Assembly (NCBI RefSeq): GCF_027107535.1
Contig: NZ_CP114283.1
Location: 6,572,001-6,636,000, forward strand
Reading direction: 5' to 3'
Length of the DNA: 64,000 bases
DNA from: Streptomyces aurantiacus
GTDB lineage: Bacteria > Actinomycetota > Actinomycetes > Streptomycetales > Streptomycetaceae
This document shows positions 1 to 64,000 of this stretch, piece after piece. Each line of letters opens with the position of its first letter. The stretch's first letter is position 1. Made by a program: the position numbers and the translations under genes. A model generated the notes under the pieces. It searched no databases. It was not told the origin of the DNA and saw only the letters and a program-made list of their open reading frames with translations.

Positions 1-2
1 TC

Positions 3-1211
3 CGCGCGGGATTCCTGGAGCGCCAGCCGTCGTTCGGCTGGCACCGGGGCATGCTCATCGAAGACGCCACGATGCAGGTGTCCTTTCTCAAGGACCTGGT
101 CACCATGCGCAACCCGACCAGCGACTTCAGCTTCCTGTGCTTCCTGCGGGAGCGGGGCAGGATGGTGGACTTCCTCAACGCGAAGACGCTGTTCCCGCTG
201 CGCATCGAGTTCCACGAGTACTTCGAGTGGGCCGCCGCCCGGGTGGCCCACCTCGTCGACTACTCCGACGAGGTCGTGTCCGTCGACCCGGTGACGGGAC
301 CGGACGGCGAGGTCCGCTGGCTGGACGTCGTCAGCCGCGTACCCGGCGCTCCCGAGCGGACCGTGACCCGGCGGGCCCGGAACATCTCGGTGGCCGTCGG
401 CCTGGAGCCGCACCTGCCACCGGGCACGGACCTGTCGGACCACATCTGGCACAACAGCCAGCTCGTTCCGCGTGTCCGTGAGCTGAACGATTCCGGCAAG
501 CCGGTGGGCCGTGTCCTGGTGCTGGGCGCGGGACAGAGCGGCGCCGAAGCGCTCGACTACCTGCACCGGTCCTTCCCCGAGGCGGAGATCTGCGCGATCT
601 TCGCCAAGTACGGGTACACGCCCGCCGACGACAGCCCGTTCGCCAACCGGATCTTCGACCCGGAGGCCGTGGACGTCTACTTCCGGTCCACGCCGGAGGT
701 GAAACAGTCCCTGGTCGACTACCACCGCAGCACCAACTACTCGGTTGTCGACATGGATCTCATCGAGTCGCTGTACGCGACGATGTACCGCGAGAAGGTC
801 CAGGGGCGCGAGCGGCTGCTGCTGCGCAACGTGTCCCGCATCCGGGACGTGCGCAGCTTCGACGACCACCTGGAGGTCACCGTCGAGTACCTGCCCACCG
901 GGGAACGGGAGGTGCTCTCCGCGGACCTGCTCGTGCACGCGACCGGCTACCGCCCCAGAGACATCGACAGCCTCCTGGGGAGAACGGCGAAACTCTGCCT
1001 GCGGGACGACAAGGACGCCGTGCGCGTGGGGCGCGACCACCGTGTCGAACTCACTCCCGACGTCTCGGCGGGCATCTATCTGCAGGGCGCGACCGAGCAC
1101 ACGCACGGGCTCACCTCGACCCTGCTGTCCACCACAGCCGTCCGGTCCGGCGAGATCCTCGAGTCCCTGCTCACGCACCGCGCGAACGACCTCGCCGTGC
1201 GCACCGGCTGA
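3..1211 (+). CDS. Lysine N6-hydroxylase / L-ornithine N5-oxygenase family protein (5' end outside window)
   Basis: FAD- and NADPH-dependent N-hydroxylation of the side-chain amine of ornithine or lysine, the first committed step of hydroxamate siderophore synthesis. The frame is already open at base 3, so the FAD-binding N-terminus lies upstream. Visible family marks are the QVSFLKDLVTMRNPTS segment right at the window edge, the NADPH-binding glycine motif GAGQSGAEAL near 530-560, and the late ATGYRP motif near 940. It sits just upstream of an iron box and siderophore transport genes, which supports a siderophore role. Substrate (Orn or Lys) cannot be told from this fragment. A strong hairpin follows the stop, so it probably ends its own transcript. 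Confidence 0.88.
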   Translation, partial: RAGFLERQPSFGWHRGMLIEDATMQVSFLKDLVTMRNPTSDFSFLCFLRERGRMVDFLNAKTLFPLRIEFHEYFEWAAARVAHLVDYSDEVVSVDPVTGPDGEVRWLDVVSRVPGAPERTVTRRARNISVAVGLEPHLPPGTDLSDHIWHNSQLVPRVRELNDSGKPVGRVLVLGAGQSGAEALDYLHRSFPEAEICAIFAKYGYTPADDSPFANRIFDPEAVDVYFRSTPEVKQSLVDYHRSTNYSVVDMDLIESLYATMYREKVQGRERLLLRNVSRIRDVRSFDDHLEVTVEYLPTGEREVLSADLLVHATGYRPRDIDSLLGRTAKLCLRDDKDAVRVGRDHRVELTPDVSAGIYLQGATEHTHGLTSTLLSTTAVRSGEILESLLTHRANDLAVRTG

Positions 1212-1227
1212 GGAGGCCGTCCGGACC

Positions 1228-1263
1228 GGGTGTGACGTCACGGATCCCCGTGCCGTCACACCC
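1228..1263 (+). terminator. Hairpin after the N-hydroxylase gene
   Basis: GGGTGTGACG (1228-1237) pairs perfectly with CGTCACACCC (1254-1263), and the loop holds an inner CACGG/CCGTG pair. It starts 16 bases after the stop codon. No T-run follows, as is usual in Streptomyces terminators. Confidence 0.6.
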
Positions 1264-1313
1264 GCACGGGAGGCTCCGGCCCTATGCGCCCTCACTGGGC
1301 AATGACCAGCAAC

Positions 1314-1332
1314 TTAGAGTAGCCTCACCTAA
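1314..1332 (+). promoter_or_regulatory. Iron box (DmdR/IdeR-type operator)
   Basis: TTAGAGTAGCCTCACCTAA agrees at 16 of 19 positions with the actinobacterial iron-box consensus TTAGGTTAGGCTCACCTAA. It lies 32 bases before the GTG of the first ABC gene, so iron-bound DmdR1 (DtxR family) should repress the three-gene transport operon when iron is plentiful. Confidence 0.85.
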
Positions 1333-1364
1333 GTTTTCTTCGTCCGATCCCGGAGGGGTAGCGG

Positions 1365-3059
1365 GTGGGTCCTACATATCCGTCGGGGCGTGATGTCCTG
1401 CGGGAGTCGGTCAGAGAGCAACGCCGGGACGTCACCCTCGGCGCACTGCTCGCTTCCGGACACCAAGTCGGGGAAGCCCTGGTTCCGGTTCTGATCGGCG
1501 TGGTGATCGACCGGGCCGTCACCGGCTCCGACACCGGCGCCCTGTTCCTGTGGCTCGGCGTGCTCGCCTTGGTGTACGTCGCGCTGGCACTGTCCTTCCG
1601 CTTCGGCGCCTGGGCGGGCGACCGGTCGGCGGTCCGCTCCGAACACTCCCTGCGCATCGCCCTCGTACGCCGGGTGCTGCACCCCGGCGGCGGCGCCGAG
1701 GACGGCCGGCTGCCCGGCGCGCTCGCCAACACCGCGACCGAGGACGCCAAGCGGGTCGGCGGCGTCAACACCGCCGTGATGTACGGCATCGCATCCCTGG
1801 CCGGCATCCTCACCTGCGCCTTCGTCCTATTGCGCACCTCGGTCCTCCTCGGCCTGGTCGTCCTGCTGGGCACGCCCGTACTGCTGTGGCTCGGGCACCT
1901 GCTGAGCAAGCCCCTGGAGACCCGCAGCGAGGCCGAGCAGGAGCGCGCGGCACACGCCTCCGCCGTCGCCGCCGACCTGGTGGCCGGCCTGAGGATCCTC
2001 AAGGGCATCGGCGGCGAGTCGGCGGCCATCGCCCGCTACCGCACCACCAGCCGCGACTCCCTGCGGGCCACCTTGAAGGCCGCCCGCGCCCAGGCCTTCC
2101 AGAGCGGCATGGTGCTGTCCCTCACCGGCTGCCTGATCGCCGTCGTCGCCCTCGTCGGTGGACGGCTGGCCGCCGAAGGAAGCATCAGTCTGGGCCAGTT
2201 GGTGTCGGCGGTCGGCCTCGCGCTGTTCCTGGTAGGACCCCTCGAGGTGCTCGCCTGGGTCAACGCCGAGCTCGCCCAGGGCCGGGCCTCGGCCGGACGG
2301 GTCGCGGAGGTCCTGGCGACGCCGCACGGCGTCACGGCCGGCGACCGCGGCCTGCCCCAGCCGGTGCGCGGCGCACTGCGTCTGACGGGCGTCAGCCATG
2401 GCGGGCTGCGCGAGGTGGACCTGGACATCGCGCCCGGCGAACTGCTGGGCGTGGTCGCGACCGATCCCGCCCACGCCACCGACCTGCTGCGCTGCCTGGC
2501 ACGGCAGGCCGACCCCGACACCGGCACGGTGGAACTGGACGGCGTGTCCCTGCGGGACCTCGACCCGGCCGAGATGCGTACGGCGCTGCTGGTCGCCGAG
2601 CACGACGCGGACCTCTTCGAGGGCACCGTCCGGAACAACGTCACGGCCGCCGCCCCCGCTTCGGGCGACCCCGAACCCGCCATGACGGCGGCCGGGGTGG
2701 CCCAGGTCGTGCAGACCCTGCCCGAGGGCGAGGACACGGCGGTCAGTGAGCGCGGCCGCTCGCTCTCCGGCGGCCAGCGCCAACGGGTCGCCCTCGCCCG
2801 CGCGTTGGCGGCCGACCGGCCCGTCCTGGTGGTGCACGATCCGACCACGGCGGTCGACGCGGTGACCGAGGCCGGCATCGCTGCCGGTCTTCGCGAGGTC
2901 CGCAAGGGCCGCACCACGGTCCTCGTGACCACCAGCCCGGCACTGCTCTCCGTGACCGACCGGGTGGTGCTGCTCGACGACGGCCGGGTCACCGACACGG
3001 CCCCCCACGCCGACCTGATAGCCCGTCACGAGACCTACCGAGCAGCGGTGCTGGCATGA
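1365..3059 (+). CDS. ABC half-transporter, membrane domain fused to a degenerate ATP-binding domain
   Basis: 564 aa: exporter-type six-helix membrane domain (about 20-300) then a nucleotide-binding domain (about 330-560). The signature SLSGGQRQR (about 466) is intact, but the other catalytic motifs are not. The Walker A position reads GVVATDPAHAT with no GKS/T, Walker B reads VLVVHDP (HD in place of DE), the Q-loop glutamine is replaced, and the H-loop reads VTTSPA without histidine. It can therefore supply only the signature half of an ATP site, and should work as a heterodimer with the next gene, with which it overlaps by 4 bases (ATGA). GTG start has GGAGGGG 8 bases upstream. Iron-box controlled; likely moves a siderophore, direction unknown (see findings). 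Confidence 0.85.
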   Translation: MGPTYPSGRDVLRESVREQRRDVTLGALLASGHQVGEALVPVLIGVVIDRAVTGSDTGALFLWLGVLALVYVALALSFRFGAWAGDRSAVRSEHSLRIALVRRVLHPGGGAEDGRLPGALANTATEDAKRVGGVNTAVMYGIASLAGILTCAFVLLRTSVLLGLVVLLGTPVLLWLGHLLSKPLETRSEAEQERAAHASAVAADLVAGLRILKGIGGESAAIARYRTTSRDSLRATLKAARAQAFQSGMVLSLTGCLIAVVALVGGRLAAEGSISLGQLVSAVGLALFLVGPLEVLAWVNAELAQGRASAGRVAEVLATPHGVTAGDRGLPQPVRGALRLTGVSHGGLREVDLDIAPGELLGVVATDPAHATDLLRCLARQADPDTGTVELDGVSLRDLDPAEMRTALLVAEHDADLFEGTVRNNVTAAAPASGDPEPAMTAAGVAQVVQTLPEGEDTAVSERGRSLSGGQRQRVALARALAADRPVLVVHDPTTAVDAVTEAGIAAGLREVRKGRTTVLVTTSPALLSVTDRVVLLDDGRVTDTAPHADLIARHETYRAAVLA

Positions 3060-4927
3060 GCGACATCTCCCACGAGCGGACACCGGACACCCCGGCCGAG
3101 CGGCACGAGGCCCCCGGCCGTGAGCTGCTGCCCACCGCGACACAGGCCCGCACCCGGGCCGCCGTACGCGAACTGGTGCGCCCGCACCGCCGCCTGGCAC
3201 TCGGCGGCTTCGCCATGATGGTCGTGGCCACCGCCGTCGGCCTGCTGGTGCAGCCGCTGCTGGGCCGCATCGTGGACCTGGTCGCCGACCACCGCCCGCC
3301 GGGAAGCATCACCCTGCCGGTCGTCCTGCTGGTCCTGGTCGCCCTCGCACAGGGCGCGGCGACCGTGGCGGGCCTGTCACTGGTGTCCCGGCTCGGCGAG
3401 ACCGTACTGGCGCAGCTGCGCGAGCGGTTCGTGGAGAAGGCGCTGCGACTGCCCCTGGAACAGGTGGAGAAGGCCGGGGCCGGTGACCTCACCGCGCGGG
3501 TCACCCGGGACGTCTCGGTGGTGGGCGAGGCGGTGCGCGGCGCCCTGCCCGAACTGGCCCGGTCCCTGCTGGCCATCGCGCTGACGCTGGTCGCGATGGC
3601 CGCGCTGGACTGGCGGTTCTTCCTCGCGGCGCTCGTCGCGGTGCCCGTCCAGGCCTCCACCGCCCGCTGGTACGTACGCAACGCCGTGCCGCTCTACGCC
3701 GAGCAGCGCATCGCCACCGGGGCCCAGCAGCAGCAGCTGCTGGACACCATCGCGGGCGCCGGTACCGTACGGGCGTTCCGGCTGGAGGAGGAGCACACCG
3801 CGCGGGTGACCCGGCGTTCGTCGGCGGCGGTCGAGCTGACGCTGCGCGGCGTCCGGCTGGTGCTGAACTTCTACAACCGGCTGCACGTGGCCGAGTACGC
3901 GGGACTCGCGGCCGTTCTCGTCACCGGGTTCCTGCTGGTGCGGGGCGGGTCCGTGTCCATCGGCACCGCGACCGCGGCCGCCCTCTACTTCCACAGCCTG
4001 TTCACGCCGGTGAACTCGGCCCTCGTACTCCTCGACGACGCGCAGTCCGCGACCGCCGCGCTCGCCCGGCTGGTCGGGGTCGCCGACCAGCCGGTGCCCG
4101 AGCCGGCGCGGCCGGCCCCGGAGTCCGGTGCGCGGACGGCGTCGGGCGGCAGCGTCACCGTGACCGGCGTCCACCACGCGTACGAAACGGGCCGCCCCGT
4201 CCTGAACGACGTGGACCTCACGCTCCGGGCGGGTGAGCGGGTGGCCCTGGTCGGTGTGAGCGGAGCGGGCAAGACCACGCTGGCCAAGCTCATCGCGGGG
4301 GTGCACCGGCCGACGTCCGGCTCGATACGGGTGACGGGCGGCGCCGGGACGCCCGGGGACCGCCTGCCGGTCGCGCTGGTCACCCAGGAGACGCATGTGT
4401 TCGCCGGACCTCTGGCGGACGATCTGCGGCTCGCGCGGGCCGACGCCACGGACGACGAACTGCGCACCGCGCTGGCCGCGGTGGACGCCCTCGACTGGGC
4501 CGTTGCCCTGCCGGACGGCCTGGACACGGTCGTCGGCGACGGCGGACACCGCCTCACCTCGGCACAGGTCCAGCAACTCGCCCTGGCACGCCTGGTGCTG
4601 GCGGATCCGCCGGTGGCCGTGCTGGACGAGGCGACGGCCGAGGCCGGCAGCACGGGAGCCCGCCTCCTGGAGCAGGCGGCGGACCGGGCGGTCGAGGGCC
4701 GCACCGCGCTGGTCGTCGCGCACCGCCTCACGCAGGCCGCCACCGCGGACCGGATCGTCGTCATGGACGCCGGCCGGATCGTGGAGAGCGGCACCCACGA
4801 CGAACTGTGCGCGGCGGCCGGCCCCTACGCCTCCCTGTGGGAGGCGTGGTCCGGCACCCGCACCACGGCCGACCAGACCCCCACGCACGATCACAGCCCT
4901 GACACCACCACCGTGAAGGACCACTGA
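3056..4927 (+). CDS. ABC half-transporter, membrane domain fused to an active ATP-binding domain
   Basis: 623 aa, partner of the preceding half-transporter. Hydrophilic N-terminus (about 45 aa), six-helix membrane domain (about 55-330), nucleotide-binding domain (about 360-590). Walker A GVSGAGKTT (400-408), Q-loop VTQETH, Walker B VAVLDEAT (about 520) and H-loop VVAHRL (about 553) are all intact, but the signature is LTSAQVQQ instead of LSGGQ. Its defects thus mirror those of its partner, giving one complete composite ATP site per dimer. Its stop shares one base with the ATG of the binding-protein gene (TGATG), so the three are translationally coupled. Confidence 0.87.
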   Translation: MSDISHERTPDTPAERHEAPGRELLPTATQARTRAAVRELVRPHRRLALGGFAMMVVATAVGLLVQPLLGRIVDLVADHRPPGSITLPVVLLVLVALAQGAATVAGLSLVSRLGETVLAQLRERFVEKALRLPLEQVEKAGAGDLTARVTRDVSVVGEAVRGALPELARSLLAIALTLVAMAALDWRFFLAALVAVPVQASTARWYVRNAVPLYAEQRIATGAQQQQLLDTIAGAGTVRAFRLEEEHTARVTRRSSAAVELTLRGVRLVLNFYNRLHVAEYAGLAAVLVTGFLLVRGGSVSIGTATAAALYFHSLFTPVNSALVLLDDAQSATAALARLVGVADQPVPEPARPAPESGARTASGGSVTVTGVHHAYETGRPVLNDVDLTLRAGERVALVGVSGAGKTTLAKLIAGVHRPTSGSIRVTGGAGTPGDRLPVALVTQETHVFAGPLADDLRLARADATDDELRTALAAVDALDWAVALPDGLDTVVGDGGHRLTSAQVQQLALARLVLADPPVAVLDEATAEAGSTGARLLEQAADRAVEGRTALVVAHRLTQAATADRIVVMDAGRIVESGTHDELCAAAGPYASLWEAWSGTRTTADQTPTHDHSPDTTTVKDH

Positions 4928-5988
4928 TGCCCGGCTCCTCCAGAGGCGCACGCCTCGTCGCGGCGCTCGCCTCCGCGCTCCTCCTGTTCACCACCGCAGC
5001 GGCCTGCGGCTCCGAGGACGACTCCGACGCCGCGACGCCGGACAAGCCCGCGGCCACCGGCAGCGCCTTCCCGGTGACCCTCGCCCACAAGTACGGCAGC
5101 ACCACCGTCAAGTCCGAGCCGAAGCGGATCGTCACGGTCGGACTGACCGACCAGGACGCCGTCCTCGCCCTCGGCAAGGTGCCCGTCGGGACCACCGAGT
5201 GGCTCGGCGGCTACAAGGGCGCCATCGGCCCCTGGGCCGCCGACAAGCTGGGCAGCGCGAAGGCCCCGACCGTACTCAAGGACACCGGCACGGGTCCGCA
5301 GACGGAGAAGATCGCAGCGCTCCGGCCGGACCTGATCCTCGCGGTCTACGGCGGCCTGACCAAGGACCAGTACACGACCCTGTCGAAGTTCGCCCCGGTG
5401 GTGGCCCAGCCGAAGGAGTTCAACGACTTCGGTGTCCCGTGGCAGCAGCAGACCGAGATCATCGGCAAGGCGCTCGGCCAGGAGTCCAAGGCGAAGAGCC
5501 TGGTGAAGGGCGTCGAAACCGACTTCGCGACGGCGGCCAAGGCCAATCCGAAGTTCGCCGGGTCGACGGGCGTGATGGCCACTCCGTACGAGGGGACCTT
5601 CGTCTTCGGCAGCCAGGACTCGCGCTCGCGCGTGCTCACGGACCTCGGTTTCAAGCTGCCGAAGGACCTGGACAAGGTCATCGGTGACGAGTTCGGTGCC
5701 AACATCAGCAAGGAGCGCACCGACCTGCTGGACACCGATGCCATCGTGTGGATCGTCACCGATACGGCGAAGGACGAGGCCAAGCTCCACAAGAACGCGC
5801 TCTACGCGGACCTGGACGTGGCGAAGCAGGGGCGTGAGGTCTTCGTCAAGGAGTCCAGCGACTACGGCAACTCCGTCTCGTTCGTCTCTGTCCTGAGCCT
5901 GCCGTACATGCTGGAGCGTCTGGTTCCCCAGCTGGCCGCGGCCGTCGACGGCGACACCGCCACGAAGGTGACCGAGCCGACCTCCTGA
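4927..5988 (+). CDS. Iron-siderophore ABC transporter substrate-binding lipoprotein
   Basis: 353 aa. Type II lipoprotein signal: basic start, hydrophobic stretch LVAALASALLLF, lipobox TAAAC with the acylated Cys near residue 27. The mature part is a FecB/FhuD-type class III binding protein (PF01497), with the PKRIVTVGLTDQDAVLALG opening and LRPDLILAVYGG in the first lobe. It should capture ferric siderophore outside the membrane. Normally such proteins partner FecCD-type permeases; here the only transporter encoded next to it is the exporter-fold pair upstream, to which it is coupled by a one-base overlap. Confidence 0.9.
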   Translation: MPGSSRGARLVAALASALLLFTTAAACGSEDDSDAATPDKPAATGSAFPVTLAHKYGSTTVKSEPKRIVTVGLTDQDAVLALGKVPVGTTEWLGGYKGAIGPWAADKLGSAKAPTVLKDTGTGPQTEKIAALRPDLILAVYGGLTKDQYTTLSKFAPVVAQPKEFNDFGVPWQQQTEIIGKALGQESKAKSLVKGVETDFATAAKANPKFAGSTGVMATPYEGTFVFGSQDSRSRVLTDLGFKLPKDLDKVIGDEFGANISKERTDLLDTDAIVWIVTDTAKDEAKLHKNALYADLDVAKQGREVFVKESSDYGNSVSFVSVLSLPYMLERLVPQLAAAVDGDTATKVTEPTS

Positions 5989-5993
5989 GGCGC

Positions 5994-6016
5994 GTCCCCG
6001 CGGTTGCGGCGGGGAC
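5994..6016 (+). terminator. Hairpin after the siderophore-binding protein gene
   Basis: GTCCCCGC (5994-6001) and GCGGGGAC (6009-6016) form an 8-bp perfect GC-rich stem with a 7-base loop, five bases after the stop codon. Confidence 0.6.
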
Positions 6017-6106
6017 CAGCGGATACAAGGGCCGGGGTCACGGAGGAACCGTGACCCCGTACTCCGTTGTGTCGGGCGACACGCTCGCGACACCAGACGC
6101 TGAAAG

Positions 6107-6112
6107 TATGAT
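6107..6112 (+). promoter_or_regulatory. -10 element, probably giving a leaderless transcript
   Basis: TATGAT lies 6 bases before the ATG at 6119 and no Shine-Dalgarno sequence is present, so transcription may begin at or next to the start codon. No convincing -35 was found. Confidence 0.45.
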
Positions 6113-6118
6113 CAACCA

Positions 6119-6655
6119 ATGTCTGACATGACCGAAACCACGCCCGGCTGGCTGACTCACGACGAACTGGAGCAGGCGCGCGCCCGCATGCCGATCCTGT
6201 ACGTCGAGGCCGTGCCCGTGCGCGTCGACGACAACGGCGAAGTCACCCGCATCGGACTGCTGCTCCGCATGGGGTCGGGCGGGGCGGTCAGCCGTGCGCT
6301 CGTCTCCGGCCGGGTGCTCCATCACGAGCGGGTGCGGGACGCCCTGCTGCGTCACCTGGAGAAGGACCTCGGGCCGGTGGCGCTGCCCCGGGTCCCGACC
6401 TCGCTGCAGCCCTTCACCGTCGCCGAGTACTTCCCGACCCTCGGGGCCACGCCGTTCCACGACCCGCGCCAGCACGCGGTGTCCCTCGCCTACATCGTCC
6501 CGGTGACCGGCGACTGCCGCCCCCGCCAGGACGCCCTGGACCTGGTCTGGTTCAGTCCCGAGGAGGCATCGTCGCCCATGGTCCTGAACGAGATGCCGGG
6601 CGGCCACGGCGCACTGCTCAAGCAGGCACTCGCGCATGTGGGCTGCCTGTCCTGA
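6119..6655 (+). CDS. Nudix-like protein (DUF4916 type) with degenerate nudix box
   Basis: 178 aa. The overall pattern resembles the DUF4916 nudix relatives of actinobacteria: YVEAVPVRVDDNGEV, then a helix at residues 61-82 where the nudix box should be. That segment keeps the first Gly, the Glu after five residues and the Arg, but the REUXEE core reads RHLEKD, so two metal-binding glutamates are missing or replaced. It may bind rather than hydrolyse a nucleotide. It is separated from the siderophore operon by a terminator and has its own putative promoter. Function unknown. Confidence 0.75.
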   Translation: MSDMTETTPGWLTHDELEQARARMPILYVEAVPVRVDDNGEVTRIGLLLRMGSGGAVSRALVSGRVLHHERVRDALLRHLEKDLGPVALPRVPTSLQPFTVAEYFPTLGATPFHDPRQHAVSLAYIVPVTGDCRPRQDALDLVWFSPEEASSPMVLNEMPGGHGALLKQALAHVGCLS

Positions 6656-6672
6656 GCCTGGCACGGACCGCG

Positions 6673-6711
6673 GCCGGGCGGGCCACAGCCGCGGACGGCC
6701 GTCGGCCCGGC
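6673..6711. terminator. Possible bidirectional terminator between convergent genes
   Basis: GCCGGGC (6673-6679) can pair with GCCCGGC (6705-6711) between the nudix-like gene and the end of the GH95-like gene on the other strand. The loop is long (25 bases), so this is weak. Confidence 0.35.
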
Positions 6712-6735
6712 TGCCGCGGACGCGATCCCGTGGCG

Positions 6736-9700
6736 TCAGGGCCTGACCGGTTTCACCTTCCGGTCGGCGCCGTTCACCCGCACGGTGACGCTTCCCCGGT
6801 TCCGCGCCCGGTCGGCGACGATCCTGTAGGACGTGACCTTCCCGTCCCGCCACGCGCAGTCGACCTCGTAGCCGCCACGGGCCCGGAGCCCCGTGAAGGA
6901 TCCCCTGGCCTTCCAGCCGTCCGGCAGGGCGGGGAGCAGGTGGACGACGCCGTCGTGGCTCTGCAGCAACATCTCCGCGACGGCACCCGTGATGCCGAAG
7001 TTGCCGTCCATCTGGAAGGGCGGGTGGTTGCCGAACATGTTGGGCAGCGTGTTGTAGGTCAGCAGCCCGCGCAGCATGATCTGGGCCCGCTGCCCGTCGC
7101 CGAGGCGGGCGAAGAGGGCGGCCCGCCAGGGCCAGGTCCATGAGCGGCGGCTGTCGCCGGACACCGTCGCGGCCGTGAACGGAACGCCTTCCTTCTCACC
7201 GCACCGTGCCTTCAGCGAGACGAGGGCGGCGGCCGCGAAATCGGGCGTGTCCGGGGTGATCTGGCGGCCCGGGTAGACCGCGAAGAGGTGCGAGGTGTGG
7301 CGGTGGATGTCGGTGGGGCTGTCCAGGTCCTCCTGCCACTCCTGCAGCTGACCCCACTTGCCGATCCTGTTCGGTGCGAGGCGCGCCTGCATGTCCGCGA
7401 TCTTTTTCCGGTAGGCGGGATCCGCCTTGAGCACCGCCTCGCAGTCGAGGTAGTTCTGGAACAGGTCCCAGATGATCTGCTGGTCGTACATGACGCCGTC
7501 CTCGCGCGGCCCGTGCTCGGGGGACCAGCCGTTCGGCGCGACGAGGAGCCCGTCCTCGCGCTCCTTGAGGTGGTCCTCCCAGAACTCGCAGATCTCCTTG
7601 ATCATCGGGTGGGCGACGGTGCGGAGGTAGTCCAGGTCCTGGGTGAACGCCCAGTGTTCGTACAGGTGTTGCGCGTACCAGGCACTGGCGACGGTGTTCC
7701 ACTCCCACGAGTTGCCGCCGAAGATGCTCTGGCTGGTGCGAGCGGTCCAGCCGCGGGTGTCCTTGCCGAAGGCGTTGCGGGTCGCCACGCGGCTGGGCAC
7801 CGCCACCTGCTCGACGAACCGGACGAGAGCCTCGTGGCACTCCGACAGGTTCGTCGTCTCGGCTCCCCAGTAGTTCATCTGGACGTTGATGTTGGTGTGG
7901 TAGTCGGAGGCCCACGCCGGCTGGTTGCTGTCGTTCCACAGGCCCTGGAGGTTGGCGGGCAGGCCGCTGGGGCGGGAGGAACTGATCAGCAGGTACCGGC
8001 CGTAGTCGAACATCGTCTGCTCGAGTGCCGGGTCCTGTCCGCCCGCCGCGTAGCGCTCCAGCCGGGCGCTGGTCGGCAGAGCGACGACGGCGGCGTCGGA
8101 GGTGCCCCAGGTGACCGAGACACGGTTCATGAGGGCGCGTGTCTCGGCGGTGTGCTCGTCGCGCAGTCTGCCGTAGGGCCGGGCGGCCGCCTTGCGGAGC
8201 GTCCTGGCGACGACCGGTTCCGGATCGGCTCCGCGCCACCCGGCGGCGGCGTCGAGCTTGTAGTCGGTGCGGGCGTCCAGGAACAGGGTCAGGGTCGTAC
8301 AGCCGCTGAACCGGAGTGCCGTCCCGTCGGCGCGGAGGTCGCCGTCGGTGTGTACGGCCCGGACGGTGCACGCGTGCTTGAGCCCGTTGCCCATCACACC
8401 GCTGAAGGCGATCCGCCCGGCGTCGGCGTCGACGGTCGTCGGGGCCTTCTCCTGCGCCGACGTCAGCGAGATCGCTCCGGAGAGTCCCCGCGCGTCTTCC
8501 GACGTGTACCGGAAGACCATGACGTCCGCGGACCGGCCGGCGAAGGCCTCGCGCAGGACGCGCCGTCCCGGTGCGCCGAAGCGGGTGACGTGGACGCCGT
8601 TCACGAAGTCGAGGCTGCGCTGGTAGTCGACGACCGTCCGCTGCGTGCGCGTGTCGAAACCCGTGCCTGCCAGCGCGATCTCCGCGATCTGGAATCCGGC
8701 CGGGGAGGCGCCCGGGGTCAGGGTGAGCCGGTAGGCGCGGTAGGCCGTCGTGTTGGTGATCCGGAAGGTCCGGGTGCTGCCGCGGTCGGCGAAGGGCGCG
8801 CCGGGGTCCTGCGTGTCGAGGGTCGTCCAGGCGCGCCCGTCCTGCGAGGCTTCCAGCACCCATCGGCGGGGGTCGTCCCGGGGGCGGTCCGGGGCCGCTG
8901 TCAGCGCGTACGAGGTGACGACGGCCGCGCGGGGCAGGTCGGCCTGCCAGACGACCTCCGGTGCGGGGGTGTCGACCCGCCAGACCGTGGCCGGATCACG
9001 GTCCACCGAACTGGAGATGCCTTGGGTGCGGGATCCCCCGGAGTGCCCGCTCGGCGACGACAGGTACGTCGAGCCGCCCCCGCCGAGGTCGAGGCCGGAC
9101 AGCCCGACCTCGCTCAACTGGAAATGACTGACGCCTGCCTCGGGGACGAAGTCGAACCGGTAGAAGCGGTAGGCGCCGGTCTCGGCGGAGGTGAACTCCT
9201 TGGTCTGGAAACGGTTCTCGAAGGGCGCTTCCAGGGTGCGTCTGTCCAGCGTGGTCCAGGTGGCTCCGTCGGCGGAACCGAGGAATGTCCACTCCTGCGG
9301 GTCGCGCTGCGGCACGTCGTTGGCACTCGTCAGACGGTACGAGGCGACGGACACCGGTTCGGGGAGTTCGACCTGCCACTGCACCTTCGAACCGGGCCCC
9401 TCGATGCACCACTTGGTGCTCGGTGCTCCGTCGTACGTCTTGTCGACGCCCTCCGACGAGGAGCTGCTGTACGGGCCTCCCGGGGCCGTCACCTCGGGGC
9501 TCGCGCGGGGAGCGAAGGTGACGACGAGGTCACCGAAGTTCCGGTACGAGCCGAAGCCGGTCATGCCGGTGTCGAAGTCGCTGTCCGGCTTGCCCGCGAG
9601 GGCGTTGTCGTAGTTGTTGACCCCGCCCCACAGGCTCTGTTCGTTGAACTGGACGCGCTCCTCGTAGGGGTCGGCGAAGAGCATGGCGCCGAGACGGCCG

Positions 9701-9951
9701 TTGCCTATCGGCAGGGCCTGTGACTCCCAGTCCGTGGCGGGCACGGAGTACTTCAGTGCCTTGCGCGACAGGGTCGGCCACTGGACGCCGGCCGACGTGC
9801 CGGTCCCCGCGGCCACCGCCTGTCCCGCGGGAACACCGCCGGTCAGCTGCGTGGCCAGCGGGGCGAGGGCGAGGGCGCCACCGAACTTGAGGAGGCTTCG
9901 TCGCTGCGGTTGGGATTCATTGATCACGGTGAGATCTCCCGGCCGATTCAT
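6736..9951 (-). CDS. Secreted glycoside hydrolase family 95-type protein (alpha-L-fucosidase-like) with two inserted discoidin-like modules
   Basis: 1071 aa from the ATG at 9951 (a GTG at 9963 has no ribosome-binding site). Twin-arginine signal with RRSLLKF at about 17-23. The GH95 N-terminal domain opens with [13 protein letters not shown] (about 80). Catalytic-domain marks are [10 protein letters not shown] (about 690), SPEHGP (about 810), HRHTSHL and MDGNFG (about 980), which match the conserved Asn, Glu and Asp regions of GH95. Two F5/8 type C-like repeats (about 160-290 and 300-430; each with SxDGxxWTTLD and a late YRxYRxxx strand) interrupt the N-terminal domain. GH95 members cleave alpha-1,2-fucosyl or alpha-galactosyl residues from plant or host glycans; the exact substrate is not predictable. 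Confidence 0.86.
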
Positions 9952-10019
9952 CGGCTCTTTCACAGGGGAAGTGGCAGCACATCGACACCTGCCGAGGGCG
10001 CGATCATCGTCGCCGGAGA

Positions 10020-10036
10020 ATAGATCGGATGTCTAG
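10020..10036. promoter_or_regulatory. Candidate operator upstream of the GH95-type gene
   Basis: The sequence AATAGATCGGATGTCTA contains an imperfect inverted repeat (AGAT-CGG-ATGTCT) about 70 bases before the start. Similar GGATGTC-type repeats occur before carbohydrate-degradation genes of actinomycetes. Weak evidence. Confidence 0.25.
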
Positions 10037-10203
10037 AGGTGTGCGCTACTGACTCGACCGGCGCTGTCGCTACCGGATCCTCCGGTCGGGCCGCGGACTG
10101 CCGCGCGGCGGTGCGGGCAGCGGACGGAGCGAAGACGCGCCCCGCCGCCGCTCCACGGCGACAGCCTTCCGGACGTACGGCCACGCATATGACGAGACAT
10201 ACG

Positions 10204-10237
10204 AAAGGCCGCCCTCCCCATAAGGAGAGAACGGCCT
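10204..10237 (-). terminator. Intrinsic terminator of the tRNA-Pro gene
   Basis: Read on the minus strand, GAGGCCG and CGGCCTTT flank a stem of TTCTCTCC/GGGGAGGG with a TTAT loop, ending in TTT. It begins about 17 bases after the tRNA 3' end. Confidence 0.75.
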
Positions 10238-10254
10238 CCGACCTGCGATGAAGC

Positions 10255-10331
<77 letters not shown>

Positions 10332-10451
10332 TTGCCCGTTGTGACCTGGGGTTTCCCCTGGCTGAACGTGCACCGAAACAATACCGCACTCGGGTCGGTG
10401 GTCGCACACGCCTTTTGTCCCGCGATCACCGCTCAGTCCGGCCGGGCCCGC

Positions 10452-10811
10452 TCAGTCCGCGACCGGGACTCCCAGATCCGGGTAGGACTCCAGCAGCCGG
10501 GTCGGTGCCGCCTGCCGCCAGGAGTCCGCAAGGATGTCACGCAGTTCGTCCGCGTCCGCGAGGACCGCGAGCCGCACCCGCACCCAGGCGGAGCCGGCCT
10601 CGTGATCGGCGACCCAGAACTTCTCGGGCTCCGCGAGGACCAGCTCGTCGCGCTCGGCCTTCGGGCAGCGCACAGCCATGGACGTCTCCTCCTCGGGCAG
10701 GGTCGCGAACATCTTCCCCGCCACCCTGAAGGTGGGCATGCTCCAGGCGATCTTCTCCGTGGTGTCCGGCAGAGAGAGACAGATTCGGCGTACGTCTTCG
10801 GCATCCTGCAT
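10452..10811 (-). CDS. MmcQ/YjbR family protein
   Basis: 119 aa, a CyaY-like fold protein of the MmcQ/YjbR family (PF04237). Family features: LPDTTEKIAWSMPTFRVAGKMFATL early, AVRCPKAERDELVLAEPEKFWVADHEAGSAWVRVRL in the middle, and a final helix with an LADSWRQAAP segment. The ATG at 10811 is preferred over a TTG 30 bases upstream. TACGGT (10819-10824) lies 7 bases before the ATG with no ribosome-binding site, so the mRNA may be leaderless. These proteins are often labelled DNA-binding, but their cellular role is unsettled. The gene stands alone. Confidence 0.82.
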   Translation of the reverse strand: MQDAEDVRRICLSLPDTTEKIAWSMPTFRVAGKMFATLPEEETSMAVRCPKAERDELVLAEPEKFWVADHEAGSAWVRVRLAVLADADELRDILADSWRQAAPTRLLESYPDLGVPVAD

Positions 10812-11035
10812 GGAAGGCACCGTAGCCAATGCCGCTGACAACCACCCTGCTGGGAGCGGGTTCCGTCAGCCGCCGGGCACCGGCTTGAAGCCCCGGTGCC
10901 GGGCGCCGGCCCGAAGCCCCGGCCGCCGTCGGGCACTTACCGGGGATCGGGGTCGGGGTCACCCGTGGAAGGCGGTACGGGCCCGGTCTCGGCCTCACTC
11001 GCGCGCGGACGGACCGGCCTGGCTCTCCCGGGGCC

Positions 11036-11941
11036 TCAGCCCTCGGGTGCCACCTCCGCCAGCGCCTCCAGGACCGGGATGATCAGCGGGTGGGTCTCGG
11101 CTCCCCTGCGTACCGCGGCGAAGACGCGGCGCGTGGGGGCGACGCCGTCGACGGGACGCACGACCACGCCCGTGAGATCCATGCCGCGCAGGGCCGAGCG
11201 CGGCACCAGGGCGACCCCGGCGTCCGCCGACGCGAGCGCGACGACCGCGCGGAAGTCGTCCGAGGAGTGTTCGAGCCGGGGCTGGAAACCGGCGTGCTCG
11301 CAGGCCAGGACCACCACGTCGTGGCAGGGGTTTCCCGGATACGGGCCGATCCACGGATCCTTCGCCAGCTCGGCGAGCGGCACCTCCGTACGGTCGGCGA
11401 GGCGGTGGACCTCCGGCACGACGGCGTCGAACGGCTCGGCGTACAGCGAGATGTGCGCGAGGCGGGGGTCGTCGGCGTCCGGTGCTCCCCGGTACTCGAC
11501 GGCGACCGCCACGTCGACCTGCCGGTCGAGCACCATCGGCAGGCTGGCGTCGCCCTCGGCGTCCTGGACACGGAGACGGATGCCGGGCGCGGTCCGCGCG
11601 AGCCGGACCACGGCGGGTGCGACGACGAGGCCGATGCCGGTCGCGAAGGAGGCGACGGTGACCGTGCCGGCCGAACCCGAGCTGTACGCGGCGAGCTCCG
11701 CCTCGGCCCGCTCCAGCTGCGCGAGGACCGTGTTGGTGTGGCTGAGCAGGATCTCGCCCGCGGGGGTCAGCCGTACGCCCCGGGCGCCGCGCTCGACCAG
11801 GCGGTGGCCCGTCTCCTGCTCCAGGGCCGTCAGCTGCTGGGAGACCGCGGAGGGCGTGAGGTAGAGCGCGGCGGCAGCGGCCGTCACCGTACGGTGGTCC
11901 GCCACCGCACGAAGGATGTGGAGCCGCCGCGCTTCGATCAT
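11036..11941 (-). CDS. LysR family transcriptional regulator
   Basis: 301 aa. N-terminal winged helix-turn-helix (about 5-62: LHILRAVADHRTVTAAAAAL, LTPSAVSQQLTALEQETG) and a C-terminal effector-binding domain of two alpha/beta lobes (about 90-295). It lies 96 bases beyond the end of kbl on the same strand, so it may share the tdh-kbl transcript or use its own promoter. Its neighbours suggest control of threonine/glycine catabolism, but nothing in the sequence identifies the inducer. A T-N11-A type LysR box was not pinned down. Confidence 0.88.
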   Translation of the reverse strand: MIEARRLHILRAVADHRTVTAAAAALYLTPSAVSQQLTALEQETGHRLVERGARGVRLTPAGEILLSHTNTVLAQLERAEAELAAYSSGSAGTVTVASFATGIGLVVAPAVVRLARTAPGIRLRVQDAEGDASLPMVLDRQVDVAVAVEYRGAPDADDPRLAHISLYAEPFDAVVPEVHRLADRTEVPLAELAKDPWIGPYPGNPCHDVVVLACEHAGFQPRLEHSSDDFRAVVALASADAGVALVPRSALRGMDLTGVVVRPVDGVAPTRRVFAAVRRGAETHPLIIPVLEALAEVAPEG

Positions 11942-12037
11942 GTGACCGATTCTCTCAGAGGTTCAGTCCGCGCGGCCCTGACCTCTCGCTCCGCCCGGGC
12001 CCTCCCCCGGGACCCGGCCTGCCCTCCCCTGTGCGGT

Positions 12038-13240
12038 TCAGGCCCCCGCCTCCAGCTCCGCCCGGGCAGCCACGAAGGCGTCCACGGCCCGGTTCACGTC
12101 GTCCGTCGAGTGCGCGGCGGACAGCTGCACACGGATCCGGGCCCGGTCCTGCGGCACCACCGGGTACGAGAAGCCGATCACGTACACACCGCGTTCCAGG
12201 AGGAGCTCCGCCATCCGCCCGGCGACGGTCGCGTCCCCGATCATCACCGGGGCGATGGCGTGGTCGCCAGGGAGGATGTCGAAGCCCTCATCGGCCATCC
12301 GGGAACGGAACAGCGCGGTGTTCGCGGCGAGCCGCTCCCGCAGGTCGTCCGCCGACTCCAGCAGGTCGAGAACCTTGAGCGAGGCGGCGGCGATCACCGG
12401 GGCCAGCGTGTTCGAGAACAGGTACGGGCGTGAGCGCTGGCGCAGCAGCGCGACGATCTCGGCGCGGGCGGCGACGTAACCGCCCGACGCGCCGCCGAGG
12501 GCCTTGCCGAGGGTCCCCGTGATGATGTCGACACGGTCCATGACGCCGTGGAGCTCGGGGGTGCCCCGCCCGCCCGGGCCGACGAAGCCGACGGCGTGCG
12601 AGTCGTCGACCATCACCATCGCGTCGTAGCGGTCGGCGAGGTCGCAGATCTCGCGCAGCGGGGCCACGTACCCGTCCATGGAGAAGACGCCGTCGGTGAC
12701 GACCAGCCTGCGGCGGGCGCCCGACGCCTCCTTCAACTGCTGTTCCAGGTCGGCGAGATCACGGTTCGCGTAGCGGAACCGGCGGGCCTTCGACAGACGG
12801 ATGCCGTCGATGATCGACGCGTGGTTGAGGGCGTCCGAGATCACCGCGTCCTCCGCGCCGAGGAGGGTCTCGAACACTCCGCCGTTGGCGTCGAAGCACG
12901 ACGAGTAGAGGATCGTGTCCTCCTGGCCGAGGAACGCGGAGAGGCGCTGCTCCAGCTGCTTGTGCACCTCCTGCGTACCGCAGATGAAGCGCACGGACGC
13001 CATGCCGTAACCCCAGCGGTCGAGCGCCTCGTGGGCGGCGGCGACCACCTCGGGGTGGTCGGCGAGGCCGAGGTAGTTGTTGGCGCAGAAGTTGAGGACC
13101 TCACCGGGGCGGCCGCCCGCGGTGACGTTCACGGTCGCGGACTGCGGGGTGCCGATGACGCGCTCGGGCTTGTGCAGTCCCGCGGCGCGGATCTCGTCGA
13201 GGGTGGTGCGGAGGTCGTCGCGTACGGAGTCGAACATCAT
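12038..13240 (-). CDS. kbl: Glycine C-acetyltransferase (2-amino-3-ketobutyrate CoA ligase)
   Basis: 400 aa, close to the usual 398. PLP enzyme of the alpha-oxoamine synthase family: it cleaves 2-amino-3-ketobutyrate with CoA to glycine and acetyl-CoA, the second step of threonine degradation. Marks: [12 protein letters not shown] near 50, [15 protein letters not shown] near 205, and the Schiff-base lysine in [15 protein letters not shown] near 240. The start is ATGATGTTCGAC at 13240 behind an AAGGAA ribosome-binding site. Only 7 bases separate it from tdh, so the two form one operon. Confidence 0.96.
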
Positions 13241-13247
13241 CAGTTCC

Positions 13248-14276
13248 TTAGAGAGTCCAGTCGAGGATGACCTTGCCACCGCGGCCGCTCGCCGCGTCGG
13301 CGAAGGCCGCCTCGAAGTCGCGGTGGCCGTAGCGGCCGGTGATGACGGGCGCGAGGTCGAGGCCGCCCTCCAGGAGCACCGACATCGCGTACCAGGTCTC
13401 GAACATCTCGCGGCCGTAGATGCCCTTGATCGTGATCATGGAGGTGACGATCCGGGACCAGTCGACGGCGAACTCCTCGGACGGCAGTCCGAGCATGGCG
13501 ATCCTGCCGCCGTGGGTCATGTTGGCCAGCATGTCCCTCATGGCGACCGGGTTGCCGGACATCTCCAGGCCGATGTCGAAGCCCTCGCGCAGGCCCAGCG
13601 CCCGCTGCCCGTCGGCGATGCTCGACTCGGCGACGTTCAGCGCGAGACTGACGCCGACCTTGCGTGCCAGCTCCAGGCGGTCCTCGCTGACGTCGGTGAC
13701 GACGACGTTCCGGGCGCCCGCGTGCCGGGCGACGGCGGCCGCCATCAGGCCGATGGGACCCGCCCCGGTGATCAGTACGTCCTCCCCGACCAGCGGGAAC
13801 GACAGCGCGGTGTGCACGGCGTTGCCGAACGGGTCGAAGATCGCGGCGACGTCGAGGTCCACGGGAACGCGGTGCACCCAGACGTTGGAGGCGGGCAGCG
13901 CGACGAACTCGGCGAACGCCCCGTCGCGGCCGACGCCGAGCCCGACCGTCGCACGGCACAGGTGACGCCGGCCGGCCTGGCAGTTGCGGCACTTCCCGCA
14001 GACGAGGTGGCCCTCACCGCTGACCCGGTCGCCCACGGCGATGTCGACGACGCCACGGCCCGTCTCCACGACCTCGCCGACGAACTCGTGCCCGAGTACG
14101 AGTGGGGCCTTGATGGTCTGCTGCGCCCAGCCGTCCCAGTTGCGGATGTGCAGGTCGGTGCCGCAGATCCCGGTCCTGAGGACCTTGATCAGCACGTCGC
14201 CGGGGCCGACGGCCGGCTCCGGGACGTCCATGAGCCGAAGCCCCGGCTCCGCCTTCTCCTTGACCAGCGCCTTCAA
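13248..14276 (-). CDS. tdh: L-threonine 3-dehydrogenase
   Basis: 342 aa, matching the usual 341. Zinc-dependent medium-chain dehydrogenase that oxidises L-threonine with NAD+ to 2-amino-3-ketobutyrate, the substrate of Kbl next door. Marks: catalytic zinc ligands in GICGTDLHI and GHEFVGEV, structural-zinc cysteines in [15 protein letters not shown], and cofactor loop [22 protein letters not shown] start at 14276 gives the canonical N-terminus [13 protein letters not shown] behind GGGAG; longer ATG-started versions would add 37 unrelated residues. Confidence 0.95.
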
Positions 14277-14584
14277 CGGGGCTCCCGCGGGTGAGGTCCC
14301 GGATCCGGGCACGCCGAAGGACGCCCGCACCGGGTAGAGGAGTGGATTCGCCCAGCAATCTGCCGTACGCCGGTGCCCGGGGTCCATCGAGGATTTCTTA
14401 AGCGCCGCCGCAGCTTTCCTTCACACCGGACGACGGCTCCCGCGAGAGGGCCGGGGATGCGGTACGCGCGAACGGGACTCTTCACGTCCGCATGCGAGTT
14501 GATTGATCTCTCTGCGGCCACCAGCCGTATCCCTCTGCGGAAAGCTGCGAACGCACCCGGCGACCGAGGAGTCAGAAGCCCGCC
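14277..14584. other. Intergenic region between divergent tdh and DUF2264 genes
   Basis: 308 bases that must hold promoters for both directions. I see no clear -10/-35 pair, strong palindrome or RNA structure. A GAGGAG near 14566 may be the ribosome-binding site of the rightward gene. Confidence 0.3.
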
Positions 14585-16468
14585 ATGCCCGCACCACACG
14601 TGCCCCTGCCACCCACCGACCACGTCCTGTCGCCGCACACCGGCTGGGCACGGGCGCACTGGGAGACACTCGCCGACCGGCAGCTGGAGGCCCTGGTCCC
14701 GTACGCGACGCCGGGATTCGCGCAGTACCGGCTGCCCGGCCGGACCTCCTGGTCGGGCGTGGTGTCGGACGGCCTGGAAGGGTTCGCGCGGTCGTTCCTG
14801 CTGGCCTCCTTCCGGATCGCCGGGGCACAGGGCGATGTCGATCCCCGCCTCATGGAACGCTACGCGCGGGGTCTGACAACGGGCACCGACCGCGACAGCG
14901 GCGAGGCCTGGCCCGAACTCACCGACTGCTCGCAGCAGATGGCCGAGGCCGCCCTGATCGCCGTCGCCCTGCACGAGACCCGTCCCTGGATCTGGAACCG
15001 CCTCGACACCGAGACGCGGGAGCGTGTCGTGGACTGGCTGTGGGGTCTAGTGGGCCGCCGCACGTGGGACGACCAGGGGCGCCTCCACCAGGTGGTGGCC
15101 GAGCAGTTCCTCGCCTCGGTCGGCGCGCCGTACCGGCAGGACGACATCGACGCCGGGCTCGACCGTCTGGAGGACTGGTACGCGGGCGACGGCTGGTACA
15201 GCGACGGTGAGGGCCGGACGTTCGACTACCACAACGGCTGGGCCCTGCATCTGTACCCGCTGCTGTGGAGCCGGATGACCGGTGGCGAGGCCGGCGACCG
15301 CGGCCGGGTCTACCGGGAACGGCTCGCCCAGTTCCTCACGGTCTACCCGCAGTTCTTCGGCGGGGACGGTGCTCCCGTGCACCACGGCCGCTCCCTGACG
15401 TACCGTTTCGCCACCGCCGCTCCGGTGTGGATGGGTGCCGTCGCGGGCTGTACACCCCTGGCTCCGGGCCTCACCCGGCGGCTGGCGTCCGGCACGGTAC
15501 GGCACTTCGTGGAGCGCGGGGTGCCCGACGAGCGGGGCTTGTTGCCGCTCGGCTGGTACGAAACGTTCCTGCCGGTGACCCGGCCGCACTCGGGACCGGC
15601 GTCGCCGTACTGGGCGAGCATGGGGTTCCTCGGCCTGCTGCTCCCTCCGGAGCATCCGGTGTGGACGGCACGCGAACTGCCCCTGCCGGTCGAGGAGTCG
15701 GACCAGTACACCGCGCTCCCGGCCCCCGGCTGGCTGCTGCACGGTACGCAGCACGACGGCATCGTGCGCCTGGTCAACCACGGTAGCGACCACAACGCGC
15801 CGGCCGGGCCGGCCGAGGACGATCCGCACTCCGCCAAGTTCGCCTACTCGACGGCGACGGCGCCCGAGGCGGGGGCGCACGCGTGGGAACGGACCGTCGA
15901 CGGACACCTCGCGCTGGTGACCCCGGACGGCGTCGCGTCACGCAGACGCACCATCGTGCCGTTGCACTGCTCGGGACGGACGGCGGCCTCCCGCTACGAC
16001 GCCCGACTGCCCGGCGGCGAGCAGGAGTTCCCGGTCGAGACGACGAGTCTGCTGCGCGGTCCCTGGGAGATACGCGTGCACCGGGTACTCGCGGCGTCCG
16101 CGCTGACGGTCCGGGAGGGCGGTTACGCGGTCGCGGCCGAGACCCGGCCCACCGCGGAGCGGGGCCATGGCTGGGCGGTGGCCCGCACGGACGGCGGGCT
16201 GACCAGTGCCGTCGTCGCGCTGCACGGCTGGGACGAGGACACGGGCATCGCACGCGAGGTCGAGGCCAACGCCTTCGGTCCCCACTCGGCCACGCCGTAC
16301 CTCCGGTGCGCGGCGGGCCACCCGGGCGGCACCGGTGTGTACGTCACGCTGCTCGTGCTGACCCGCGACTCCGTGCACCCCCAGGCCCTGCGCGAGTCCG
16401 TGGCCTGCGAGGTCGACGGAACGGAGGTCCGGATCACGTTCCCCGACGGCGACACCGTCTCCGTATGA
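14585..16468 (+). CDS. DUF2264 domain-containing protein
   Basis: 627 aa. The N-terminal two thirds (about 15-370) fits the DUF2264 family, an alpha/alpha-barrel fold related to glycan-degrading enzymes: LEGFARSFLLASFRIAG, ELTDCSQQMAEAALIAVAL, DGWYSDGEGRTFDYHNGWALH, FFGGDGAPVHHGRSLTYRF and ASMGFLGLLLPPEHPVW. The last 200 aa look like a beta-rich accessory domain. No signal peptide, so it acts in the cytoplasm. Some DUF2264 proteins are reported as uronic-acid glycosidases (CAZy GH154); I infer sugar hydrolysis but not the substrate. Confidence 0.8.
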   Translation: MPAPHVPLPPTDHVLSPHTGWARAHWETLADRQLEALVPYATPGFAQYRLPGRTSWSGVVSDGLEGFARSFLLASFRIAGAQGDVDPRLMERYARGLTTGTDRDSGEAWPELTDCSQQMAEAALIAVALHETRPWIWNRLDTETRERVVDWLWGLVGRRTWDDQGRLHQVVAEQFLASVGAPYRQDDIDAGLDRLEDWYAGDGWYSDGEGRTFDYHNGWALHLYPLLWSRMTGGEAGDRGRVYRERLAQFLTVYPQFFGGDGAPVHHGRSLTYRFATAAPVWMGAVAGCTPLAPGLTRRLASGTVRHFVERGVPDERGLLPLGWYETFLPVTRPHSGPASPYWASMGFLGLLLPPEHPVWTARELPLPVEESDQYTALPAPGWLLHGTQHDGIVRLVNHGSDHNAPAGPAEDDPHSAKFAYSTATAPEAGAHAWERTVDGHLALVTPDGVASRRRTIVPLHCSGRTAASRYDARLPGGEQEFPVETTSLLRGPWEIRVHRVLAASALTVREGGYAVAAETRPTAERGHGWAVARTDGGLTSAVVALHGWDEDTGIAREVEANAFGPHSATPYLRCAAGHPGGTGVYVTLLVLTRDSVHPQALRESVACEVDGTEVRITFPDGDTVSV

Positions 16469-16556
16469 CCCCTGCCGCCTGACGTGATCCATGTCTGAGG
16501 AGCCACGGGTCACATACGGATCATGTGGCGCCGTCACACGCACGGACGGGCCCTGC

Positions 16557-17210
16557 TCAGAACCCGCCCTCCCGCAACTCGATCTGCTCGACCAGCTCCG
16601 CCGCCATCGCCTTGATCGTGTCCAGGCCGGACCTCCCCCACGGCCTGGGCTCCACGTCGGTGACGCACACGGTGCCGAGGGCGATGCCGGTCCGGTCGAT
16701 GAGCGGGGCGCCGAGGTAGGAGCGGATGCCGAACTCGTCGACGACCGGGTTCCCGGCGAAGCGGGGGTAGTCGCGGACGTCCTCCAGGACCAACGCCTTG
16801 CGGCGCACCACCACATGGGGGCAGAACCCGTAGTCGCGGGCCATGCGGCGACCGGTTCCGAACGCCGCGCCGACCGTGCCGTTCGCCACTCCCACGGCTC
16901 CTGTGGTTCCTCCGGCCCCCGCGGGCTCCGCAGGGGCGACTCCGACCGCCGGCCGTGCCGGGTCGGCGCCGGCGCCGCTGCCGGGCCGGGTGTGCAGCCC
17001 GGCGAAGAACTGCCGTTCCTCACCGATGAAGTTGACCAGCGCGTACGGCGCCCCGGCCAGCTCGGCCAGCCGCCGCGCGAAGGCGTCGAGGGAGGGCTCC
17101 GGGTGTTCGCCCAGGCCCAGTACGCGCAGTCGGCGCGTTCTGGCGGGTGCCTCCTTGTCCTCGGGGGTGAGCAGCAGGCGACCGGCCGGGCGCGGCGGGT
17201 CGTACCTCAT
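16557..17210 (-). CDS. GAF domain protein of the conservon (CvnF-like)
   Basis: 217 aa from the ATG at 17210, which overlaps the cvnD stop by 4 bases (ATGA). One GAF domain: PSLDAFARRLAELAGAPYALVNFIGEERQFFAGL, then ARDYGFCPHVVVRRKALVLEDVRDYPRFAGNPVV and IRSYLGAPLIDRTGIALGTVCV. Between the two halves (about 80-125) is a Gly/Ala/Pro-rich insert that looks disordered. GAF proteins occur as a fifth member in several Streptomyces conservons and may sense a ligand for the G-protein-like complex. Ligand unknown. Confidence 0.85.
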   Translation of the reverse strand: MRYDPPRPAGRLLLTPEDKEAPARTRRLRVLGLGEHPEPSLDAFARRLAELAGAPYALVNFIGEERQFFAGLHTRPGSGAGADPARPAVGVAPAEPAGAGGTTGAVGVANGTVGAAFGTGRRMARDYGFCPHVVVRRKALVLEDVRDYPRFAGNPVVDEFGIRSYLGAPLIDRTGIALGTVCVTDVEPRPWGRSGLDTIKAMAAELVEQIELREGGF

Positions 17211-17806
17211 GTGTGGGCTCCGTGGCTGGGTGCGTGCGAAGGCGCGTGGGCGAGCAGGTGGCGGACGAGGGTGAGCAGGGTCTGCACTCCTGAGCTGGAG
17301 ATCCGTGCGTCGCAGCGGACCACGGGCACGTCCGGGTCGAGGTCGATGGCGGCCCGCACCTCTTCCGGGTCGTAACGGAAGCCGCCGTCGAACTCGTTGA
17401 CGGCGACGATGAAACCGAGGCCGCGCTGTTCGAAGAAGTCGACGGCGGCGAAGCAGTCCTCCAGGCGGCGGGTGTCGGCGAGGACGACCGCGCCGAGCGC
17501 GCCTTCGGAGAGTTCGTCCCACATGAACCAGAACCGCTCCTGCCCGGGCGTGCCGAACAGGTACAGCACGTGTTCCGGGTCGAGGGTGATGCGCCCGAAG
17601 TCCATCGCGACGGTCGTCTCGACCTTGTTCTCGATGCCGTCGAGATTGTCGGTCGCGGCGCTGACCGTGGTCAGCAGTTCCTCCGTGCTGAGCGGCGCGA
17701 TCTCGCTCACCGCGCCCACGAAGGTGGTCTTGCCCACCCCGAAGCCTCCCGCCACCAGGATCTTCAACGCGGTGGGGAAAGGGTCAGAGCTGTCGTCGTA
17801 GTCCAT
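17207..17806 (-). CDS. cvnD: Conservon small GTPase (CvnD)
   Basis: 199 aa. Ras-like GTP-binding protein of the MglA/Arf-like conservon type. P-loop GGFGVGKTT (about 20-28), switch II region LYLFGTPGQERFWFMWDEL (about 80), base-recognition motif AVNEFDGG (about 135; NEFD in place of NKxD). It should cycle between GTP and GDP states with CvnA-C at the membrane. The start overlaps cvnC by 23 bases, and an AGG ribosome-binding site lies inside cvnC. Confidence 0.93.
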   Translation of the reverse strand: MDYDDSSDPFPTALKILVAGGFGVGKTTFVGAVSEIAPLSTEELLTTVSAATDNLDGIENKVETTVAMDFGRITLDPEHVLYLFGTPGQERFWFMWDELSEGALGAVVLADTRRLEDCFAAVDFFEQRGLGFIVAVNEFDGGFRYDPEEVRAAIDLDPDVPVVRCDARISSSGVQTLLTLVRHLLAHAPSHAPSHGAHT

Positions 17807-18161
17807 CGAGCACTGCCTCCAGAAGAGACCGGTCAGTGGGGTTGTGGTGGAACGTCGGGGGCTTCGTGGACAGCGCCCCGCAGTCGACGAGGTCGGACAG
17901 CAGCACCTTGGTCACCGCTGCCGGCAGCTTCAGCTGTGCGGCGACCTCGGCCACCGAGACGGGGTCCCGGCACAGTTCGAGTGCCTGACTGTGCTCGGGG
18001 CCGAGGTAACCGAGGGGGGTGACACCGGTGGCCATGACCTGCGACAGGAGGTCGAGCGCGGTGCTCGGCCGGGTCCGGCCGTTGCTGACCTGGTAGGGAC
18101 GCACCAGGCGTCCGGCCGCGCCATCGAGCCAGGGGCCGTCGCCGGCCGCGGCCACGTTCAA
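17784..18161 (-). CDS. cvnC: Conservon DUF742 protein (CvnC)
   Basis: 125 aa DUF742 protein: LVRPYQVSNGRTRP near 20, then a winged-helix-like stretch with ALDLLSQVMATG, ELCRDPVSVAEVAAQLKLPAAVTKVLLSDLVDCGAL. It starts with TTG in a TTGA overlap with cvnB. In conservons this protein bridges sensor and GTPase; it has a helix-turn-helix-like region but no shown DNA target. Confidence 0.92.
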   Translation of the reverse strand: MNVAAAGDGPWLDGAAGRLVRPYQVSNGRTRPSTALDLLSQVMATGVTPLGYLGPEHSQALELCRDPVSVAEVAAQLKLPAAVTKVLLSDLVDCGALSTKPPTFHHNPTDRSLLEAVLDGLRRQL

Positions 18162-18661
18162 GGCCTCATCGCCGACGGCTCACCGGTGTGCTGCCTCGGC
18201 GCGGTCATCAGGTAGGGGCGGACGCTCTTGACCAGCATCGCCATCTCGTAGCCGAGCACGGCCGCGTCGGCGTCGCGTCCGGCGAGCACGGCCAGGCAGG
18301 TGCCGGAACCCGCGGTCGACACGAACAGCAGCGTGGAGTCCAGCTCGACGACGACCTGGCGTACGTCGCCGCCGTCACCGAAGCGGACGCCCGCGCTGCG
18401 CCCCAGGGAATAGAGCCCGGAGGCCAGGGCCGCCATGTGGTCGGCGCTGTCGGGGTCGAGGCCGTGCACCGACTTCACGAGGCCGTCGCAGGAGAGCAGC
18501 ACCGCGCTTCTGGTGTGCGGTACGCGTTGCACCAGGCCGCTCATCAGCCAGTCGAGATCGGACGCATGGCCGGTCGGCGCATCGCTCGCCATGGGGGATC
18601 GACTCCTTGAAGTACGAAGGTCTGCGGGAGCGGAGGTGTGGGTGGAGGTGGCGTGGTTCAT
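18158..18661 (-). CDS. cvnB: Conservon roadblock/LC7 domain protein (CvnB)
   Basis: 167 aa. Roadblock/LC7 domain over about 35-150: LDWLMSGLVQRVPHTRSAVLLSCDGL, ADHMAALASGLYSLGRSAG, VVVELDSTLLFVSTAGSGTCLAVLAGRDADAAVLGYEMAMLV. Such domains act as GTPase regulators, like MglB for MglA. The ATG at 18661 overlaps the cvnA stop (ATGA); an alternative ATG at 18592 would remove 23 residues outside the domain. Confidence 0.93.
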   Translation of the reverse strand: MNHATSTHTSAPADLRTSRSRSPMASDAPTGHASDLDWLMSGLVQRVPHTRSAVLLSCDGLVKSVHGLDPDSADHMAALASGLYSLGRSAGVRFGDGGDVRQVVVELDSTLLFVSTAGSGTCLAVLAGRDADAAVLGYEMAMLVKSVRPYLMTAPRQHTGEPSAMRP

Positions 18662-21237
18662 CCGGCTGGTGTGCTCCCGTCGTGCCGGGCGGTGAGGTCA
18701 TGACCGGGCGCGGGCGCGCTCTCGCGCGGGGCGGGCGCCTCGGGTGGTTCGTGCGCTGTGTGCGTCTCGCCGATGGGCGTGGCGTCCCTACGGGAGGGCT
18801 CCGTCCGCGGGGAATCCATGGGGGCGAGCTCCATGGGGGCCGGCCCCATGGACCCGTCGTCCCTGTACCGGGCCTCTTCCCCGTACTGGAACTCGTCCCT
18901 GTTCTGGGCCTCGGCCAGTCCGATGCCACGCTGGAAAGCAGCCATCAGACCGGGGTCGTGGCCCACGACGAACTCGGAGTCCTGCCGGGGCGCGGGTCCG
19001 CCGCGCAGTTCGGGCACGATGTGTTCCTGGGCGCGCCGCTTGGGCAGTTGGGGCCTGCCCATGGTGCCGCGCACCACGCCGTTGCGCGGGACGGGCGGTG
19101 CGACCGTGTTCTCGGCGACGGCCCGCCTGTCGTCGGGCCGGATGCCGGGGACGGCCTCGGAGGGGTTGGGCCTCGACTCGGCGCCGCGCACCGGAAGCGG
19201 GGCCGGGCCTCCTCCCCCGTTGACGGCCGTCATCCCGACCGGCGTACCGTCCCGCCGCGGCTGCGCGGGCACGGCGGTCCTCGCCTCGTGCGACGAGTGG
19301 CTCGCGCTCTCCCGACCCGGCACACGCGATACGTCGGGCGAGTCGCCGGGCACGACGCCCGGCACGCGGGTCGGCGTGCCGTGGGCAGGTGTCCCTTGCG
19401 CCGTCGCGCCCCGTTCCGAAGCTCCGTGCACCGGGGTGCCGTGTACGGGAACACCGTGTGCCGGAGTTCCGTGTGCCGGAGTCCCGTGTACTGGAGTCCC
19501 GTGTACTGGAGTCCCGTTCGCCGGGGTCTCCAGACCTGCCACGCCATGGCTTCCCATGTCATGCGCATACGTTCCATGTGCCGACATGCCATGAGAGGCA
19601 GCTGTCATATGGGCGGGAGTCCCCTGTGCGGGAGTCCCATGAGCAGCGGTCCCACGGCCGGCAGTTCCATGGGCGAGCGCCTCGGGTTCAGGCGTCCCAT
19701 GTGCCGGGATCCCCTGCGCAGGAGCCCCATGTGCAGGAGCCCCATGTGCGGCGATGCCGTGTGCGGGAGTCCCATGGGACGGGATGCCGTGGGGTGGGGT
19801 CCCAGGTGCGACGACACCATGGGCCGCCGCGCCGCGTCCCGGACCGCCCTGTGCCCTGGCGCCCTGCGTGACCGCCCCGTGCCCCACGCCGCTCTGGGCG
19901 CTCGGAACGCCACGGCCGGCGCCAGGTGAACCCGAGGCAGGGGTACCGGGGCCCAGCGCTCCGGCCGTCGAAATCGCCCCCGCCGGTGCGACACCGCTCT
20001 GTGGCCGCCCGGCCCCCGGCTGCTGCTCCTCCGGAGCGCCGAGCAGTGCCTGCGGCACGACGAGCACGGCCTGCACGCCACCGTAGATGTTGGTCTGCAA
20101 CCGCACCGCGATTCCGTGCCGCCGTGCGAGCTGCGAGACCACGAACAGACCGATCCGGCCGTCCTGCAGCAGGCTCGCGACGTTCACCTGGTCGGGGTCG
20201 GCGAGCAGCGCGTTCATCTTGTGCTGCTCGGCCAGCGGCATGCCCAGCCCGCGGTCCTCCACCTCGACGGCGAGCCCGGAGGTGACCACGTTGGCCCGCA
20301 GCAGCACCTGGGTGTGCGGGGCCGAGAACACCGTCGCGTTCTCCACGAGTTCGGCCAGCAGATGGATCACGTCGGCGACGGCGTGCCCGCGCACGGTGCC
20401 GTCGATCGGCGGTACGAGCTTGACCCGTGAGTACTGCTCGACCTCGGCGATCGCGGACCGCAGCACCTCGGTCATGGAGACCGGGTTGCTCCACTGCCGA
20501 CGCGAGACGGCGCCACCGAGCACCGCGAGGTTCTCGGCATGGCGCCGGATGCGGGTGGCGAGGTGGTCGACGTGGAAGAGGCCCTTGAGCAGGTCCGGGT
20601 CCTCGATCTCGTTCTCGAGCTCGTCGAGGATCGAGATCTCGCGGTGCACGAGGGACTGCAGCCGCCGGGCGAGGTTGACGAAGACCTCCACCTTCTGCTC
20701 GCTGCCCGCGTGGCTGGAGAGCTGGGAGGCCTGGACGACCGCGGTGACCGCACTGTCGTGGGCGGAGGCCAGGTCCTCGGCCAGCAGATCGAAGTCGTCG
20801 GCGTCCTGGGCGGGCCGGCTGTCCGGCCGGCGGGCGGGCGGCGCGTCACCGCGGCGCAGTGTCTCGACGAGGGTGTTCAGATCGGCCTGGCCGCGAACGC
20901 AGGCGCGGCGCAGCGCCCCGATGCGGTCGTGAACGGACCGGGAGGCCCGGTCGGCGGCAACGGTGGCGATCACGATGCCCGCGAGAGCGACCGCGACGGC
21001 TCCGCCGAGCACGATCCACAGGGTGGGGCCGGGGCGTGCGGCGGTCGTACGGACGGTGAAGAGCACTGCCGCGCTCGCGCTGAGGGCCACCGCGATGGGC
21101 GGCAGGATTGCGAGACGGAGCAGCTGGGAGCGTATGTGCGTCTCGGGCAGCGCCGGGGTGGAGCGGGCGACCGGTCGTCCGTGCCGTCCGCCCTCGCGGC
21201 GGTCTGCGCGGGCGGCCGGTGCGCGAAGGTGAGACAT
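18658..21237 (-). CDS. cvnA: Conservon sensor histidine kinase-like protein (CvnA) with His-Gly repeat
   Basis: 859 aa from the ATG at 21237 behind a GAGG ribosome-binding site. Two membrane segments (about 40-62 and 73-95), a helical linker, then an ATPase domain (about 290-410) with N-box ELVENATVFS, VEDRGLGMP and GLFVVSQLARRHGI. The helix before it has RRLQSLVHREISILDELE, in which conservon kinases usually lack a proven phospho-acceptor. Residues about 470-620 are a low-complexity run of HGTPA/HGTPV-like pentapeptides with about 19 His-Gly pairs. A conserved tail (PQLPKRRAQEHIVPEL) follows. It anchors the Cvn complex to the membrane. Confidence 0.93.
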   Translation of the reverse strand: MSHLRAPAARADRREGGRHGRPVARSTPALPETHIRSQLLRLAILPPIAVALSASAAVLFTVRTTAARPGPTLWIVLGGAVAVALAGIVIATVAADRASRSVHDRIGALRRACVRGQADLNTLVETLRRGDAPPARRPDSRPAQDADDFDLLAEDLASAHDSAVTAVVQASQLSSHAGSEQKVEVFVNLARRLQSLVHREISILDELENEIEDPDLLKGLFHVDHLATRIRRHAENLAVLGGAVSRRQWSNPVSMTEVLRSAIAEVEQYSRVKLVPPIDGTVRGHAVADVIHLLAELVENATVFSAPHTQVLLRANVVTSGLAVEVEDRGLGMPLAEQHKMNALLADPDQVNVASLLQDGRIGLFVVSQLARRHGIAVRLQTNIYGGVQAVLVVPQALLGAPEEQQPGAGRPQSGVAPAGAISTAGALGPGTPASGSPGAGRGVPSAQSGVGHGAVTQGARAQGGPGRGAAAHGVVAPGTPPHGIPSHGTPAHGIAAHGAPAHGAPAQGIPAHGTPEPEALAHGTAGRGTAAHGTPAQGTPAHMTAASHGMSAHGTYAHDMGSHGVAGLETPANGTPVHGTPVHGTPAHGTPAHGVPVHGTPVHGASERGATAQGTPAHGTPTRVPGVVPGDSPDVSRVPGRESASHSSHEARTAVPAQPRRDGTPVGMTAVNGGGGPAPLPVRGAESRPNPSEAVPGIRPDDRRAVAENTVAPPVPRNGVVRGTMGRPQLPKRRAQEHIVPELRGGPAPRQDSEFVVGHDPGLMAAFQRGIGLAEAQNRDEFQYGEEARYRDDGSMGPAPMELAPMDSPRTEPSRRDATPIGETHTAHEPPEAPAPRESAPAPGHDLTARHDGSTPAG
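19380..19835. repeat. 15-bp-period tandem repeat inside cvnA
   Basis: The codons for HGTPx pentapeptides form a degenerate direct repeat with a 15-base period, most regular at 19430-19520 (plus-strand unit like GTGTACTGGAGTCCC). The period is a multiple of three, so copy-number changes would keep the frame. Confidence 0.8.
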
Positions 21238-21547
21238 CGACGTCCTCGTACTGGTGTGTCGGGGCTTGTGGGGGCTCCCCCGGGTCTGCGACCGAGGCAT
21301 GCGCCGACTGGGGCATGCGCCATCGCTCGCGCCGGTCGAGAGAGCCGAAGAAATCGGCCCTCTGTCGCTCAGCGGACACTCACAGTAGTCGCCACCGCAT
21401 CAGGTGCGGTGGGCAGTTGACAAAGTCCGACGGCCGACGTCCCGCTCTGGTATGAGCGTTCGTACGACAGACCGATAAACCCCTCGTACGTGCGCCCCCT
21501 TGGTCTACCGATCCGATCAGACCTGGTCAGAAGCGGTCAGCGAAAAT
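21238..21547. other. Upstream region of cvnA
   Basis: Must contain the cvnA promoter. The only clear structure is a 7-bp hairpin CACCGCA/TGCGGTG at 21393-21411. I could not identify a -10/-35 pair with confidence. Confidence 0.3.
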
Positions 21548-21588
21548 CGGCGAGGGCCGAGGAGCAAGTCGCTCCTCGGCCCTCGCCG
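21548..21588 (-). terminator. Terminator after the metallo-beta-lactamase-fold gene
   Basis: An 18-bp perfect stem (21548-21565 with 21571-21588), loop of 5, followed on the minus strand by ATTTTCG. It lies 22 bases past the stop codon. Confidence 0.85.
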
Positions 21589-21610
21589 ATCACCTTCGCG
21601 CACGTCCATG

Positions 21611-22858
21611 TCACCCGGTGGGGACGGATTCCGGGGCTCCGGAGCCGTCCGCCCTGTCCGGCGCCTTGTCACGCGGCGTGTCGTGCACCGCCTTCTCCTC
21701 GGCGGGCCAGCCGCCGGGGGGCGGCAGGGCGACACCTCGCCACCAGGGCTCGGACGGGACGCTTTCGGCCGTGGGTTCGAAGGGTTCACCGGGGCGGGGC
21801 AGCGCGACCCGGGCACCGACCGCGCGCGCGGCGGTGACGGTGCCCTCGCCCGGCTCGGCCCAGGGGTGCGTCGACAGATTGAACGTGGCCCAGTGGATCG
21901 GCAGCATCACACCGGTGGGCCGTCCGCCCTGCAGGTCGAGGTGGGCACGCATGCCCTCCTCGGGCGTCATGTGGATGTCGGGCCAGAATTCGCTGTACGC
22001 GCCGATCTGGATCATCGTGGCGTCGAAGGGACCGTACTCGGCACCGATGTCCTTGAAGCCGGTGAAGTATCCGGTGTCGCCGCTGTGGTAGATCCGGTGC
22101 TGGTCGCCCGCGACCACCCAGGAGGCCCAGAGGGTGTGCTGCGTGTTGCGCAGGCCGCGGCCGCAGAAGTGGCGGGCCGGTGTGGCGGTCAGGGAGATTC
22201 CGCCGACCTTCGTCGTCTCGTTCCAGTCCAGCTCGCGCAGCCGGTCCGCCGGGACACCCCAGTGCTCCAGGTGGGCGCCGACGCCCAGGGGCACCGCGAA
22301 CACCGTGTCCGTGCCGGCCAGGGCCTTGATCGTGGGCAGGTCGAGGTGGTCGTAGTGATCGTGGGAGATGACGACCACGTCGACCGGGCCGAGCGCCGCC
22401 AGCGGCAGGGGCGCGGGATGCAGCCGCTTGGGCCCGGCGAAGGCGAAGGGGGAGCACCTCTCGCCCCAGACGGGGTCGAAGAGCACCCGGTGCCCGTCGA
22501 TCTCGGCGAGCACGCTGGAGTGGCCCAGCCACGTCAGCCGCAGTCCGCCGGCCGGGGGCGAGGCGAGGTCGGCGAGAGTCGTGGCGTGCACCGGCACGAC
22601 GCCCGCCGGGGCCCGGCGAACGCGCTCCTCCTTACGGAAGAAGGCCTTCGCGAACTCGAGCATGGCTCCGTCCGGACGGGGAGCGCCCTCGGGATTACGG
22701 AAGACGCCGTCCGCGAAGTTGGGCGATCTGCGGATGCGCTCCATGCGCTCACCACTCGGATCCGCGCCGAACGCGGCAGGGCGCAGAGCACGGAGCCCGG
22801 AGCTCAGAGAACGGGAACCGGTCACGGCACCTCCAGGTGGATCGGTCTGGATTTCCAT
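21611..22858 (-). CDS. MBL-fold metallohydrolase, NAPE-PLD/UlaG-like
   Basis: 415 aa. Metallo-beta-lactamase fold with the metal motif SHDHYDHLD (about 200), LTWLGHSSVLAEIDGHRVLFDPVWGERCSP before it, and YHSGDTGYF and LPIHWATFNLS after it, the arrangement of N-acylphosphatidylethanolamine phospholipase D-like and UlaG-like enzymes. Probably a cytoplasmic phosphodiesterase or lactonase; substrate unknown. Start: ATG 22858 or, equally plausible, a GTG at 22825 directly behind GGAGGTG. A strong terminator follows. The gene is divergent from the amino-acid dehydrogenase. Confidence 0.83.
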   Translation of the reverse strand: MEIQTDPPGGAVTGSRSLSSGLRALRPAAFGADPSGERMERIRRSPNFADGVFRNPEGAPRPDGAMLEFAKAFFRKEERVRRAPAGVVPVHATTLADLASPPAGGLRLTWLGHSSVLAEIDGHRVLFDPVWGERCSPFAFAGPKRLHPAPLPLAALGPVDVVVISHDHYDHLDLPTIKALAGTDTVFAVPLGVGAHLEHWGVPADRLRELDWNETTKVGGISLTATPARHFCGRGLRNTQHTLWASWVVAGDQHRIYHSGDTGYFTGFKDIGAEYGPFDATMIQIGAYSEFWPDIHMTPEEGMRAHLDLQGGRPTGVMLPIHWATFNLSTHPWAEPGEGTVTAARAVGARVALPRPGEPFEPTAESVPSEPWWRGVALPPPGGWPAEEKAVHDTPRDKAPDRADGSGAPESVPTG

Positions 22859-22973
22859 TATGGTCGCCGTCTCCGACAGCGCCGGGTCGCGCGGGCGACG
22901 GTGCGGTGTCCGTGCCGGGCACGGCGGAAGACACCCGGACGCCGTCACCCGCACCGACGAGCCGTGCAGCACG

Positions 22974-23003
22974 TTGACAGAGACGCCCGGCACTTTCGAT
23001 ACT
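22974..23003 (+). promoter_or_regulatory. Sigma-70-type promoter of the amino-acid dehydrogenase gene
   Basis: TTGACA (22974-22979), 18-base spacer, GATACT (22998-23003). The -35 matches the HrdB consensus fully and the -10 in 5 of 6. The palindrome at 23000-23019 overlaps its -10. Confidence 0.6.
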
Positions 23004-23019
23004 GACCGATCATTCAGTA
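23000..23019. promoter_or_regulatory. Palindromic operator, probably for the TetR regulator encoded downstream
   Basis: Perfect 6-bp arms TACTGA and TCAGTA separated by 8 bases (CCGATCAT), in the length range of TetR operators. It covers the end of the -10 element and the probable transcription start, so binding would block transcription. Confidence 0.6.
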
Positions 23020-23111
23020 GCGAGTTGCCGGGACCGGCACCGGGACACTGGTGCGCCCGGTTCCACGTCGGTCAAACGCTCCGACGCCCCTTCCTGTTCC
23101 CGAGGAGACCC

Positions 23112-24302
23112 GTGACCGCCCCGGACCGTGTTCCCCTGATCTCGCTCACCTGGACCGACCACGTCACCGGCCGTCAGGGGCACCTGGTCGTGGACCGGCT
23201 GGTGCGCGGTGTCTCCAGCGGCGGGTTGCGCATGCGGGCGGGATGCACGCTGGACGAGGTCGCGGCACTGGCCCGGGGAATGACCATGAAGGAGGCCCTG
23301 CACTACAACCCCGAGGGACGCTATGTCCCGCTGGGCGGCGCCAAGGGCGGGATCGACTGCGACCCGCAGGACCCGGAGGCCTACGGGCTGCTCGTGCGCT
23401 ATCTGCGGGCCATGCGCCCCTATATCGAGAACCACTGGACCACCGGGGAGGACCTCGGCCTGACGCAGGACCTGGTCGACCGGGCCGCTGCGGAGGCGGG
23501 GCTCGTGTCGTCGGTCCAGGCCGTGTATCCGCTGCTCGACGACGAGGACGCGGCACGGCGGCGGCTGGCGGACGCGTTCGCGGTCGAGGTGGACGGCATC
23601 GGGCTGGACGAACTGGTCGGCGGCTGCGGCGTGGCCGAGTCGGCGCTCGCGGCGCTGGACCGGGCCGGGGTCCCGTACGCGGGGACGCGGGTCGCCGTGC
23701 AGGGGTTCGGCACGATGGGCGGGGCCACGGCCCGGTTCCTCGCGCGCGCGGGACTGAGCGTCGTGGCGGTCGCCGACGTGAAGGGCACGATCGCCAACCC
23801 CGCCGGGCTGGACGTGGACGCGCTGCTCGCCGCCCGTGACACCTACGGCACCGTCGACCGCTCGGCCCTGCGTCCCGCCGACCGTGAACTGCCCGGTGAG
23901 GCCTGGCTGTCCGCGGAAGCCGACGTGCTGGTACCGGCGGCGGTCTCGTACTCCGTCGACACCGCCAACCAGAGCCGGATCACGGCGCGTTGGATCGTCG
24001 AGGCGGCCAACATGCCCGTCCTGCCCGAGGCGGAGGAACTGCTCGCCGCGCGGGGTGTCACCGTTCTGCCGGACGTCGTGGTCAACTCCGGGACCAACGC
24101 CTGGTGGTGGTGGACGCTCTTCGGCGACATCGGGGCGGACGCCGACGAGGCGTTCGCGTACACACGGCGTTCGATGCGTGCCCTGATCGACCAGACCCTC
24201 GCCCGCGCGGAGGCCGACGGGACGACACCGCGGGCGGCCGCGCACGCGATCGTCGCGGACCGGCTCCCGGTGATCGCCGAGCGGTTCGGCTGGTACCGGT
24301 GA
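23112..24302 (+). CDS. Glu/Leu/Phe/Val dehydrogenase family protein
   Basis: 396 aa. NAD(P)-dependent oxidative deamination of an amino acid to its 2-oxo acid. Dimerisation domain (about 1-150) with catalytic-lysine region VPLGGAKGGID and MKEALHYN; Rossmann domain (about 180-350) with VAVQGFGTMGGATARFLARAG and later EAANMPVLPEAEELLAARGVTVLPDVVVNSGT. The GTG start has GAGGAG 5 bases upstream. Substrate (Glu, Leu, Phe or Val) cannot be assigned by eye. The palindrome over its promoter and the TetR gene 68 bases downstream suggest substrate-induced derepression. Confidence 0.88.
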   Translation: MTAPDRVPLISLTWTDHVTGRQGHLVVDRLVRGVSSGGLRMRAGCTLDEVAALARGMTMKEALHYNPEGRYVPLGGAKGGIDCDPQDPEAYGLLVRYLRAMRPYIENHWTTGEDLGLTQDLVDRAAAEAGLVSSVQAVYPLLDDEDAARRRLADAFAVEVDGIGLDELVGGCGVAESALAALDRAGVPYAGTRVAVQGFGTMGGATARFLARAGLSVVAVADVKGTIANPAGLDVDALLAARDTYGTVDRSALRPADRELPGEAWLSAEADVLVPAAVSYSVDTANQSRITARWIVEAANMPVLPEAEELLAARGVTVLPDVVVNSGTNAWWWWTLFGDIGADADEAFAYTRRSMRALIDQTLARAEADGTTPRAAAHAIVADRLPVIAERFGWYR

Positions 24303-24358
24303 CGGTCCGGACGCGGCCGGTAACCGACCCTCCGACGGCGCGGCCCCCGGTCACGCAA

Positions 24359-24364
24359 TAGGGT
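24359..24364 (+). promoter_or_regulatory. Possible leaderless -10 of the TetR gene
   Basis: TAGGGT ends 6 bases before the GTG start and there is no Shine-Dalgarno sequence. Confidence 0.35.
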
Positions 24365-24370
24365 TGCCCG

Positions 24371-24991
24371 GTGGCAAGAGTCCGGTTGAGCGTGGCGGCG
24401 CGGCGTGAGGAGTTGCTGCGGGCCGCCATCCAGCAGATCGAGGCACGCGGTGTGTCCGCGGTGCGGATCGCCGACGTGGCGACCGCGCTCGGGGTGAGCA
24501 ACGCGCTGGTGCTCTATCACTTCTCGACGAAGGAGAAGCTGGTCGCCGCCGCGTTCACGTACGCGGCCGAGGACGACCTCGCCCATCTGCGCAAGCTGCT
24601 CGGGCGCCGGACGACGGCGCTGCGGCGGCTGCGGGCCGCCGTCCGCTGGTACGCGCCGACGGGGCAGGCCAAGGGCTGGCGGCTGTGGATCGAGGGCTGG
24701 GCGGTGGCGCTGCGCGAGCCCGCCCTGCGGGACGTCACCCGTGATCTGGACCGGCAGTGGAAGGCCGCGCTCGCCGGGGTGATCGCGGAGGGTGTGGCGG
24801 CGGGCGAGTTCCGCTGCCCGGACCCGACGGGCACGGCGCTGCGTCTCACCGCCCTGCTGGACGGGCTCGCCGTCCAGATGACGGCGTACTCGGGCGCGGT
24901 GTCACGTGCCCGGACCCAGCAGTGGGTGGACGAGGCACTGGCCCGCGAACTGGGCCTGGAGCGCGCGGCGTTGACGGCACCGGGCGCCTGA
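24371..24991 (+). CDS. TetR/AcrR family transcriptional regulator
   Basis: 206 aa. N-terminal TetR helix-turn-helix (about 8-60: RREELLRAAIQQIEARGVSAVRIADVATALGVSNALVLYHFSTKEKLVAAAF), helical C-terminal domain of the BetI-like TetR_C type. GTG start. It sits on the same strand right after the amino-acid dehydrogenase and is the obvious candidate to bind the palindrome at 23000-23019. The effector is likely an amino or oxo acid, by inference only. Confidence 0.9.
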   Translation: MARVRLSVAARREELLRAAIQQIEARGVSAVRIADVATALGVSNALVLYHFSTKEKLVAAAFTYAAEDDLAHLRKLLGRRTTALRRLRAAVRWYAPTGQAKGWRLWIEGWAVALREPALRDVTRDLDRQWKAALAGVIAEGVAAGEFRCPDPTGTALRLTALLDGLAVQMTAYSGAVSRARTQQWVDEALARELGLERAALTAPGA

Positions 24992-25241
24992 GACGACGTA
25001 ACGCGGGCGCGCAGGCGGACGACGTACCCCCGCGCGAAGGCGGACGACGGCGAGGGGCGGCCCGGGCCGCCCGACACCATCGGCCGGGAGGCCCCGGGCA
25101 CCCTCGGGCCTGCGAGTCACCGGCCCACCCCACCGCGTCCGGTTCGTCCCCGCCCGCTTCTGCCTTGCCCGGGAGCCCGCCGGGGAACTGTCCGGCCCCT
25201 GGGGCCCGGCAGCCCTCGCCGCCCCACAGCCCTCCGGGCCT

Positions 25242-26060
25242 TCAGGCGACCGCTTCGATCCACAACTTGATGTCGCCCGGCGACAGATTTCCCTTCGCCA
25301 CCACGTGGTCGCCGGAGGACTCCCCGCGCAGCCGGCGGCCGATCCACGGCACGAGGTACTCGCGTGCCCACTGGACGTTGTCCCGCCGCATCTCCAGCGT
25401 GCCGCGCGGCGGCAGCGTCGGCCACGGCTGGTCCGGATCCGCGGGCACCTCCAGGCCGAGGACCTGGCCGGCGCGCAGGGCGACGCGGGTGTGCCCCTCG
25501 GGAGACAGGTGGAGCCGGTCGCCGTCCCAGGCCCGCCGGTCCTGGATGGTCTTGAGGGACCACAGGTCGAGCACGGGACAGCCGTACCGGTCGGCGATGG
25601 CCCGGATATGGAGGTTGTACGTGGCGATCTTGCCGCGCATGTGCCTGAGTACGGGTACGTCACGGGTGTCGAAGCCGGTCGTCACGAGGACCGTGCCGAC
25701 GGCCGACGTGAGGTCCGCGACGGCGCGTTCGAAGCGCTCCGCGACCTCGTCGGGGTCGGTGCCGGGCCGGATGATGTCGTTGCCTCCCGCGCAGAAGGAG
25801 ACCATGTCCGGCGCGAGCTCCTTGGCCCGCCGCAGCTGGTGCTCGACGATCTGGTCGAGCAGTTTCCCGCGGACCGCGAGGTTGGTGTAGTCGAACTCGC
25901 CCTCGGGCCGCCGGTCCGCGAGCAGTACCGCGAACCGGTCGGCCCAGCCCACGAAGGAGCCGTCCGGGCCAGGGTCGCCGACGCCCTCGGTGAAGCTGTC
26001 CCCCACCGCCACGTACGACCCGATCACTGATCTGTTGTCATTCTTCGAATCGTCTGCCAC
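25242..26060 (-). CDS. SGNH/GDSL hydrolase family protein
   Basis: 272 aa, no signal peptide. Catalytic serine in AVGDSFTEG (block I), NLAVRGK (block II), CAGGNDII (block III) and the Asp-His pair in DRLHLSPEGH (block V). The Ser, Gly, Asn and His of the family are all present. Esterase or lipase on a small acyl or acetyl ester, intracellular. GTG start. It stands alone between a TetR gene and a secreted protein gene; substrate unknown. Confidence 0.9.
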   Translation of the reverse strand: MADDSKNDNRSVIGSYVAVGDSFTEGVGDPGPDGSFVGWADRFAVLLADRRPEGEFDYTNLAVRGKLLDQIVEHQLRRAKELAPDMVSFCAGGNDIIRPGTDPDEVAERFERAVADLTSAVGTVLVTTGFDTRDVPVLRHMRGKIATYNLHIRAIADRYGCPVLDLWSLKTIQDRRAWDGDRLHLSPEGHTRVALRAGQVLGLEVPADPDQPWPTLPPRGTLEMRRDNVQWAREYLVPWIGRRLRGESSGDHVVAKGNLSPGDIKLWIEAVA

Positions 26061-26173
26061 ATCGGCCCATGATTCACCTTCGCGTGTGAGCTACGCGACC
26101 GTAGGAAAGGGTTGACGGGCGGTGAGATAGGCCACTCGTCAAGTGTTGGTCAATCCCGGAATAAGGGGGCGGA

Positions 26174-26893
26174 TCAAGGGCGTTGCCGCAGCTCGCCGAC
26201 CCGGAAGTCCGTGATCGCGAAGTGGCTCCACACGGTCCGGAACGCGAAGTGCCCTCGCGTGTACGGCTCCGGGTCGTCGTGGTCGAAGACGAGTCGCCCG
26301 TTGTTCCACCACTGGACCGTCGAGCCGTCCGAGACGATCCGGACCCTGTTGGGCCGGTTCGCCGTGAGCAGGGGTTCCGTGTAGTCGAGGATCAGCGGCC
26401 GTACGCCCGCCTCGCCGACGTAGCGACGCAACCTGGTCGTGGTGTTGCCGTTCGCGCCGTATCCGGCGTAGTACGTCCTGAGGTGGTCGTACTCGGCGAG
26501 CGCGCCGCCCCGGGGCGTGGCGAAGAGGTCGTCGGGTGAGCGCGCGTCGGTGGCGTTCCAGAAGTTGTTGAGGTCCGAGACCCGGTCGTTGGCCCCGCCC
26601 GCGGAGATCGCCGTGGCGGTGTACCCGATGACGTACGGCCCTCGCAGAGCGCGCCTGAACCAGACCGTCGCGCCGCTCGGCACGTCGATGTCCAGGACGC
26701 CCCGCGCGGCGGTGACGGTGCCGCCGTCCTGGAGCTCGGTCGCCCACTGGGAGAGACCGTGCCGGAAGTCGTCGCGGGCGATGAGCCGGCCCGGGCGGTG
26801 GCGGGACGACGCACTCGCCTGCCGTCCCGGGACGAGCGCCGCGAGCCCGGCGCCCGCGGCCAGGGCTCCGAGCGCTCTGCGGGTGGTCGTCAT
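26174..26893 (-). CDS. Secreted DUF6250-like protein, possible polysaccharide-binding or -degrading protein
   Basis: 239 aa from the ATG at 26893 behind GGAG. Twin-arginine-like signal TTTRRALGALAAGAGLAAL, cleavage probably near SASSRH. The mature part is an all-beta concanavalin-like domain: IARDDFRHGLSQWATELQDGG, WFRRALRGPYVIGYTA, LNNFWNATDARSPDD, YYAGYGANGNTTTRLRRYV, STVQWWNNGRLVFDH. It resembles DUF6250 (also DUF1961-like) domains found in polysaccharide-use clusters; this assignment is from memory. A LacI-type operator upstream supports a carbohydrate role. Confidence 0.72.
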   Translation of the reverse strand: MTTTRRALGALAAGAGLAALVPGRQASASSRHRPGRLIARDDFRHGLSQWATELQDGGTVTAARGVLDIDVPSGATVWFRRALRGPYVIGYTATAISAGGANDRVSDLNNFWNATDARSPDDLFATPRGGALAEYDHLRTYYAGYGANGNTTTRLRRYVGEAGVRPLILDYTEPLLTANRPNRVRIVSDGSTVQWWNNGRLVFDHDDPEPYTRGHFAFRTVWSHFAITDFRVGELRQRP

Positions 26894-26921
26894 GGCGGCT
26901 CCTTCGGGCGTCACGGTCGCA

Positions 26922-26933
26922 GAAAGCGCTTGC
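26922..26933. promoter_or_regulatory. LacI-type operator
   Basis: GAAAGCGCTTGC has the perfect 8-bp core AAGCGCTT typical of LacI/GalR family operators with a central CG step. It lies about 30 bases before the start of the secreted DUF6250-like protein gene. Confidence 0.5.
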
Positions 26934-27026
26934 GGAGATCACTGTGTCCGCACCGGTACGCCCTTGTCGAGACGTCGCCCGGCCACGCCACAGGACCGCA
27001 ACAAGCCGACCCAGGAAGCCGGCACA

Positions 27027-27067
27027 CCGAAGGCCGGACCCCGGGGATCACAGGGTCCGGCCTTCGG
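27027..27067 (-). terminator. Terminator of the LysM-M23 peptidase gene
   Basis: Perfect 15-bp stem (27027-27041 with 27053-27067) and an 11-base loop, starting 42 bases after the stop codon. Confidence 0.85.
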
Positions 27068-27109
27068 AGACGAGCCGGGCAATACGGGCCCGCGGAGGCG
27101 GGCCGGGCG

Positions 27110-28006
27110 TCAGACGGAGACGCCCTTGGCGCGCAGGTACGCCAGCGGGTCCACGTCCGAGCCGTAGTCCGGGGTGGTGCGGATCTCGAAGTGCAGGTGC
27201 GGGCCGGTCACGTTGCCCGTCGCGCCGGAGAGGCCGACCTGCTGGCCCCCGGTCACGGCCTGCCCGGCCGAGACGGAGAGGGAGGACAGGTGGGCGTACT
27301 GGGCGTAGCGGCCGTCGTCGAGCCTGAGGACGACCTGGTTGCCGTACGCGCCGCCCCATCCGGCGGAGACGACCGTGCCCGCGCCGACGGCCTTGAGCGA
27401 GGTGCCGGTGGGAACCACGAAGTCGACACCGGTGTGGTAGCCGCTGGACCACATGCTGCCCGACATCTTGTACGGGGTACCGACCGTCGCGCCCGCGACC
27501 GGCATCGCGAAGCCGGAGGCGTTCGCCGCCTTGGGCGCCGCCGGCTTCTTGGCGGCGGACTGGGTGGTCTTGGAGGCGGGTGCGTCCGCGCTCGGGGTGG
27601 CGGCCGCGGCCTTTCCGCCGAGCGTGAGCTTCAGACCCGGGTGGATGAGCGCCGGGTCGGCGCCTATCGCCTTGCGGTTGTCCTCGTACAGCTTCTTCCA
27701 GCCGCCGCCGACGTCCTGCGTGTCGGCGATCTTCGAGAGGGAGTCGCCCGCACGCACGGCGTACGTCTTGGTCGCGACCTTCTTGGCCTCGGCCTTCCGG
27801 TCGGCGGCCGGCGCGGAATCCGCGGCCTTGCCCGCGACGTCCGAGGCGCTCGCGACGGACTCGGCGGCGGACTGCGGGGTAGCGGCGTGCGCTCCGGCGG
27901 CTCCGAACAGCGGGATGGCCAGTGCGGCGCCCCCGGTGCCGGCTGCGGCGATGGAGCGGGAGAGACGCTGGGACTTGGGACGGCGGTGCTTACCCTTCGC
28001 GGGCAT
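27110..28006 (-). CDS. Secreted LysM and M23 family metallopeptidase
   Basis: 298 aa. Signal-like N-terminus with basic start and a hydrophobic stretch to about 42 (AHAAT), LysM peptidoglycan-binding domain at about 80-130 (TYAVRAGDSLSKIADTQDV, LIHPGLKLTL), Ala/Lys/Pro-rich linker, and a LytM/M23 endopeptidase domain (about 185-295) with zinc ligands in HTGVDF and HLHF. Should cut peptide cross-links of peptidoglycan during growth or germination. ATG at 28006 behind AGGAA. Its long leader is a c-di-AMP riboswitch, a known pairing for actinobacterial wall hydrolases. Confidence 0.93.
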   Translation of the reverse strand: MPAKGKHRRPKSQRLSRSIAAAGTGGAALAIPLFGAAGAHAATPQSAAESVASASDVAGKAADSAPAADRKAEAKKVATKTYAVRAGDSLSKIADTQDVGGGWKKLYEDNRKAIGADPALIHPGLKLTLGGKAAAATPSADAPASKTTQSAAKKPAAPKAANASGFAMPVAGATVGTPYKMSGSMWSSGYHTGVDFVVPTGTSLKAVGAGTVVSAGWGGAYGNQVVLRLDDGRYAQYAHLSSLSVSAGQAVTGGQQVGLSGATGNVTGPHLHFEIRTTPDYGSDVDPLAYLRAKGVSV

Positions 28007-28060
28007 GGCGAATTCCTCTCCGGCGCCTGCGAGGTGAGCTGTCGGGTGCGAGCTGGAGAT

Positions 28061-28175
28061 GCCCGGCCGTGCTTGCGCACGACTTAACCCCTAGCCGTTC
28101 CGGAGACCGGAACAGGCGTTGTACCTGTGGGTCCCCCGCTCCTGCCATGTACGGGTGAGTGAGCGGATTCCGGGC
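28061..28175 (-). promoter_or_regulatory. c-di-AMP riboswitch (ydaO-yuaA class)
   Basis: Read on the minus strand: closing helix P1 GCCCGG (28175-28170) with CCGGGC (28066-28061), then AATCCGCTC with its partner GAGCGG (CCGCTC/GAGCGG stem), the highly conserved GAGCGGGGGACCCA (28141-28128), a GTTCCGG/CCGGAAC hairpin, the conserved CTAGGGGTTAAG (28094-28083), and a CGTGC-GCAA-GCACG tetraloop hairpin. These are the invariant ydaO elements. It ends about 55 bases before the start of the LysM-M23 gene; high c-di-AMP would be expected to turn expression off. Confidence 0.9.
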
Positions 28176-28469
28176 GGTGGCAGGATTGGGCGTCCGTCCG
28201 GATTGGAGGTGAACGTAAGCGACATGAAGACACGGAAACAACCTTTGGGGTTTCCTGTGTGCCCCGTTCTCTTGATCCGTGACCGAAATGACAGTCACCC
28301 TGAGTCAGTACGGGATCTCACCCGTCCGTTAAACCCCTGAAAACACACGTGAATTGCGTGAACATGGCGACAGCGGAACGTCACGAATATGACGCTGCTC
28401 ACGGGAGCCGCTCCAGGAGCCTTTATTCCAGAGCGAGTTGGAACTAAGGCTCCAATGCGGACACAACAG
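28176..28469. other. Intergenic region between the riboswitch and the alpha-galactosidase gene
   Basis: Both flanking genes are read on the minus strand, so this holds the riboswitch promoter and the end of the alpha-galactosidase transcript. I see no coding potential and no strong hairpin. Confidence 0.3.
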
Positions 28470-30560
28470 TCACATGCGACGCAGTCGGATAACTGCCGCA
28501 TCAAGGTCGCCACGCAGCCCCGTCCGCAACCCGTGATGCAACAGCACCGCACCTCGGTGGACTTCGCCCGTTTCGAGGCATTCGTACGAAGTCGCCGGGT
28601 CGAGGCCCCGCAGGCGCACCGGCGGGACCGGCTCGCCGTAGTGCTGCGCCTGGAGCCAGGCGAGGACGACGGTTTCGCCGTCACGGACGTACTGGACCGC
28701 GCTCATACCGCCCTGCGGCGTCCGCAGCCGGTGAAGGTCACCGCCCTGCACGACGGGCCGGATCTCCTTGTAGAGCTCCACCCAGCCCCGCGCCTCGGCC
28801 AGCTCCTCGTCGCTCCACCGCGTGAGGTCGCCACCGACTCCGAGCACCCCGGCCATCGCGCTCACGAACCGGAAGCGCAGCGAGCTGACACGACCGTTGA
28901 GCTGCGCGTTCGGGCTGTCGGTGACCCAGGCGGCCATGGCCCGGGCGGGGTGCACCTGACTGAAGCCGTGCTGGATGGCGAGCCGGTCGAGGGGGTCCGT
29001 GTTGTCCGAGGTCCACACCTGGTCCGTACGCGCCATGATCCCGAGGTCGATCCGGCCGCCGCCGCCCGAGCAGGACTCGAAGGCCACCCCCGGATGGGCC
29101 GCCCGCAACCGGTCCAACAGGCCGTAGAGGGCGTGCACATGATCCACCCAGAGGCGCTGCGGGTACGCCTCGCCGGGCCATCCGGCATCGGTGAAGCAGC
29201 GGTTGAAGTCCCACTTCACGTAGTCGATCGGGGCGCTGGAGAGCAGCGTGTGGAGCTGCTCCCACAGGTACTCCTGGACGTCCTCGCGGGCGAGGTTCAG
29301 GACGAGCTGATTGCGCAGTTCCGTCCTCTTTCGTCCCGGATGGAACTGCACCCAGTCCGGGTGCGCGCGGTACAGCTCACTGTCCGGGTTGACCATCTCG
29401 GGCTCGACCCAGATCCCGAACCGCATCCCGAGCGCGTGCACGTCGTCGGCGAGGGGCTTGAGGCCGGCCGGGAAGCGGTCCGGGTTGGGCGTCCAGTCGC
29501 CGAGCCCGGCCCGGTCACTGGTGCGCGTCCCGAACCAGCCGTCGTCGACCACGAACAGTTCGACCCCCATCGCGGCGGCCCGCCGCGCGAGGGCCCCCTG
29601 CTGCTCCTCGGAGATGTCGAACTCGGTGGCCTCCCAGGAGTTGTAGAGCACCGGCCGGTCCTGGTCCGCGTCCGGGATCACATGGGCCCGCTGGTAGGCG
29701 TGCCACGCGCGGCTCGCCCCGCCGAAGCCGCCGTCGCTCCACAGTCCCGCGAAGACGGGCGTGACGAAGCTCTCCCCCGGCTCCAGCCGCAGCAGTCCGG
29801 AGTCGTCGTATCCGGCCCCGCCGGTGATCTGCACGCGTGCGTCCGGCAGCTGGGCCACCGCGATCCGCCACGTCCCCGACCAGGCGAGCGCGCATCCGTA
29901 GACCTCGCCCAGCTCCTCGGTCGCCGAGCCGTCCGCGTCCAGCGCGACCCACGGCAGGTGCTGATGCCCCGTGTGCCCCCGCCGGCTGCCGATGGTCTTC
30001 TCGCCGTAGGTGAGCTCGGAGCGCACCAGACGGGACTCGGCCGCCCACCGTCCGTGCAGCTGGGACAGCCGCCATCCGTCGCGCTGCGGCAGCGTCCAGG
30101 TGGCGGAGTCGGCGCGCAGCACCTCCAGGGCGGGTCCCTCGTTGGCGAGGGTCACCCACCGCTCGACGACGTCGGTCCCGGCCCGCATCCGGTAGTGCAG
30201 CGTGATGCCGAGTCCGGAGTCGGAGAACCGCAGCCGCAGCTCGTCGCCCTCGGCCCCGCCGGTCTCGTGCCCCTCGAACCGCCACTCGGTGCCGCGCCTG
30301 TCCTGCGTACGCACGGAGAGCGCGGGCCGGACGAAACGGGGGCCGCCCTCGACCGGGTACTCCTCATGGCCGTCGAGGGTGGCCTCGAAGGGCCAGTACT
30401 CCGGTCCGGGGCCCGCGGCGAGCGCCTCCGCGTCGGCGAGCCCGATCCTCGGGCCCCAGTGCAGATGAAGCAGCTCGTCCTCGTCACCGAGCCGCAGGCC
30501 GTAGCTGCTCGTGGGTCCCGAAAGAAGCCACGTACGGCCGTCTGCGCCGATCTCTACCAT
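28470..30560 (-). CDS. Alpha-galactosidase, GH36 family
   Basis: 696 aa, cytoplasmic (no signal). GH36 retaining enzyme that releases terminal alpha-galactose from melibiose, raffinose-type sugars or galactomannan. N-terminal beta-sandwich (about 1-290), catalytic barrel (about 300-610), C-terminal beta domain. Nucleophile in YVKWDFNR (about 448), acid/base in SDNTDP (about 519), plus VDDGWFGTR, GIWVEPEMV and ESCSGGGGRIDLGI. ATG at 30560 behind GAGGG; an upstream TTG is less likely. Transcribed divergently from the tyrosine phosphatase gene. Confidence 0.93.
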   Translation of the reverse strand: MVEIGADGRTWLLSGPTSSYGLRLGDEDELLHLHWGPRIGLADAEALAAGPGPEYWPFEATLDGHEEYPVEGGPRFVRPALSVRTQDRRGTEWRFEGHETGGAEGDELRLRFSDSGLGITLHYRMRAGTDVVERWVTLANEGPALEVLRADSATWTLPQRDGWRLSQLHGRWAAESRLVRSELTYGEKTIGSRRGHTGHQHLPWVALDADGSATEELGEVYGCALAWSGTWRIAVAQLPDARVQITGGAGYDDSGLLRLEPGESFVTPVFAGLWSDGGFGGASRAWHAYQRAHVIPDADQDRPVLYNSWEATEFDISEEQQGALARRAAAMGVELFVVDDGWFGTRTSDRAGLGDWTPNPDRFPAGLKPLADDVHALGMRFGIWVEPEMVNPDSELYRAHPDWVQFHPGRKRTELRNQLVLNLAREDVQEYLWEQLHTLLSSAPIDYVKWDFNRCFTDAGWPGEAYPQRLWVDHVHALYGLLDRLRAAHPGVAFESCSGGGGRIDLGIMARTDQVWTSDNTDPLDRLAIQHGFSQVHPARAMAAWVTDSPNAQLNGRVSSLRFRFVSAMAGVLGVGGDLTRWSDEELAEARGWVELYKEIRPVVQGGDLHRLRTPQGGMSAVQYVRDGETVVLAWLQAQHYGEPVPPVRLRGLDPATSYECLETGEVHRGAVLLHHGLRTGLRGDLDAAVIRLRRM

Positions 30561-30728
30561 CAAGCCCTCACATATTCGAACAGGCACGCTCAAGCCCCAA
30601 CATCATCAGGGTCCGCGTGCCTTTCCGGCAACGTCTGTGGACAACTCATTGGCCTACGAACCAATGTCGTATCGTCGGACACGCATCTCGCCGACGAGCC
30701 GCGTCGGCGGCGGATGGGAGGAGCCCCC

Positions 30729-31526
30729 GTGACGCAGCAGGTCCCGTCGACCGAGCCCGAGCTGGCTGGAGTGCGCAACTTCCGCGACGTGGGCGGCCTG
30801 CCGACGGTGGACGGCCGGCGGGTGGCGTACGGGCGGCTGTTCCGCAGCGGTCACCTCGCGCACGCCACGGCGTCGGACGCCGCGTTCCTCGCCTCCCTGA
30901 GCCTGCACACGATCTTCGACTTCCGCAATGCGGCGGACCAGAAGCTGGAGGGGCCCGACGTCGAGCTGCCCGGGGTGCGCAATGTGAATCTGCCACTGAC
31001 GGACCCCGCCGACGGCGCCGAGTTCTGGACGATGGTCCGTGACGGGGATCTGGACCAGCTGCGGCAGCTGCTCTCCGACGGCCGGGCGGCGGACCGCATG
31101 ATCGGCTCCTACCGCACGATCGTCAAGGAGCGCACGAGCGAGCTCCGTCAGGTGCTGCACTCACTGGCCGAGGACAGCGTCCCGGCCCTGATGCACTGCG
31201 CGGCGGGCAAGGACCGGGCCGGCCTGTCCGTCGCCATGACGCTCCTCGCCGTGGGCGTCGAGCGCGAGGCCATCGTGACGGACTACCTGGAGTCGAACGC
31301 GGCGCACCGCCGTTACCGCGTCAGCCGCAGCGGCTCCTCCGACTCGGCGTACACCCCCGAGGTGATGGAGCTGCTCAGCCCTCTCTTCGACGCACGTGCC
31401 GAGTATCTGGCCGCGGCCTTCGAGACGATCGAGGAGACCTGGGGCAGCACCGACGCGTACCTGGAGCAGGCGCTCGGCGTGACGCCCGAGATCCGGGAGC
31501 GGCTGCGGAACCGGTTCCTCGACTGA
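30729..31526 (+). CDS. Tyrosine-protein phosphatase (dual-specificity-like, Y_phosphatase3 family)
   Basis: 265 aa. The catalytic P-loop is HCAAGKDRAG (C-x5-R, about 157-166). N-terminal motif VRNFRDVGGLPTVDGRRVAYGRLFRSGHL and IFDFRNAADQKLEGPD are typical of this bacterial family, whose members act on phosphotyrosine, and some on phosphoinositides. GTG start at 30729 behind GGGAGGAG. It stands alone between alpha-galactosidase and the small-protein end of the XRE-cupin operon. Confidence 0.92.
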   Translation: MTQQVPSTEPELAGVRNFRDVGGLPTVDGRRVAYGRLFRSGHLAHATASDAAFLASLSLHTIFDFRNAADQKLEGPDVELPGVRNVNLPLTDPADGAEFWTMVRDGDLDQLRQLLSDGRAADRMIGSYRTIVKERTSELRQVLHSLAEDSVPALMHCAAGKDRAGLSVAMTLLAVGVEREAIVTDYLESNAAHRRYRVSRSGSSDSAYTPEVMELLSPLFDARAEYLAAAFETIEETWGSTDAYLEQALGVTPEIRERLRNRFLD

Positions 31527-31556
31527 CCCGGCCGGGCGCCCCCGGTCCGGTGACCG

Positions 31557-31682
31557 CTACTGCCCCTGGGCTCCGAGGGAGAACAGCAGGTAGATGAAGG
31601 CGGCGAAGACATGCCCGACGGCCACGTAGATGATGAGCCGCACCCACAGCGCGCGCGGGAACTTCTCCTCGATGTCCTTCAT
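31557..31682 (-). CDS. Small single-pass membrane protein, DUF6126-like
   Basis: 41 aa: charged start MKDIEEKFPRALWVR, one membrane helix LIIYVAVGHVFAAFIYLLFSL, short tail GAQGQ. The ATG shares one base with the stop of the XRE-cupin gene (TGATG), so it is translated by coupling. This pair (regulator plus tiny membrane protein) follows the hopanoid cluster in Streptomyces; the function is unknown, perhaps a membrane partner of the regulator. Confidence 0.85.
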   Translation of the reverse strand: MKDIEEKFPRALWVRLIIYVAVGHVFAAFIYLLFSLGAQGQ

Positions 31683-32326
31683 CAGGACTCTCCTCGGTTC
31701 GTCGTCGGTCCGAGGCACAGGGCGGCCGTCGGGCTCTGCAGCAGGGTGTGTACGAAGAGCAGGTCGGCGCCGTCCCGGTCCGCGGCGGCGATCCGGTGGG
31801 GGGTCAGCGAGTCGAAGTGAGCGCTGTCGCCGGGTTCGAGGACGTGGGTGGTGTCCGCGAGCCGCAGCCGCAGCCGCCCCTGGAGGACGTACAGCCACTC
31901 CTCACCGGGGTGGACGCGCACGATGTCGCCCTGCGACCCGTGGGGGACGTGCACGCGCAGGGACTGCATGCCGCGTCCGGCGGCGCCGGCCGGCCAGTAC
32001 GTCCAGCCGCCGGCCCGGGTGGGCTCCATGTCGGCGGCGCGCACGACGGCGTCCCGCTCGGTGACCGTCTCCCCGAGCAGGTCCGAGACGGTGGTGCCGT
32101 AGATGCGGGCCAGCGCGAGCAGCATCGGCAGCGAGGGCTGGCGCTGCCCGGTCTCCAGCCGGGAGAGGTGGGCGGGCGAGAGCCCGGCGGCCCGGGCCGC
32201 GGACTCCAGGGTGAGCGTCGCGCGACGGCGCAGCGCACGCAGCTGGGGGGCGACGGCCGGCAGCTTCTCCCCGGCTGCCGCCGGCTCGGAAGGGCTCGTA
32301 CCCTTGTCAGGGTTCATGTGGTCCAT
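31682..32326 (-). CDS. XRE family regulator with C-terminal cupin domain
   Basis: 214 aa from the ATG at 32326 (another ATG at 32317). Helix-turn-helix at about 28-82 (LRALRRRATLTLESAARAAGLSPAHLSRLETGQRQPSLPMLLALARIYGTTVSDLL), cupin_2 domain at about 130-200 (VHPGEEWLYVLQGRLRLRL, LEPGDSAHFDSLTPHRI). Family members sense small amines, amino acids or alcohols. Two matching palindromes directly upstream make autorepression likely. It lies just after hpnO but has its own promoter region. Confidence 0.92.
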   Translation of the reverse strand: MDHMNPDKGTSPSEPAAAGEKLPAVAPQLRALRRRATLTLESAARAAGLSPAHLSRLETGQRQPSLPMLLALARIYGTTVSDLLGETVTERDAVVRAADMEPTRAGGWTYWPAGAAGRGMQSLRVHVPHGSQGDIVRVHPGEEWLYVLQGRLRLRLADTTHVLEPGDSAHFDSLTPHRIAAADRDGADLLFVHTLLQSPTAALCLGPTTNRGES

Positions 32327-32338
32327 TGAGCCGCAGGC

Positions 32339-32373
32339 TTGCCTCGGAGACAAATTCCTTGCCTCAGAGGCAA
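32339..32373. promoter_or_regulatory. Doubled palindromic operator of the XRE-cupin gene
   Basis: Two 15-bp inverted repeats: TTGCCTCGGAGACAA (32339-32353, one mismatch) and TTGCCTCAGAGGCAA (32359-32373, perfect). Their centres are exactly 20 bp apart, two helical turns, so two dimers would bind the same face of DNA. The nearer copy lies 13 bases from the start codon. Confidence 0.8.
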
Positions 32374-32437
32374 AAGATCCCGGGGCCCGTCGGCTTTTGT
32401 CCTCCCGCGGCCGACGACCCCGTACCGCTGCCGGGGC

Positions 32438-33835
32438 CTACCTGTTGGCGACCGCCTGTTTGACCAGCGTCTTCCCGAAGTCCCACATGAGCCCGCCCCC
32501 ACTGTGTGCGTCGTCCATCACGGCGGTGAAGGCGTCCAGGAACCGGTCGACGTCCCGTTCACCGAAGACCAGCGGCGGAATCAGCTTGATCACCTCCAGA
32601 TGGTCGCCGGAGACCTGGGTGAGGATCCGGTGCCGCTGCAGCAGTGGCACGACCACCATCTGCGCGAACAGCCCCTTGCGCGCGGCCTGCAGCATCGTCC
32701 ACCGGCTGCGCAGCTTCAGTGACCTGGGCCGCCCGAACTCGATGCCGATCATCAGCCCACGGCCGCGTACGTCGCTCAGCAGCTCGTATTTGTCGACGAG
32801 CGCCGCGAGCCGGGACTTCAGCTGCTCCCCCGTGGCGCGGGCGTTCGCCACGATCTGCTCGTTCTCCATGACCGACAGCACGGCGAGGCCGGCCGCCATG
32901 GCCTGCGCGTTGGACCCGAAGCTCGCGGAGTGCACGAGGACGCGGTCCATGGACGAGTAGACCTTCTTGAAGATCCAGTCCTTGCCGAGTGTGGCCCCGA
33001 CCGGCACATAGCCGCCGGACAGCGCCTTGGCCACGCACACCAGGTCCGGTTCGACGCCTTCGTCGTGCTGGTAGGCGTAGAAGTCGCCGGTCCGGCCCAG
33101 CCCCGTCTGCACCTCGTCCGCGATGAGCAGCGCCTTGTGCCGGTGCAGCAGTTCCTGGGCGGCGCGCAGATAGCCCGGCGGGGACTCGTGGACGCCCTTG
33201 CCCTGGATCGGCTCGACGATCAGGGCGGCGACGTCACCCTTCTTCAACTCCCTTGCCAGGGCGTCGAGATCGCCGAGCGGCACCGCCGTGTCGGGCAGCA
33301 GCGGGGCGAAGCCGTCCCGGAAGCCGTCCTCGCCGTTCACGGACAGGGACCCGGTGGTGAGGCCGTGGAAGGCGTGCGGGCAGTACAGGACCCGCGGCCT
33401 GCCGGTGGCGTACCGGGCGAACTTCAGCGCGGTCTCGACGGCCTCCGTACCGCTGTTGCCGAAGAACACCCGGTCCAGGTGCGGGCTGTGCGTGAGCAGC
33501 TTCTCCGCCAGCAGCCCGGGCAGCGGCTGGCAGTCGAAGCGGGTCAGGTCGGCGAGCTGGGCGTCGAGGACGTCGTGCAGCGCCTTGCGGACGACGGGGT
33601 GGTGGCGGCCGAGTCCCATCACCCCGAACCCGGCGAGCATGTCCAGGTAGTCGTTGCCGTCCGCGTCCCAGAAGTACGCGCCCTCGGCCCGCTCGTAGAC
33701 CCTGTCGAAGCCGATGGTGTGCAGCATGCGCGGCAGTTGGTGGTTCAGGTGCTTGGCATGCAGTTCGTAGCGCTCGGCTCCGCGCTCGGCGAGAAGACTG
33801 CCGAGGTCGAACTCCTGGGACTCACTGGTGGTCAT
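32438..33835 (-). CDS. hpnO: Hopanoid side-chain aminotransferase (class III PLP enzyme)
   Basis: 465 aa, class III aminotransferase (ornithine/acetylornithine type). Marks: [56 protein letters not shown] and the PLP lysine in [17 protein letters not shown]. In hopanoid clusters this enzyme (HpnO) puts the amino group on C35 to give aminobacteriohopanetriol from a ribosylhopane-derived aldehyde. The ATG at 33835 overlaps the dxs stop by 4 bases. Last gene of the hopanoid operon. Confidence 0.9.
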
Positions 33836-35874
33836 TCCTGTTTCTCCTTGGGCGCCTGTTTCCCGGCCGCCGGCTTCCCGGCCGCCTGCCGCTTCGACGT
33901 GCGCTGCCCGTCGGCCTGCGCCTTCCGCACGCGCTTCGTGGCGGCCTGCCCGCCGGGGGCCCGCGCCGTGACCGCCGGTTCGGCGTCCGTGACCGCCGCG
34001 CCCGCTTCCCGTGTGGCCAGGCTCGCGCCGATCCGGCCCGCGATCTCGACGGGCGTCAGACCGATGTCGGCCAGCACCTCGCCCCGCTTGGCGTGTGCGA
34101 GGAACTGCTCGGGGATCCCGAACCGCCGTATCGGCACGTCGACTTCGGCGTCGCCCAGGGCGAGCGCGACCGCCGCGCCCACTCCGGAGGCCCGGCTGTT
34201 GTCCTCGACGACGGCGACCATGCGGTGGCCGGCGGCGAGGCCGGGCAGCGCGGGGTCCACGGGCTTGACCCACCGCGGGTCGACCACCGTGCAGCCGATG
34301 CCCCGGGCCTCCAGGAGTTCGGCCGCCCGCAGACACACCGGGGCCATCACTCCCACGGCGACGAGGAGGACGTCGGGCCGCGCGCCGCGGTGCAGCACGT
34401 CCACACCGCCCACCCTGTCGACCGCTGGCACCGCGGGCCCCACCGACTCCTTGGGGAAGCGGATCAGTGTGGGGGCGTCGTCCACGGCGACCGCCTCGCG
34501 CAGTTGGGCGCGCAGTTGGTCGGCGTCACGCGGCGCGGCGATCCGGAGCCCCGGCACGACCTGGAGGACGGACAGGTCCCACATGCCGTTGTGCGACGCT
34601 CCGTCGACTCCCGTGACTCCGGCGCGGTCCAGCACGAAGGTCACCCCGCAGCGGTGCAGCGCGACATCCATGAGGAGCTGGTCGAAGGCCCGGTTGAGGA
34701 AGGTCGCGTACACCGCGACGACCGGATGCAGTCCGCCCGTCGCGAGCCCGGCCGCGGACACCGCGGCGTGCTGCTCGGCGATACCGACGTCCCACACCCG
34801 GTCGGGGAACCTCTCCGCGAACTTCGCGAGGCCCACCGGATGCAGCATGGCCGCGGTGATCGCCACGACGTCCGCGCGTTCCTCTCCGATGCGCACGATC
34901 TCGTCGCCGAACACCGAGGTCCAGGAGGGGCCGTTGGAGGGCGCGAGCGGCTCACAGGTGAGCGGGTCCATCACGCCGACGGTGTGGAAGTGGTCCTCCT
35001 CGTGTGCGACGGCGGGTTCGTATCCGCGCCCCTTCTCCGTCAGGCAGTGGATGAGTACGGGCCCGTGGAAGCGCTTCGCGCGCCGCAGCGCCGACTCGAC
35101 CGCGCCCACGTCGTGCCCGTCGATCGGCCCGACGTACTTCAGCCCCAGGTCCTCGAACATGCCCTGCGGCGCGAAAGCGTCCTTGAACCCCTTCTTCGCG
35201 CCGTGCAGGGACTCGAAGAGGGTGCCGCCGACGACAGGCATGCTCAGCAGGACGTCCTTGCCCCAGGCCAGGACCTTCTCGTAGCTGTCGGTGGTCCGCA
35301 GCGTCGCCAGGTGGTTCGCGAGACCGCCTATGGTCGGCGCGTACGAGCGTTCGTTGTCGTTGACGACGATGATCAGCGGCCGGTCCTTGGCGGCGGCGAT
35401 GTTGTTCAACGCCTCCCACGCCATGCCGCCGGTGAGCGCGCCGTCGCCGATGACCGCGACGACGTGCCCCTTCTCCCCCTGTACCTGGCGGGCCTTGGCG
35501 AGTCCGTCGGCCCAGCCGAGCGCGGTGGACGCGTGGCTGTTCTCGATGACGTCGTGCTCGGACTCCGCGCGAGACGGGTAGCCGGAGAGGCCGCCCTTGC
35601 CCCGCAGCTTGGAGAAGTCCTGACGCCCTGTCAGCAATTTGTGTACGTAGCTCTGGTGGCCGGTGTCCCACAGAATGCGGTCGACGGGCGACTCGAAGAC
35701 CCGGTGGAGCGCGATGGAGAGTTCCACCACCCCCAGGTTGGGCCCCAGATGACCGCCGGTCCTGGCGACCGCGTGCACCAGGAACTCCCGGATCTCGTCG
35801 CCCAGTTGGCCTATCTCCGTCTCGGACAGCGCCTTCAGGTCGCGTGGTCCCCGGATGCTCTCCAGAATTGTCAC
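33832..35874 (-). CDS. dxs: 1-deoxy-D-xylulose-5-phosphate synthase (hopanoid cluster copy)
   Basis: 680 aa. ThDP enzyme joining pyruvate and glyceraldehyde 3-phosphate, first step of the MEP pathway. Marks: [48 protein letters not shown] (ThDP GDG motif), [16 protein letters not shown]. The enzyme proper ends near 630; the last 45-50 aa form an Ala/Lys/Arg-rich tail ([20 protein letters not shown] and more) not needed for catalysis. Streptomyces usually has another dxs elsewhere, so this copy probably serves hopanoid demand. GTG start, 27 bases after ispG. Confidence 0.96.
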
Positions 35875-35901
35875 GCTCGGGCCCCCTCTCGGTCTGTGCT
35901 G

Positions 35902-37086
35902 CTACTGACTCGCGGTGACGGAGGGCTGCCCCGGCACCGTGACCTCCGGCTCGCCTGACGCGACGCCGTCCGCCTCCATCTGTGCGGCGATCTTCATCGC
36001 CTCGTCGATGAGGGTCTCCACGATCTTCGACTCGGGCACCGTCCGGATGACCTCGCCCTTGACGAAGATCTGCCCCTTGCCGTTGCCGGAGGCGACCCCC
36101 AGGTCCGCCTCCCGCGCCTCGCCCGGGCCGTTGACGACGCAGCCCATGACCGCGACGCGCAGGGGCACTTCCATGCCCTCCAGTCCGGCCGTGACCTCGT
36201 CGGCGAGCTTGTAGACGTCGACCTGGGCCCGCCCGCAGGACGGACACGACACGATCTCCAGCCTCCGCTGCCGCAGTCCCAGCGACTCCAGGATCTGCAT
36301 GCCGACCTTGCACTCCTCGGCGGGCGGCGCGCTCAGGGACACCCGGATGGTGTCGCCGATGCCCTCGGAGAGCAACGCCCCGAACGCCACCGCGGACTTG
36401 ATCGTCCCCTGGAAGGCCGGCCCCGCCTCGGTCACGCCGAGATGCAGCGGGTAGTCGCACTGGGCCGCCAGTTGCCGGTAGGCGTTGACCATGACGACCG
36501 GGTCGTTGTGCTTGACCGAGATCTTGATGTCCTGGAATCCGTGCTCCTCGAAGAGCGAGGCCTCCCACAGCGCCGACTCGACCAGCGCCTCGGGCGTCGC
36601 CCTGCCGTACTTCTGGAGCAGGCGCCGGTCCAGCGAACCGGCGTTGACCCCGATCCGGATCGGCGTGCCGTGGTCCTTCGCGGCCCGAGCGATCTCCTTC
36701 ACCTTGTCGTCGAACTGCTTGATGTTGCCGGGGTTCACCCGTACCGCCGCGCAGCCCGCCTCGATCGCGGCGAACACGTACTTCGGCTGGAAGTGGATGT
36801 CCGCGATCACCGGGAGCTGCGACTTGCGCGCGATGGTGGCGAGCGCGTCCGCGTCGTCCTGCGTGGGGCAGGCGACGCGGACGATCTGGCAGCCGGACGC
36901 GGTGAGTTCGGCGATCTGCTGGAGGGTGGCGCCGATGTCCGACGTACGCGTCGTCGTCATCGACTGCACCGACACGGGCGCCCCGCCACCGACCGCCACC
37001 GGCCCGACCTGGATCCGCCGCGAGACACGGCGCTCCGCGATCGGCCGGACCGGCACCTCGGGCAGCCCCAGGGAGACGGCGCTCAC
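35902..37086 (-). CDS. ispG: Flavodoxin-dependent 4-hydroxy-3-methylbut-2-enyl-diphosphate synthase (hopanoid cluster copy)
   Basis: 394 aa. [4Fe-4S] enzyme of the MEP pathway converting MEcPP to HMBPP. Barrel motifs [53 protein letters not shown]; cluster ligands in [11 protein letters not shown] and [14 protein letters not shown] start at 37086, 4 bases after the hpnH stop. Same operon as dxs, giving the cluster two of its own precursor enzymes. Confidence 0.96.
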
Positions 37087-37090
37087 GTCG

Positions 37091-38113
37091 TCACCCGCGG
37101 TTTCCGGAGACGGTCTCGCGGGCGGCCCTCAGGGACTCCTTGAGGGAACCCATGGTGGCCAGGACCGCGGTCGGCTCGTAGCCGCAGTGCGCCATGCAGT
37201 TGGCGCAGCGCGGGTCCTTGCCGCGACCGTACGCGTCCCAGTCGGTGTCCTCGACGAGCTCCCTGTACGTCGTGACGTACCCGTCGCTCATCAGGTAGCA
37301 GGGCTTCTGCCAGCCGAAGAGCGAGTAGTTGGGGATCGCCCACGCCGTGCACGGGAAGTCGACCTTGCCCTCCAGGAAGTCCAGGAAGAGCGGGGAGTGG
37401 TTGAGCCGCCAGCGCCGCCGGTTGCCGCCCCCGAAAGCCTTCTTGAACAGTTCCCGGGTCTGCTCGACGCCCAGGAAGTGCTCCTGGTCGGGCGCCTTCT
37501 CGTAGGCGTAGGCGGGCGAGATCATCATCTCGTCGACCTGGAGGTCGTCGTTGAGGAAGTCGAGCACCTCGATGATCGTCTGCGGGGTGTCGGTATTGAA
37601 GAAGGTCGAGTTGGTGGTCACCCGGAAGCCGCGCTTCTTGGCCTCCTTGATGGCCTCCACGGCCTCGTCGAACACTCCCTCCTTGGCGACGGACTCGTCG
37701 TGCCGCTCCCGCAGGCCGTCGATGTGCACGGCGAACGCGAAGTAGGGGGACGGCGTGAACTTGTCCATCTTCTTGCGCATCAGCATGGCGTTGGTGCACA
37801 GGAAGACGTACTTCTTCCGGGCCACCAGCTGCCGTACGATCTCGTCGATCTTCGGGTGCATCAGAGGCTCGCCGCCGGCGATGGACACCATCGGCGCCCC
37901 GGACTCCAGCACCGCCCCGACGGCCTGGGCCACCGGCATGCGCTGTTTGAGCACTCCGGCCGGGTGCTGGATCTTGCCGCAGCCCTCGCATGCCAGATTG
38001 CAGGCGTAGAGCGGTTCAAGCTCGACGATCAGCGGAAACTTCTCCCGCTTGCGCAGTTTCTGTTCGAAGAGATACGTCGCGACCTTGATGGTCTGGCGGA
38101 GCGGCATGGCCAT
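37091..38113 (-). CDS. hpnH: Adenosylhopane synthase, radical SAM (HpnH)
   Basis: 340 aa, the usual length. Radical SAM cysteines in [10 protein letters not shown] (about 37-46), [11 protein letters not shown] for SAM binding, and a C-terminal cysteine set ([12 protein letters not shown]). It adds a 5'-deoxyadenosyl radical to diploptene to form adenosylhopane, the first side-chain step. Start at ATG 38113 behind GGAGGTG, giving [15 protein letters not shown]; an in-frame start 39 bases upstream is not supported. Five bases separate it from hpnG. Confidence 0.96.
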
Positions 38114-38118
38114 CTGGC

Positions 38119-38763
38119 TCACCTCCTGGGGAGCAGCAAAGAACGGTGCCATTCGAAGAAAGCGGGTAGAACGGCACGAAGAACACGGAAGGCTGATATT
38201 CCACCGCGCACCGTGCCGATCCGGACGAGTTCATGTTCTGGAGCGTCCACGACCACCCGTACGGCCGCAACCGGGCGCACGCCCGCGCGGACGGCGCGGT
38301 GAAGCGTGGCCGCCGACTCCATGTCGACCGCGATCGCGCCGGTCGCGAGCAGATCCGACCGTTCCTGGCCGCGCACGACGTGATCGGAACCGGTGAGGGG
38401 TCCCGTGTGGACGGTGCGCCCGGGCACGGCACGCATCAGTTCCTTGACCAGCAGGTCGGCTCCCACACACGGCGTGGTGCCGCGTGGGTCCCGGGTCTCC
38501 TCGGCGACGACCAGGTCTCCCGGGTGCATACCGGGGGCGAGCCCGGCACAGAAGCCCGTGGCCAGGACGGCCGCACCCTGCAGAGAGGGACCGGCCAGGG
38601 CCCGGCCGACCGCCCGCTCGGCGGCCTTGGGCCCCATGCCCGTACGCAGCACGGTGACCGGGCCGTCGGCCCCGCCGCGGCTGCCGCCGGTGCGCAGGGC
38701 GAGGTGCTCGATGCCGAGCGCGCAGGCGATCAGCAGCGGGGCGGCGGCCGGTGTGCCGGTCAT
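38119..38763 (-). CDS. hpnG: Adenosylhopane nucleosidase / hopanoid-associated phosphorylase (HpnG)
   Basis: 214 aa, nucleoside phosphorylase-like fold (PNP/UDP family). LLIACALGIEHLAL, VLRTGMGPKAAERAV, VLATGFCAGLAPGMHPGDLVVAEE and the active-site AIAVDMESAATLHRA. It removes adenine from adenosylhopane to yield ribosylhopane. ATG at 38763 overlaps the shc stop (ATGA). Confidence 0.93.
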   Translation of the reverse strand: MTGTPAAAPLLIACALGIEHLALRTGGSRGGADGPVTVLRTGMGPKAAERAVGRALAGPSLQGAAVLATGFCAGLAPGMHPGDLVVAEETRDPRGTTPCVGADLLVKELMRAVPGRTVHTGPLTGSDHVVRGQERSDLLATGAIAVDMESAATLHRAVRAGVRPVAAVRVVVDAPEHELVRIGTVRGGISAFRVLRAVLPAFFEWHRSLLLPRR

Positions 38764-40781
38764 CCGCTCCCCCTGCCCGCCGGGCCGCGCGGACCGGCGA
38801 AGGGTTCGCCGTTGACGTACCGGCCGAGCGCGGTGAGCGGGAAGACCTGGCGGTAGAGGTGGTAGTTGATCGAGAAGTCCCACGGGAACCCGGTGCCGGT
38901 GAAGTACGGCTCGTCCCAGGAGCCGTCCGCCAGCTGGGTCTCCGCGAGCCAGGCGACACCACGCTCGGCGGCCTTGGAGTCCCGCTCCCCGGCCGCGAGC
39001 AGCGCCAACAGCGCCCACCCGGTCTGGGACGCGGTCGACGCGCCCCGCCCGCTCCACTCGGCGGCGTCGTGGTAGGAGCGCAGGTCCTCGCCCCAGCCGC
39101 CGTCGTCGTTCTGCACGGTCTCCAGCCAGGCGACCGCCCGACGGATCGCGGGATGCGAGGCGGGCAGTCCGGCTGCCACCAGGGCGGGCACCACCGACCC
39201 TGTCCCATAGACGTAGTTGACGCCCCAGCGGCCGAACCAGGAGCCGTTCGCCTCCTGTTCGGCGAGCAGCCACTCGATACCGCGGCGGGTGCGCGGGTCG
39301 TGGGCCAGCCCTTCGACGGCGAGCATCTCCACGACGTGTGCGGTGACGTCGGCGGACGGCGGGTCGATGACCTCGCCGAAGTCGCAGAACGGCAGCCGGT
39401 TGGGGAAGGGGCTGGTGTTGTCGACGTCGAAGGCGCCCCACGCGCCGTTCTTGGACTGCATGCCGAGGTTCCAGCGCACCCCGCGCCCGATGGCCTTCTC
39501 CACTCGCTCCGGGTCGTGGTGCTTGACCCGGCGCAGCGCGAGGACCACCTCGGCGGTGTCGTCGATGTCCGGGTAGTTGTCGTTGTGGAACTCGAACGCC
39601 CAGCCTCCGGGCGCGAGTCCGGGCCGCTTGACCGCCCAGTCGCCGGGTCGGACGATCTCCTCTCCGAGCATCCAGTCCGCGGCCCTCACCAGCTGCGGAT
39701 GATCGGCGGGCACGCCCGCGTCGGCGAGCGCGATGGTCGCGAGGCAGGTGTCCCAGACCGGTGACTGGCAGGCCTCGATCATCCGGGCCCCGTCCTCGCG
39801 CCAGACGGTGAAGCGGTCGAGGGACGCCAGCCCCTCGCGCATCACCGGGTGTTGTAGGTCGTAGCCCAGCAGGTGCAGGGCGATGATCGAGTACACGGCG
39901 GGCGGCTGGATGCCACCCCAGCAGCCGTCGTTCTCCTGGCGCTCGATGATCCAGCGGGCCGCGGTGTTCATCGCGGCTCTGCGGAGCCGGCGCGGGGCGA
40001 CCTTGCGGTAGACGTGCAGGGCCTTGTCGAGCCGCTGGAAGGCTCCGTCCCAACTCGCCACCGGGGCGAGGGGCTTGACCGGGTTGGGGTCACGGTGGTC
40101 GGTGTGCAGCTCGTCCAGCGCGAAGGGCGCGGGCCGTACCGGGCGTTTTGCCGAGACGACGGTGAGCGGCACGATGGTCTGCCGGGCCCAGCAGCCGAAG
40201 TCGTAGATGTTGAGCGGCACCCACTTCGGGAAGTAGATGAGCTCAGGGGGCAGTTCGGGGAGGTCGTCCCACTTCCACCAGCCGAACAGGGCGAGCCAGA
40301 TCCGGGTGAAGACCCGGGCCGCGGCGATGCCGCCCCTTTCACGGATCCACGCGGACGCCTTCGCCATGTGCGGATCGTCCGGCGCGTCACCGGCCAGCCG
40401 CAGGGCGACGTACGCCTCGATGGTGGTGGAGAGTTCGCCCGGTCCGCCGTAGAAGGAGGCCCAGGTGCCGTCCTCGCGCTGCTCGCCGCGGACGAACAGT
40501 GCGGCGGCGTGCGTGGTCTTCTCGTCGTGGATGCCCAGGAACTGACGGAGCAGCAGGTCTTCGGCGTCCATCGTGACGTTGGTCTCGAGGTCGCCCTTCC
40601 ACCAGCCCTCGGCGTCCTGCGTGGCGAGCAGGAAGTCGGTGGCGCGCTGTATCGCGCGCGCGGCGGCGTCTGGGATATCGGCTGTCCCGGCCGCCGCGGG
40701 AATCGATTCTGTCCGGATGTCGCTGGCCGAGGCAGCGCGGGGCGGCAGGGCCCCGGTGCTTCCGTCGGTCGTCGCTGTCAT
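38760..40781 (-). CDS. shc: Squalene-hopene cyclase
   Basis: 673 aa. Membrane-bound monotopic enzyme that cyclises squalene to hopene and hopanol. Catalytic DIDDTAEV (DxDD motif, about 355-362); QW repeats such as QENDGCWGG, NGAWGAFDVDN, EANGSWFGRWG, DDGGWGED and DGSWDEP; conserved end GTGFPWDFSINYHLYRQVFPL. ATG at 40781 behind GGGGAA; an ATG 24 bases upstream has no good site. It starts a new block 112 bases after the polyprenyl synthase gene, so a second promoter is possible there. Confidence 0.97.
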   Translation of the reverse strand: MTATTDGSTGALPPRAASASDIRTESIPAAAGTADIPDAAARAIQRATDFLLATQDAEGWWKGDLETNVTMDAEDLLLRQFLGIHDEKTTHAAALFVRGEQREDGTWASFYGGPGELSTTIEAYVALRLAGDAPDDPHMAKASAWIRERGGIAAARVFTRIWLALFGWWKWDDLPELPPELIYFPKWVPLNIYDFGCWARQTIVPLTVVSAKRPVRPAPFALDELHTDHRDPNPVKPLAPVASWDGAFQRLDKALHVYRKVAPRRLRRAAMNTAARWIIERQENDGCWGGIQPPAVYSIIALHLLGYDLQHPVMREGLASLDRFTVWREDGARMIEACQSPVWDTCLATIALADAGVPADHPQLVRAADWMLGEEIVRPGDWAVKRPGLAPGGWAFEFHNDNYPDIDDTAEVVLALRRVKHHDPERVEKAIGRGVRWNLGMQSKNGAWGAFDVDNTSPFPNRLPFCDFGEVIDPPSADVTAHVVEMLAVEGLAHDPRTRRGIEWLLAEQEANGSWFGRWGVNYVYGTGSVVPALVAAGLPASHPAIRRAVAWLETVQNDDGGWGEDLRSYHDAAEWSGRGASTASQTGWALLALLAAGERDSKAAERGVAWLAETQLADGSWDEPYFTGTGFPWDFSINYHLYRQVFPLTALGRYVNGEPFAGPRGPAGRGSG

Positions 40782-40893
40782 GGCTTCCCCTTCGTGCAGT
40801 GGCATGTCTCTGCTGTGGGTCCGCCGTCGGCCGGTGCTCGTTTTCCCGCAGCACCGGCCGGCGACTACGCGAGGTTTATTCGACCGATAGTGA

Positions 40894-42024
40894 TCATCTC
40901 TTTCGGACGACGACGAAGTCGGCGAGCTCCACGAACTGGGCCCGTACCCGGTCCGGCATGTGGATCATGTCGAGCGCCTCGATGGCGACGGTGTGCTGCC
41001 GGCGCGCCTCCTGGGCGGTCCACTCGCGGCCGCCGGCCTCCTCGATGAGAGCTGCGCGCACGGCGAACTCCTCCTCGGAGAAGTTCTCGAAGTCGCTGCT
41101 CCTGGCGTCCTCGGCGAGCAGTTCACCGAGGCGCGCGGAGGCCGGGCCGCCCGCCGCGAGCGCGGCGACGACCGGCAGGGACTTCTTGCGCTGACGCAGG
41201 TCGCTCCAGGTCTGCTTGCCGGTGGCCACCGGGTCGCCCCAGATGCCTAGCAGGTCGTCGACGGCCTGGAAGGCGAGGCCGAGGTGGTAGCCGTACTTCT
41301 CCAGCGTGTCGGCCGTGCGGTCGTCGGCGCCGCCGAGGACCGCGCCGATGGAACAGGCGCAGGCGAGCAGCGCACCCGTCTTGTTGCCCTCCATCTCCAG
41401 GCACTCCTCGACGCTGACACGGTCGCGGTGCTCGTAGGAGATGTCCTGGGCCTGGCCGTCGATCAGCGCGCGCGTGGCGGTGGTCAGGCGGCGCGTGGCA
41501 CGGCCCGCCTCGACCGTGCCGAGTTCCAGGAGCAGTTCGTTGGCCAGGGCGAACAGGGCGTCGCCGACGAGGATCGCCTGCGCGGGGCCGTGCACCTTCC
41601 AGACGGTGTCACGGTGGCGGCGCTGCTCGTCGCCGTCCATCAGGTCGTCGTGCAGGAGTGAGAAGTTGTGCACCAGTTCGACGGCGACCGCGCCCGGCAC
41701 GCCCACCTCGGGGGCCGCGCCGGCCGCCTCGGCGGACAGGACGGCGAGGGCGGGACGTACGGCCTTGCCGCCGTCGCCGTCGGCGGGGTTGCCCTCGGCG
41801 TCGATCCAGCCGAAGTGGTAGGCGGCAACGGTGTCCATAGGAGGTGCCAGGCGGTCGATGGCCGCCCGCAGTACCGGTGTGGCCAGGGTCCGGCCGCGCT
41901 CCAGGAGCGCGGTCACGTCCACCGCGTCGGCAGCCTTGGATGCCGGGGGCACAGTGGGCACAGTCTCTCCTCTACTTGCGATACGGGGGGTGCGGGAGCC
42001 TGCCGCGCTCTGGTCGAGCGTCAC
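40894..42024 (-). CDS. Polyprenyl (farnesyl-type) diphosphate synthase of the hopanoid cluster
   Basis: 376 aa. Trans-prenyltransferase with the first Asp-rich motif LLHDDLMDGD (about 128-137) and the second VDDLLGIWGD (about 280), plus GGKAVRPALAVLSAEA. It should elongate DMAPP with IPP to farnesyl diphosphate, the substrate of HpnD; chain length is inferred from context. A stretch of about 55 residues precedes the fold. GTG start overlaps hpnE by 4 bases (GTGA). Confidence 0.92.
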   Translation of the reverse strand: MTLDQSAAGSRTPRIASRGETVPTVPPASKAADAVDVTALLERGRTLATPVLRAAIDRLAPPMDTVAAYHFGWIDAEGNPADGDGGKAVRPALAVLSAEAAGAAPEVGVPGAVAVELVHNFSLLHDDLMDGDEQRRHRDTVWKVHGPAQAILVGDALFALANELLLELGTVEAGRATRRLTTATRALIDGQAQDISYEHRDRVSVEECLEMEGNKTGALLACACSIGAVLGGADDRTADTLEKYGYHLGLAFQAVDDLLGIWGDPVATGKQTWSDLRQRKKSLPVVAALAAGGPASARLGELLAEDARSSDFENFSEEEFAVRAALIEEAGGREWTAQEARRQHTVAIEALDMIHMPDRVRAQFVELADFVVVRKR

Positions 42025-43445
42025 GCCGCCTCCTCGAAGAGCTCGAAGAGGTGGTCGCGGGGCCGGCCCAGGGCGCTCAGCGCGGCGTGGGCCGCGCTCA
42101 CGCCGCTGCGGACCGCACTCTCCATGGTCGCGGGCCACCCTGTGGCGGTCCACGCGCCGGCCAGGTAGAGGCCGGTTGCCTTGGTGCGGGCGCCGGGCCG
42201 CAGCCGTCCGACGCCGGGGGCCGGGGCGAACGTCGCCGTGCGCTCCCGGGTCACGAAGAAGTCCCGTACCTCGGCGCCACGGGTGCCGGGCAGCAGCCGC
42301 TCCAGCTCCGGCAGATACCGCTCGCGCAACACCGAGACCGGTTCGTCGATCTCGTCCTGCGCGGCGGACTGGGACAGTGCGAGGTACTGGCCCTGCGAGA
42401 GTCCGGACGCCTCGGTCCGGTCGAAGACCCACTGCACCGGGGAGCCGAGCGCGGCGAAGAACGGCCGGGCGAGCACCTTCCGGTCGTACACGACGTGGAT
42501 GTTGAGGATCGGCGCCGTACCGATGTCGAGCAGCCGCTCGGGGGCGTCGAGCGCGCCGTCGGGCAGCAGGTCGTGGGCCTCGCGCTGCGGCACGGCGAGC
42601 ACGACCGTGTCGGCGTCGAGCGTCTCGCCGGGAACCTGAACGCTCCAACGCCCGTTCCCGTGTTGGGAGATGGAGGTGACGCGTGTACGGACTTCGGTAC
42701 GGACGCCCGCGGAGTCGAGCGCCTTGCGGGCCAGCCGGTCGTGCAGTTCGCCCAGCGGGACGCGTGCCCAGCCGATGTCGGCCGCGCCCGGGTCGGAGAG
42801 CAGACCGGTCTTGAACACCATCGCGGCGAGCCCGAGCGAAGCGTCGCCGGCCACCGCGTTGAGAGTGGCGACCCCCACGAGGTCCCACAGTGCCTCGACG
42901 GCACGCTCCGACTGACCGTGCTCGGCCAGCCAGGTGCCGAAGTTCTGCGCGTCGAGCGCCGGGTCGGCGAGGTCGAGCCCCTTGAGTGCCAGTGCGGCAC
43001 GACCGACCTTGGCGCGCTCCGAGAGCGACAGATGGGGATATGTGGCGAGGCTGCGCGCCAGATGCAGCGGTACGGGCAGCGCCGTGCGGCCGATTCTGCC
43101 GAGTCTGCGTCCCGGTTCGCCCTCCGCGTCGAGGACGGGGACGTCGAGACGGTCCTGCAGCGGCGCGAGTTCGGCTCCGTCGACACGGTCGAGGAACCAG
43201 CGGTAGGCGGTGCAGCAGCGCATGTACACGTGCTGGCCGTTGTCCACGGTGAGTCCGTCGCGCTGGAAGGAGAAGGCGAGCCCGCCGAGCCGGGGCCGGC
43301 CTTCGAGCAGCGTCACCCGCACTCCCGCGTCGGCGAGCGCGAGCGCCGCGGTCATCCCCGCGAGCCCCCCGCCGACCACCACGGCCGTCGCGGGGCCGCT
43401 CGGCGGGTCCGCATCGAGTTCCTCGTCCTGCGTCGTGTCGTTCAT
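42021..43445 (-). CDS. hpnE: Hydroxysqualene dehydroxylase (HpnE), FAD-dependent
   Basis: 474 aa. Phytoene-desaturase-like amine-oxidase family: FAD-binding [35 protein letters not shown] near the N-terminus, VDNGQHVYMRCCTAYRWFLDR, C-terminal GLYLAGAWTATGWPATMESAVRSG. It reduces hydroxysqualene to squalene, the third step of the HpnCDE route. ATG at 43445 behind GAAGGTG; this ATG overlaps the stop of a 46-aa ORF (ATGA). Confidence 0.94.
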   Translation of the reverse strand: MNDTTQDEELDADPPSGPATAVVVGGGLAGMTAALALADAGVRVTLLEGRPRLGGLAFSFQRDGLTVDNGQHVYMRCCTAYRWFLDRVDGAELAPLQDRLDVPVLDAEGEPGRRLGRIGRTALPVPLHLARSLATYPHLSLSERAKVGRAALALKGLDLADPALDAQNFGTWLAEHGQSERAVEALWDLVGVATLNAVAGDASLGLAAMVFKTGLLSDPGAADIGWARVPLGELHDRLARKALDSAGVRTEVRTRVTSISQHGNGRWSVQVPGETLDADTVVLAVPQREAHDLLPDGALDAPERLLDIGTAPILNIHVVYDRKVLARPFFAALGSPVQWVFDRTEASGLSQGQYLALSQSAAQDEIDEPVSVLRERYLPELERLLPGTRGAEVRDFFVTRERTATFAPAPGVGRLRPGARTKATGLYLAGAWTATGWPATMESAVRSGVSAAHAALSALGRPRDHLFELFEEAA

Positions 43446-43582
43446 CGTGCACCTTCCCCCGCGGCCTCGCCGTGCCGGTGGAACGGGGCACGGCCGGCCG
43501 TTGAAGTCAGGGACGCCGTCCCCGGCCGGAGGGTTGCGCACCGTTTCCCGGTACTTGCGTCGTCTTGGTCCGGACTGTCCAT
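43442..43582 (-). CDS. Small 46-aa protein between hpnD and hpnE (DUF6380-like)
   Basis: The ATG shares a base with the hpnD stop (TGATG) and its TGA overlaps the hpnE ATG (ATGA), so it fills the 136-base gap exactly. It begins MDSPDQDDASTGKR and ends RAPFHRHGEAAGEGAR; basic C-terminal half, one cysteine, no membrane helix. I recall a similar short family (DUF6380) in Streptomyces but cannot verify it. Its minimum role may be to couple translation of hpnD and hpnE. Confidence 0.7.
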   Translation of the reverse strand: MDSPDQDDASTGKRCATLRPGTASLTSTAGRAPFHRHGEAAGEGAR

Positions 43583-44532
43583 CAGGCGCGCCTCCTGACG
43601 GTGCGGCGGGAGACGTGCCGGGCGTCGAGCCCGGAGAGGCCCCGCACGGCGACGTACGCCTTCTCGCGTCCGGGCAGCGAGACCCGGCCGCGCAGGACGG
43701 CCTCCGGTTCGCGCTCGATGCGGTCGAGGAGGCGGCGGTAGATGCCGGCCATCGCGGCGACACAGGCGCCGCTGCGGCGGTCCAGCATCGGCAGCAGCCG
43801 GTAACCCTCCGCGAAAAGCGCGCGGGCCCGACGCACTTCGAAGTGCACGAGGCCCGCGAAGTCGGAGCCCTCCGGTGGATGCGCCCCGTCGAACCCGGCC
43901 GAGCAGCCGAACTTCGCGAGGTCGTCCGCGGGCAGGTAGGTCCGTCCGCCCTCGGCGTCCTCCCGAACGTCCCTGAGGATGTTGGTGAGTTGCAGCGCGA
44001 GCCCGAGCGTGTCCGCGTACTCCGGCGCCCGCTCGGCTCCGCGCGCCCCCGGTTCCGTACCGAACACTCCGAGCGAGAGCCGGCCGATGGCCCCGGCGAC
44101 GCAGCGGCAGTAGACCCTCAGGTCGTCCCAGGTCTCGTAGGTCTCGCCGCGGACGTCCATCAGGACTCCGTCGATGAGTTCGTCGAGGCCGTCGAGCGGG
44201 ACCGGGAAGTGGTCCGCCGTGTGGCGAAGGGCGACGGCGACAGGGTCGGTGTCGTCCTCGTCCACGGAGCGGTCGCGGACGCGGGCGAGCAGCGCCCGGG
44301 TCTCCTCGAGCCGCGCGGCCTTGACGTCGGGGGCGAGCGCGCCGTCACCGATGTCGTCCACGCGCCGCGAGAACGCGTACAGCGCCGACATGGCGCGGCG
44401 CTTGGGCGTCGGCAGCAGCCGGATGCCGTACGCGAAGTTGCGGGCCTGCTGTCCGGTGACCGCCTCGCAGTAGCCGTAAGCGGCGAGTACCGGTGCGGAC
44501 ATGCGTGGTTCCGACTCCACGGTCCGGATCAC
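43582..44532 (-). CDS. hpnD: Presqualene diphosphate synthase (HpnD)
   Basis: 316 aa, squalene/phytoene synthase fold. Condenses two farnesyl diphosphates to presqualene diphosphate. Asp-rich motifs RRVDDIGDG (about 56) and NILRDVREDAEGGRTYLP (about 190). GTG at 44532 overlaps the hpnC stop (GTGA); an internal ATG at 44502 (MSAPVLAAYGYC) would also leave the fold intact. Confidence 0.94.
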   Translation of the reverse strand: MIRTVESEPRMSAPVLAAYGYCEAVTGQQARNFAYGIRLLPTPKRRAMSALYAFSRRVDDIGDGALAPDVKAARLEETRALLARVRDRSVDEDDTDPVAVALRHTADHFPVPLDGLDELIDGVLMDVRGETYETWDDLRVYCRCVAGAIGRLSLGVFGTEPGARGAERAPEYADTLGLALQLTNILRDVREDAEGGRTYLPADDLAKFGCSAGFDGAHPPEGSDFAGLVHFEVRRARALFAEGYRLLPMLDRRSGACVAAMAGIYRRLLDRIEREPEAVLRGRVSLPGREKAYVAVRGLSGLDARHVSRRTVRRRA

Positions 44533-45431
44533 CCCTCTCCTCGCAGAGTCACTCCCACCTCGCGCAGCAACTGGATCTTGCCGGGCTTGGGCGGGCCGGG
44601 AAGTACGTCGTATTCGGCGGCGGCGATCGCTCGGATCGCCGCCCTTCCTCCCGCGACGAAGCCCGCGAGCAGCAGCCTCAGCCTGCCGTGGACGCTACCC
44701 ACGAGGGGGGTGCCTTCATTCAGGAGGTGCCGGGCGCGTTCTGCTTCGTATGCAACCAGTGCGCGCACCGATGCGCCTGCCGTTCGTGCGGCGAGATCCG
44801 CCTCCTGGACGTGAAAACGCTTCATGTCCTCGGCGGGCAGGTAGACACGGTCGCGGCCGAGGTCCTCGGCGACGTCCTGGAGGTGCTCGACGATCTGCAG
44901 CGCCGTACAGACCGCGTCCGAGCGGCGGACCCGTTCGGGAGTCGAGGTCCCCGTGACGGAGAGGACCAGACGGCCCACCGGGTTGGCGGACAGCTCGCAG
45001 TAGGCGAGGAGCTCGTCGTAGGTCTCGTACCGCTTGACGAGCTGGTCCTGGCGGTTCGCCGCGATCAGCCCGAGGAAGGGCTCGGGGGTCAGGCCGGCAC
45101 GGCGGACCGTCGGCTGGAGGCGGCGCAGGAGCGGGTGGCCGGGAGTCGAGTCGAAGACCTTGCGCAGGTCCGCCTCGAAGGCGTCGAGCAGGACGAGCCG
45201 GTCCTCGGCCTCTGCCGGGGAGACGCCCAGGAGGCGGGCGTCGGCACCGCCGGGGGCCAGGTCCCCGTCCCCGATGTCGTCGACCAGCCGGGCGAATCCG
45301 TAGACGGCCATGAGGTCGTCGCGCCAGGCCCTGGGCAGGAAGAACGGCGCCACGGGAAAGTTCTCGTGAGCGGCCTTGGCGAGGGTGGTGCGCTCCGGGT
45401 CGCCGGCGCGCGCCGTCCCGGCCGGCGTCAC
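44529..45431 (-). CDS. hpnC: Hydroxysqualene synthase (HpnC)
   Basis: 300 aa, second squalene/phytoene synthase-fold protein. Converts presqualene diphosphate to hydroxysqualene. AAHENFPVAPFFLPRAWRDDLMAVYGFARLVDDIGDGDL near the start (DDxGD), VEHLQDVAEDLGRDRVYLPAEDM for the second motif. First main gene of the hopanoid operon. GTG start overlaps the stop of a 21-codon upstream ORF by 4 bases (GTGA). Confidence 0.94.
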   Translation of the reverse strand: MTPAGTARAGDPERTTLAKAAHENFPVAPFFLPRAWRDDLMAVYGFARLVDDIGDGDLAPGGADARLLGVSPAEAEDRLVLLDAFEADLRKVFDSTPGHPLLRRLQPTVRRAGLTPEPFLGLIAANRQDQLVKRYETYDELLAYCELSANPVGRLVLSVTGTSTPERVRRSDAVCTALQIVEHLQDVAEDLGRDRVYLPAEDMKRFHVQEADLAARTAGASVRALVAYEAERARHLLNEGTPLVGSVHGRLRLLLAGFVAGGRAAIRAIAAAEYDVLPGPPKPGKIQLLREVGVTLRGEG

Positions 45432-45493
45432 CGCTGGCTACCCGGACCGGGGACGGCGCACGCACAGCGGAGCTGGAGAGTTTCCGTAGCCAT
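45428..45493 (-). CDS. Possible 21-aa leader peptide coupled to hpnC
   Basis: ATG at 45493 opens MATETLQLRCACAVPGPGSQR and stops in a GTGA overlap with hpnC. GGGAG lies 11 bases upstream. hpnC itself has no good ribosome-binding site in front of its GTG, so reinitiation from this ORF could drive it. It could instead be chance. Confidence 0.4.
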   Translation of the reverse strand: MATETLQLRCACAVPGPGSQR

Positions 45494-45636
45494 TGCCGTC
45501 ACATCTCCCGTTCTACACTGCTGACCCAATGGTGACTATTTCGGACACGCCGCCCGGCGGTCCGCGCAGCAGACCCTATGCCGGTTGTCGCGCATTATCG
45601 CCCCACTTGCCGCGAATCAGCACCGGTACAGCTTAC

Positions 45637-45646
45637 GTTGTACAAC
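45637..45646. promoter_or_regulatory. Palindrome upstream of the hopanoid operon
   Basis: GTTGTACAAC is a perfect 10-bp palindrome about 145 bases before the leader ORF of hpnC, in the only stretch that can hold the operon's promoter. No regulator can be named. Confidence 0.3.
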
Positions 45647-45744
45647 CCGCCATGACCCGTCGGGGTGTCCGGCACATCACAAGAACACACCGATTGGCGT
45701 CAAGATTCCTAAGGACGACCGGAGTTGGCCCATTCTTTGCAGAC

Positions 45745-45780
45745 GCAGGGCCCCGTCGGAACGTTCCGACGGGGCCCTGC
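45745..45780 (-). terminator. Terminator of the TagGH-type exporter operon
   Basis: A 36-base perfect palindrome with 18-base arms (GCAGGGCCCCGTCGGAAC and its complement), 20 bases past the stop of the ATPase gene. It isolates the exporter operon from the hopanoid operon transcribed in the same direction. Confidence 0.88.
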
Positions 45781-45800
45781 ACTGTCTCGGGCGATCCGGG

Positions 45801-46580
45801 CTACTTGCCCGTGAACTTCTCGTACTCCTTGATGACCTCGTCGGTCGGGCCGTCCAGGCGCAGCTCGCCGCGCTCCAGCCACAGGACGCGGTCGCAGGTG
45901 TCACGGATCGACTTGTTGTTGTGGCTGACGAGGAACACCGTGCCGGCCTCCTTGCGGAGCTCCCGGATGCGGGCCTCGGAACGCTTCTGGAACTTGCGGT
46001 CGCCCGTGGCGAGGGCCTCGTCGATCATGAGGACGTCGTGGTCCTTGGCGGCCGCGATGGAGAAGCGCAGACGGGCGGCCATGCCGGAGGAGTAGGTACG
46101 CATCGGCAGGGTGATGAAGTCGCCCTTCTCGTTGATGCCCGAGAAGTCGACGATGTCCTGGTAGCGCTCCCTGATCTGCTCGCGGGACATGCCCATGGCG
46201 AGCCCGCCGAGGATGACGTTCCGTTCGCCCGTGAGGTCGTTCATCAGGGCCGCGTTGACACCGAGGAGCGAGGGCTGGCCGTCGGTGTAGACGTGGCCCC
46301 GCTCCGCGGGGAGCAGCCCCGCGATGGCCCGCAGGAGGGTGGACTTGCCGGAGCCGTTGGAGCCGATCAGGCCGATGGCCTCGCCCCGGTAGGCGTTGAA
46401 GGAGACGCCTCGGACGGCGTGCACCTTGCGGACGCCCCGCTCCTCGCCGCGCTTGATTATGCGGCTGAGGGCGGCGGTCGCGCTGCCCTTGCCGGTCTTG
46501 GCGCCGTTGACCCGGTAGACGATGTGCAGCTCGTCCGCGATGACGGTGGGGATCTTGTCCCCGGTGTTCAGCTCAGCCAC
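45801..46580 (-). CDS. ABC transporter ATPase for polysaccharide/teichoic acid export (TagH-like)
   Basis: 259 aa. Walker A LIGSNGSGKST (about 72-82), signature TYSSGMAARLRFS, Walker B VLMIDEALATGD, H-loop FLVSHNN. The DEALATGD and SSGM forms are those of polymer exporters (TagH, RfbE, Wzt), not of nutrient importers. No C-terminal glycan-binding domain, so it is the short TagH type. GTG start overlaps the permease gene by 8 bases. Confidence 0.92.
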   Translation of the reverse strand: MAELNTGDKIPTVIADELHIVYRVNGAKTGKGSATAALSRIIKRGEERGVRKVHAVRGVSFNAYRGEAIGLIGSNGSGKSTLLRAIAGLLPAERGHVYTDGQPSLLGVNAALMNDLTGERNVILGGLAMGMSREQIRERYQDIVDFSGINEKGDFITLPMRTYSSGMAARLRFSIAAAKDHDVLMIDEALATGDRKFQKRSEARIRELRKEAGTVFLVSHNNKSIRDTCDRVLWLERGELRLDGPTDEVIKEYEKFTGK

Positions 46581-47508
46581 GGCCGTACCGCTCCTCAGCC
46601 TTCCAGAAGTACACGAATCCGCCGACGGCGACGAGGACGGCCCAGCCGCCCGCGACGGCCCACACGTGAGGCGGCAGCACCTCGCTCGCGGGGCCGTAGC
46701 CGTCGATCAGCGCGAAGCGCATCAGGTCCATGTAGATGGCGGCCGGGTTCCACTGGAGGATGTCGGCGATCCAGGCAGGGTGCTTCTCCAGCATCACCGG
46801 GATGGAGAACATGACGCCGGACGCGTACATCCACGTACGCATCACGAACGGCATGAGCTGCGCGAGGTCCGGGGTCTTGGAACCCATCCTGGCCATGATC
46901 ATCGCGAGGCCGGTGTTGAACAGGAACTGCAGGGCCAGCACCGGGAGGATCAGCAGCCAGGAAAGCCGCGGGTAGCTGCCGAAGGCGATCGTCACGACGA
47001 ACAGCACGATCATCGAGAACAGCAGCTGCTGGAGCTGCTGCAGCGAGAACGAGATCGGCAGCGAGGCACGCGGGAAGTGCAGCGCCCGGACCAGCCCGAG
47101 GTTGCCGGAGATCGCGCGCACGCCCGCCATCACCGAGCTCTGGGTGAAGGTGAAGACGAACACACCCGTCACCAGGAACGGGATGTAGACCTCACGGGAC
47201 ATGCCACGGTCGGCCTGCAGGATGAGGCCGAAGATCAGGAAGTACACGGCCGCGTTCAGCAGCGGCGTGGCCACCTGCCACAGCTGGCCGAGCTTGGCCT
47301 GGCTGTACTGGGCGGTGAGCTTCGCCTGCGAGAAGGCGAGGATGAAGTGACGCCGTCCCCAGAGCTGGCGGACGTACTCGACGAGCCCGGGCCGGGCGCC
47401 GCTCACGGCCAGCCCGTACTTGGCGGCGAGGTCCGCCGCGGAGAGCCCTTCATCGGGCGACGGACGGGCGCTCACCGCGACACCACCGTCATGCGTTGTC
47501 TCACTCAC
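46573..47508 (-). CDS. ABC transporter permease for polysaccharide/teichoic acid export (TagG-like)
   Basis: 311 aa, ABC2-type permease: cytoplasmic start of about 50 aa, then about six membrane segments (for example LLNAAVYFLIFGLILQA, IPFLVTGVFVFTFTQSS, LLFSMIVLFVVTIAFGS, WLLILPVLALQFLFNTGLAM, VWAVAGGWAVLVAVGGFVYFW). Conserved LGQLWQVATPLLNAAVYF and WNPAAIYMDLMRFALIDG. It should carry a lipid-linked surface polymer across the membrane with the ATPase. GTG start, about 98 bases after the glycosyltransferase gene. Confidence 0.92.
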   Translation of the reverse strand: MSETTHDGGVAVSARPSPDEGLSAADLAAKYGLAVSGARPGLVEYVRQLWGRRHFILAFSQAKLTAQYSQAKLGQLWQVATPLLNAAVYFLIFGLILQADRGMSREVYIPFLVTGVFVFTFTQSSVMAGVRAISGNLGLVRALHFPRASLPISFSLQQLQQLLFSMIVLFVVTIAFGSYPRLSWLLILPVLALQFLFNTGLAMIMARMGSKTPDLAQLMPFVMRTWMYASGVMFSIPVMLEKHPAWIADILQWNPAAIYMDLMRFALIDGYGPASEVLPPHVWAVAGGWAVLVAVGGFVYFWKAEERYGRG

Positions 47509-47606
47509 AAGTGGAAACTTTCGTCCTCAGGATGCGCGGCCTGGTCGGGCGTAGGCCAAAGACAGGGACCGGGGTACGGCCCGAATGCTCTCAGATATCG
47601 AGCTTG

Positions 47607-48500
47607 TCAGATGACGGGTGGTCGGCCCAGACGGGTCAGGCGCCATACCGTACGCCACTTCATGGGGCGCCGGGGCCCGCACGGGCTGGTCCAGCCCTCC
47701 TTGAAACCGCCGAACCAGGCCCGCAGGGCGGGGCGGGAAGGACGGCGGGCGAGGGTGAGCAGCATCCACACGCCGAGGTAGACGGGGACCAGCGGGGCGG
47801 GCAGGTTGCGACGGGCGAGCCAGACGCGGTTGCGGGCGACCATCCGGTGGTAGATCGCGTGCCGCGAGGGCGCCGTCGTGGGGTGGTACAGCACCATGTC
47901 CGAGCGGTAGTCGATCATCCAGCCCGCGTCGAGGGCCCGCCAGGCGAGGTCAGTCTCCTCGTGGGCGTAGAAGAACTCGTCGGGCAGTCCGCCGACCTCG
48001 GCGAGCACCTTCGTACGGACCGCGTTGGCGCCGCCGAGGAAGGTGGTGACGCGGGAGCTGCGCATCGGGTCGGAGGCGCGCAGCCGTGGCACGTGGCGGC
48101 GCTGGGTGATCCCCGTCTCGGGGTCGGCGATGCGGAAGCTGATGATGCCGAGCTCCGGGTCGTCCGTGAACGCCTGCCGGCAGAGCTCGGCGGTGTCGTG
48201 GTGCGCGAGGAGACCGTCGTCGTCCAGGAAGAGCAGGACGTCCACGTCGGTGCCGCCGGGGCCGAACGCCTCGATGCCGACGTTGCGGCCGCCGGGGATG
48301 CCGAGGTTCTCGGGCAGTTCGACCGTGCGGACGCCCGGTATGGACCCGGTGACGTCCGGGACGGGCGAGCCGTTGCCGACCACGACCACCTCGACCGGGG
48401 CGCCGTCCTGCTTGGCGACCGAGTCGAGGAGGGCGCGGAGTTCGTCGGGGCGGTTGCCCATGGTGATGATCACCGCGCCGACCTTCGGGGCCGTGCTCAC
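47607..48500 (-). CDS. Glycosyltransferase family 2
   Basis: 297 aa. GT2/GT-A fold: VGAVIITMGNRPDELRALLDSV, VVVVGNGSPVPDVTG, LPENLGIPGGRNVGIEAFG, metal-binding LLFLDDDGLLAH (DDD), then FFYAHEETDLAWRALDAGW (ED motif of rhamnosyl/galactofuranosyl-type enzymes). A short C-terminal hydrophobic segment (LPAPLVPVYLGVWMLLTLA) may hold it to the membrane. GTG start in a GTGA overlap with the phosphotransferase gene. Likely adds a sugar to the polymer exported by the ABC pair. Confidence 0.9.
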   Translation of the reverse strand: MSTAPKVGAVIITMGNRPDELRALLDSVAKQDGAPVEVVVVGNGSPVPDVTGSIPGVRTVELPENLGIPGGRNVGIEAFGPGGTDVDVLLFLDDDGLLAHHDTAELCRQAFTDDPELGIISFRIADPETGITQRRHVPRLRASDPMRSSRVTTFLGGANAVRTKVLAEVGGLPDEFFYAHEETDLAWRALDAGWMIDYRSDMVLYHPTTAPSRHAIYHRMVARNRVWLARRNLPAPLVPVYLGVWMLLTLARRPSRPALRAWFGGFKEGWTSPCGPRRPMKWRTVWRLTRLGRPPVI

Positions 48501-49276
48501 TTCAGCCTGCTCGAGGCGAGGATGGACACGAGGTGCAGCAGGGTCTGCAGCATGGCGATGCCGGCCAGGACCGCGACGCCGAGCCGCGAGAAGAAGAGGT
48601 CGTCCCTGACCGTGTCCAGCACCGCGAGGACCAGGATCAGCAGGGAGGCCTCGATGCCGAGGACGAGCCGGTGGAACTTGAGCGCGCCCGCGGCCCGGCG
48701 GGCCAGCGCCATGCCGGAGGAGCGCGGCTCGGACGCCGACTCCTGGACGGGCGCCTTGCCGGTCTGGTGCCGGGCGACCCCGACGAGGTCGGTCTCGGAC
48801 TTGATCAGTATGGCGCCGAGGGCGGCCAGGGTACCGAGGAAGGCCCACAGCCAGTCGATCCGCCCGGTGCCCCACAGGTCCGCGGCGCGCAGGCCGAAGC
48901 CGACCAGGACCGCGGCGTCGCACAGGTAGGCGGCGACGCGGTCGACGTACACCCCGGTCATCGAGTACTGCTTGCGCCAGCGGGCGATCTCCCCGTCGAC
49001 GCAGTCGAAGAGCAGGTAGAGCTGGACCATCAGCACGCCGAGCAGGGCGCCGGGGATGCCCGGCACCAGCAGGGCCGGCGCGGCGAGCACGCCGAAGACG
49101 GTCATCACGTAGGTCAGCTGGTTGGGCGTGACCCGCGTGTTCACCAGGTGCCGGTCGATGCGCAGCGAGATCTCGCGCATGTAGAGCCGGCCTCCCCAGT
49201 GCTCGCCGCTCCGCCGGTCCTTCACACCCGGAGGGTGCACGACCGGGCGGAGCTCAGCTACCGATGGCTTTTGCAT
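48497..49276 (-). CDS. CDP-alcohol phosphatidyltransferase family protein with altered active-site motif
   Basis: 259 aa, about six membrane segments. The CDP-alcohol phosphotransferase signature is present as DCVDGEIAR, then G after 8 residues and D after 3 more, but the final aspartate is alanine (YVDRVAAYL). Residues before it (RVTPNQLTYVMTVFGVLAA) match the family N-terminus. It should transfer a CMP-activated phosphoalcohol to an acceptor, unless the lost aspartate makes it inactive or a subunit of the larger enzyme in this operon. The start overlaps the dehydrogenase gene by 23 bases. Confidence 0.88.
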   Translation of the reverse strand: MQKPSVAELRPVVHPPGVKDRRSGEHWGGRLYMREISLRIDRHLVNTRVTPNQLTYVMTVFGVLAAPALLVPGIPGALLGVLMVQLYLLFDCVDGEIARWRKQYSMTGVYVDRVAAYLCDAAVLVGFGLRAADLWGTGRIDWLWAFLGTLAALGAILIKSETDLVGVARHQTGKAPVQESASEPRSSGMALARRAAGALKFHRLVLGIEASLLILVLAVLDTVRDDLFFSRLGVAVLAGIAMLQTLLHLVSILASSRLK

Positions 49277-50315
49277 AGTCGGCGTATGCGTCCCTGATCT
49301 GGTCGGTGGAGAGGTCGAGGTGTTCGAGGATCGTGTAGCGGCCCGGCCGGGTCGTCGGAGCGAACTCCACGACCTGGACGAACTCGTCCGGGGTGAAGCC
49401 GATCTCCTCGGGCAGTACGGGCAGTCCGTGACGTCGCAGGACCTCGGCCATGTACGCCGACTCCTCGCGCGCCCCGCGCAGGTGCATCGCGAAGGCCGCG
49501 CCCAGGCCGCACTGCTCGCCGTGGCTGGCCGCACGCTTGGGGAAGAGCAGGTCGAAGGCGTGGTTGATCTCGTGGCAGGCGCCGGACGCCGGGCGGGAGT
49601 CGCCCGCGACGGACATGGAGATGCCGGTGAGGACCAGGCCCTCGGCGAGCACCTGGAGGAAGCCGTCGTCGCCGACGCCGCCCGGGTGCCGCAGCACGGC
49701 CTCGCCGGCCTGGCGGGCCATCGCGGCGGCGAGACCGTCGATCTGCTCGCCCTTCTCGCGGTTGGCCAGCTCCCAGTCCGCGACCGCGGAGATGTTGGAC
49801 AGGGCGTCGCCGATGCCGGAGCGCACGAAGCGGACCGGGGCCTCACGGATCACGTCGAGGTCGATGACGACGGCGATCGGGTTCGGCACACCGTACGAGC
49901 CGCGGCCCGCGTCGTTGTCGAGGGTCGCGACGGGCGAGCACAGACCGTCGTGCGAGAGGTTCGTGGCGACGGCGACCAGCGGGAGGCCGATACGGGCCGC
50001 GGCGAACTTCGCGCAGTCGATGATCTTGCCGCCGCCGAGGCCCACGACCGCGTCGTAGCGCCCCTTCTTCATGGCGTCGGCGAGCTTGATCGCGTCGTCC
50101 AGGGTGCCGCCGCCGACCTCGAACCAGTCGGCGCCCGGCATCGCCGGGGTCAGCCGGTCGCGCAGCTTGGCTCCGGAACCGCCGCTGATCGCGACGGCCA
50201 GCTTGCCCGAGTGCGAGATGCGCTGGTCCGCGAGGACCGCCGCGAGGTCGTCCAGGGCGCCCGGACGGATGTCGACGACGACCGGCGAGGGGATGAGCCT
50301 CGTCAGTACTGGCAC
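49254..50315 (-). CDS. Glycerol-1-phosphate dehydrogenase-like protein (iron-containing alcohol dehydrogenase fold)
   Basis: 353 aa. Fe-ADH superfamily, G1PDH/AraM branch (PF13685): cofactor motif VVGLGGGKIIDCAKFAA, then metal ligands in NLSHDGLCSP, HEINHAFD and ASHGEQCG. Such enzymes reduce dihydroxyacetone phosphate to sn-glycerol 1-phosphate, the archaeal-type enantiomer. Placed between a cytidylyltransferase and CDP-alcohol transferases, it probably supplies the phosphoalcohol that is activated. GTG start overlaps the upstream gene by 13 bases. Confidence 0.88.
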   Translation of the reverse strand: MPVLTRLIPSPVVVDIRPGALDDLAAVLADQRISHSGKLAVAISGGSGAKLRDRLTPAMPGADWFEVGGGTLDDAIKLADAMKKGRYDAVVGLGGGKIIDCAKFAAARIGLPLVAVATNLSHDGLCSPVATLDNDAGRGSYGVPNPIAVVIDLDVIREAPVRFVRSGIGDALSNISAVADWELANREKGEQIDGLAAAMARQAGEAVLRHPGGVGDDGFLQVLAEGLVLTGISMSVAGDSRPASGACHEINHAFDLLFPKRAASHGEQCGLGAAFAMHLRGAREESAYMAEVLRRHGLPVLPEEIGFTPDEFVQVVEFAPTTRPGRYTILEHLDLSTDQIRDAYADYAKAIGS

Positions 50316-51055
50316 GCGATCTCACGTCCCTTGGCGAGGTCCTCGTGGTTGTCGATCTCGACCCACTTGACGTCACCGATGGGGGCCACGTCGATACGGA
50401 AGCCGCGGTTCACGAGCTCCTGGTAGCCGTGCTCGTAGAACTGCTGCGGGTCGGTCTCGAAGACCGTCTTGAGCGCGTCGGCGAGCTCGTCGGCGGCGTC
50501 GCCCTCGATCAGGGTGACGCCGATGTACTCACCGGTCGCCTCGGCCGGGTCCATCAGCTTGGTGATCTTGGTCATGCCGCCCTCGGGGCCGACGACGACC
50601 TTCATCTCCTCGTCGGCGAGGGACTTCACCGTGTCGAGGGCGAGGATGATCTTCTTGCCGTCGCCGCGGGCGGCGAGCAGGGTCTTCTCGACGGAGACCG
50701 GGTGCACGGTGTCGCCGTTGGCGAGGATCACCGAGTGCTTGATGGCGTCACGGCCGCACCACAGGGAGTAGGCGTTGTTCCACTCCTCGGCCTTGTCGTT
50801 GTCGATCAGGGTGATCTTGACGCCGTACTTCTGCTCCAGCGCCTCGCGGCGCTCGTAGACGGCTTCCTTGCGGTACCCGACGATGATGGCGACCTCGGTC
50901 AGGCCGATCTCGGCGAAGTTGCCGAGGGTGAGGTCGAGCACGGTGATGCTGTCCTCGTTGCCCTCGGGTCCCACCGGCACCAGAGCCTTGGGCAGGGTGT
51001 CGGTGTAGGGGCGCAGACGCCGTCCGGCGCCGGCAGCCAGCACGAGGCCGATCAT
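50303..51055 (-). CDS. CTP-type sugar/alcohol-phosphate nucleotidyltransferase (IPCT/LicC-like)
   Basis: 250 aa, GT-A-like nucleotidyltransferase. Signature LVLAAGAGRRLRPYTDTLPKALVPV, ILANGDTVHPVS for the metal site, WVEIDNHEDLAKGREI at the end. Closest in pattern to CTP:inositol-1-phosphate and CTP:phosphocholine cytidylyltransferases. It probably makes the CDP-alcohol used by the two phosphotransferases. ATG at 51055 overlaps the upstream gene by 4 bases. Confidence 0.87.
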   Translation of the reverse strand: MIGLVLAAGAGRRLRPYTDTLPKALVPVGPEGNEDSITVLDLTLGNFAEIGLTEVAIIVGYRKEAVYERREALEQKYGVKITLIDNDKAEEWNNAYSLWCGRDAIKHSVILANGDTVHPVSVEKTLLAARGDGKKIILALDTVKSLADEEMKVVVGPEGGMTKITKLMDPAEATGEYIGVTLIEGDAADELADALKTVFETDPQQFYEHGYQELVNRGFRIDVAPIGDVKWVEIDNHEDLAKGREIACQY

Positions 51056-52848
51056 GCGGGTTCTCCTTCATCGTGTACGGCGGGTGCGCCGCGCCTGTGG
51101 GCGGTCACCCAGAAGCTGATGCTCTCGACGAGCACCAGCAGTGCCACGGCCACGGCGAAAGCCGTGAGCGCGACCTTGAAATCTGTGGCGGCGAGCAGCG
51201 CGGCCAGGACGGTGACCAGCAGCGTCCTGCCTTCGTGCCCGCCGATCGCCCGCACCAGCCAGTGCGGAGGCGCGCCGGCGTTGCCGCGGATGCGGTACAC
51301 CGTGTCGTAATGATGGTAGGCGACCGCACCCACCAGGCCGAAAGCCGCTGGAAGGGCGCCGTTCACATCGGCTTCGGCCGCCAGTACCAGGACGGTCCCG
51401 TACTCGGCCGCCCGGAAGAACGGCGGAACCAGCCAGTCCAGGGCGCCCTTCAGCGGCCGCTGGAGGGCCACGGGCGACAGCAGGACGTAGACACCGGCGC
51501 CCAGGACGGGCCACCAACTGCCGTACGGGGAAAGCCAGGACGCAAGGACGACGAGGGCGCCGGCGACCAGGGCGACGGCGGCCGGACCGCCGAGGCGCAC
51601 ACCGCGTCCCAGGCGCGCCAGGAGCTCGGCGAGCGGACCCGAGTCGGTCAGGTCGGCGAGGGCCTGCGCGGCCCGGTCGGTGCGCTGCGCCTTGCGGGTC
51701 AGCGACCTGAGGACCCGGCCCGCCGTCGTGTACGTCGCGGCGAGCGCGCATCCGACGAGCAGGGCGTAGAAGGTGATGCGGGGGGTCGTCAGCGCGGTGA
51801 GCACGGCGATCATGGCCCAGCGCTCGCCGATGGGCAGGACGATCATCCGGCGCAGCCAGACCGTCCAGCCGACGCTGTCGAGCTTGTCGGAGAGTGCGGC
51901 GGTGGGGCTGGTGTTGGCGGTGGCGTCGTGGTTCGCCTCGTTGAAGGAGAAGTCGACGACGTGCCGGCAGATCTGCAGGACCATCGCGCCGAGGGCGAGC
52001 GCCCATACGTCGTCGCCGCCCCGGGCCGCGCCGAGGGCGAGGCCCGCGTAGTAGGCGTACTCCTTGGCGCGGTCGAAGGTCGCGTCGAGCCAGGCTCCGA
52101 GCGTGGAGTACTGCAGGGAGTAGCGGGCGAGCTGGCCGTCCGTGCAGTCGAGGACGAAGGAGAAGAGGAGCAGCAGGCCCGCGGCGACGAAGCCGGCGCG
52201 GGTGCCGGTCGCCGCACAGCCGGCCGCGATCAGCGCGGTGATCAGCGATGCCGTGGTGACCTGGTTCGGCGTGAAGCCGCGACGGGCGCACCAGCGGGCG
52301 AGATAGCGGGAGTACGGGCTGATGCAGTACGTGGTGAAGAAGCCGTCGCGGGACTTCACGGCCGTGCGCAGCCGGATCGCCTCGTCGTCGACGGTGGCGA
52401 GGGCCTGCCGGGCCTCGTTGCGCGCCTGCGGGTCCCTCGGGACCTCGGCGACGAGTTCACCCAGCTCGGGCCGGTGCAGATCGGTGTCGAGGGCGTCCGC
52501 GACACGGTCGGCGACGATGCCCACCACCACGGAACCGTTCGACGCGTCGTCGGAGGCCGTGCGCAGCGCCCGGGCCAGCGCCGGCCGGGCCGCGGGCCGG
52601 GCGGTGACGGCGCCGGGGATCGCGGCTGCCTCGAAGCGTGGGTCGGTCAGGCCGAGCCGCAGCGCGTGGACGTGACCCACGAAGCGGGAGTCGACGACGG
52701 CGACCCGCTGGTTCGCGGGGACGGCGGCGAGGAGCGTCTCGGCGTCGGCCGCGTCGGTGGCGACCCGCACGTCGAAGCCGAGCGACCGCAGATCGCCCTC
52801 GAGCGACGATCCGGGGACCGGCTGACCGGTGAGGATGGCGGTCGACAG
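51052..52848 (-). CDS. Large CDP-alcohol phosphotransferase family protein with N-terminal extension and DUF5941-like C-terminus
   Basis: 598 aa if started at a CTG at 52848 behind GAGGAG; the first standard start in frame (GTG 52770) would cut off ILTGQPVPGSSLEGDLRSLG, which continues the same alpha/beta fold. N-terminal domain of unknown role (about 1-170), then a CDP-alcohol phosphotransferase domain with the complete motif DCTDGQLAR...G...D...D (about 260-285) and membrane segments, then a membrane-rich C-terminal part (about 390-590, DUF5941-like). First gene of a fully overlapping operon. It probably joins a CDP-alcohol to a lipid or sugar acceptor. Confidence 0.85.
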   Translation of the reverse strand: MSTAILTGQPVPGSSLEGDLRSLGFDVRVATDAADAETLLAAVPANQRVAVVDSRFVGHVHALRLGLTDPRFEAAAIPGAVTARPAARPALARALRTASDDASNGSVVVGIVADRVADALDTDLHRPELGELVAEVPRDPQARNEARQALATVDDEAIRLRTAVKSRDGFFTTYCISPYSRYLARWCARRGFTPNQVTTASLITALIAAGCAATGTRAGFVAAGLLLLFSFVLDCTDGQLARYSLQYSTLGAWLDATFDRAKEYAYYAGLALGAARGGDDVWALALGAMVLQICRHVVDFSFNEANHDATANTSPTAALSDKLDSVGWTVWLRRMIVLPIGERWAMIAVLTALTTPRITFYALLVGCALAATYTTAGRVLRSLTRKAQRTDRAAQALADLTDSGPLAELLARLGRGVRLGGPAAVALVAGALVVLASWLSPYGSWWPVLGAGVYVLLSPVALQRPLKGALDWLVPPFFRAAEYGTVLVLAAEADVNGALPAAFGLVGAVAYHHYDTVYRIRGNAGAPPHWLVRAIGGHEGRTLLVTVLAALLAATDFKVALTAFAVAVALLVLVESISFWVTAHRRGAPAVHDEGEPA

Positions 52849-53135
52849 ACGAACTCACTCCTCTGGGTTCCGGCGTGCGCGACGCCGGGCATGTGCGTGG
52901 TGGGGGTACGGCCCTGGAACGGCCGGGCGGCGTGTCGGCAGAGGCTATCGGATGATGGGAAGCGGCCGTTCACCGCCCGTTCACGGCCCGATCAACACGT
53001 TCTGATCGGCGCGTCCGCCGCGATCATCATCGTGGATTCGGGGCCCGGCCCACAAACCACGGCCTATTCCGGCGCAATTCACGGCATAGTTCCCGCGCCC
53101 TCGGAAGCGGGCGGACCGGCATAGGGTGGGCGTCC
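52849..53135. other. Divergent promoter region between the CDP-alcohol operon and galE
   Basis: 287 bases with no coding signal. TAGGGT at 53122-53127 is a possible -10 of galE, 8 bases before its ATG. Nothing else stands out. Confidence 0.3.
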
Positions 53136-54104
53136 ATGACATGGCTGATCACAGGCGGGGCTGGATACATCGGGGCGCACGTGGCACGGGCCATGGCCGA
53201 GGCCGGGGAGCGCGTGCTCGCGCTCGACGACCTCTCGGCCGGGGTCCCCGCGCGGCTGCCCGACGGCATCCCGCTCGTCCAGGGTTCGGCGCTGGACGGG
53301 GAGTTGCTGAAGCGGGTCCTCGCCGAGCACGCGGTGACGGGTGTGGTGCACCTGGCCGCGCGCAAGCAGGTCGGCGAGTCCGTGGCCCAGCCCACGCGCT
53401 ACTACCAGGAGAACGTCGGCGGACTCGCCACGCTCCTCGACGCGGTCGCCGGGGCGGGTGTCGAGCGTTTCGTCTTCTCCTCGTCCGCGGCCGTCTACGG
53501 CAACCCGGATGTGGATCTCATCACGGAGGACACCCCGTGCGCCCCGATGAGCCCCTACGGCGAGACGAAGCTCGCGGGTGAGTGGCTGGTGCGGGCCGCG
53601 GGGCGCGCGCACGGCATCAGGACCGCGTGCCTGCGCTACTTCAACGTGGCGGGCGCCGCCGCCCCGGAGCTGGCGGACACCGGGGTCTTCAACGTGGTCC
53701 CGATGGTCTTCGACCGGCTCACGCGCGACGAGGCCCCCCGGATCTTCGGCGACGACTATCCGACGCCGGACGGCACATGCGTACGCGACTACATCCATGT
53801 CGCCGACCTCGCCGAGGCACATCTGGCGGCGGCCCGGCTGCTGGTCACGGCGGACACCCCGGGCGATCTGACGGTGAACATCGGCCGCGGCGAGGGCGTT
53901 TCGGTGCGCGAACTCCTGACGCTCATCGGCGAGGTCACCGGCGACACCCGCCCCGTGCTCGTGGAACCGCGCCGCCCCGGCGACGCCCCGCGTGCGGTCG
54001 CCTCGGCCGCGCTGGCCGCCGAGAAGCTGGGCTGGAGCGCCCGGCGCGGGATGCGCGAGATGGTCGATTCGGCGTGGCAGGGCTGGCAGCTGCACCACTC
54101 GTGA
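53136..54104 (+). CDS. galE: UDP-glucose 4-epimerase
   Basis: 322 aa, extended short-chain dehydrogenase. NAD-binding GGAGYIGAHVA at the start, catalytic YGETK (about 140) with SSSAAVYG, substrate loop FNVAG and DYIHVADLAEAH. Interconverts UDP-glucose and UDP-galactose. There is no clear ribosome-binding site before the ATG, so a leaderless transcript is possible. A strong terminator follows. It may feed galactose into nearby surface-polymer synthesis or the Leloir pathway. Confidence 0.94.
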   Translation: MTWLITGGAGYIGAHVARAMAEAGERVLALDDLSAGVPARLPDGIPLVQGSALDGELLKRVLAEHAVTGVVHLAARKQVGESVAQPTRYYQENVGGLATLLDAVAGAGVERFVFSSSAAVYGNPDVDLITEDTPCAPMSPYGETKLAGEWLVRAAGRAHGIRTACLRYFNVAGAAAPELADTGVFNVVPMVFDRLTRDEAPRIFGDDYPTPDGTCVRDYIHVADLAEAHLAAARLLVTADTPGDLTVNIGRGEGVSVRELLTLIGEVTGDTRPVLVEPRRPGDAPRAVASAALAAEKLGWSARRGMREMVDSAWQGWQLHHS

Positions 54105-54115
54105 CCTCGCGTCGA

Positions 54116-54152
54116 CCCTCTGACCTGCGGATCATTTACGCAGGTCAGAGGG
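54116..54152 (+). terminator. Terminator after galE
   Basis: Perfect 14-bp stem CCCTCTGACCTGCG/CGCAGGTCAGAGGG with a 9-base loop, 12 bases past the stop codon. Confidence 0.85.
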
Positions 54153-54252
54153 TATGACAACGGTGTTCAGTACCGCGTTGCGCATACCCCCCACCCGTAG
54201 TTCACTGGAGATCGTCGACAGTGGGTCGGGGCGGTTTCGGAGGGCGGTTTTC

Positions 54253-55191
54253 ATGGGGGCCGGTCATGGTCACGGACACACGCACGGCGCCGCCGGCGGG
54301 GGCACGGCGGCCGCGGCGTACCGCGGGAGACTGCGCGTCGCCCTGTCGATCACGCTCACCGTCATGGCGGTGGAGACCGTCGGCGGGATCGCCGCGAATT
54401 CGCTCGCGCTCATCGCGGACGCGGCACACATGGCGACCGACGCGCTCGGTCTCGGCCTGGCACTGCTGGCGATCCACTTCGCGGGCCGCCCGCCGACCGG
54501 GAGCCGCACCTTCGGATACGCGCGAGCCGAGGTCCTCGCCGCTCTGGCGAACTGTCTGCTGCTGCTCGGCGTCGGCGGGTACGTCCTGTACGAGGCACTC
54601 CAGCGCTTCGTGACCCCGGCGCAGACCGAGGGCGGGCTGACGGTCGTGTTCGGCCTGATCGGTCTGGTCGCGAACATGATCTCGCTCTCCCTGCTGGTGC
54701 GGGGGCAGAAGGAGAGCCTGAACGTGCGCGGCGCGTTCCTGGAGGTCGCCGCGGACGCGCTCGGTTCCCTGGCGGTGCTGGTGTCCGCGGTCGTCGTGCT
54801 GGCCACCGGTTGGCGGGCCGCCGATCCGGTCGCCTCGATCGTCATCGGCCTGATGATCGTGCCCCGTACGTGGAAGCTGCTGCGGGAGACGCTGGAGGTG
54901 CTCCTGGAGGCGGCGCCGAAGGACGTCGACATGGCGGCGGTACGGTCCCACATCCGTGCGGTGCCGGGCGTCGAGGGCGTACACGACCTGCACGCCTGGA
55001 CGATCACCTCGGGCCTGCCGGTCCTCTCCGCGCACGTGGTCGTCGGCCCGGGGGCGCTGGACACCGCGGGGCACGAGCGGGTGCTGCACGAACTGCGGTC
55101 CTGTCTCGAAGACCACTTCGACGTGGAGCACTGCACCTTCCAGCTGGAGCCGGCCGGGCACGCGGTGCACGAGGCGCGGCTCTGCCACTGA
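54253..55191 (+). CDS. Cation diffusion facilitator family metal exporter
   Basis: 312 aa. His-rich N-terminus GHGHGHTHG, six membrane segments, metal site HMATD in the second and EVAADALGS in the fifth, and a C-terminal cytoplasmic domain with HDLHAWTITSG. CzcD-like; exports Zn2+ or Co2+ by proton exchange. ATG at 54253 behind GGAGG. Stands alone after a terminator. Confidence 0.93.
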   Translation: MGAGHGHGHTHGAAGGGTAAAAYRGRLRVALSITLTVMAVETVGGIAANSLALIADAAHMATDALGLGLALLAIHFAGRPPTGSRTFGYARAEVLAALANCLLLLGVGGYVLYEALQRFVTPAQTEGGLTVVFGLIGLVANMISLSLLVRGQKESLNVRGAFLEVAADALGSLAVLVSAVVVLATGWRAADPVASIVIGLMIVPRTWKLLRETLEVLLEAAPKDVDMAAVRSHIRAVPGVEGVHDLHAWTITSGLPVLSAHVVVGPGALDTAGHERVLHELRSCLEDHFDVEHCTFQLEPAGHAVHEARLCH

Positions 55192-55542
55192 GACGGGTGA
55201 CGGCGACGGGGCGGCGTACGCCCGGTGGTGGAGACCCCACGCACGCGTGAGGGCCGGTCGGCGGACGCGGTGCACCGATGTCGGGCTACGGCGTCCGGCC
55301 CGTTCTCCACTGCGGTTGCGTGCGGCGGGCGAGGCGGTCCCAGCCCCGGGTCCGGGCGGTTCCTCGCCGGCGACGGCGGGGAACCGCCGGGTGTCCGTCC
55401 CCATGCGGCATCGGGCCGGCGGGGGCGGTGGTGCCGGGTTCCGCCGCGCGACGGAACCGGACATGCGGGACTCCGCGTGATGCCGGGAGTGCCGGTTTCG
55501 TACGGCAGACTTGGGGCTCGAAGACCGATGCGAAGGATGGGT
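55192..55542. other. Intergenic region before idi
   Basis: 351 bases between the metal exporter and idi. Codon-like GC bias continues but no gene with a recognisable product or start was found, and no strong hairpin or promoter pair. Confidence 0.3.
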
Positions 55543-56136
55543 ATGCCGATCACTCCTGCCACCGCGACGCACAGTTCGTCGAACGGCACCGCCGAAGCCA
55601 TCTTGCTCGAACTGGTCGACGAGGACGGCACCACGATCGGCACAGCGGAGAAGCTCACGGCCCATCAGCCGCCCGGGCAGCTGCACCGGGCGTTCTCCGT
55701 CTTCCTCTTCGACGAGCGGGGCCGGCTGCTGCTGCAGCAGCGGGCGCTGGGCAAGTACCACTCCCCCGGGGTCTGGTCCAACACGTGCTGCGGTCACCCG
55801 TACCCCGGCGAGGCGCCCTTCGCGGCGGCCGCGCGCCGGACGTACGAGGAGCTGGGTGTCTCGCCCTCGCTGCTCGCGGAGGCGGGGACCGTCAGGTACA
55901 ACCACCCCGATCCGGAGTCGGGGCTGGTGGAGCAGGAGTTCAACCACCTCTTCGTCGGGATGGTGCAGTCGGCTCTGCGGCCGGACCCCGAGGAGGTCGG
56001 TTCGACGGCCTTCGTGAGCGCGGCCGAGCTGGCGGAGCGGCACGCGAAGGACCCGTTCTCGGCGTGGTTCATGACCGTGCTGGACTCGGCCCGCCCGGCG
56101 ATCAGGGAACTGACCGGGGACGCCGCAGGCTGGTGA
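55543..56136 (+). CDS. idi: Isopentenyl-diphosphate delta-isomerase, type 1
   Basis: 197 aa, nudix-fold enzyme. Metal and catalytic motifs: NTCCGHP with active-site Cys, ARRTYEELG, and EFNHLF. Interconverts IPP and DMAPP, feeding the polyprenyl synthase of the hopanoid cluster 10 kb away. ATG at 55543 behind AAGGA; an ATG 15 bases upstream is less well placed. Confidence 0.95.
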   Translation: MPITPATATHSSSNGTAEAILLELVDEDGTTIGTAEKLTAHQPPGQLHRAFSVFLFDERGRLLLQQRALGKYHSPGVWSNTCCGHPYPGEAPFAAAARRTYEELGVSPSLLAEAGTVRYNHPDPESGLVEQEFNHLFVGMVQSALRPDPEEVGSTAFVSAAELAERHAKDPFSAWFMTVLDSARPAIRELTGDAAGW

Positions 56137-56246
56137 ACGCCCGTTCGTGATCGTGGGCTCGTCCCGGCCGGGCGAGCCCCGGCGCGAAGCCGTACGACAG
56201 CGGTCCCGCGCCCCTGCCGGGGCGCGGCTCATGTCTCCGTGGCTTC

Positions 56247-56792
56247 TCAGATCAACCGTGTGCGTGTGAGGGGCAGCGCCGACCAGATCACCTTGCCGCC
56301 CGTCGCCGTGTGCTCCACGTCGCACACGCCGCCCGCCTCCCTCGTCACCTCGCGGACCAGGAGGAGACCGCGGCCGCCGGTCTGGCCGTGGTCCGCCTCC
56401 AGGGCCGTCGGGCGGTAGGGGTGGTTGTCCTCGACGGAGACCCGCACCCACTCGGCCCCGACGGCGATCTCGACGGCGAGCGTCGGCGAGAGCAGCGCCG
56501 CGTGCCGGACCGCGTTGGTGACCAGCTCGGAGACGATCAGCAGAAGTCCCTGGACGAGGTCGTCCGAGACGGGTACGCCCTGGCGGACCAGCAGGTCGCG
56601 GACCGCGTGCCGCGCCTGCGGCACCGAGGCGTCGACGGCGGGAGCGGTGAACCGCCAGACTCCCTCGTACGGCAGCGGGCCGGGGGGTCTCCCGTCGGGG
56701 GGCCTCTCCCCGCCGCCTTCAGGGCCTGGGCCGGGCCCCCGCCCGGGGTCGTCCATCGTCCGGTCGCCGCCCTCGCGCTCGATTGTCACCAC
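56247..56792 (-). CDS. Anti-sigma-type ATP-binding protein (HATPase_c_2)
   Basis: 181 aa. RsbW/SpoIIAB-like GHKL ATPase domain (about 50-175): FTAPAVDASVPQARHAVRDLL, SELVTNAVRHAAL (N-box), VSVEDNHP, GGRGLLLVREVTREAG, TATGGKVIWSALP. Gly/Pro-rich N-terminus of about 40 aa. Streptomyces has dozens of these, most unassigned; the partner sigma factor or antagonist is not encoded nearby. Start GTG 56792 or ATG 56756. Confidence 0.88.
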   Translation of the reverse strand: MVTIEREGGDRTMDDPGRGPGPGPEGGGERPPDGRPPGPLPYEGVWRFTAPAVDASVPQARHAVRDLLVRQGVPVSDDLVQGLLLIVSELVTNAVRHAALLSPTLAVEIAVGAEWVRVSVEDNHPYRPTALEADHGQTGGRGLLLVREVTREAGGVCDVEHTATGGKVIWSALPLTRTRLI

Positions 56793-56885
56793 ACGTCGAG
56801 TGTTGGTAACGCGCTGGTTCGTACCGGATAACTGAACAGAAGTCAGCGAGTATCGACGATTCCTGATCGCCGATGCATGACCCCG

Positions 56886-57542
56886 TCAGCTGTGGGACTG
56901 CTCCTGTCCGTCCTGTGCCGCATCCGGAACTATTCGGGTTGTACGGGTTTGCTCCGAGACGAGACTGACGATGCGCCGGCCCCCGTACCCGGTCGCCACC
57001 AGGCCCAGACCGTCGAAGAGCAGCGCGAGCGAGAAGAACGTACCGATGACGTACTCGCTGCTGCTCGGCCACGAGGCGAGCACGAGGATGCCGAGCAGGA
57101 GGCCGAAGGCCCCCTGGACGAGCAACCAGCCGAACTGGGGTCCTCGTACCACCAGGCTGCCGACCAGACGGAAGACACCGCCGGTCAGGAACAGCAGCGC
57201 GGCGAACATCGTCAGTGCCTCGGCGGCCGCCTCGGGCTTGCTGATGATCACGACGCCCGCGGCGATGTTCAGGGCCGCGACCACGACACCGAGCCAGAAG
57301 AAGTTGGAGGCGCGGGCCTGCACCGCGTGCAGCAGGCCGACCACGCCGCCGATCAGCAGGAGCCAGCCGAACAGCAGCATCGACGTCAGTGTGGCGACCC
57401 CGGTGTAGACGAGGCCGACCAGCCCCGCGAGCACCAGGATCACGCCGAGCGCGGCGAGCCAGCCGAAGCTGCGGCTGAGCTTCGCGGTCTCGTCGTTCCC
57501 GGGTGCGGACTCGGGTGCGGACCTGAGCCTGGACTTGGGCAT
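56886..57542 (-). CDS. HdeD-like membrane protein (DUF308)
   Basis: 218 aa. Six membrane segments in three DUF308 pairs (FGWLAALGVILVLAGLVGLVY, SMLLFGWLLLIGGVVGLLHAV, FFWLGVVVAALNIAAGVVII, MFAALLFLTGGVFRLVGSLVV, FGWLLVQGAFGLLLGILVLA, VIGTFFSLALLFDGLGLVATG). Hydrophilic ends. HdeD proteins are linked to acid or stress tolerance, mechanism unknown. ATG at 57542 behind GAGGAGG. Confidence 0.9.
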   Translation of the reverse strand: MPKSRLRSAPESAPGNDETAKLSRSFGWLAALGVILVLAGLVGLVYTGVATLTSMLLFGWLLLIGGVVGLLHAVQARASNFFWLGVVVAALNIAAGVVIISKPEAAAEALTMFAALLFLTGGVFRLVGSLVVRGPQFGWLLVQGAFGLLLGILVLASWPSSSEYVIGTFFSLALLFDGLGLVATGYGGRRIVSLVSEQTRTTRIVPDAAQDGQEQSHS

Positions 57543-57618
57543 CGGCGCCTCCTCGGACCTGTCCCCCGCCCTCACGCGTACCCGCCACCTTCTTGATCGT
57601 ACGTTCGGGACGGAGGGA

Positions 57619-57624
57619 TAGCAT
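57619..57624 (+). promoter_or_regulatory. Possible leaderless -10 of the enoyl-CoA hydratase gene
   Basis: TAGCAT ends 6 bases before the ATG; TTGATC (57593-57598) with a long 20-base spacer could be its -35. Confidence 0.35.
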
Positions 57625-57630
57625 CCGGCC

Positions 57631-58404
57631 ATGGAGCCGCAGCTGCTGCACAGCGTCGACGACGGGGTCGCCACCGTCGTCATCCACCACCCGGCCAAGC
57701 GCAACGCCATGACGGCGGACATGTGGCGGGCGCTGCCGCCCCTGCTCGACACGCTGGCCGCCGACCGGACCGTACGGGTCCTCGTGCTCACCGGCGAGGG
57801 CGCAACCTTCTGTGCCGGGGCCGACATCTCCTCGCTGCGGAGCTCGGCCGGCCAGGCGCAGGGGCTGGCCGTGGGCGCGGAGGAGGCGCTCGCCGCGTTC
57901 CCCAAGCCGACACTCGCCGCCGTACGCGGCTACTGCGTGGGCGGGGGATGTCAGCTCGCGGCGGCCTGCGATCTGCGGTTCGCGGACGAGCAGGCGTCGT
58001 TCGGCATCACCCCGGCGAAGCTGGGGATCGTCTACGCGGCCTCCTCCACCCGGCGGTTGGTGTCCCTGGTGGGGCCAGCCACCGCCAAGTACCTGCTGTT
58101 CTCGGGCGAGTTGATCGACGCGGGGCGCGCGCTGCGCACCGGCTTGGTGGACGAGGTGCTGCCCGGCGGTGAACTGGACAAGCGGGTCGCGGAGTTCGCG
58201 CGGGTTCTCGTCTCCCGCTCACAGCTGACGCAGGCCGCGGCGAAGGAGTTCGCCGACGGCCGTACCGACCGGGACGCGTACTGGGCGCGGCAGGCGCGGG
58301 ACGGCGGCGACACCGCCGAGGGGGTCGCCGCCTTCCTGGAGCGCCGCAGTCCCGACTTCACCTGGAACACGCCCGCGTCCGGGCCCGGTTCTACTTCGCG
58401 CTGA
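57631..58404 (+). CDS. Enoyl-CoA hydratase/isomerase family protein
   Basis: 257 aa, crotonase fold. Oxyanion-hole residues in CAGADISSL and the following VRGYCVGGGCQLAAACD, which form the CoA site; NPxKxNAM-like start HHPAKRNAM. The usual catalytic Glu pair is hard to assign, so hydratase, isomerase or another crotonase activity is possible. Its last 14 bases overlap, tail to tail, with the DJ-1 family gene on the other strand. Confidence 0.9.
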   Translation: MEPQLLHSVDDGVATVVIHHPAKRNAMTADMWRALPPLLDTLAADRTVRVLVLTGEGATFCAGADISSLRSSAGQAQGLAVGAEEALAAFPKPTLAAVRGYCVGGGCQLAAACDLRFADEQASFGITPAKLGIVYAASSTRRLVSLVGPATAKYLLFSGELIDAGRALRTGLVDEVLPGGELDKRVAEFARVLVSRSQLTQAAAKEFADGRTDRDAYWARQARDGGDTAEGVAAFLERRSPDFTWNTPASGPGSTSR

Positions 58405-59026
58405 AGCGGCTCGCCGCACGGAACCGCTCGACGATGTGGGCCGGGGCCTTCTCCGGGGAGCCCGCGTCGTAGGGCGGCTGCGGATCGTACTCCGTCAACA
58501 GCTGTACGGTCTGGGCCTGTTCGTCGCCCGCGATCCTGCCGAGCAGGGTGAGGCCCATGTCGATGCCCGCCGAGACGCCGGCCGCGGTGACGTACTTGCC
58601 GTCGGTCACGACCCGCTCCCCCGTCGGCCGGACGCCGAAGCGCTTCAGGTGGTCGAGGGCCAGCCAGTGGGAGGTGGCGCGGCGGCCCTCCAGAAGTCCG
58701 GCCGCCGCGAGCAGCAGCGAGCCGGTGCACACCGACGTCGTCCAGGTGCTCGTGGCGTCCGCAGCGCGCAGCCAGCCGAGGAGTGCCTCGTTCTCCATCT
58801 GCGGGGTCTGGCCGGGGCCTCCCGGTACCACCACGATGTCCGGGTCCGGGACCTCGGCGAAGGTCCTGTCGGCCGTGACGGCGAGGTTGCCGGTGTCGGT
58901 GCGGACGGGCCCCCGCTGCTCGGCGACGAAGACCGTCTCCGAGTCTGGCAGGCGGCCGAGGGTCTCGTAGGGGCCCACCGCGTCGAGGGCTGTGAAGCGG
59001 TCGAAGAGGACGATGGCGATGCGCAT
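58391..59026 (-). CDS. DJ-1/PfpI family protein
   Basis: 211 aa. Class I glutamine amidotransferase-like fold with nucleophile elbow SVCTGSLLLAAAGLL (Cys near 100), early Glu in VGPYETLG and ATSHWLAL after the elbow. This pattern is that of isocyanide hydratase-like DJ-1 proteins; a hydratase or glyoxalase activity is possible. ATG behind GGAAGG. Neighbour and distant paralogue of the GlxA-type regulator upstream. Confidence 0.9.
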   Translation of the reverse strand: MRIAIVLFDRFTALDAVGPYETLGRLPDSETVFVAEQRGPVRTDTGNLAVTADRTFAEVPDPDIVVVPGGPGQTPQMENEALLGWLRAADATSTWTTSVCTGSLLLAAAGLLEGRRATSHWLALDHLKRFGVRPTGERVVTDGKYVTAAGVSAGIDMGLTLLGRIAGDEQAQTVQLLTEYDPQPPYDAGSPEKAPAHIVERFRAASRFSAK

Positions 59027-59126
59027 GGGTGCCTTCCGTTCTGCGGGTGTGCGGGTCCGTGGGTGACGTACGGGTTCTCGGAGGGCTGCTGGCGGGGTGC
59101 AGGTGCGCGGGTCGGCGTCCCGCGCG

Positions 59127-60125
59127 CTATCGGGGCGTCCGTGGGCCCGCGTCCGGCTCCCCGAGCGGTGCCGTTCGGAAGCGGCGGCGGTATTCCGTCG
59201 GGGCGGAGCCCAGGGCCTTGACGAAGGCCCGGCGCATCGCCTCCGGGGTGCCGTAGCCGCTGGCGCGGGCGATCTGCTCGATGCCGTCCGTGGTGTCCTC
59301 CAGGAGGCGGCGGGCGTGTTCGAGCCGGACGGCGTCGACGTAGCGGCCCGGGGTCGTGCCCGTCTCGGCCTGGAACGCGCGGGCGAAGTGGCGGGGCGAG
59401 AGGCGGGCGCGAACCGCCAGGGACTCGACGCACAGGTCGTCGCCGGGGTGCTCGGCGATCCAGTGCTGGACCTCGCGCAGTGGCTCGCGCCGGGCCGTCT
59501 GCGCGGACAGCTGGACGCTGAACTGGGCCTGGTTCCCCGGGCGCCGGAGGAAGACGACGAGGTGGCGGGCGACGGTGAGGGCGGCCTCGCGGCCGACGTC
59601 CTCCTCGACGAGCGCGAGGGCGAGGTCGATTCCGGCGGTGACCCCGGCCGAGGTGGCGACCCGGCCGTCGCGTACGTAGATGGGGTCCGGGTCCACCTCG
59701 ACGGCCGGGTGGTCGCGGGCCAGCCGGGCGCAGTACGCCCAGTGCGTCGTCACCCGGCGCCCGTCCAGGAGGCCCGCCTCGGCGAGCAGGGTCGCCCCGG
59801 TGCAGACGGAGACGAGGCGCTCGGCGCGCGGGCCGTGCTCGCGCAGCCAGTCGACCACGCGCGGATCGGGGTCGCGCGCGCCCGGCCCGCCGGGGACGAG
59901 CAGGGTGTGCGGGGCCGGTGCGTCGGCGAGGGTGTGGTCCGGGACCAGGGTGAGGCCGCTGGAGGTGCGCACCGGCGTGCCGTCGGGGGAGGCGGTGTGG
60001 ATGCGGTACGTCCCGCCGGGGTCGCCGACCTGGGCGTCGGCGCCCGCGAGGACCTCCACGGGGCCGGTGACATCGAGGCTCTGGACGCCGTCGAAGAGGA
60101 CGACGAGGACGGTTCGGTGCGCCAT
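59127..60125 (-). CDS. GlxA family transcriptional regulator (DJ-1-like domain plus AraC helix-turn-helix)
   Basis: 332 aa from the ATG at 60125. N-terminal DJ-1/PfpI-like domain (about 1-190; SVCTGATLLAEAGLL elbow) and a C-terminal AraC-type DNA-binding domain (about 225-320: VESLAVRARLSPRHFARAFQAETGTTPGRYVDAVRLEHARRLLEDTTDGIEQIARASGYGTPEAMRRAFVKALGSAPTEYRRRF). It precedes the DJ-1 gene by 100 bases on the same strand and may control it. Confidence 0.92.
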   Translation of the reverse strand: MAHRTVLVVLFDGVQSLDVTGPVEVLAGADAQVGDPGGTYRIHTASPDGTPVRTSSGLTLVPDHTLADAPAPHTLLVPGGPGARDPDPRVVDWLREHGPRAERLVSVCTGATLLAEAGLLDGRRVTTHWAYCARLARDHPAVEVDPDPIYVRDGRVATSAGVTAGIDLALALVEEDVGREAALTVARHLVVFLRRPGNQAQFSVQLSAQTARREPLREVQHWIAEHPGDDLCVESLAVRARLSPRHFARAFQAETGTTPGRYVDAVRLEHARRLLEDTTDGIEQIARASGYGTPEAMRRAFVKALGSAPTEYRRRFRTAPLGEPDAGPRTPR

Positions 60126-60292
60126 GTGCCCGATTCTTCGCGGCCGCGGGGATGGCCGCAATGACGAGTAGCCCACCTTTCCTGCCATGCGCCCGCCCTG
60201 GCTTCCCGCTGTGCGGGTTGCGCCCACGCCCCGCACGGACGCGCGCCGGAACGGATCGGCCCCCGACGGTTCCCCGCAAACCAACCAGTCGG

Positions 60293-60298
60293 TAACGT
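60293..60298 (+). promoter_or_regulatory. Possible leaderless -10 of the SCO6745-family gene
   Basis: TAACGT ends 6 bases before the ATG, with no ribosome-binding site. Confidence 0.35.
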
Positions 60299-60304
60299 GC
60301 AGGC

Positions 60305-61171
60305 ATGACCACAGCCCTGCCGGAGCGTGCCGGACGTCGATGCCACAACGTCCTCAATCCGCTGCACTCGGCCCACTACTTCTCGCCCGACCTCGGCAAG
60401 GAGCTCGCGGAGGTCGGCGTGACGGACCCGAACGCCGCGTACTTCGCGGTGCGCGCGGCGGCCATGGGGCCGGTGGGCGCGGGCACGGTGACGGCGACGT
60501 TCTACAACTTCCGCCACGAACTGGTGGCACGGCATGTGCCCGCGGTGTGGCGGACCGCCTCGCCGGAGGTGGTGCTGGCGGCACGCGCGCGCGTCGTGGA
60601 CTCGACCCTGCGGCGGCTGCTCGGGGACGAGGCGATCGCCTCCGCGGAGGTCGCCGAGGCGGCGGAACTGGCGCTGCGCGCCACCGAGGCGTGCACCAGG
60701 ACCGCCCGCCCGCTGTACGCCGCCCACGCGGACCTGCCGGTGCCGTCCGAGCCGCACCTCGCGCTCTGGCACGCTGCCACACTGCTGCGCGAGCACCGCG
60801 GCGACGGTCACCTGGCGGTGCTGCTCGACGCGGAACTCGACCCCCTGGAGGCGCTGGTGAGCCACACCGCCACGGGAAAGGGCATGGCGCCCAAGTGGGT
60901 CCTCGCCACCCGCGGCTGGCACCGCGAGGACTGGGACGCGGCCACCCGCCGCCTCAAGGAGCGCGGACTGCTCGACGCCGGGGGCGAGTTGACGGAGTCC
61001 GGCATCGCCCTCCGCAAGGAGATCGAGACGCGCACGGACCGGCTCGACGCAGCTCCGTACGAGCATCTGGGCGGCGCCGGCGTCGAGCGCCTCACCGAGC
61101 TGGCCATGGGGCTGGTCATGACGGCGCTGGCCGCCGGAGCCTTCCCCGAGGACATGATCGGCAAGAGCTGA
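60305..61171 (+). CDS. SCO6745 family protein
   Basis: 288 aa, mostly helical. Recognised by RCHNVLNPLHSAHYFSPDLGKELAEVGV, VTATFYNFRHELVA, LALWHAATLLREHRGDGHLAVLL and KWVLATRGWHREDWDAATRRLKERGLL. The last part looks like a winged helix (HREDWDAATRRLKERGLLDAGGELTESG). Function unknown; found throughout actinomycetes. The name refers to an S. coelicolor locus near its hopanoid cluster, which fits the position here. Confidence 0.88.
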   Translation: MTTALPERAGRRCHNVLNPLHSAHYFSPDLGKELAEVGVTDPNAAYFAVRAAAMGPVGAGTVTATFYNFRHELVARHVPAVWRTASPEVVLAARARVVDSTLRRLLGDEAIASAEVAEAAELALRATEACTRTARPLYAAHADLPVPSEPHLALWHAATLLREHRGDGHLAVLLDAELDPLEALVSHTATGKGMAPKWVLATRGWHREDWDAATRRLKERGLLDAGGELTESGIALRKEIETRTDRLDAAPYEHLGGAGVERLTELAMGLVMTALAAGAFPEDMIGKS

Positions 61172-61278
61172 GCGCCCTTCGCGCAATGGCCCTGACAACT
61201 CCGCAGGGTTCGGAACGCCGATTCGAGGTACCCGTGAGTCTCCCGGCCGTACTGACCGGGAGACGAAAGGGGTATCTC

Positions 61279-61422
61279 GTGTTCCGTGCCATCGCAGACG
61301 TGTTGCGGCAGATCGGCGGGGCCATCGCCACAGTGGTGACGCTCCCGTTCCGTGCACTGGCCCGACTGTTCGGCGGCGCCTCGAGCTCCACGCGCGGGGG
61401 CGGCCGGACGCGCAGGGCCTGA
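61279..61422 (+). CDS. LPFR-motif small protein
   Basis: 47 aa with GTG start behind AAAGGGG. One amphipathic or membrane-associating helix (AIADVLRQIGGAIATVVTLPFRALARLFGG) holding the LPFRxLARLFGG motif, then a Ser/Arg/Gly-rich basic tail. Members are common in Streptomyces and unexplored. It sits between the SCO6745-family gene and a terminator. Confidence 0.85.
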   Translation: MFRAIADVLRQIGGAIATVVTLPFRALARLFGGASSSTRGGGRTRRA

Positions 61423-61439
61423 CCGAAGACCGCTGAGGG

Positions 61440-61468
61440 AGCCGGACACGCCGAGGGCGTGTCCGGCT
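61440..61468 (+). terminator. Terminator after the LPFR small protein gene
   Basis: Perfect 13-bp stem AGCCGGACACGCC/GGCGTGTCCGGCT with a GAG loop, 18 bases past the stop codon. Confidence 0.85.
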
Positions 61469-61492
61469 CTCCGCATGTCCGGCTCTCCGCAT
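61461..61492. repeat. Two copies of a 16-bp direct repeat
   Basis: GTCCGGCTCTCCGCAT occurs twice head to tail (61461-61476, 61477-61492) and a third partial copy starts at 61493. The first copy overlaps the descending arm of the terminator, so it probably arose by slippage. Confidence 0.85.
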
Positions 61493-61577
61493 GTCCGGGC
61501 CGACCTTGATCCCCCGTTGTCGGTGCCACCTGCCACAATTGCCGCGCAACCTCAGTGGAGAAGGCGGTACGGGAATC

Positions 61578-63983
61578 GTGACGACAGAGCTGCCAGCCCT
61601 CGCAGGGTCCATCGAAGGCAGGATCGCCGAGGAGCTCGGCGTGCGGGAGCGGCAGGTCAAGGCCGCCGTCGACTTGCTCGACGGCGGTTCGACGGTGCCC
61701 TTCATCGCCCGCTACCGCAAGGAAGCGACCGAGATGCTCGACGACGCGCAGCTGCGCACGCTCGAGGAGCGGCTGCGCTATCTGCGGGAGTTGGAGGAGC
61801 GGCGTTCGGCGATCCTCGACTCGGTGCGTGAACAGGGCAAGCTCACCGAGGAGCTGGCGGCGACGATCCGCGGCGCGGAGACCAAGGCGCGGCTGGAGGA
61901 CATCTACCTGCCGTTCAAGCCGAAGCGGCGCACGAAGGCGCAGATCGCCCGGGAGGCGGGCCTCGCTCCGCTCGCCGAGGGACTGCTCGGCGACGCCTCC
62001 GTCGACCCGTTCGCCGCGGCCGCGGCCTTCGTCGACGCGGACAAGGGCGTCGCCGATCCCCAGGCCGCGCTGGACGGCGCCCGCGCCATCCTCACCGAGC
62101 GGTTCTCGGAGGACGCCGACCTGATCGGCGAGCTGCGCGAGCGCATGTGGACGCGCGGCCGGCTGACCGCCAGGGTGAAGGCCGGCAAGGAGGAGGCGGG
62201 CGCCAAGTTCGCCGACTACTTCGACTTCGCCGAACCCTTCAAGGAGCTGCCCTCGCACCGCGTCCTCGCGATGCTGCGCGGCGAGAAGGAGGACGTCCTC
62301 GACCTCGTCCTGGAGCCCGAGGAGCCGTCCGAGCAGCCCGGCCCGTCCTCGTACGAGGCGATCGTCGCGCATCGCTTCGGCATCGCCGACCGCGGCCGTC
62401 CGGCGGACAAGTGGCTGACGGACACGGTCCGTTGGGCCTGGCGCACCCGCCTGCTCGTCCACCTCGGCATCGACCTGCGGCTGCGCCTGCGCACGGCCGC
62501 CGAGGACGAGGCGGTCAACGTCTTCGCGACGAACCTGCGCGACCTGCTGCTGGCCGCACCGGCGGGCACCCGCGCCACCCTGGGGCTCGACCCCGGTTTC
62601 CGCACGGGTGTGAAGGTGGCCGTGGTCGACGCGACCGGCAAGGTCGTCGCCACGGACGTCATCCACCCGCACGTCCCGGCGAACAGGTGGGACGAGGCCG
62701 TCGCCAAGCTCGCCCGGCTCGCCAAGGAGCACGCGGTCGAGCTGGTCGCGATCGGCAACGGCACGGCGTCCCGCGAGACGGACAAGCTCGCCGGTGAACT
62801 GATCGCCAAGCACCCCGAGCTGGACCTCACCAAGGTGATGGTGTCCGAGGCGGGGGCGTCCGTGTACTCGGCATCGGCGTTCGCGTCGCAGGAGCTGCCC
62901 GGTATGGACGTGTCGCTGCGCGGCGCCGTCTCCATCGCGCGCCGCCTCCAGGACCCGCTCGCCGAGCTGGTGAAGATCGACCCGAAGTCGATCGGTGTCG
63001 GCCAGTACCAGCACGACCTGTCCGAGGTGAAGCTGTCGCGCTCCCTCGACGCGGTCGTCGAGGACTGTGTGAACGGCGTCGGCGTGGACGTGAACACGGC
63101 TTCGGCGCCCCTGCTCTCGCGGGTCTCCGGCATCACCTCCGGGCTCGCCGAGAACATCGTGGCGCACCGCGACGCGAACGGACCGTTCACGTCGCGTACG
63201 GCGCTGAAGAAGGTGGCCAGGCTCGGACCCAAGGCGTACGAGCAGTGCGCGGGCTTCCTGCGGATCCGCGGCGGCGAGGACCCGCTGGACGCGTCGAGCG
63301 TGCACCCCGAGGCGTACCCCGTGGTCCGCCGGATGGTGAAGACGGCGGGCAACGAGGTCGCCTCGCTGATCGGCAACACCGGGGTGCTGCGCTCGCTGAG
63401 GCCGACCGATTTCGTGGACGAGACGTTCGGCCTGCCGACGGTCACGGACATCCTGCGGGAGCTGGAGAAGCCGGGGCGCGACCCGCGACCCGCCTTCAAG
63501 ACGGCGACCTTCAAGGACGGCGTGGAGAAGATCGCCGACCTGGCCCCGGGGATGGTCCTCGAAGGAGTCGTCACGAACGTGGCGGCCTTCGGAGCCTTCG
63601 TGGACGTCGGCGTGCACCAGGACGGTCTGGTGCACGTCTCGGCGATGTCCAGGACGTTCGTCAAGGACCCGCGGGACGTGGTCAAGTCCGGCGACATCGT
63701 CAAGGTGAAGGTGATGGAGGTCGACATTCCGCGCAAGCGCATCTCGCTGACGCTGCGGCTGGACGACGAGGCCGCTCCGCAGGACCAGCCGGCCGGCGGC
63801 GGGCGCCCCCAGCGCGGGGGCGGACGGCCGCCCCAGCAGCGGGAGCGGCAGCAGCGGCAGGGCCGCTCCGGCGGCGGAGGCGGGGGCGGAGGTTCGCGTC
63901 AGGCGCCGCCGCCCGGCAACAGCGCGATGGCGGACGCGCTGCGGCGTGCGGGGCTGACCGACCCGGGCAAGGGCAGGCGCTGA
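61578..63983 (+). CDS. Tex family RNA-binding transcription accessory protein
   Basis: 801 aa. Tex N-terminal helical domain (about 8-190: IARYRKEATEMLDDAQLRTLEERL), YqgF/RuvX-like domain (about 330-460: LGLDPGFRTGVKVAVVDATGKV), helix-hairpin-helix pair (about 505-565), S1 RNA-binding domain (about 653-729: GMVLEGVVTNVAAFGAFVDVGVHQDGLVHVS), then a Gly/Arg/Gln-rich tail (about 735-785). Tex binds RNA and the transcription machinery and resembles eukaryotic Spt6. GTG start. The disordered RG-rich tail is typical of actinobacterial members. Confidence 0.95.
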   Translation: MTTELPALAGSIEGRIAEELGVRERQVKAAVDLLDGGSTVPFIARYRKEATEMLDDAQLRTLEERLRYLRELEERRSAILDSVREQGKLTEELAATIRGAETKARLEDIYLPFKPKRRTKAQIAREAGLAPLAEGLLGDASVDPFAAAAAFVDADKGVADPQAALDGARAILTERFSEDADLIGELRERMWTRGRLTARVKAGKEEAGAKFADYFDFAEPFKELPSHRVLAMLRGEKEDVLDLVLEPEEPSEQPGPSSYEAIVAHRFGIADRGRPADKWLTDTVRWAWRTRLLVHLGIDLRLRLRTAAEDEAVNVFATNLRDLLLAAPAGTRATLGLDPGFRTGVKVAVVDATGKVVATDVIHPHVPANRWDEAVAKLARLAKEHAVELVAIGNGTASRETDKLAGELIAKHPELDLTKVMVSEAGASVYSASAFASQELPGMDVSLRGAVSIARRLQDPLAELVKIDPKSIGVGQYQHDLSEVKLSRSLDAVVEDCVNGVGVDVNTASAPLLSRVSGITSGLAENIVAHRDANGPFTSRTALKKVARLGPKAYEQCAGFLRIRGGEDPLDASSVHPEAYPVVRRMVKTAGNEVASLIGNTGVLRSLRPTDFVDETFGLPTVTDILRELEKPGRDPRPAFKTATFKDGVEKIADLAPGMVLEGVVTNVAAFGAFVDVGVHQDGLVHVSAMSRTFVKDPRDVVKSGDIVKVKVMEVDIPRKRISLTLRLDDEAAPQDQPAGGGRPQRGGGRPPQQRERQQRQGRSGGGGGGGGSRQAPPPGNSAMADALRRAGLTDPGKGRR

Positions 63984-64000
63984 GCACTCGGCCCGGGCCC

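Follow-up and report, generated by a model that had tools for sequence, protein, structure and literature searches.

The seven-gene block described here is read, with a probability that we put at roughly 60%, as an actinobacterial branch of wall teichoic acid (WTA) synthesis, in which a glycerol-1-phosphate dehydrogenase (G1PDH) and a nucleotidyltransferase (NT) would replace GpsA and TagD and provide CDP-glycerol for priming phosphotransferases. The CDP-glycerol supplied probably is the sn-1 enantiomer. The block lies in a 64,000-nucleotide stretch of the Streptomyces aurantiacus genome (here called the window), and computation established the block itself, its conservation, its link to TagF and the lack of TagD. 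No account of such a pathway was found in the literature searched; the synteny of the block was already noted in a 2026 paper and, that apart, the pathway appears to be undescribed, as a sequence-only reading of this DNA had proposed.

Organization of the gene block

All seven genes were present among the open reading frames of the minus strand where the sequence-only reading had placed them, and Pfam and NCBIfam models agreed with the class that it had assigned to each protein. The features are as follows.

51052..52848, minus strand: CDP1, a CDP-alcohol phosphotransferase preceded by a degenerate nucleotidyltransferase domain and followed by DUF5941 (598 aa, CTG start)
52369..52848, minus strand: N-terminal part of CDP1, a degenerate nucleotidyltransferase-like domain (residues 1-160; hhalign)
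51055..51678, minus strand: DUF5941 domain of CDP1 (residues 391-598; Pfam PF19365, 314.6 bits)
50303..51055, minus strand: NT, a CTP-type nucleotidyltransferase, predicted glycerol-phosphate cytidylyltransferase (NTP_transferase)
49254..50315, minus strand: G1PDH/AraM-type dehydrogenase (Fe-ADH_2; top NCBIfam model archaeal G1PDH)
48497..49276, minus strand: CDP2, a second CDP-alcohol phosphotransferase with the fourth motif Asp replaced (CDP-OH_P_transf)
47607..48500, minus strand: GT2 glycosyltransferase (Glycos_transf_2, 47.6 bits)
46573..47508, minus strand: TagG/Wzm-type exporter permease (ABC2_membrane)
45801..46580, minus strand: TagH/Wzt-type exporter ATPase (top NCBIfam model TagH, 179.6 bits)
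45740..45784, minus strand: terminator-like hairpin without a U tract (-42.9 kcal/mol, z -8.69)
53136..54104, plus strand: galE, divergent neighbor (TIGR01179 above cut-off)

The first five genes overlap their neighbors, as had been claimed, by 4, 13, 23 and 4 nt. GT2 and tagG are spaced by 98 nt, and there is an 8-nt overlap between tagG and tagH. The proposed start of CDP1 at position 52848 was borne out by comparison of 10 Streptomyces sequences, all of which carry CTG (7/10) or TTG (3/10) at that codon, preceded by a conserved GGAGTGAG. The strong terminator that had been proposed for the end of the block was confirmed as a hairpin, since none of 200 shuffled sequences was as stable; a run of U was not found after it.

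The exporter ATPase was matched best by the TagH model, at a score below its cut-off of 320. The permease was recognized as ABC2_membrane only, and its score on the galactan Wzm model (52.7 bits) was below cut-off. Paralogues of TagG, TagH and GalE lie by the genome's own TagF genes and are 68%, 85% and 68% identical, respectively, to the window copies. GalE is a possible supplier of UDP-galactose to the same wall polymers.

Dehydrogenase and nucleotidyltransferase

The dehydrogenase scored 236.7 bits against the archaeal G1PDH model of NCBIfam, under the cut-off of 413, and this was still the top model by a wide margin. Its profile gave 232 bits to the solved G1PDHs 4rgq and 4rfl, compared with 85 bits to the best canonical glycerol dehydrogenase; the top PDB match was 3ce9 (245 bits), deposited as a glycerol dehydrogenase. 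Residues D123, H248 and H265, which we take to be the metal-ligand Asp and two His, are invariant in 10/10 aligned sequences, and these ligands together with an SRPxSG..H..H block are common to the solved G1PDHs. The family also includes glycerol dehydrogenases and DHQ synthases. With the window dehydrogenase as the query, its own locus alone passed E <= 1e-20 in this genome, and the further Fe-ADH_2 matches were weaker (46.6 bits for L002/L023 and 40.5 bits for L003/L024).

The best PDB matches of the NT profile were LicC (1jyk), PntC (6pd1) and 4jd0. PntC and 4jd0 aligned with NT along its whole length and LicC only with residues 3-106, so that homology does not fix the acceptor site of NT; profile comparison found no full-length match to the LicC phosphocholine cytidylyltransferase that included the acceptor half. 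The relatives of NT include enzymes of the aminoethylphosphonate type, and one in Sulfitobacter (30% identity) adjoins a class V aminotransferase and a CDP-alcohol phosphotransferase. A database search with NT, of which the best 120 of 7999 matches were considered, returned nearly all Streptomyces where an organism was named and is no measure of breadth.

CDP-alcohol phosphotransferases

Pfam analysis of CDP1 revealed a CDP-OH_P_transf domain at residues 193-337 ahead of DUF5941. The four-Asp motif (D1-D4) is complete in CDP1 (DCTDGQLAR..GAWLDATFD); motif counts among its matches blend CDP2 and other proteins and were used for the window's own motif only. The N terminus of CDP1, represented by 22 N-terminal stretches, was matched to an alignment of NT sequences by hhalign with a probability of 94.8% and a pairwise E of 5.4e-8 at approximately 9% identity. 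DUF5941 is a separate piece in two relatives (L057 and L115). That it might be a second degenerate phosphotransferase domain was rejected (hhalign probability 0.4%). CDP2 lacks the fourth motif Asp and has Ala at that position; among its 65 best matches the site is His in 46 and Ala in 16, and the remaining 3 are CDP1-type sequences. Among solved structures, CDP1 and CDP2 come closest to AF2299 and to the fusion of CTP:inositol-1-P cytidylyltransferase with DIPPS, at no more than 65 bits.

Conservation of the block

The dehydrogenase, NT and DUF5941 were all present in 9/9 sampled genomes of the genus Streptomyces. The block was found again in several actinobacterial orders, and gene order was kept in distant actinobacteria, which supports the proposal that a surface polymer is made by way of a CDP-alcohol and a G1PDH-type enzyme. 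NT adjoins G1PDH in 77 of 80 named loci, an adjacency far from chance. The carriers of the block are Streptomyces and related soil bacteria. Among plasmid records, relatives occurred only in Streptomyces, Nonomuraea and distant relatives, and a G1PDH-like gene of Nitratidesulfovibrio in these records had no wall context.

Several loci place the genes beside markers of WTA synthesis. In two genomes, G204 and Micromonospora halophytica, TagG, TagH, CDP1 and TagF form one run; in G121 a diverged NT-G1PDH pair adjoins TagF; and genes for LCP ligases lie no more than 5 to 10 kb away in L116 and L115.

Wall teichoic acid markers

TagF is absent from the window, as had been noted, and this genome encodes four TagF/TagB-type CDP-polyol phosphotransferases (PF04464), all of them elsewhere. 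In 30 NT-carrying genomes drawn from the 80 loci at about one per genus, TagF was present in 27 and missing from 3; the comparison with 23/296 is distorted by the kinship of the genomes, and no probability is drawn from it. By genus, TagF occurred in 14 and NT in 9 genera of 296 actinobacterial genomes, with 4 in common (P = 0.0016). In the phylum sample, 5 of the 17 genomes with NT (G003, G005, G045, G086 and G169) had no TagF at E <= 1e-20. The earlier argument that the polymer, for lack of TagF, would be new or a product of the phosphotransferases is not supported, given the four TagF-type proteins of this genome, the 27/30 NT-carrying genomes with TagF and the two genomes in which a CDP1-type phosphotransferase adjoins TagF. 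What these genomes lack is TagD rather than TagF. As a whole, the earlier interpretation was partly supported.

No match to the TagD glycerol-3-phosphate cytidylyltransferase was found in this genome at E <= 0.001, and TagD exceeded its cut-off in none of 31 NT-carrying genomes (best score, 87.4 of 165.4 bits). Counted by genus, the tendency of genomes with TagF to carry either TagD or NT but not both is weak (p = 0.063). A TagA/WecG-type second glycosyltransferase was not found in this genome or in G023, G193, G307 and G316; TagA was present in 12/25 genomes tested, including S. humicola, so GT2 does not just take the place of TagA. A ribitol route was looked for in Nocardiopsis, where the product of L115:5622-6416 resembles IspD/TarI below every cut-off.

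Proposed pathway and comparison with known systems

Protein family membership suggests what each enzyme does and in which order the steps occur, and likewise that the substrate is glycerol in sn-1 form. G1PDH would convert DHAP to sn-glycerol 1-phosphate, and NT would join this to CTP, giving CDP-1-glycerol, the pair acting in place of GpsA and TagD. A lipid-linked primer would receive a sugar from GT2 and then glycerol phosphate from the membrane phosphotransferase CDP1, possibly assisted by CDP2, a priming step that corresponds to the role of TagB in Bacillus. The chain then would be built by TagF-type enzymes encoded elsewhere, which perhaps also use CDP-glycerol, and the polymer would be exported by the TagGH-type transporters, both the window copy and its paralogue. 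Glycerol is likelier in the linkage unit than in the main chain, because the wall polymers described for S. coelicolor (PMC7831098) are a teichulosonic acid without phosphate and a polydiglycosylphosphate without glycerol.

The proposed pathway shares with Bacillus-type WTA synthesis (TagO/A/D/B/F/GH) the TagF-type polymerases, the TagGH-type exporter, a CDP-activated alcohol and, in relatives of the window genome, LCP ligases close by. Unlike that system, it has G1PDH and a nucleotidyltransferase of the LicC/PntC fold instead of TagD, keeps membrane CDP-alcohol phosphotransferases in a conserved block and is split over two loci, with TagA not found in the genome. The dehydrogenase resembles the AraM/EgsA G1PDHs in its top curated model, its metal-ligand positions and its match to solved structures, whereas it falls below the archaeal cut-off and sits among wall genes rather than with PcrB/GGGPS. 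The archaeal IPCT/DIPPS and AF2299 fusions likewise carry a nucleotidyltransferase-like domain ahead of a CDP-alcohol phosphotransferase; in CDP1, however, identity is low, DUF5941 is added and the front domain is degenerate, the active copy being predicted to be the separate gene. The window exporter and GT2 also score on models of the mycobacterial galactan locus (Wzm/Wzt, GlfT1), all below cut-offs.

Alternative explanations

The same wall pathway might activate a different polyol phosphate or sn-glycerol 3-phosphate, with the dehydrogenase reducing another ketose or aldehyde phosphate. The G1PDH score well below its cut-off (236.7 of 413), the glycerol dehydrogenases and DHQ synthases in the family and the unfixed acceptor site of NT are compatible with this, but the metal ligands and SRPxSG..H..H block are those of solved G1PDHs and the G1PDH model leads by a wide margin; we consider such a substrate unlikely. 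It is improbable that the product is inositol-type or glycerophosphoinositol-like. The resemblance of CDP1 and CDP2 to AF2299 and the IPCT/DIPPS fusion, and the degenerate domain retained at the front of CDP1, point that way; those matches are weak, however, the block has no inositol-phosphate synthase, and the links to GT2, the exporter, LCP and TagF favor a wall polymer over a solute.

Glycerol 1-phosphate could also serve an archaeal-type ether lipid by an AraM-PcrB route. In 2019, Coleman et al. suggested that Streptomyces makes archaeal-like lipids, and their article lists Streptomyces species with G1PDH, GGGPS and DGGGPS homologues (PMC6431249). Yet the one PcrB-family match in this genome, a weak one of 31.7 bits (cut-off, 23.9), lies 2.1 Mb off, with genes for a carbamoyltransferase and a radical SAM protein as neighbors, PcrB occurred in 0/30 other NT-carrying genomes, and the conserved partners of G1PDH are a nucleotidyltransferase, phosphotransferases and an exporter, all of which makes a lipid role quite improbable. 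A role in decorating a glycan with phosphonate or phosphocholine, of the PntC or LicC type, is very improbable: it would account for the top PDB matches of NT and for the Sulfitobacter neighborhood, but the LicC match ends at residue 106 and the constant partner of NT is G1PDH (77/80 loci), not an aminotransferase or choline kinase.

Implications

More broadly, we tentatively propose, at somewhat less than even odds, that Streptomyces and several other actinobacterial orders draw on CDP-1-glycerol for the WTA linkage unit at least, perhaps for the chain too, and obtain it by way of G1PDH and a non-TagD cytidylyltransferase, with membrane CDP-alcohol phosphotransferases priming. If this is true, the archaeal-type G1PDH of these actinobacteria is a cell-wall enzyme rather than a lipid enzyme, and the glycerol of their wall polymer is of opposite hand to that of known WTA. 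The G1PDH-NT pair, found in actinobacteria with TagF and without TagD, would close the gap in Streptomyces at the CDP-glycerol step and would change the interpretation of bacterial G1PDH genes in studies of the lipid divide.

Organization of the gene block

The genome around the window is 9.9 Mb in size, with a completeness rated at 100%. The features considered here are as follows.

52848 to 45801, minus strand: seven genes, read leftward, encoding a CDP-alcohol phosphotransferase (CDP1), a CTP-type nucleotidyltransferase (NT), a dehydrogenase of the glycerol-1-phosphate dehydrogenase/AraM type (G1PDH), a second phosphotransferase (CDP2), a GT2 enzyme, and TagG-type and TagH-type exporter proteins
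52846-52848, minus strand: CDP1 start codon, seemingly CTG
48497-49276, minus strand: CDP2
47566-47582: weak terminator-like match inside the GT2/TagG gap
38119-45431: hopanoid cluster, with genes for SHC and squalene synthase

The five genes from CDP1 to GT2 overlap, and the exporter pair is set off by a 98-nt gap. The terminator-like match in this gap is one of three such sites in the region (1.8 expected), and the run ends with a stable hairpin that lacks a U tract. In 10 Streptomyces sequences compared, the CDP1 start codon is preceded by a conserved GGAGTGAG and is CTG in seven and TTG in three; in the window, an in-frame stop lies three codons upstream of it. The hopanoid cluster directly follows the block, an order kept in other Streptomyces.

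CDP1 has a complete phosphotransferase motif and a C-terminal DUF5941 domain. When profiles are compared, its front domain aligns with the NT family at a probability of 94.8%, with sequence identity near 9%, and is a degenerate nucleotidyltransferase-like domain; IPCT/DIPPS shares this layout of a nucleotidyltransferase domain ahead of the phosphotransferase. In the phosphotransferase motif, the role of catalytic base has been proposed for the fourth Asp. CDP2 has lost this residue, with Ala in most Streptomyces and His elsewhere (His in 46 and Ala in 16 of the 65 best matches, the remaining 3 being CDP1-type sequences), and CDP2 therefore may be an altered or noncatalytic partner.

Conservation of the block

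The sequence-only reading assigned the seven genes to one putative pathway, and their conservation agrees with this. S. fungicidicus carries all seven in the window's order, flanked by galE and hpnC and annotated as a DUF5941 protein, a phosphocholine cytidylyltransferase family protein, an iron-containing alcohol dehydrogenase, a CDP-alcohol phosphatidyltransferase, a glycosyltransferase, an ABC permease, and an ABC ATPase. Among the best 80 loci (of at least 80) from named genomes, NT adjoins G1PDH in 77; G1PDH is followed by CDP2 in 52 and by another phosphotransferase (CDPx) in 23; GT2 comes after CDP2 in 51. BLAST placed CDP1 upstream in at least 35, an undercount, because Pfam found DUF5941 where BLAST was weak (Nocardiopsis locus L115). 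In two of the three exceptions (L103 and L104), no G1PDH was found in the stretch examined; in the third (L131), the contig stops at NT. This 3.7-kb contig is labelled a Bifidobacterium breve MAG and may be a contaminant.

Across 296 genomes of the phylum, DUF5941 occurred in 13 (including 9/9 Streptomyces), NT in 17 (E ≤ 1e-15), and G1PDH in 47 (E ≤ 1e-20), 14 of these at ≥47% identity. Neighborhoods were compared for part of the matching genomes. CDP1-NT-G1PDH-CDP2-GT2 is present in order in G183 and G086, is split into two pieces on one contig in G108, and lacks CDP1 in G045; G204 pairs NT-G1PDH with a different phosphotransferase.

Structural relatives of NT and G1PDH

The closest named relatives of NT among the matches used are from Streptomyces (89 to 96% identity), and the genome is assigned to this genus on that basis. 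Against the PDB, its profile scored 97 bits with LicC, over residues 3 to 106 only, and 88 and 75 bits with PntC and 4jd0, respectively, both nearly full length. The G1PDH profile scored highest with 3ce9, deposited as a glycerol dehydrogenase (245 bits), followed by solved G1PDHs (232 bits for two, 199 and 139 for two others); the next glycerol dehydrogenase scored 85 bits.

Elsewhere in this genome (about 4.514 Mb; L182:5603-7003), a PcrB/GGGPS-family match (31.7 bits) has a radical SAM gene and a carbamoyltransferase as neighbors and may belong to a natural-product cluster that draws on glycerol 1-phosphate; no such match was found in the 30 other NT-carrying genomes. A G1PDH-like gene also lies on a Nitratidesulfovibrio plasmid (L189:7815-8864), near secretion and regulatory genes and with no wall context.

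Association with wall teichoic acid genes

In the most probable reading, G1PDH and NT would replace GpsA and TagD, supplying CDP-glycerol to wall teichoic acid (WTA) synthesis. This genome encodes four TagF-type (PF04464) proteins at 935 to 956 kb, next to a further TagGH pair and another galE gene, whose products are 68% (TagG), 85% (TagH), and 68% (GalE) identical to the window copies. TagF was found in 23/296 genomes, 12 of which also carry NT (nine Streptomyces, G204, G108, and G183), and in 27 of 30 named NT-carrying genomes. By genus, the two share 4 of 198 genera (TagF, 14; NT, 9; P = 0.0016). TagG-TagH-CDP1-TagF form one run in G204 and in Micromonospora halophytica; in G108, a weak TagF match (85 bits) lies about 6 kb from NT on the same contig. 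In G121 (L183:4647-8280), TagF adjoins diverged NT (36%) and G1PDH (38%) genes, with a glycerophosphodiester phosphodiesterase nearby, possibly a minimal version of the pathway. LCP ligase genes lie close to the block in Nonomuraea and Nocardiopsis.

TagD gave no match in this genome (E ≤ 0.001) and exceeded the cutoff in 8/296 genomes, in none of the phylum-sample NT genomes (three have matches of 63 to 66 bits), and in 0/31 NT-carrying genomes (30 named plus this one). TagF and TagD co-occur in four genomes, with G085 just under the cutoff (132 bits). Among the 23 TagF genomes, five have neither NT nor TagD; the NT-TagD exclusion (P = 0.0075) depends on nine genomes from a single genus, and P is 0.063 by genus.

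Against the WTA reading, G045, G086, and three of the 30 named genomes have the block or NT and no TagF at threshold. TagA is absent here and present in 12/25 genomes tested; thus, initiation steps vary. 

We found no description of the pathway in the open-licence literature searched. A passage of PMC13118837 records this region as syntenic in Streptomyces, with araM, tagGH, and clusters for the phosphotransferase and GT2, and files it under teichoic acid biosynthesis, giving no pathway there; passages of other papers include a Streptomyces G1PDH in trees (PMC5059525), propose archaeal-like lipids (PMC6431249), or place AraM notably in Bacillus (PMC13400652). Those of PMC11481543, on Streptomyces wall polymers, mention neither TagF nor CDP. 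For S. coelicolor, passages of PMC7831098 describe teichulosonic acid together with a phosphate polymer of Gal-GlcNAc, both of them free of glycerol; therefore, a glycerol phosphate linkage unit is the likelier product in Streptomyces than a glycerol main chain. There is good genomic support for the block as a putative WTA-linked pathway variant, whose glycerol phosphate is predicted, from enzyme family alone, to have sn-1 stereochemistry.
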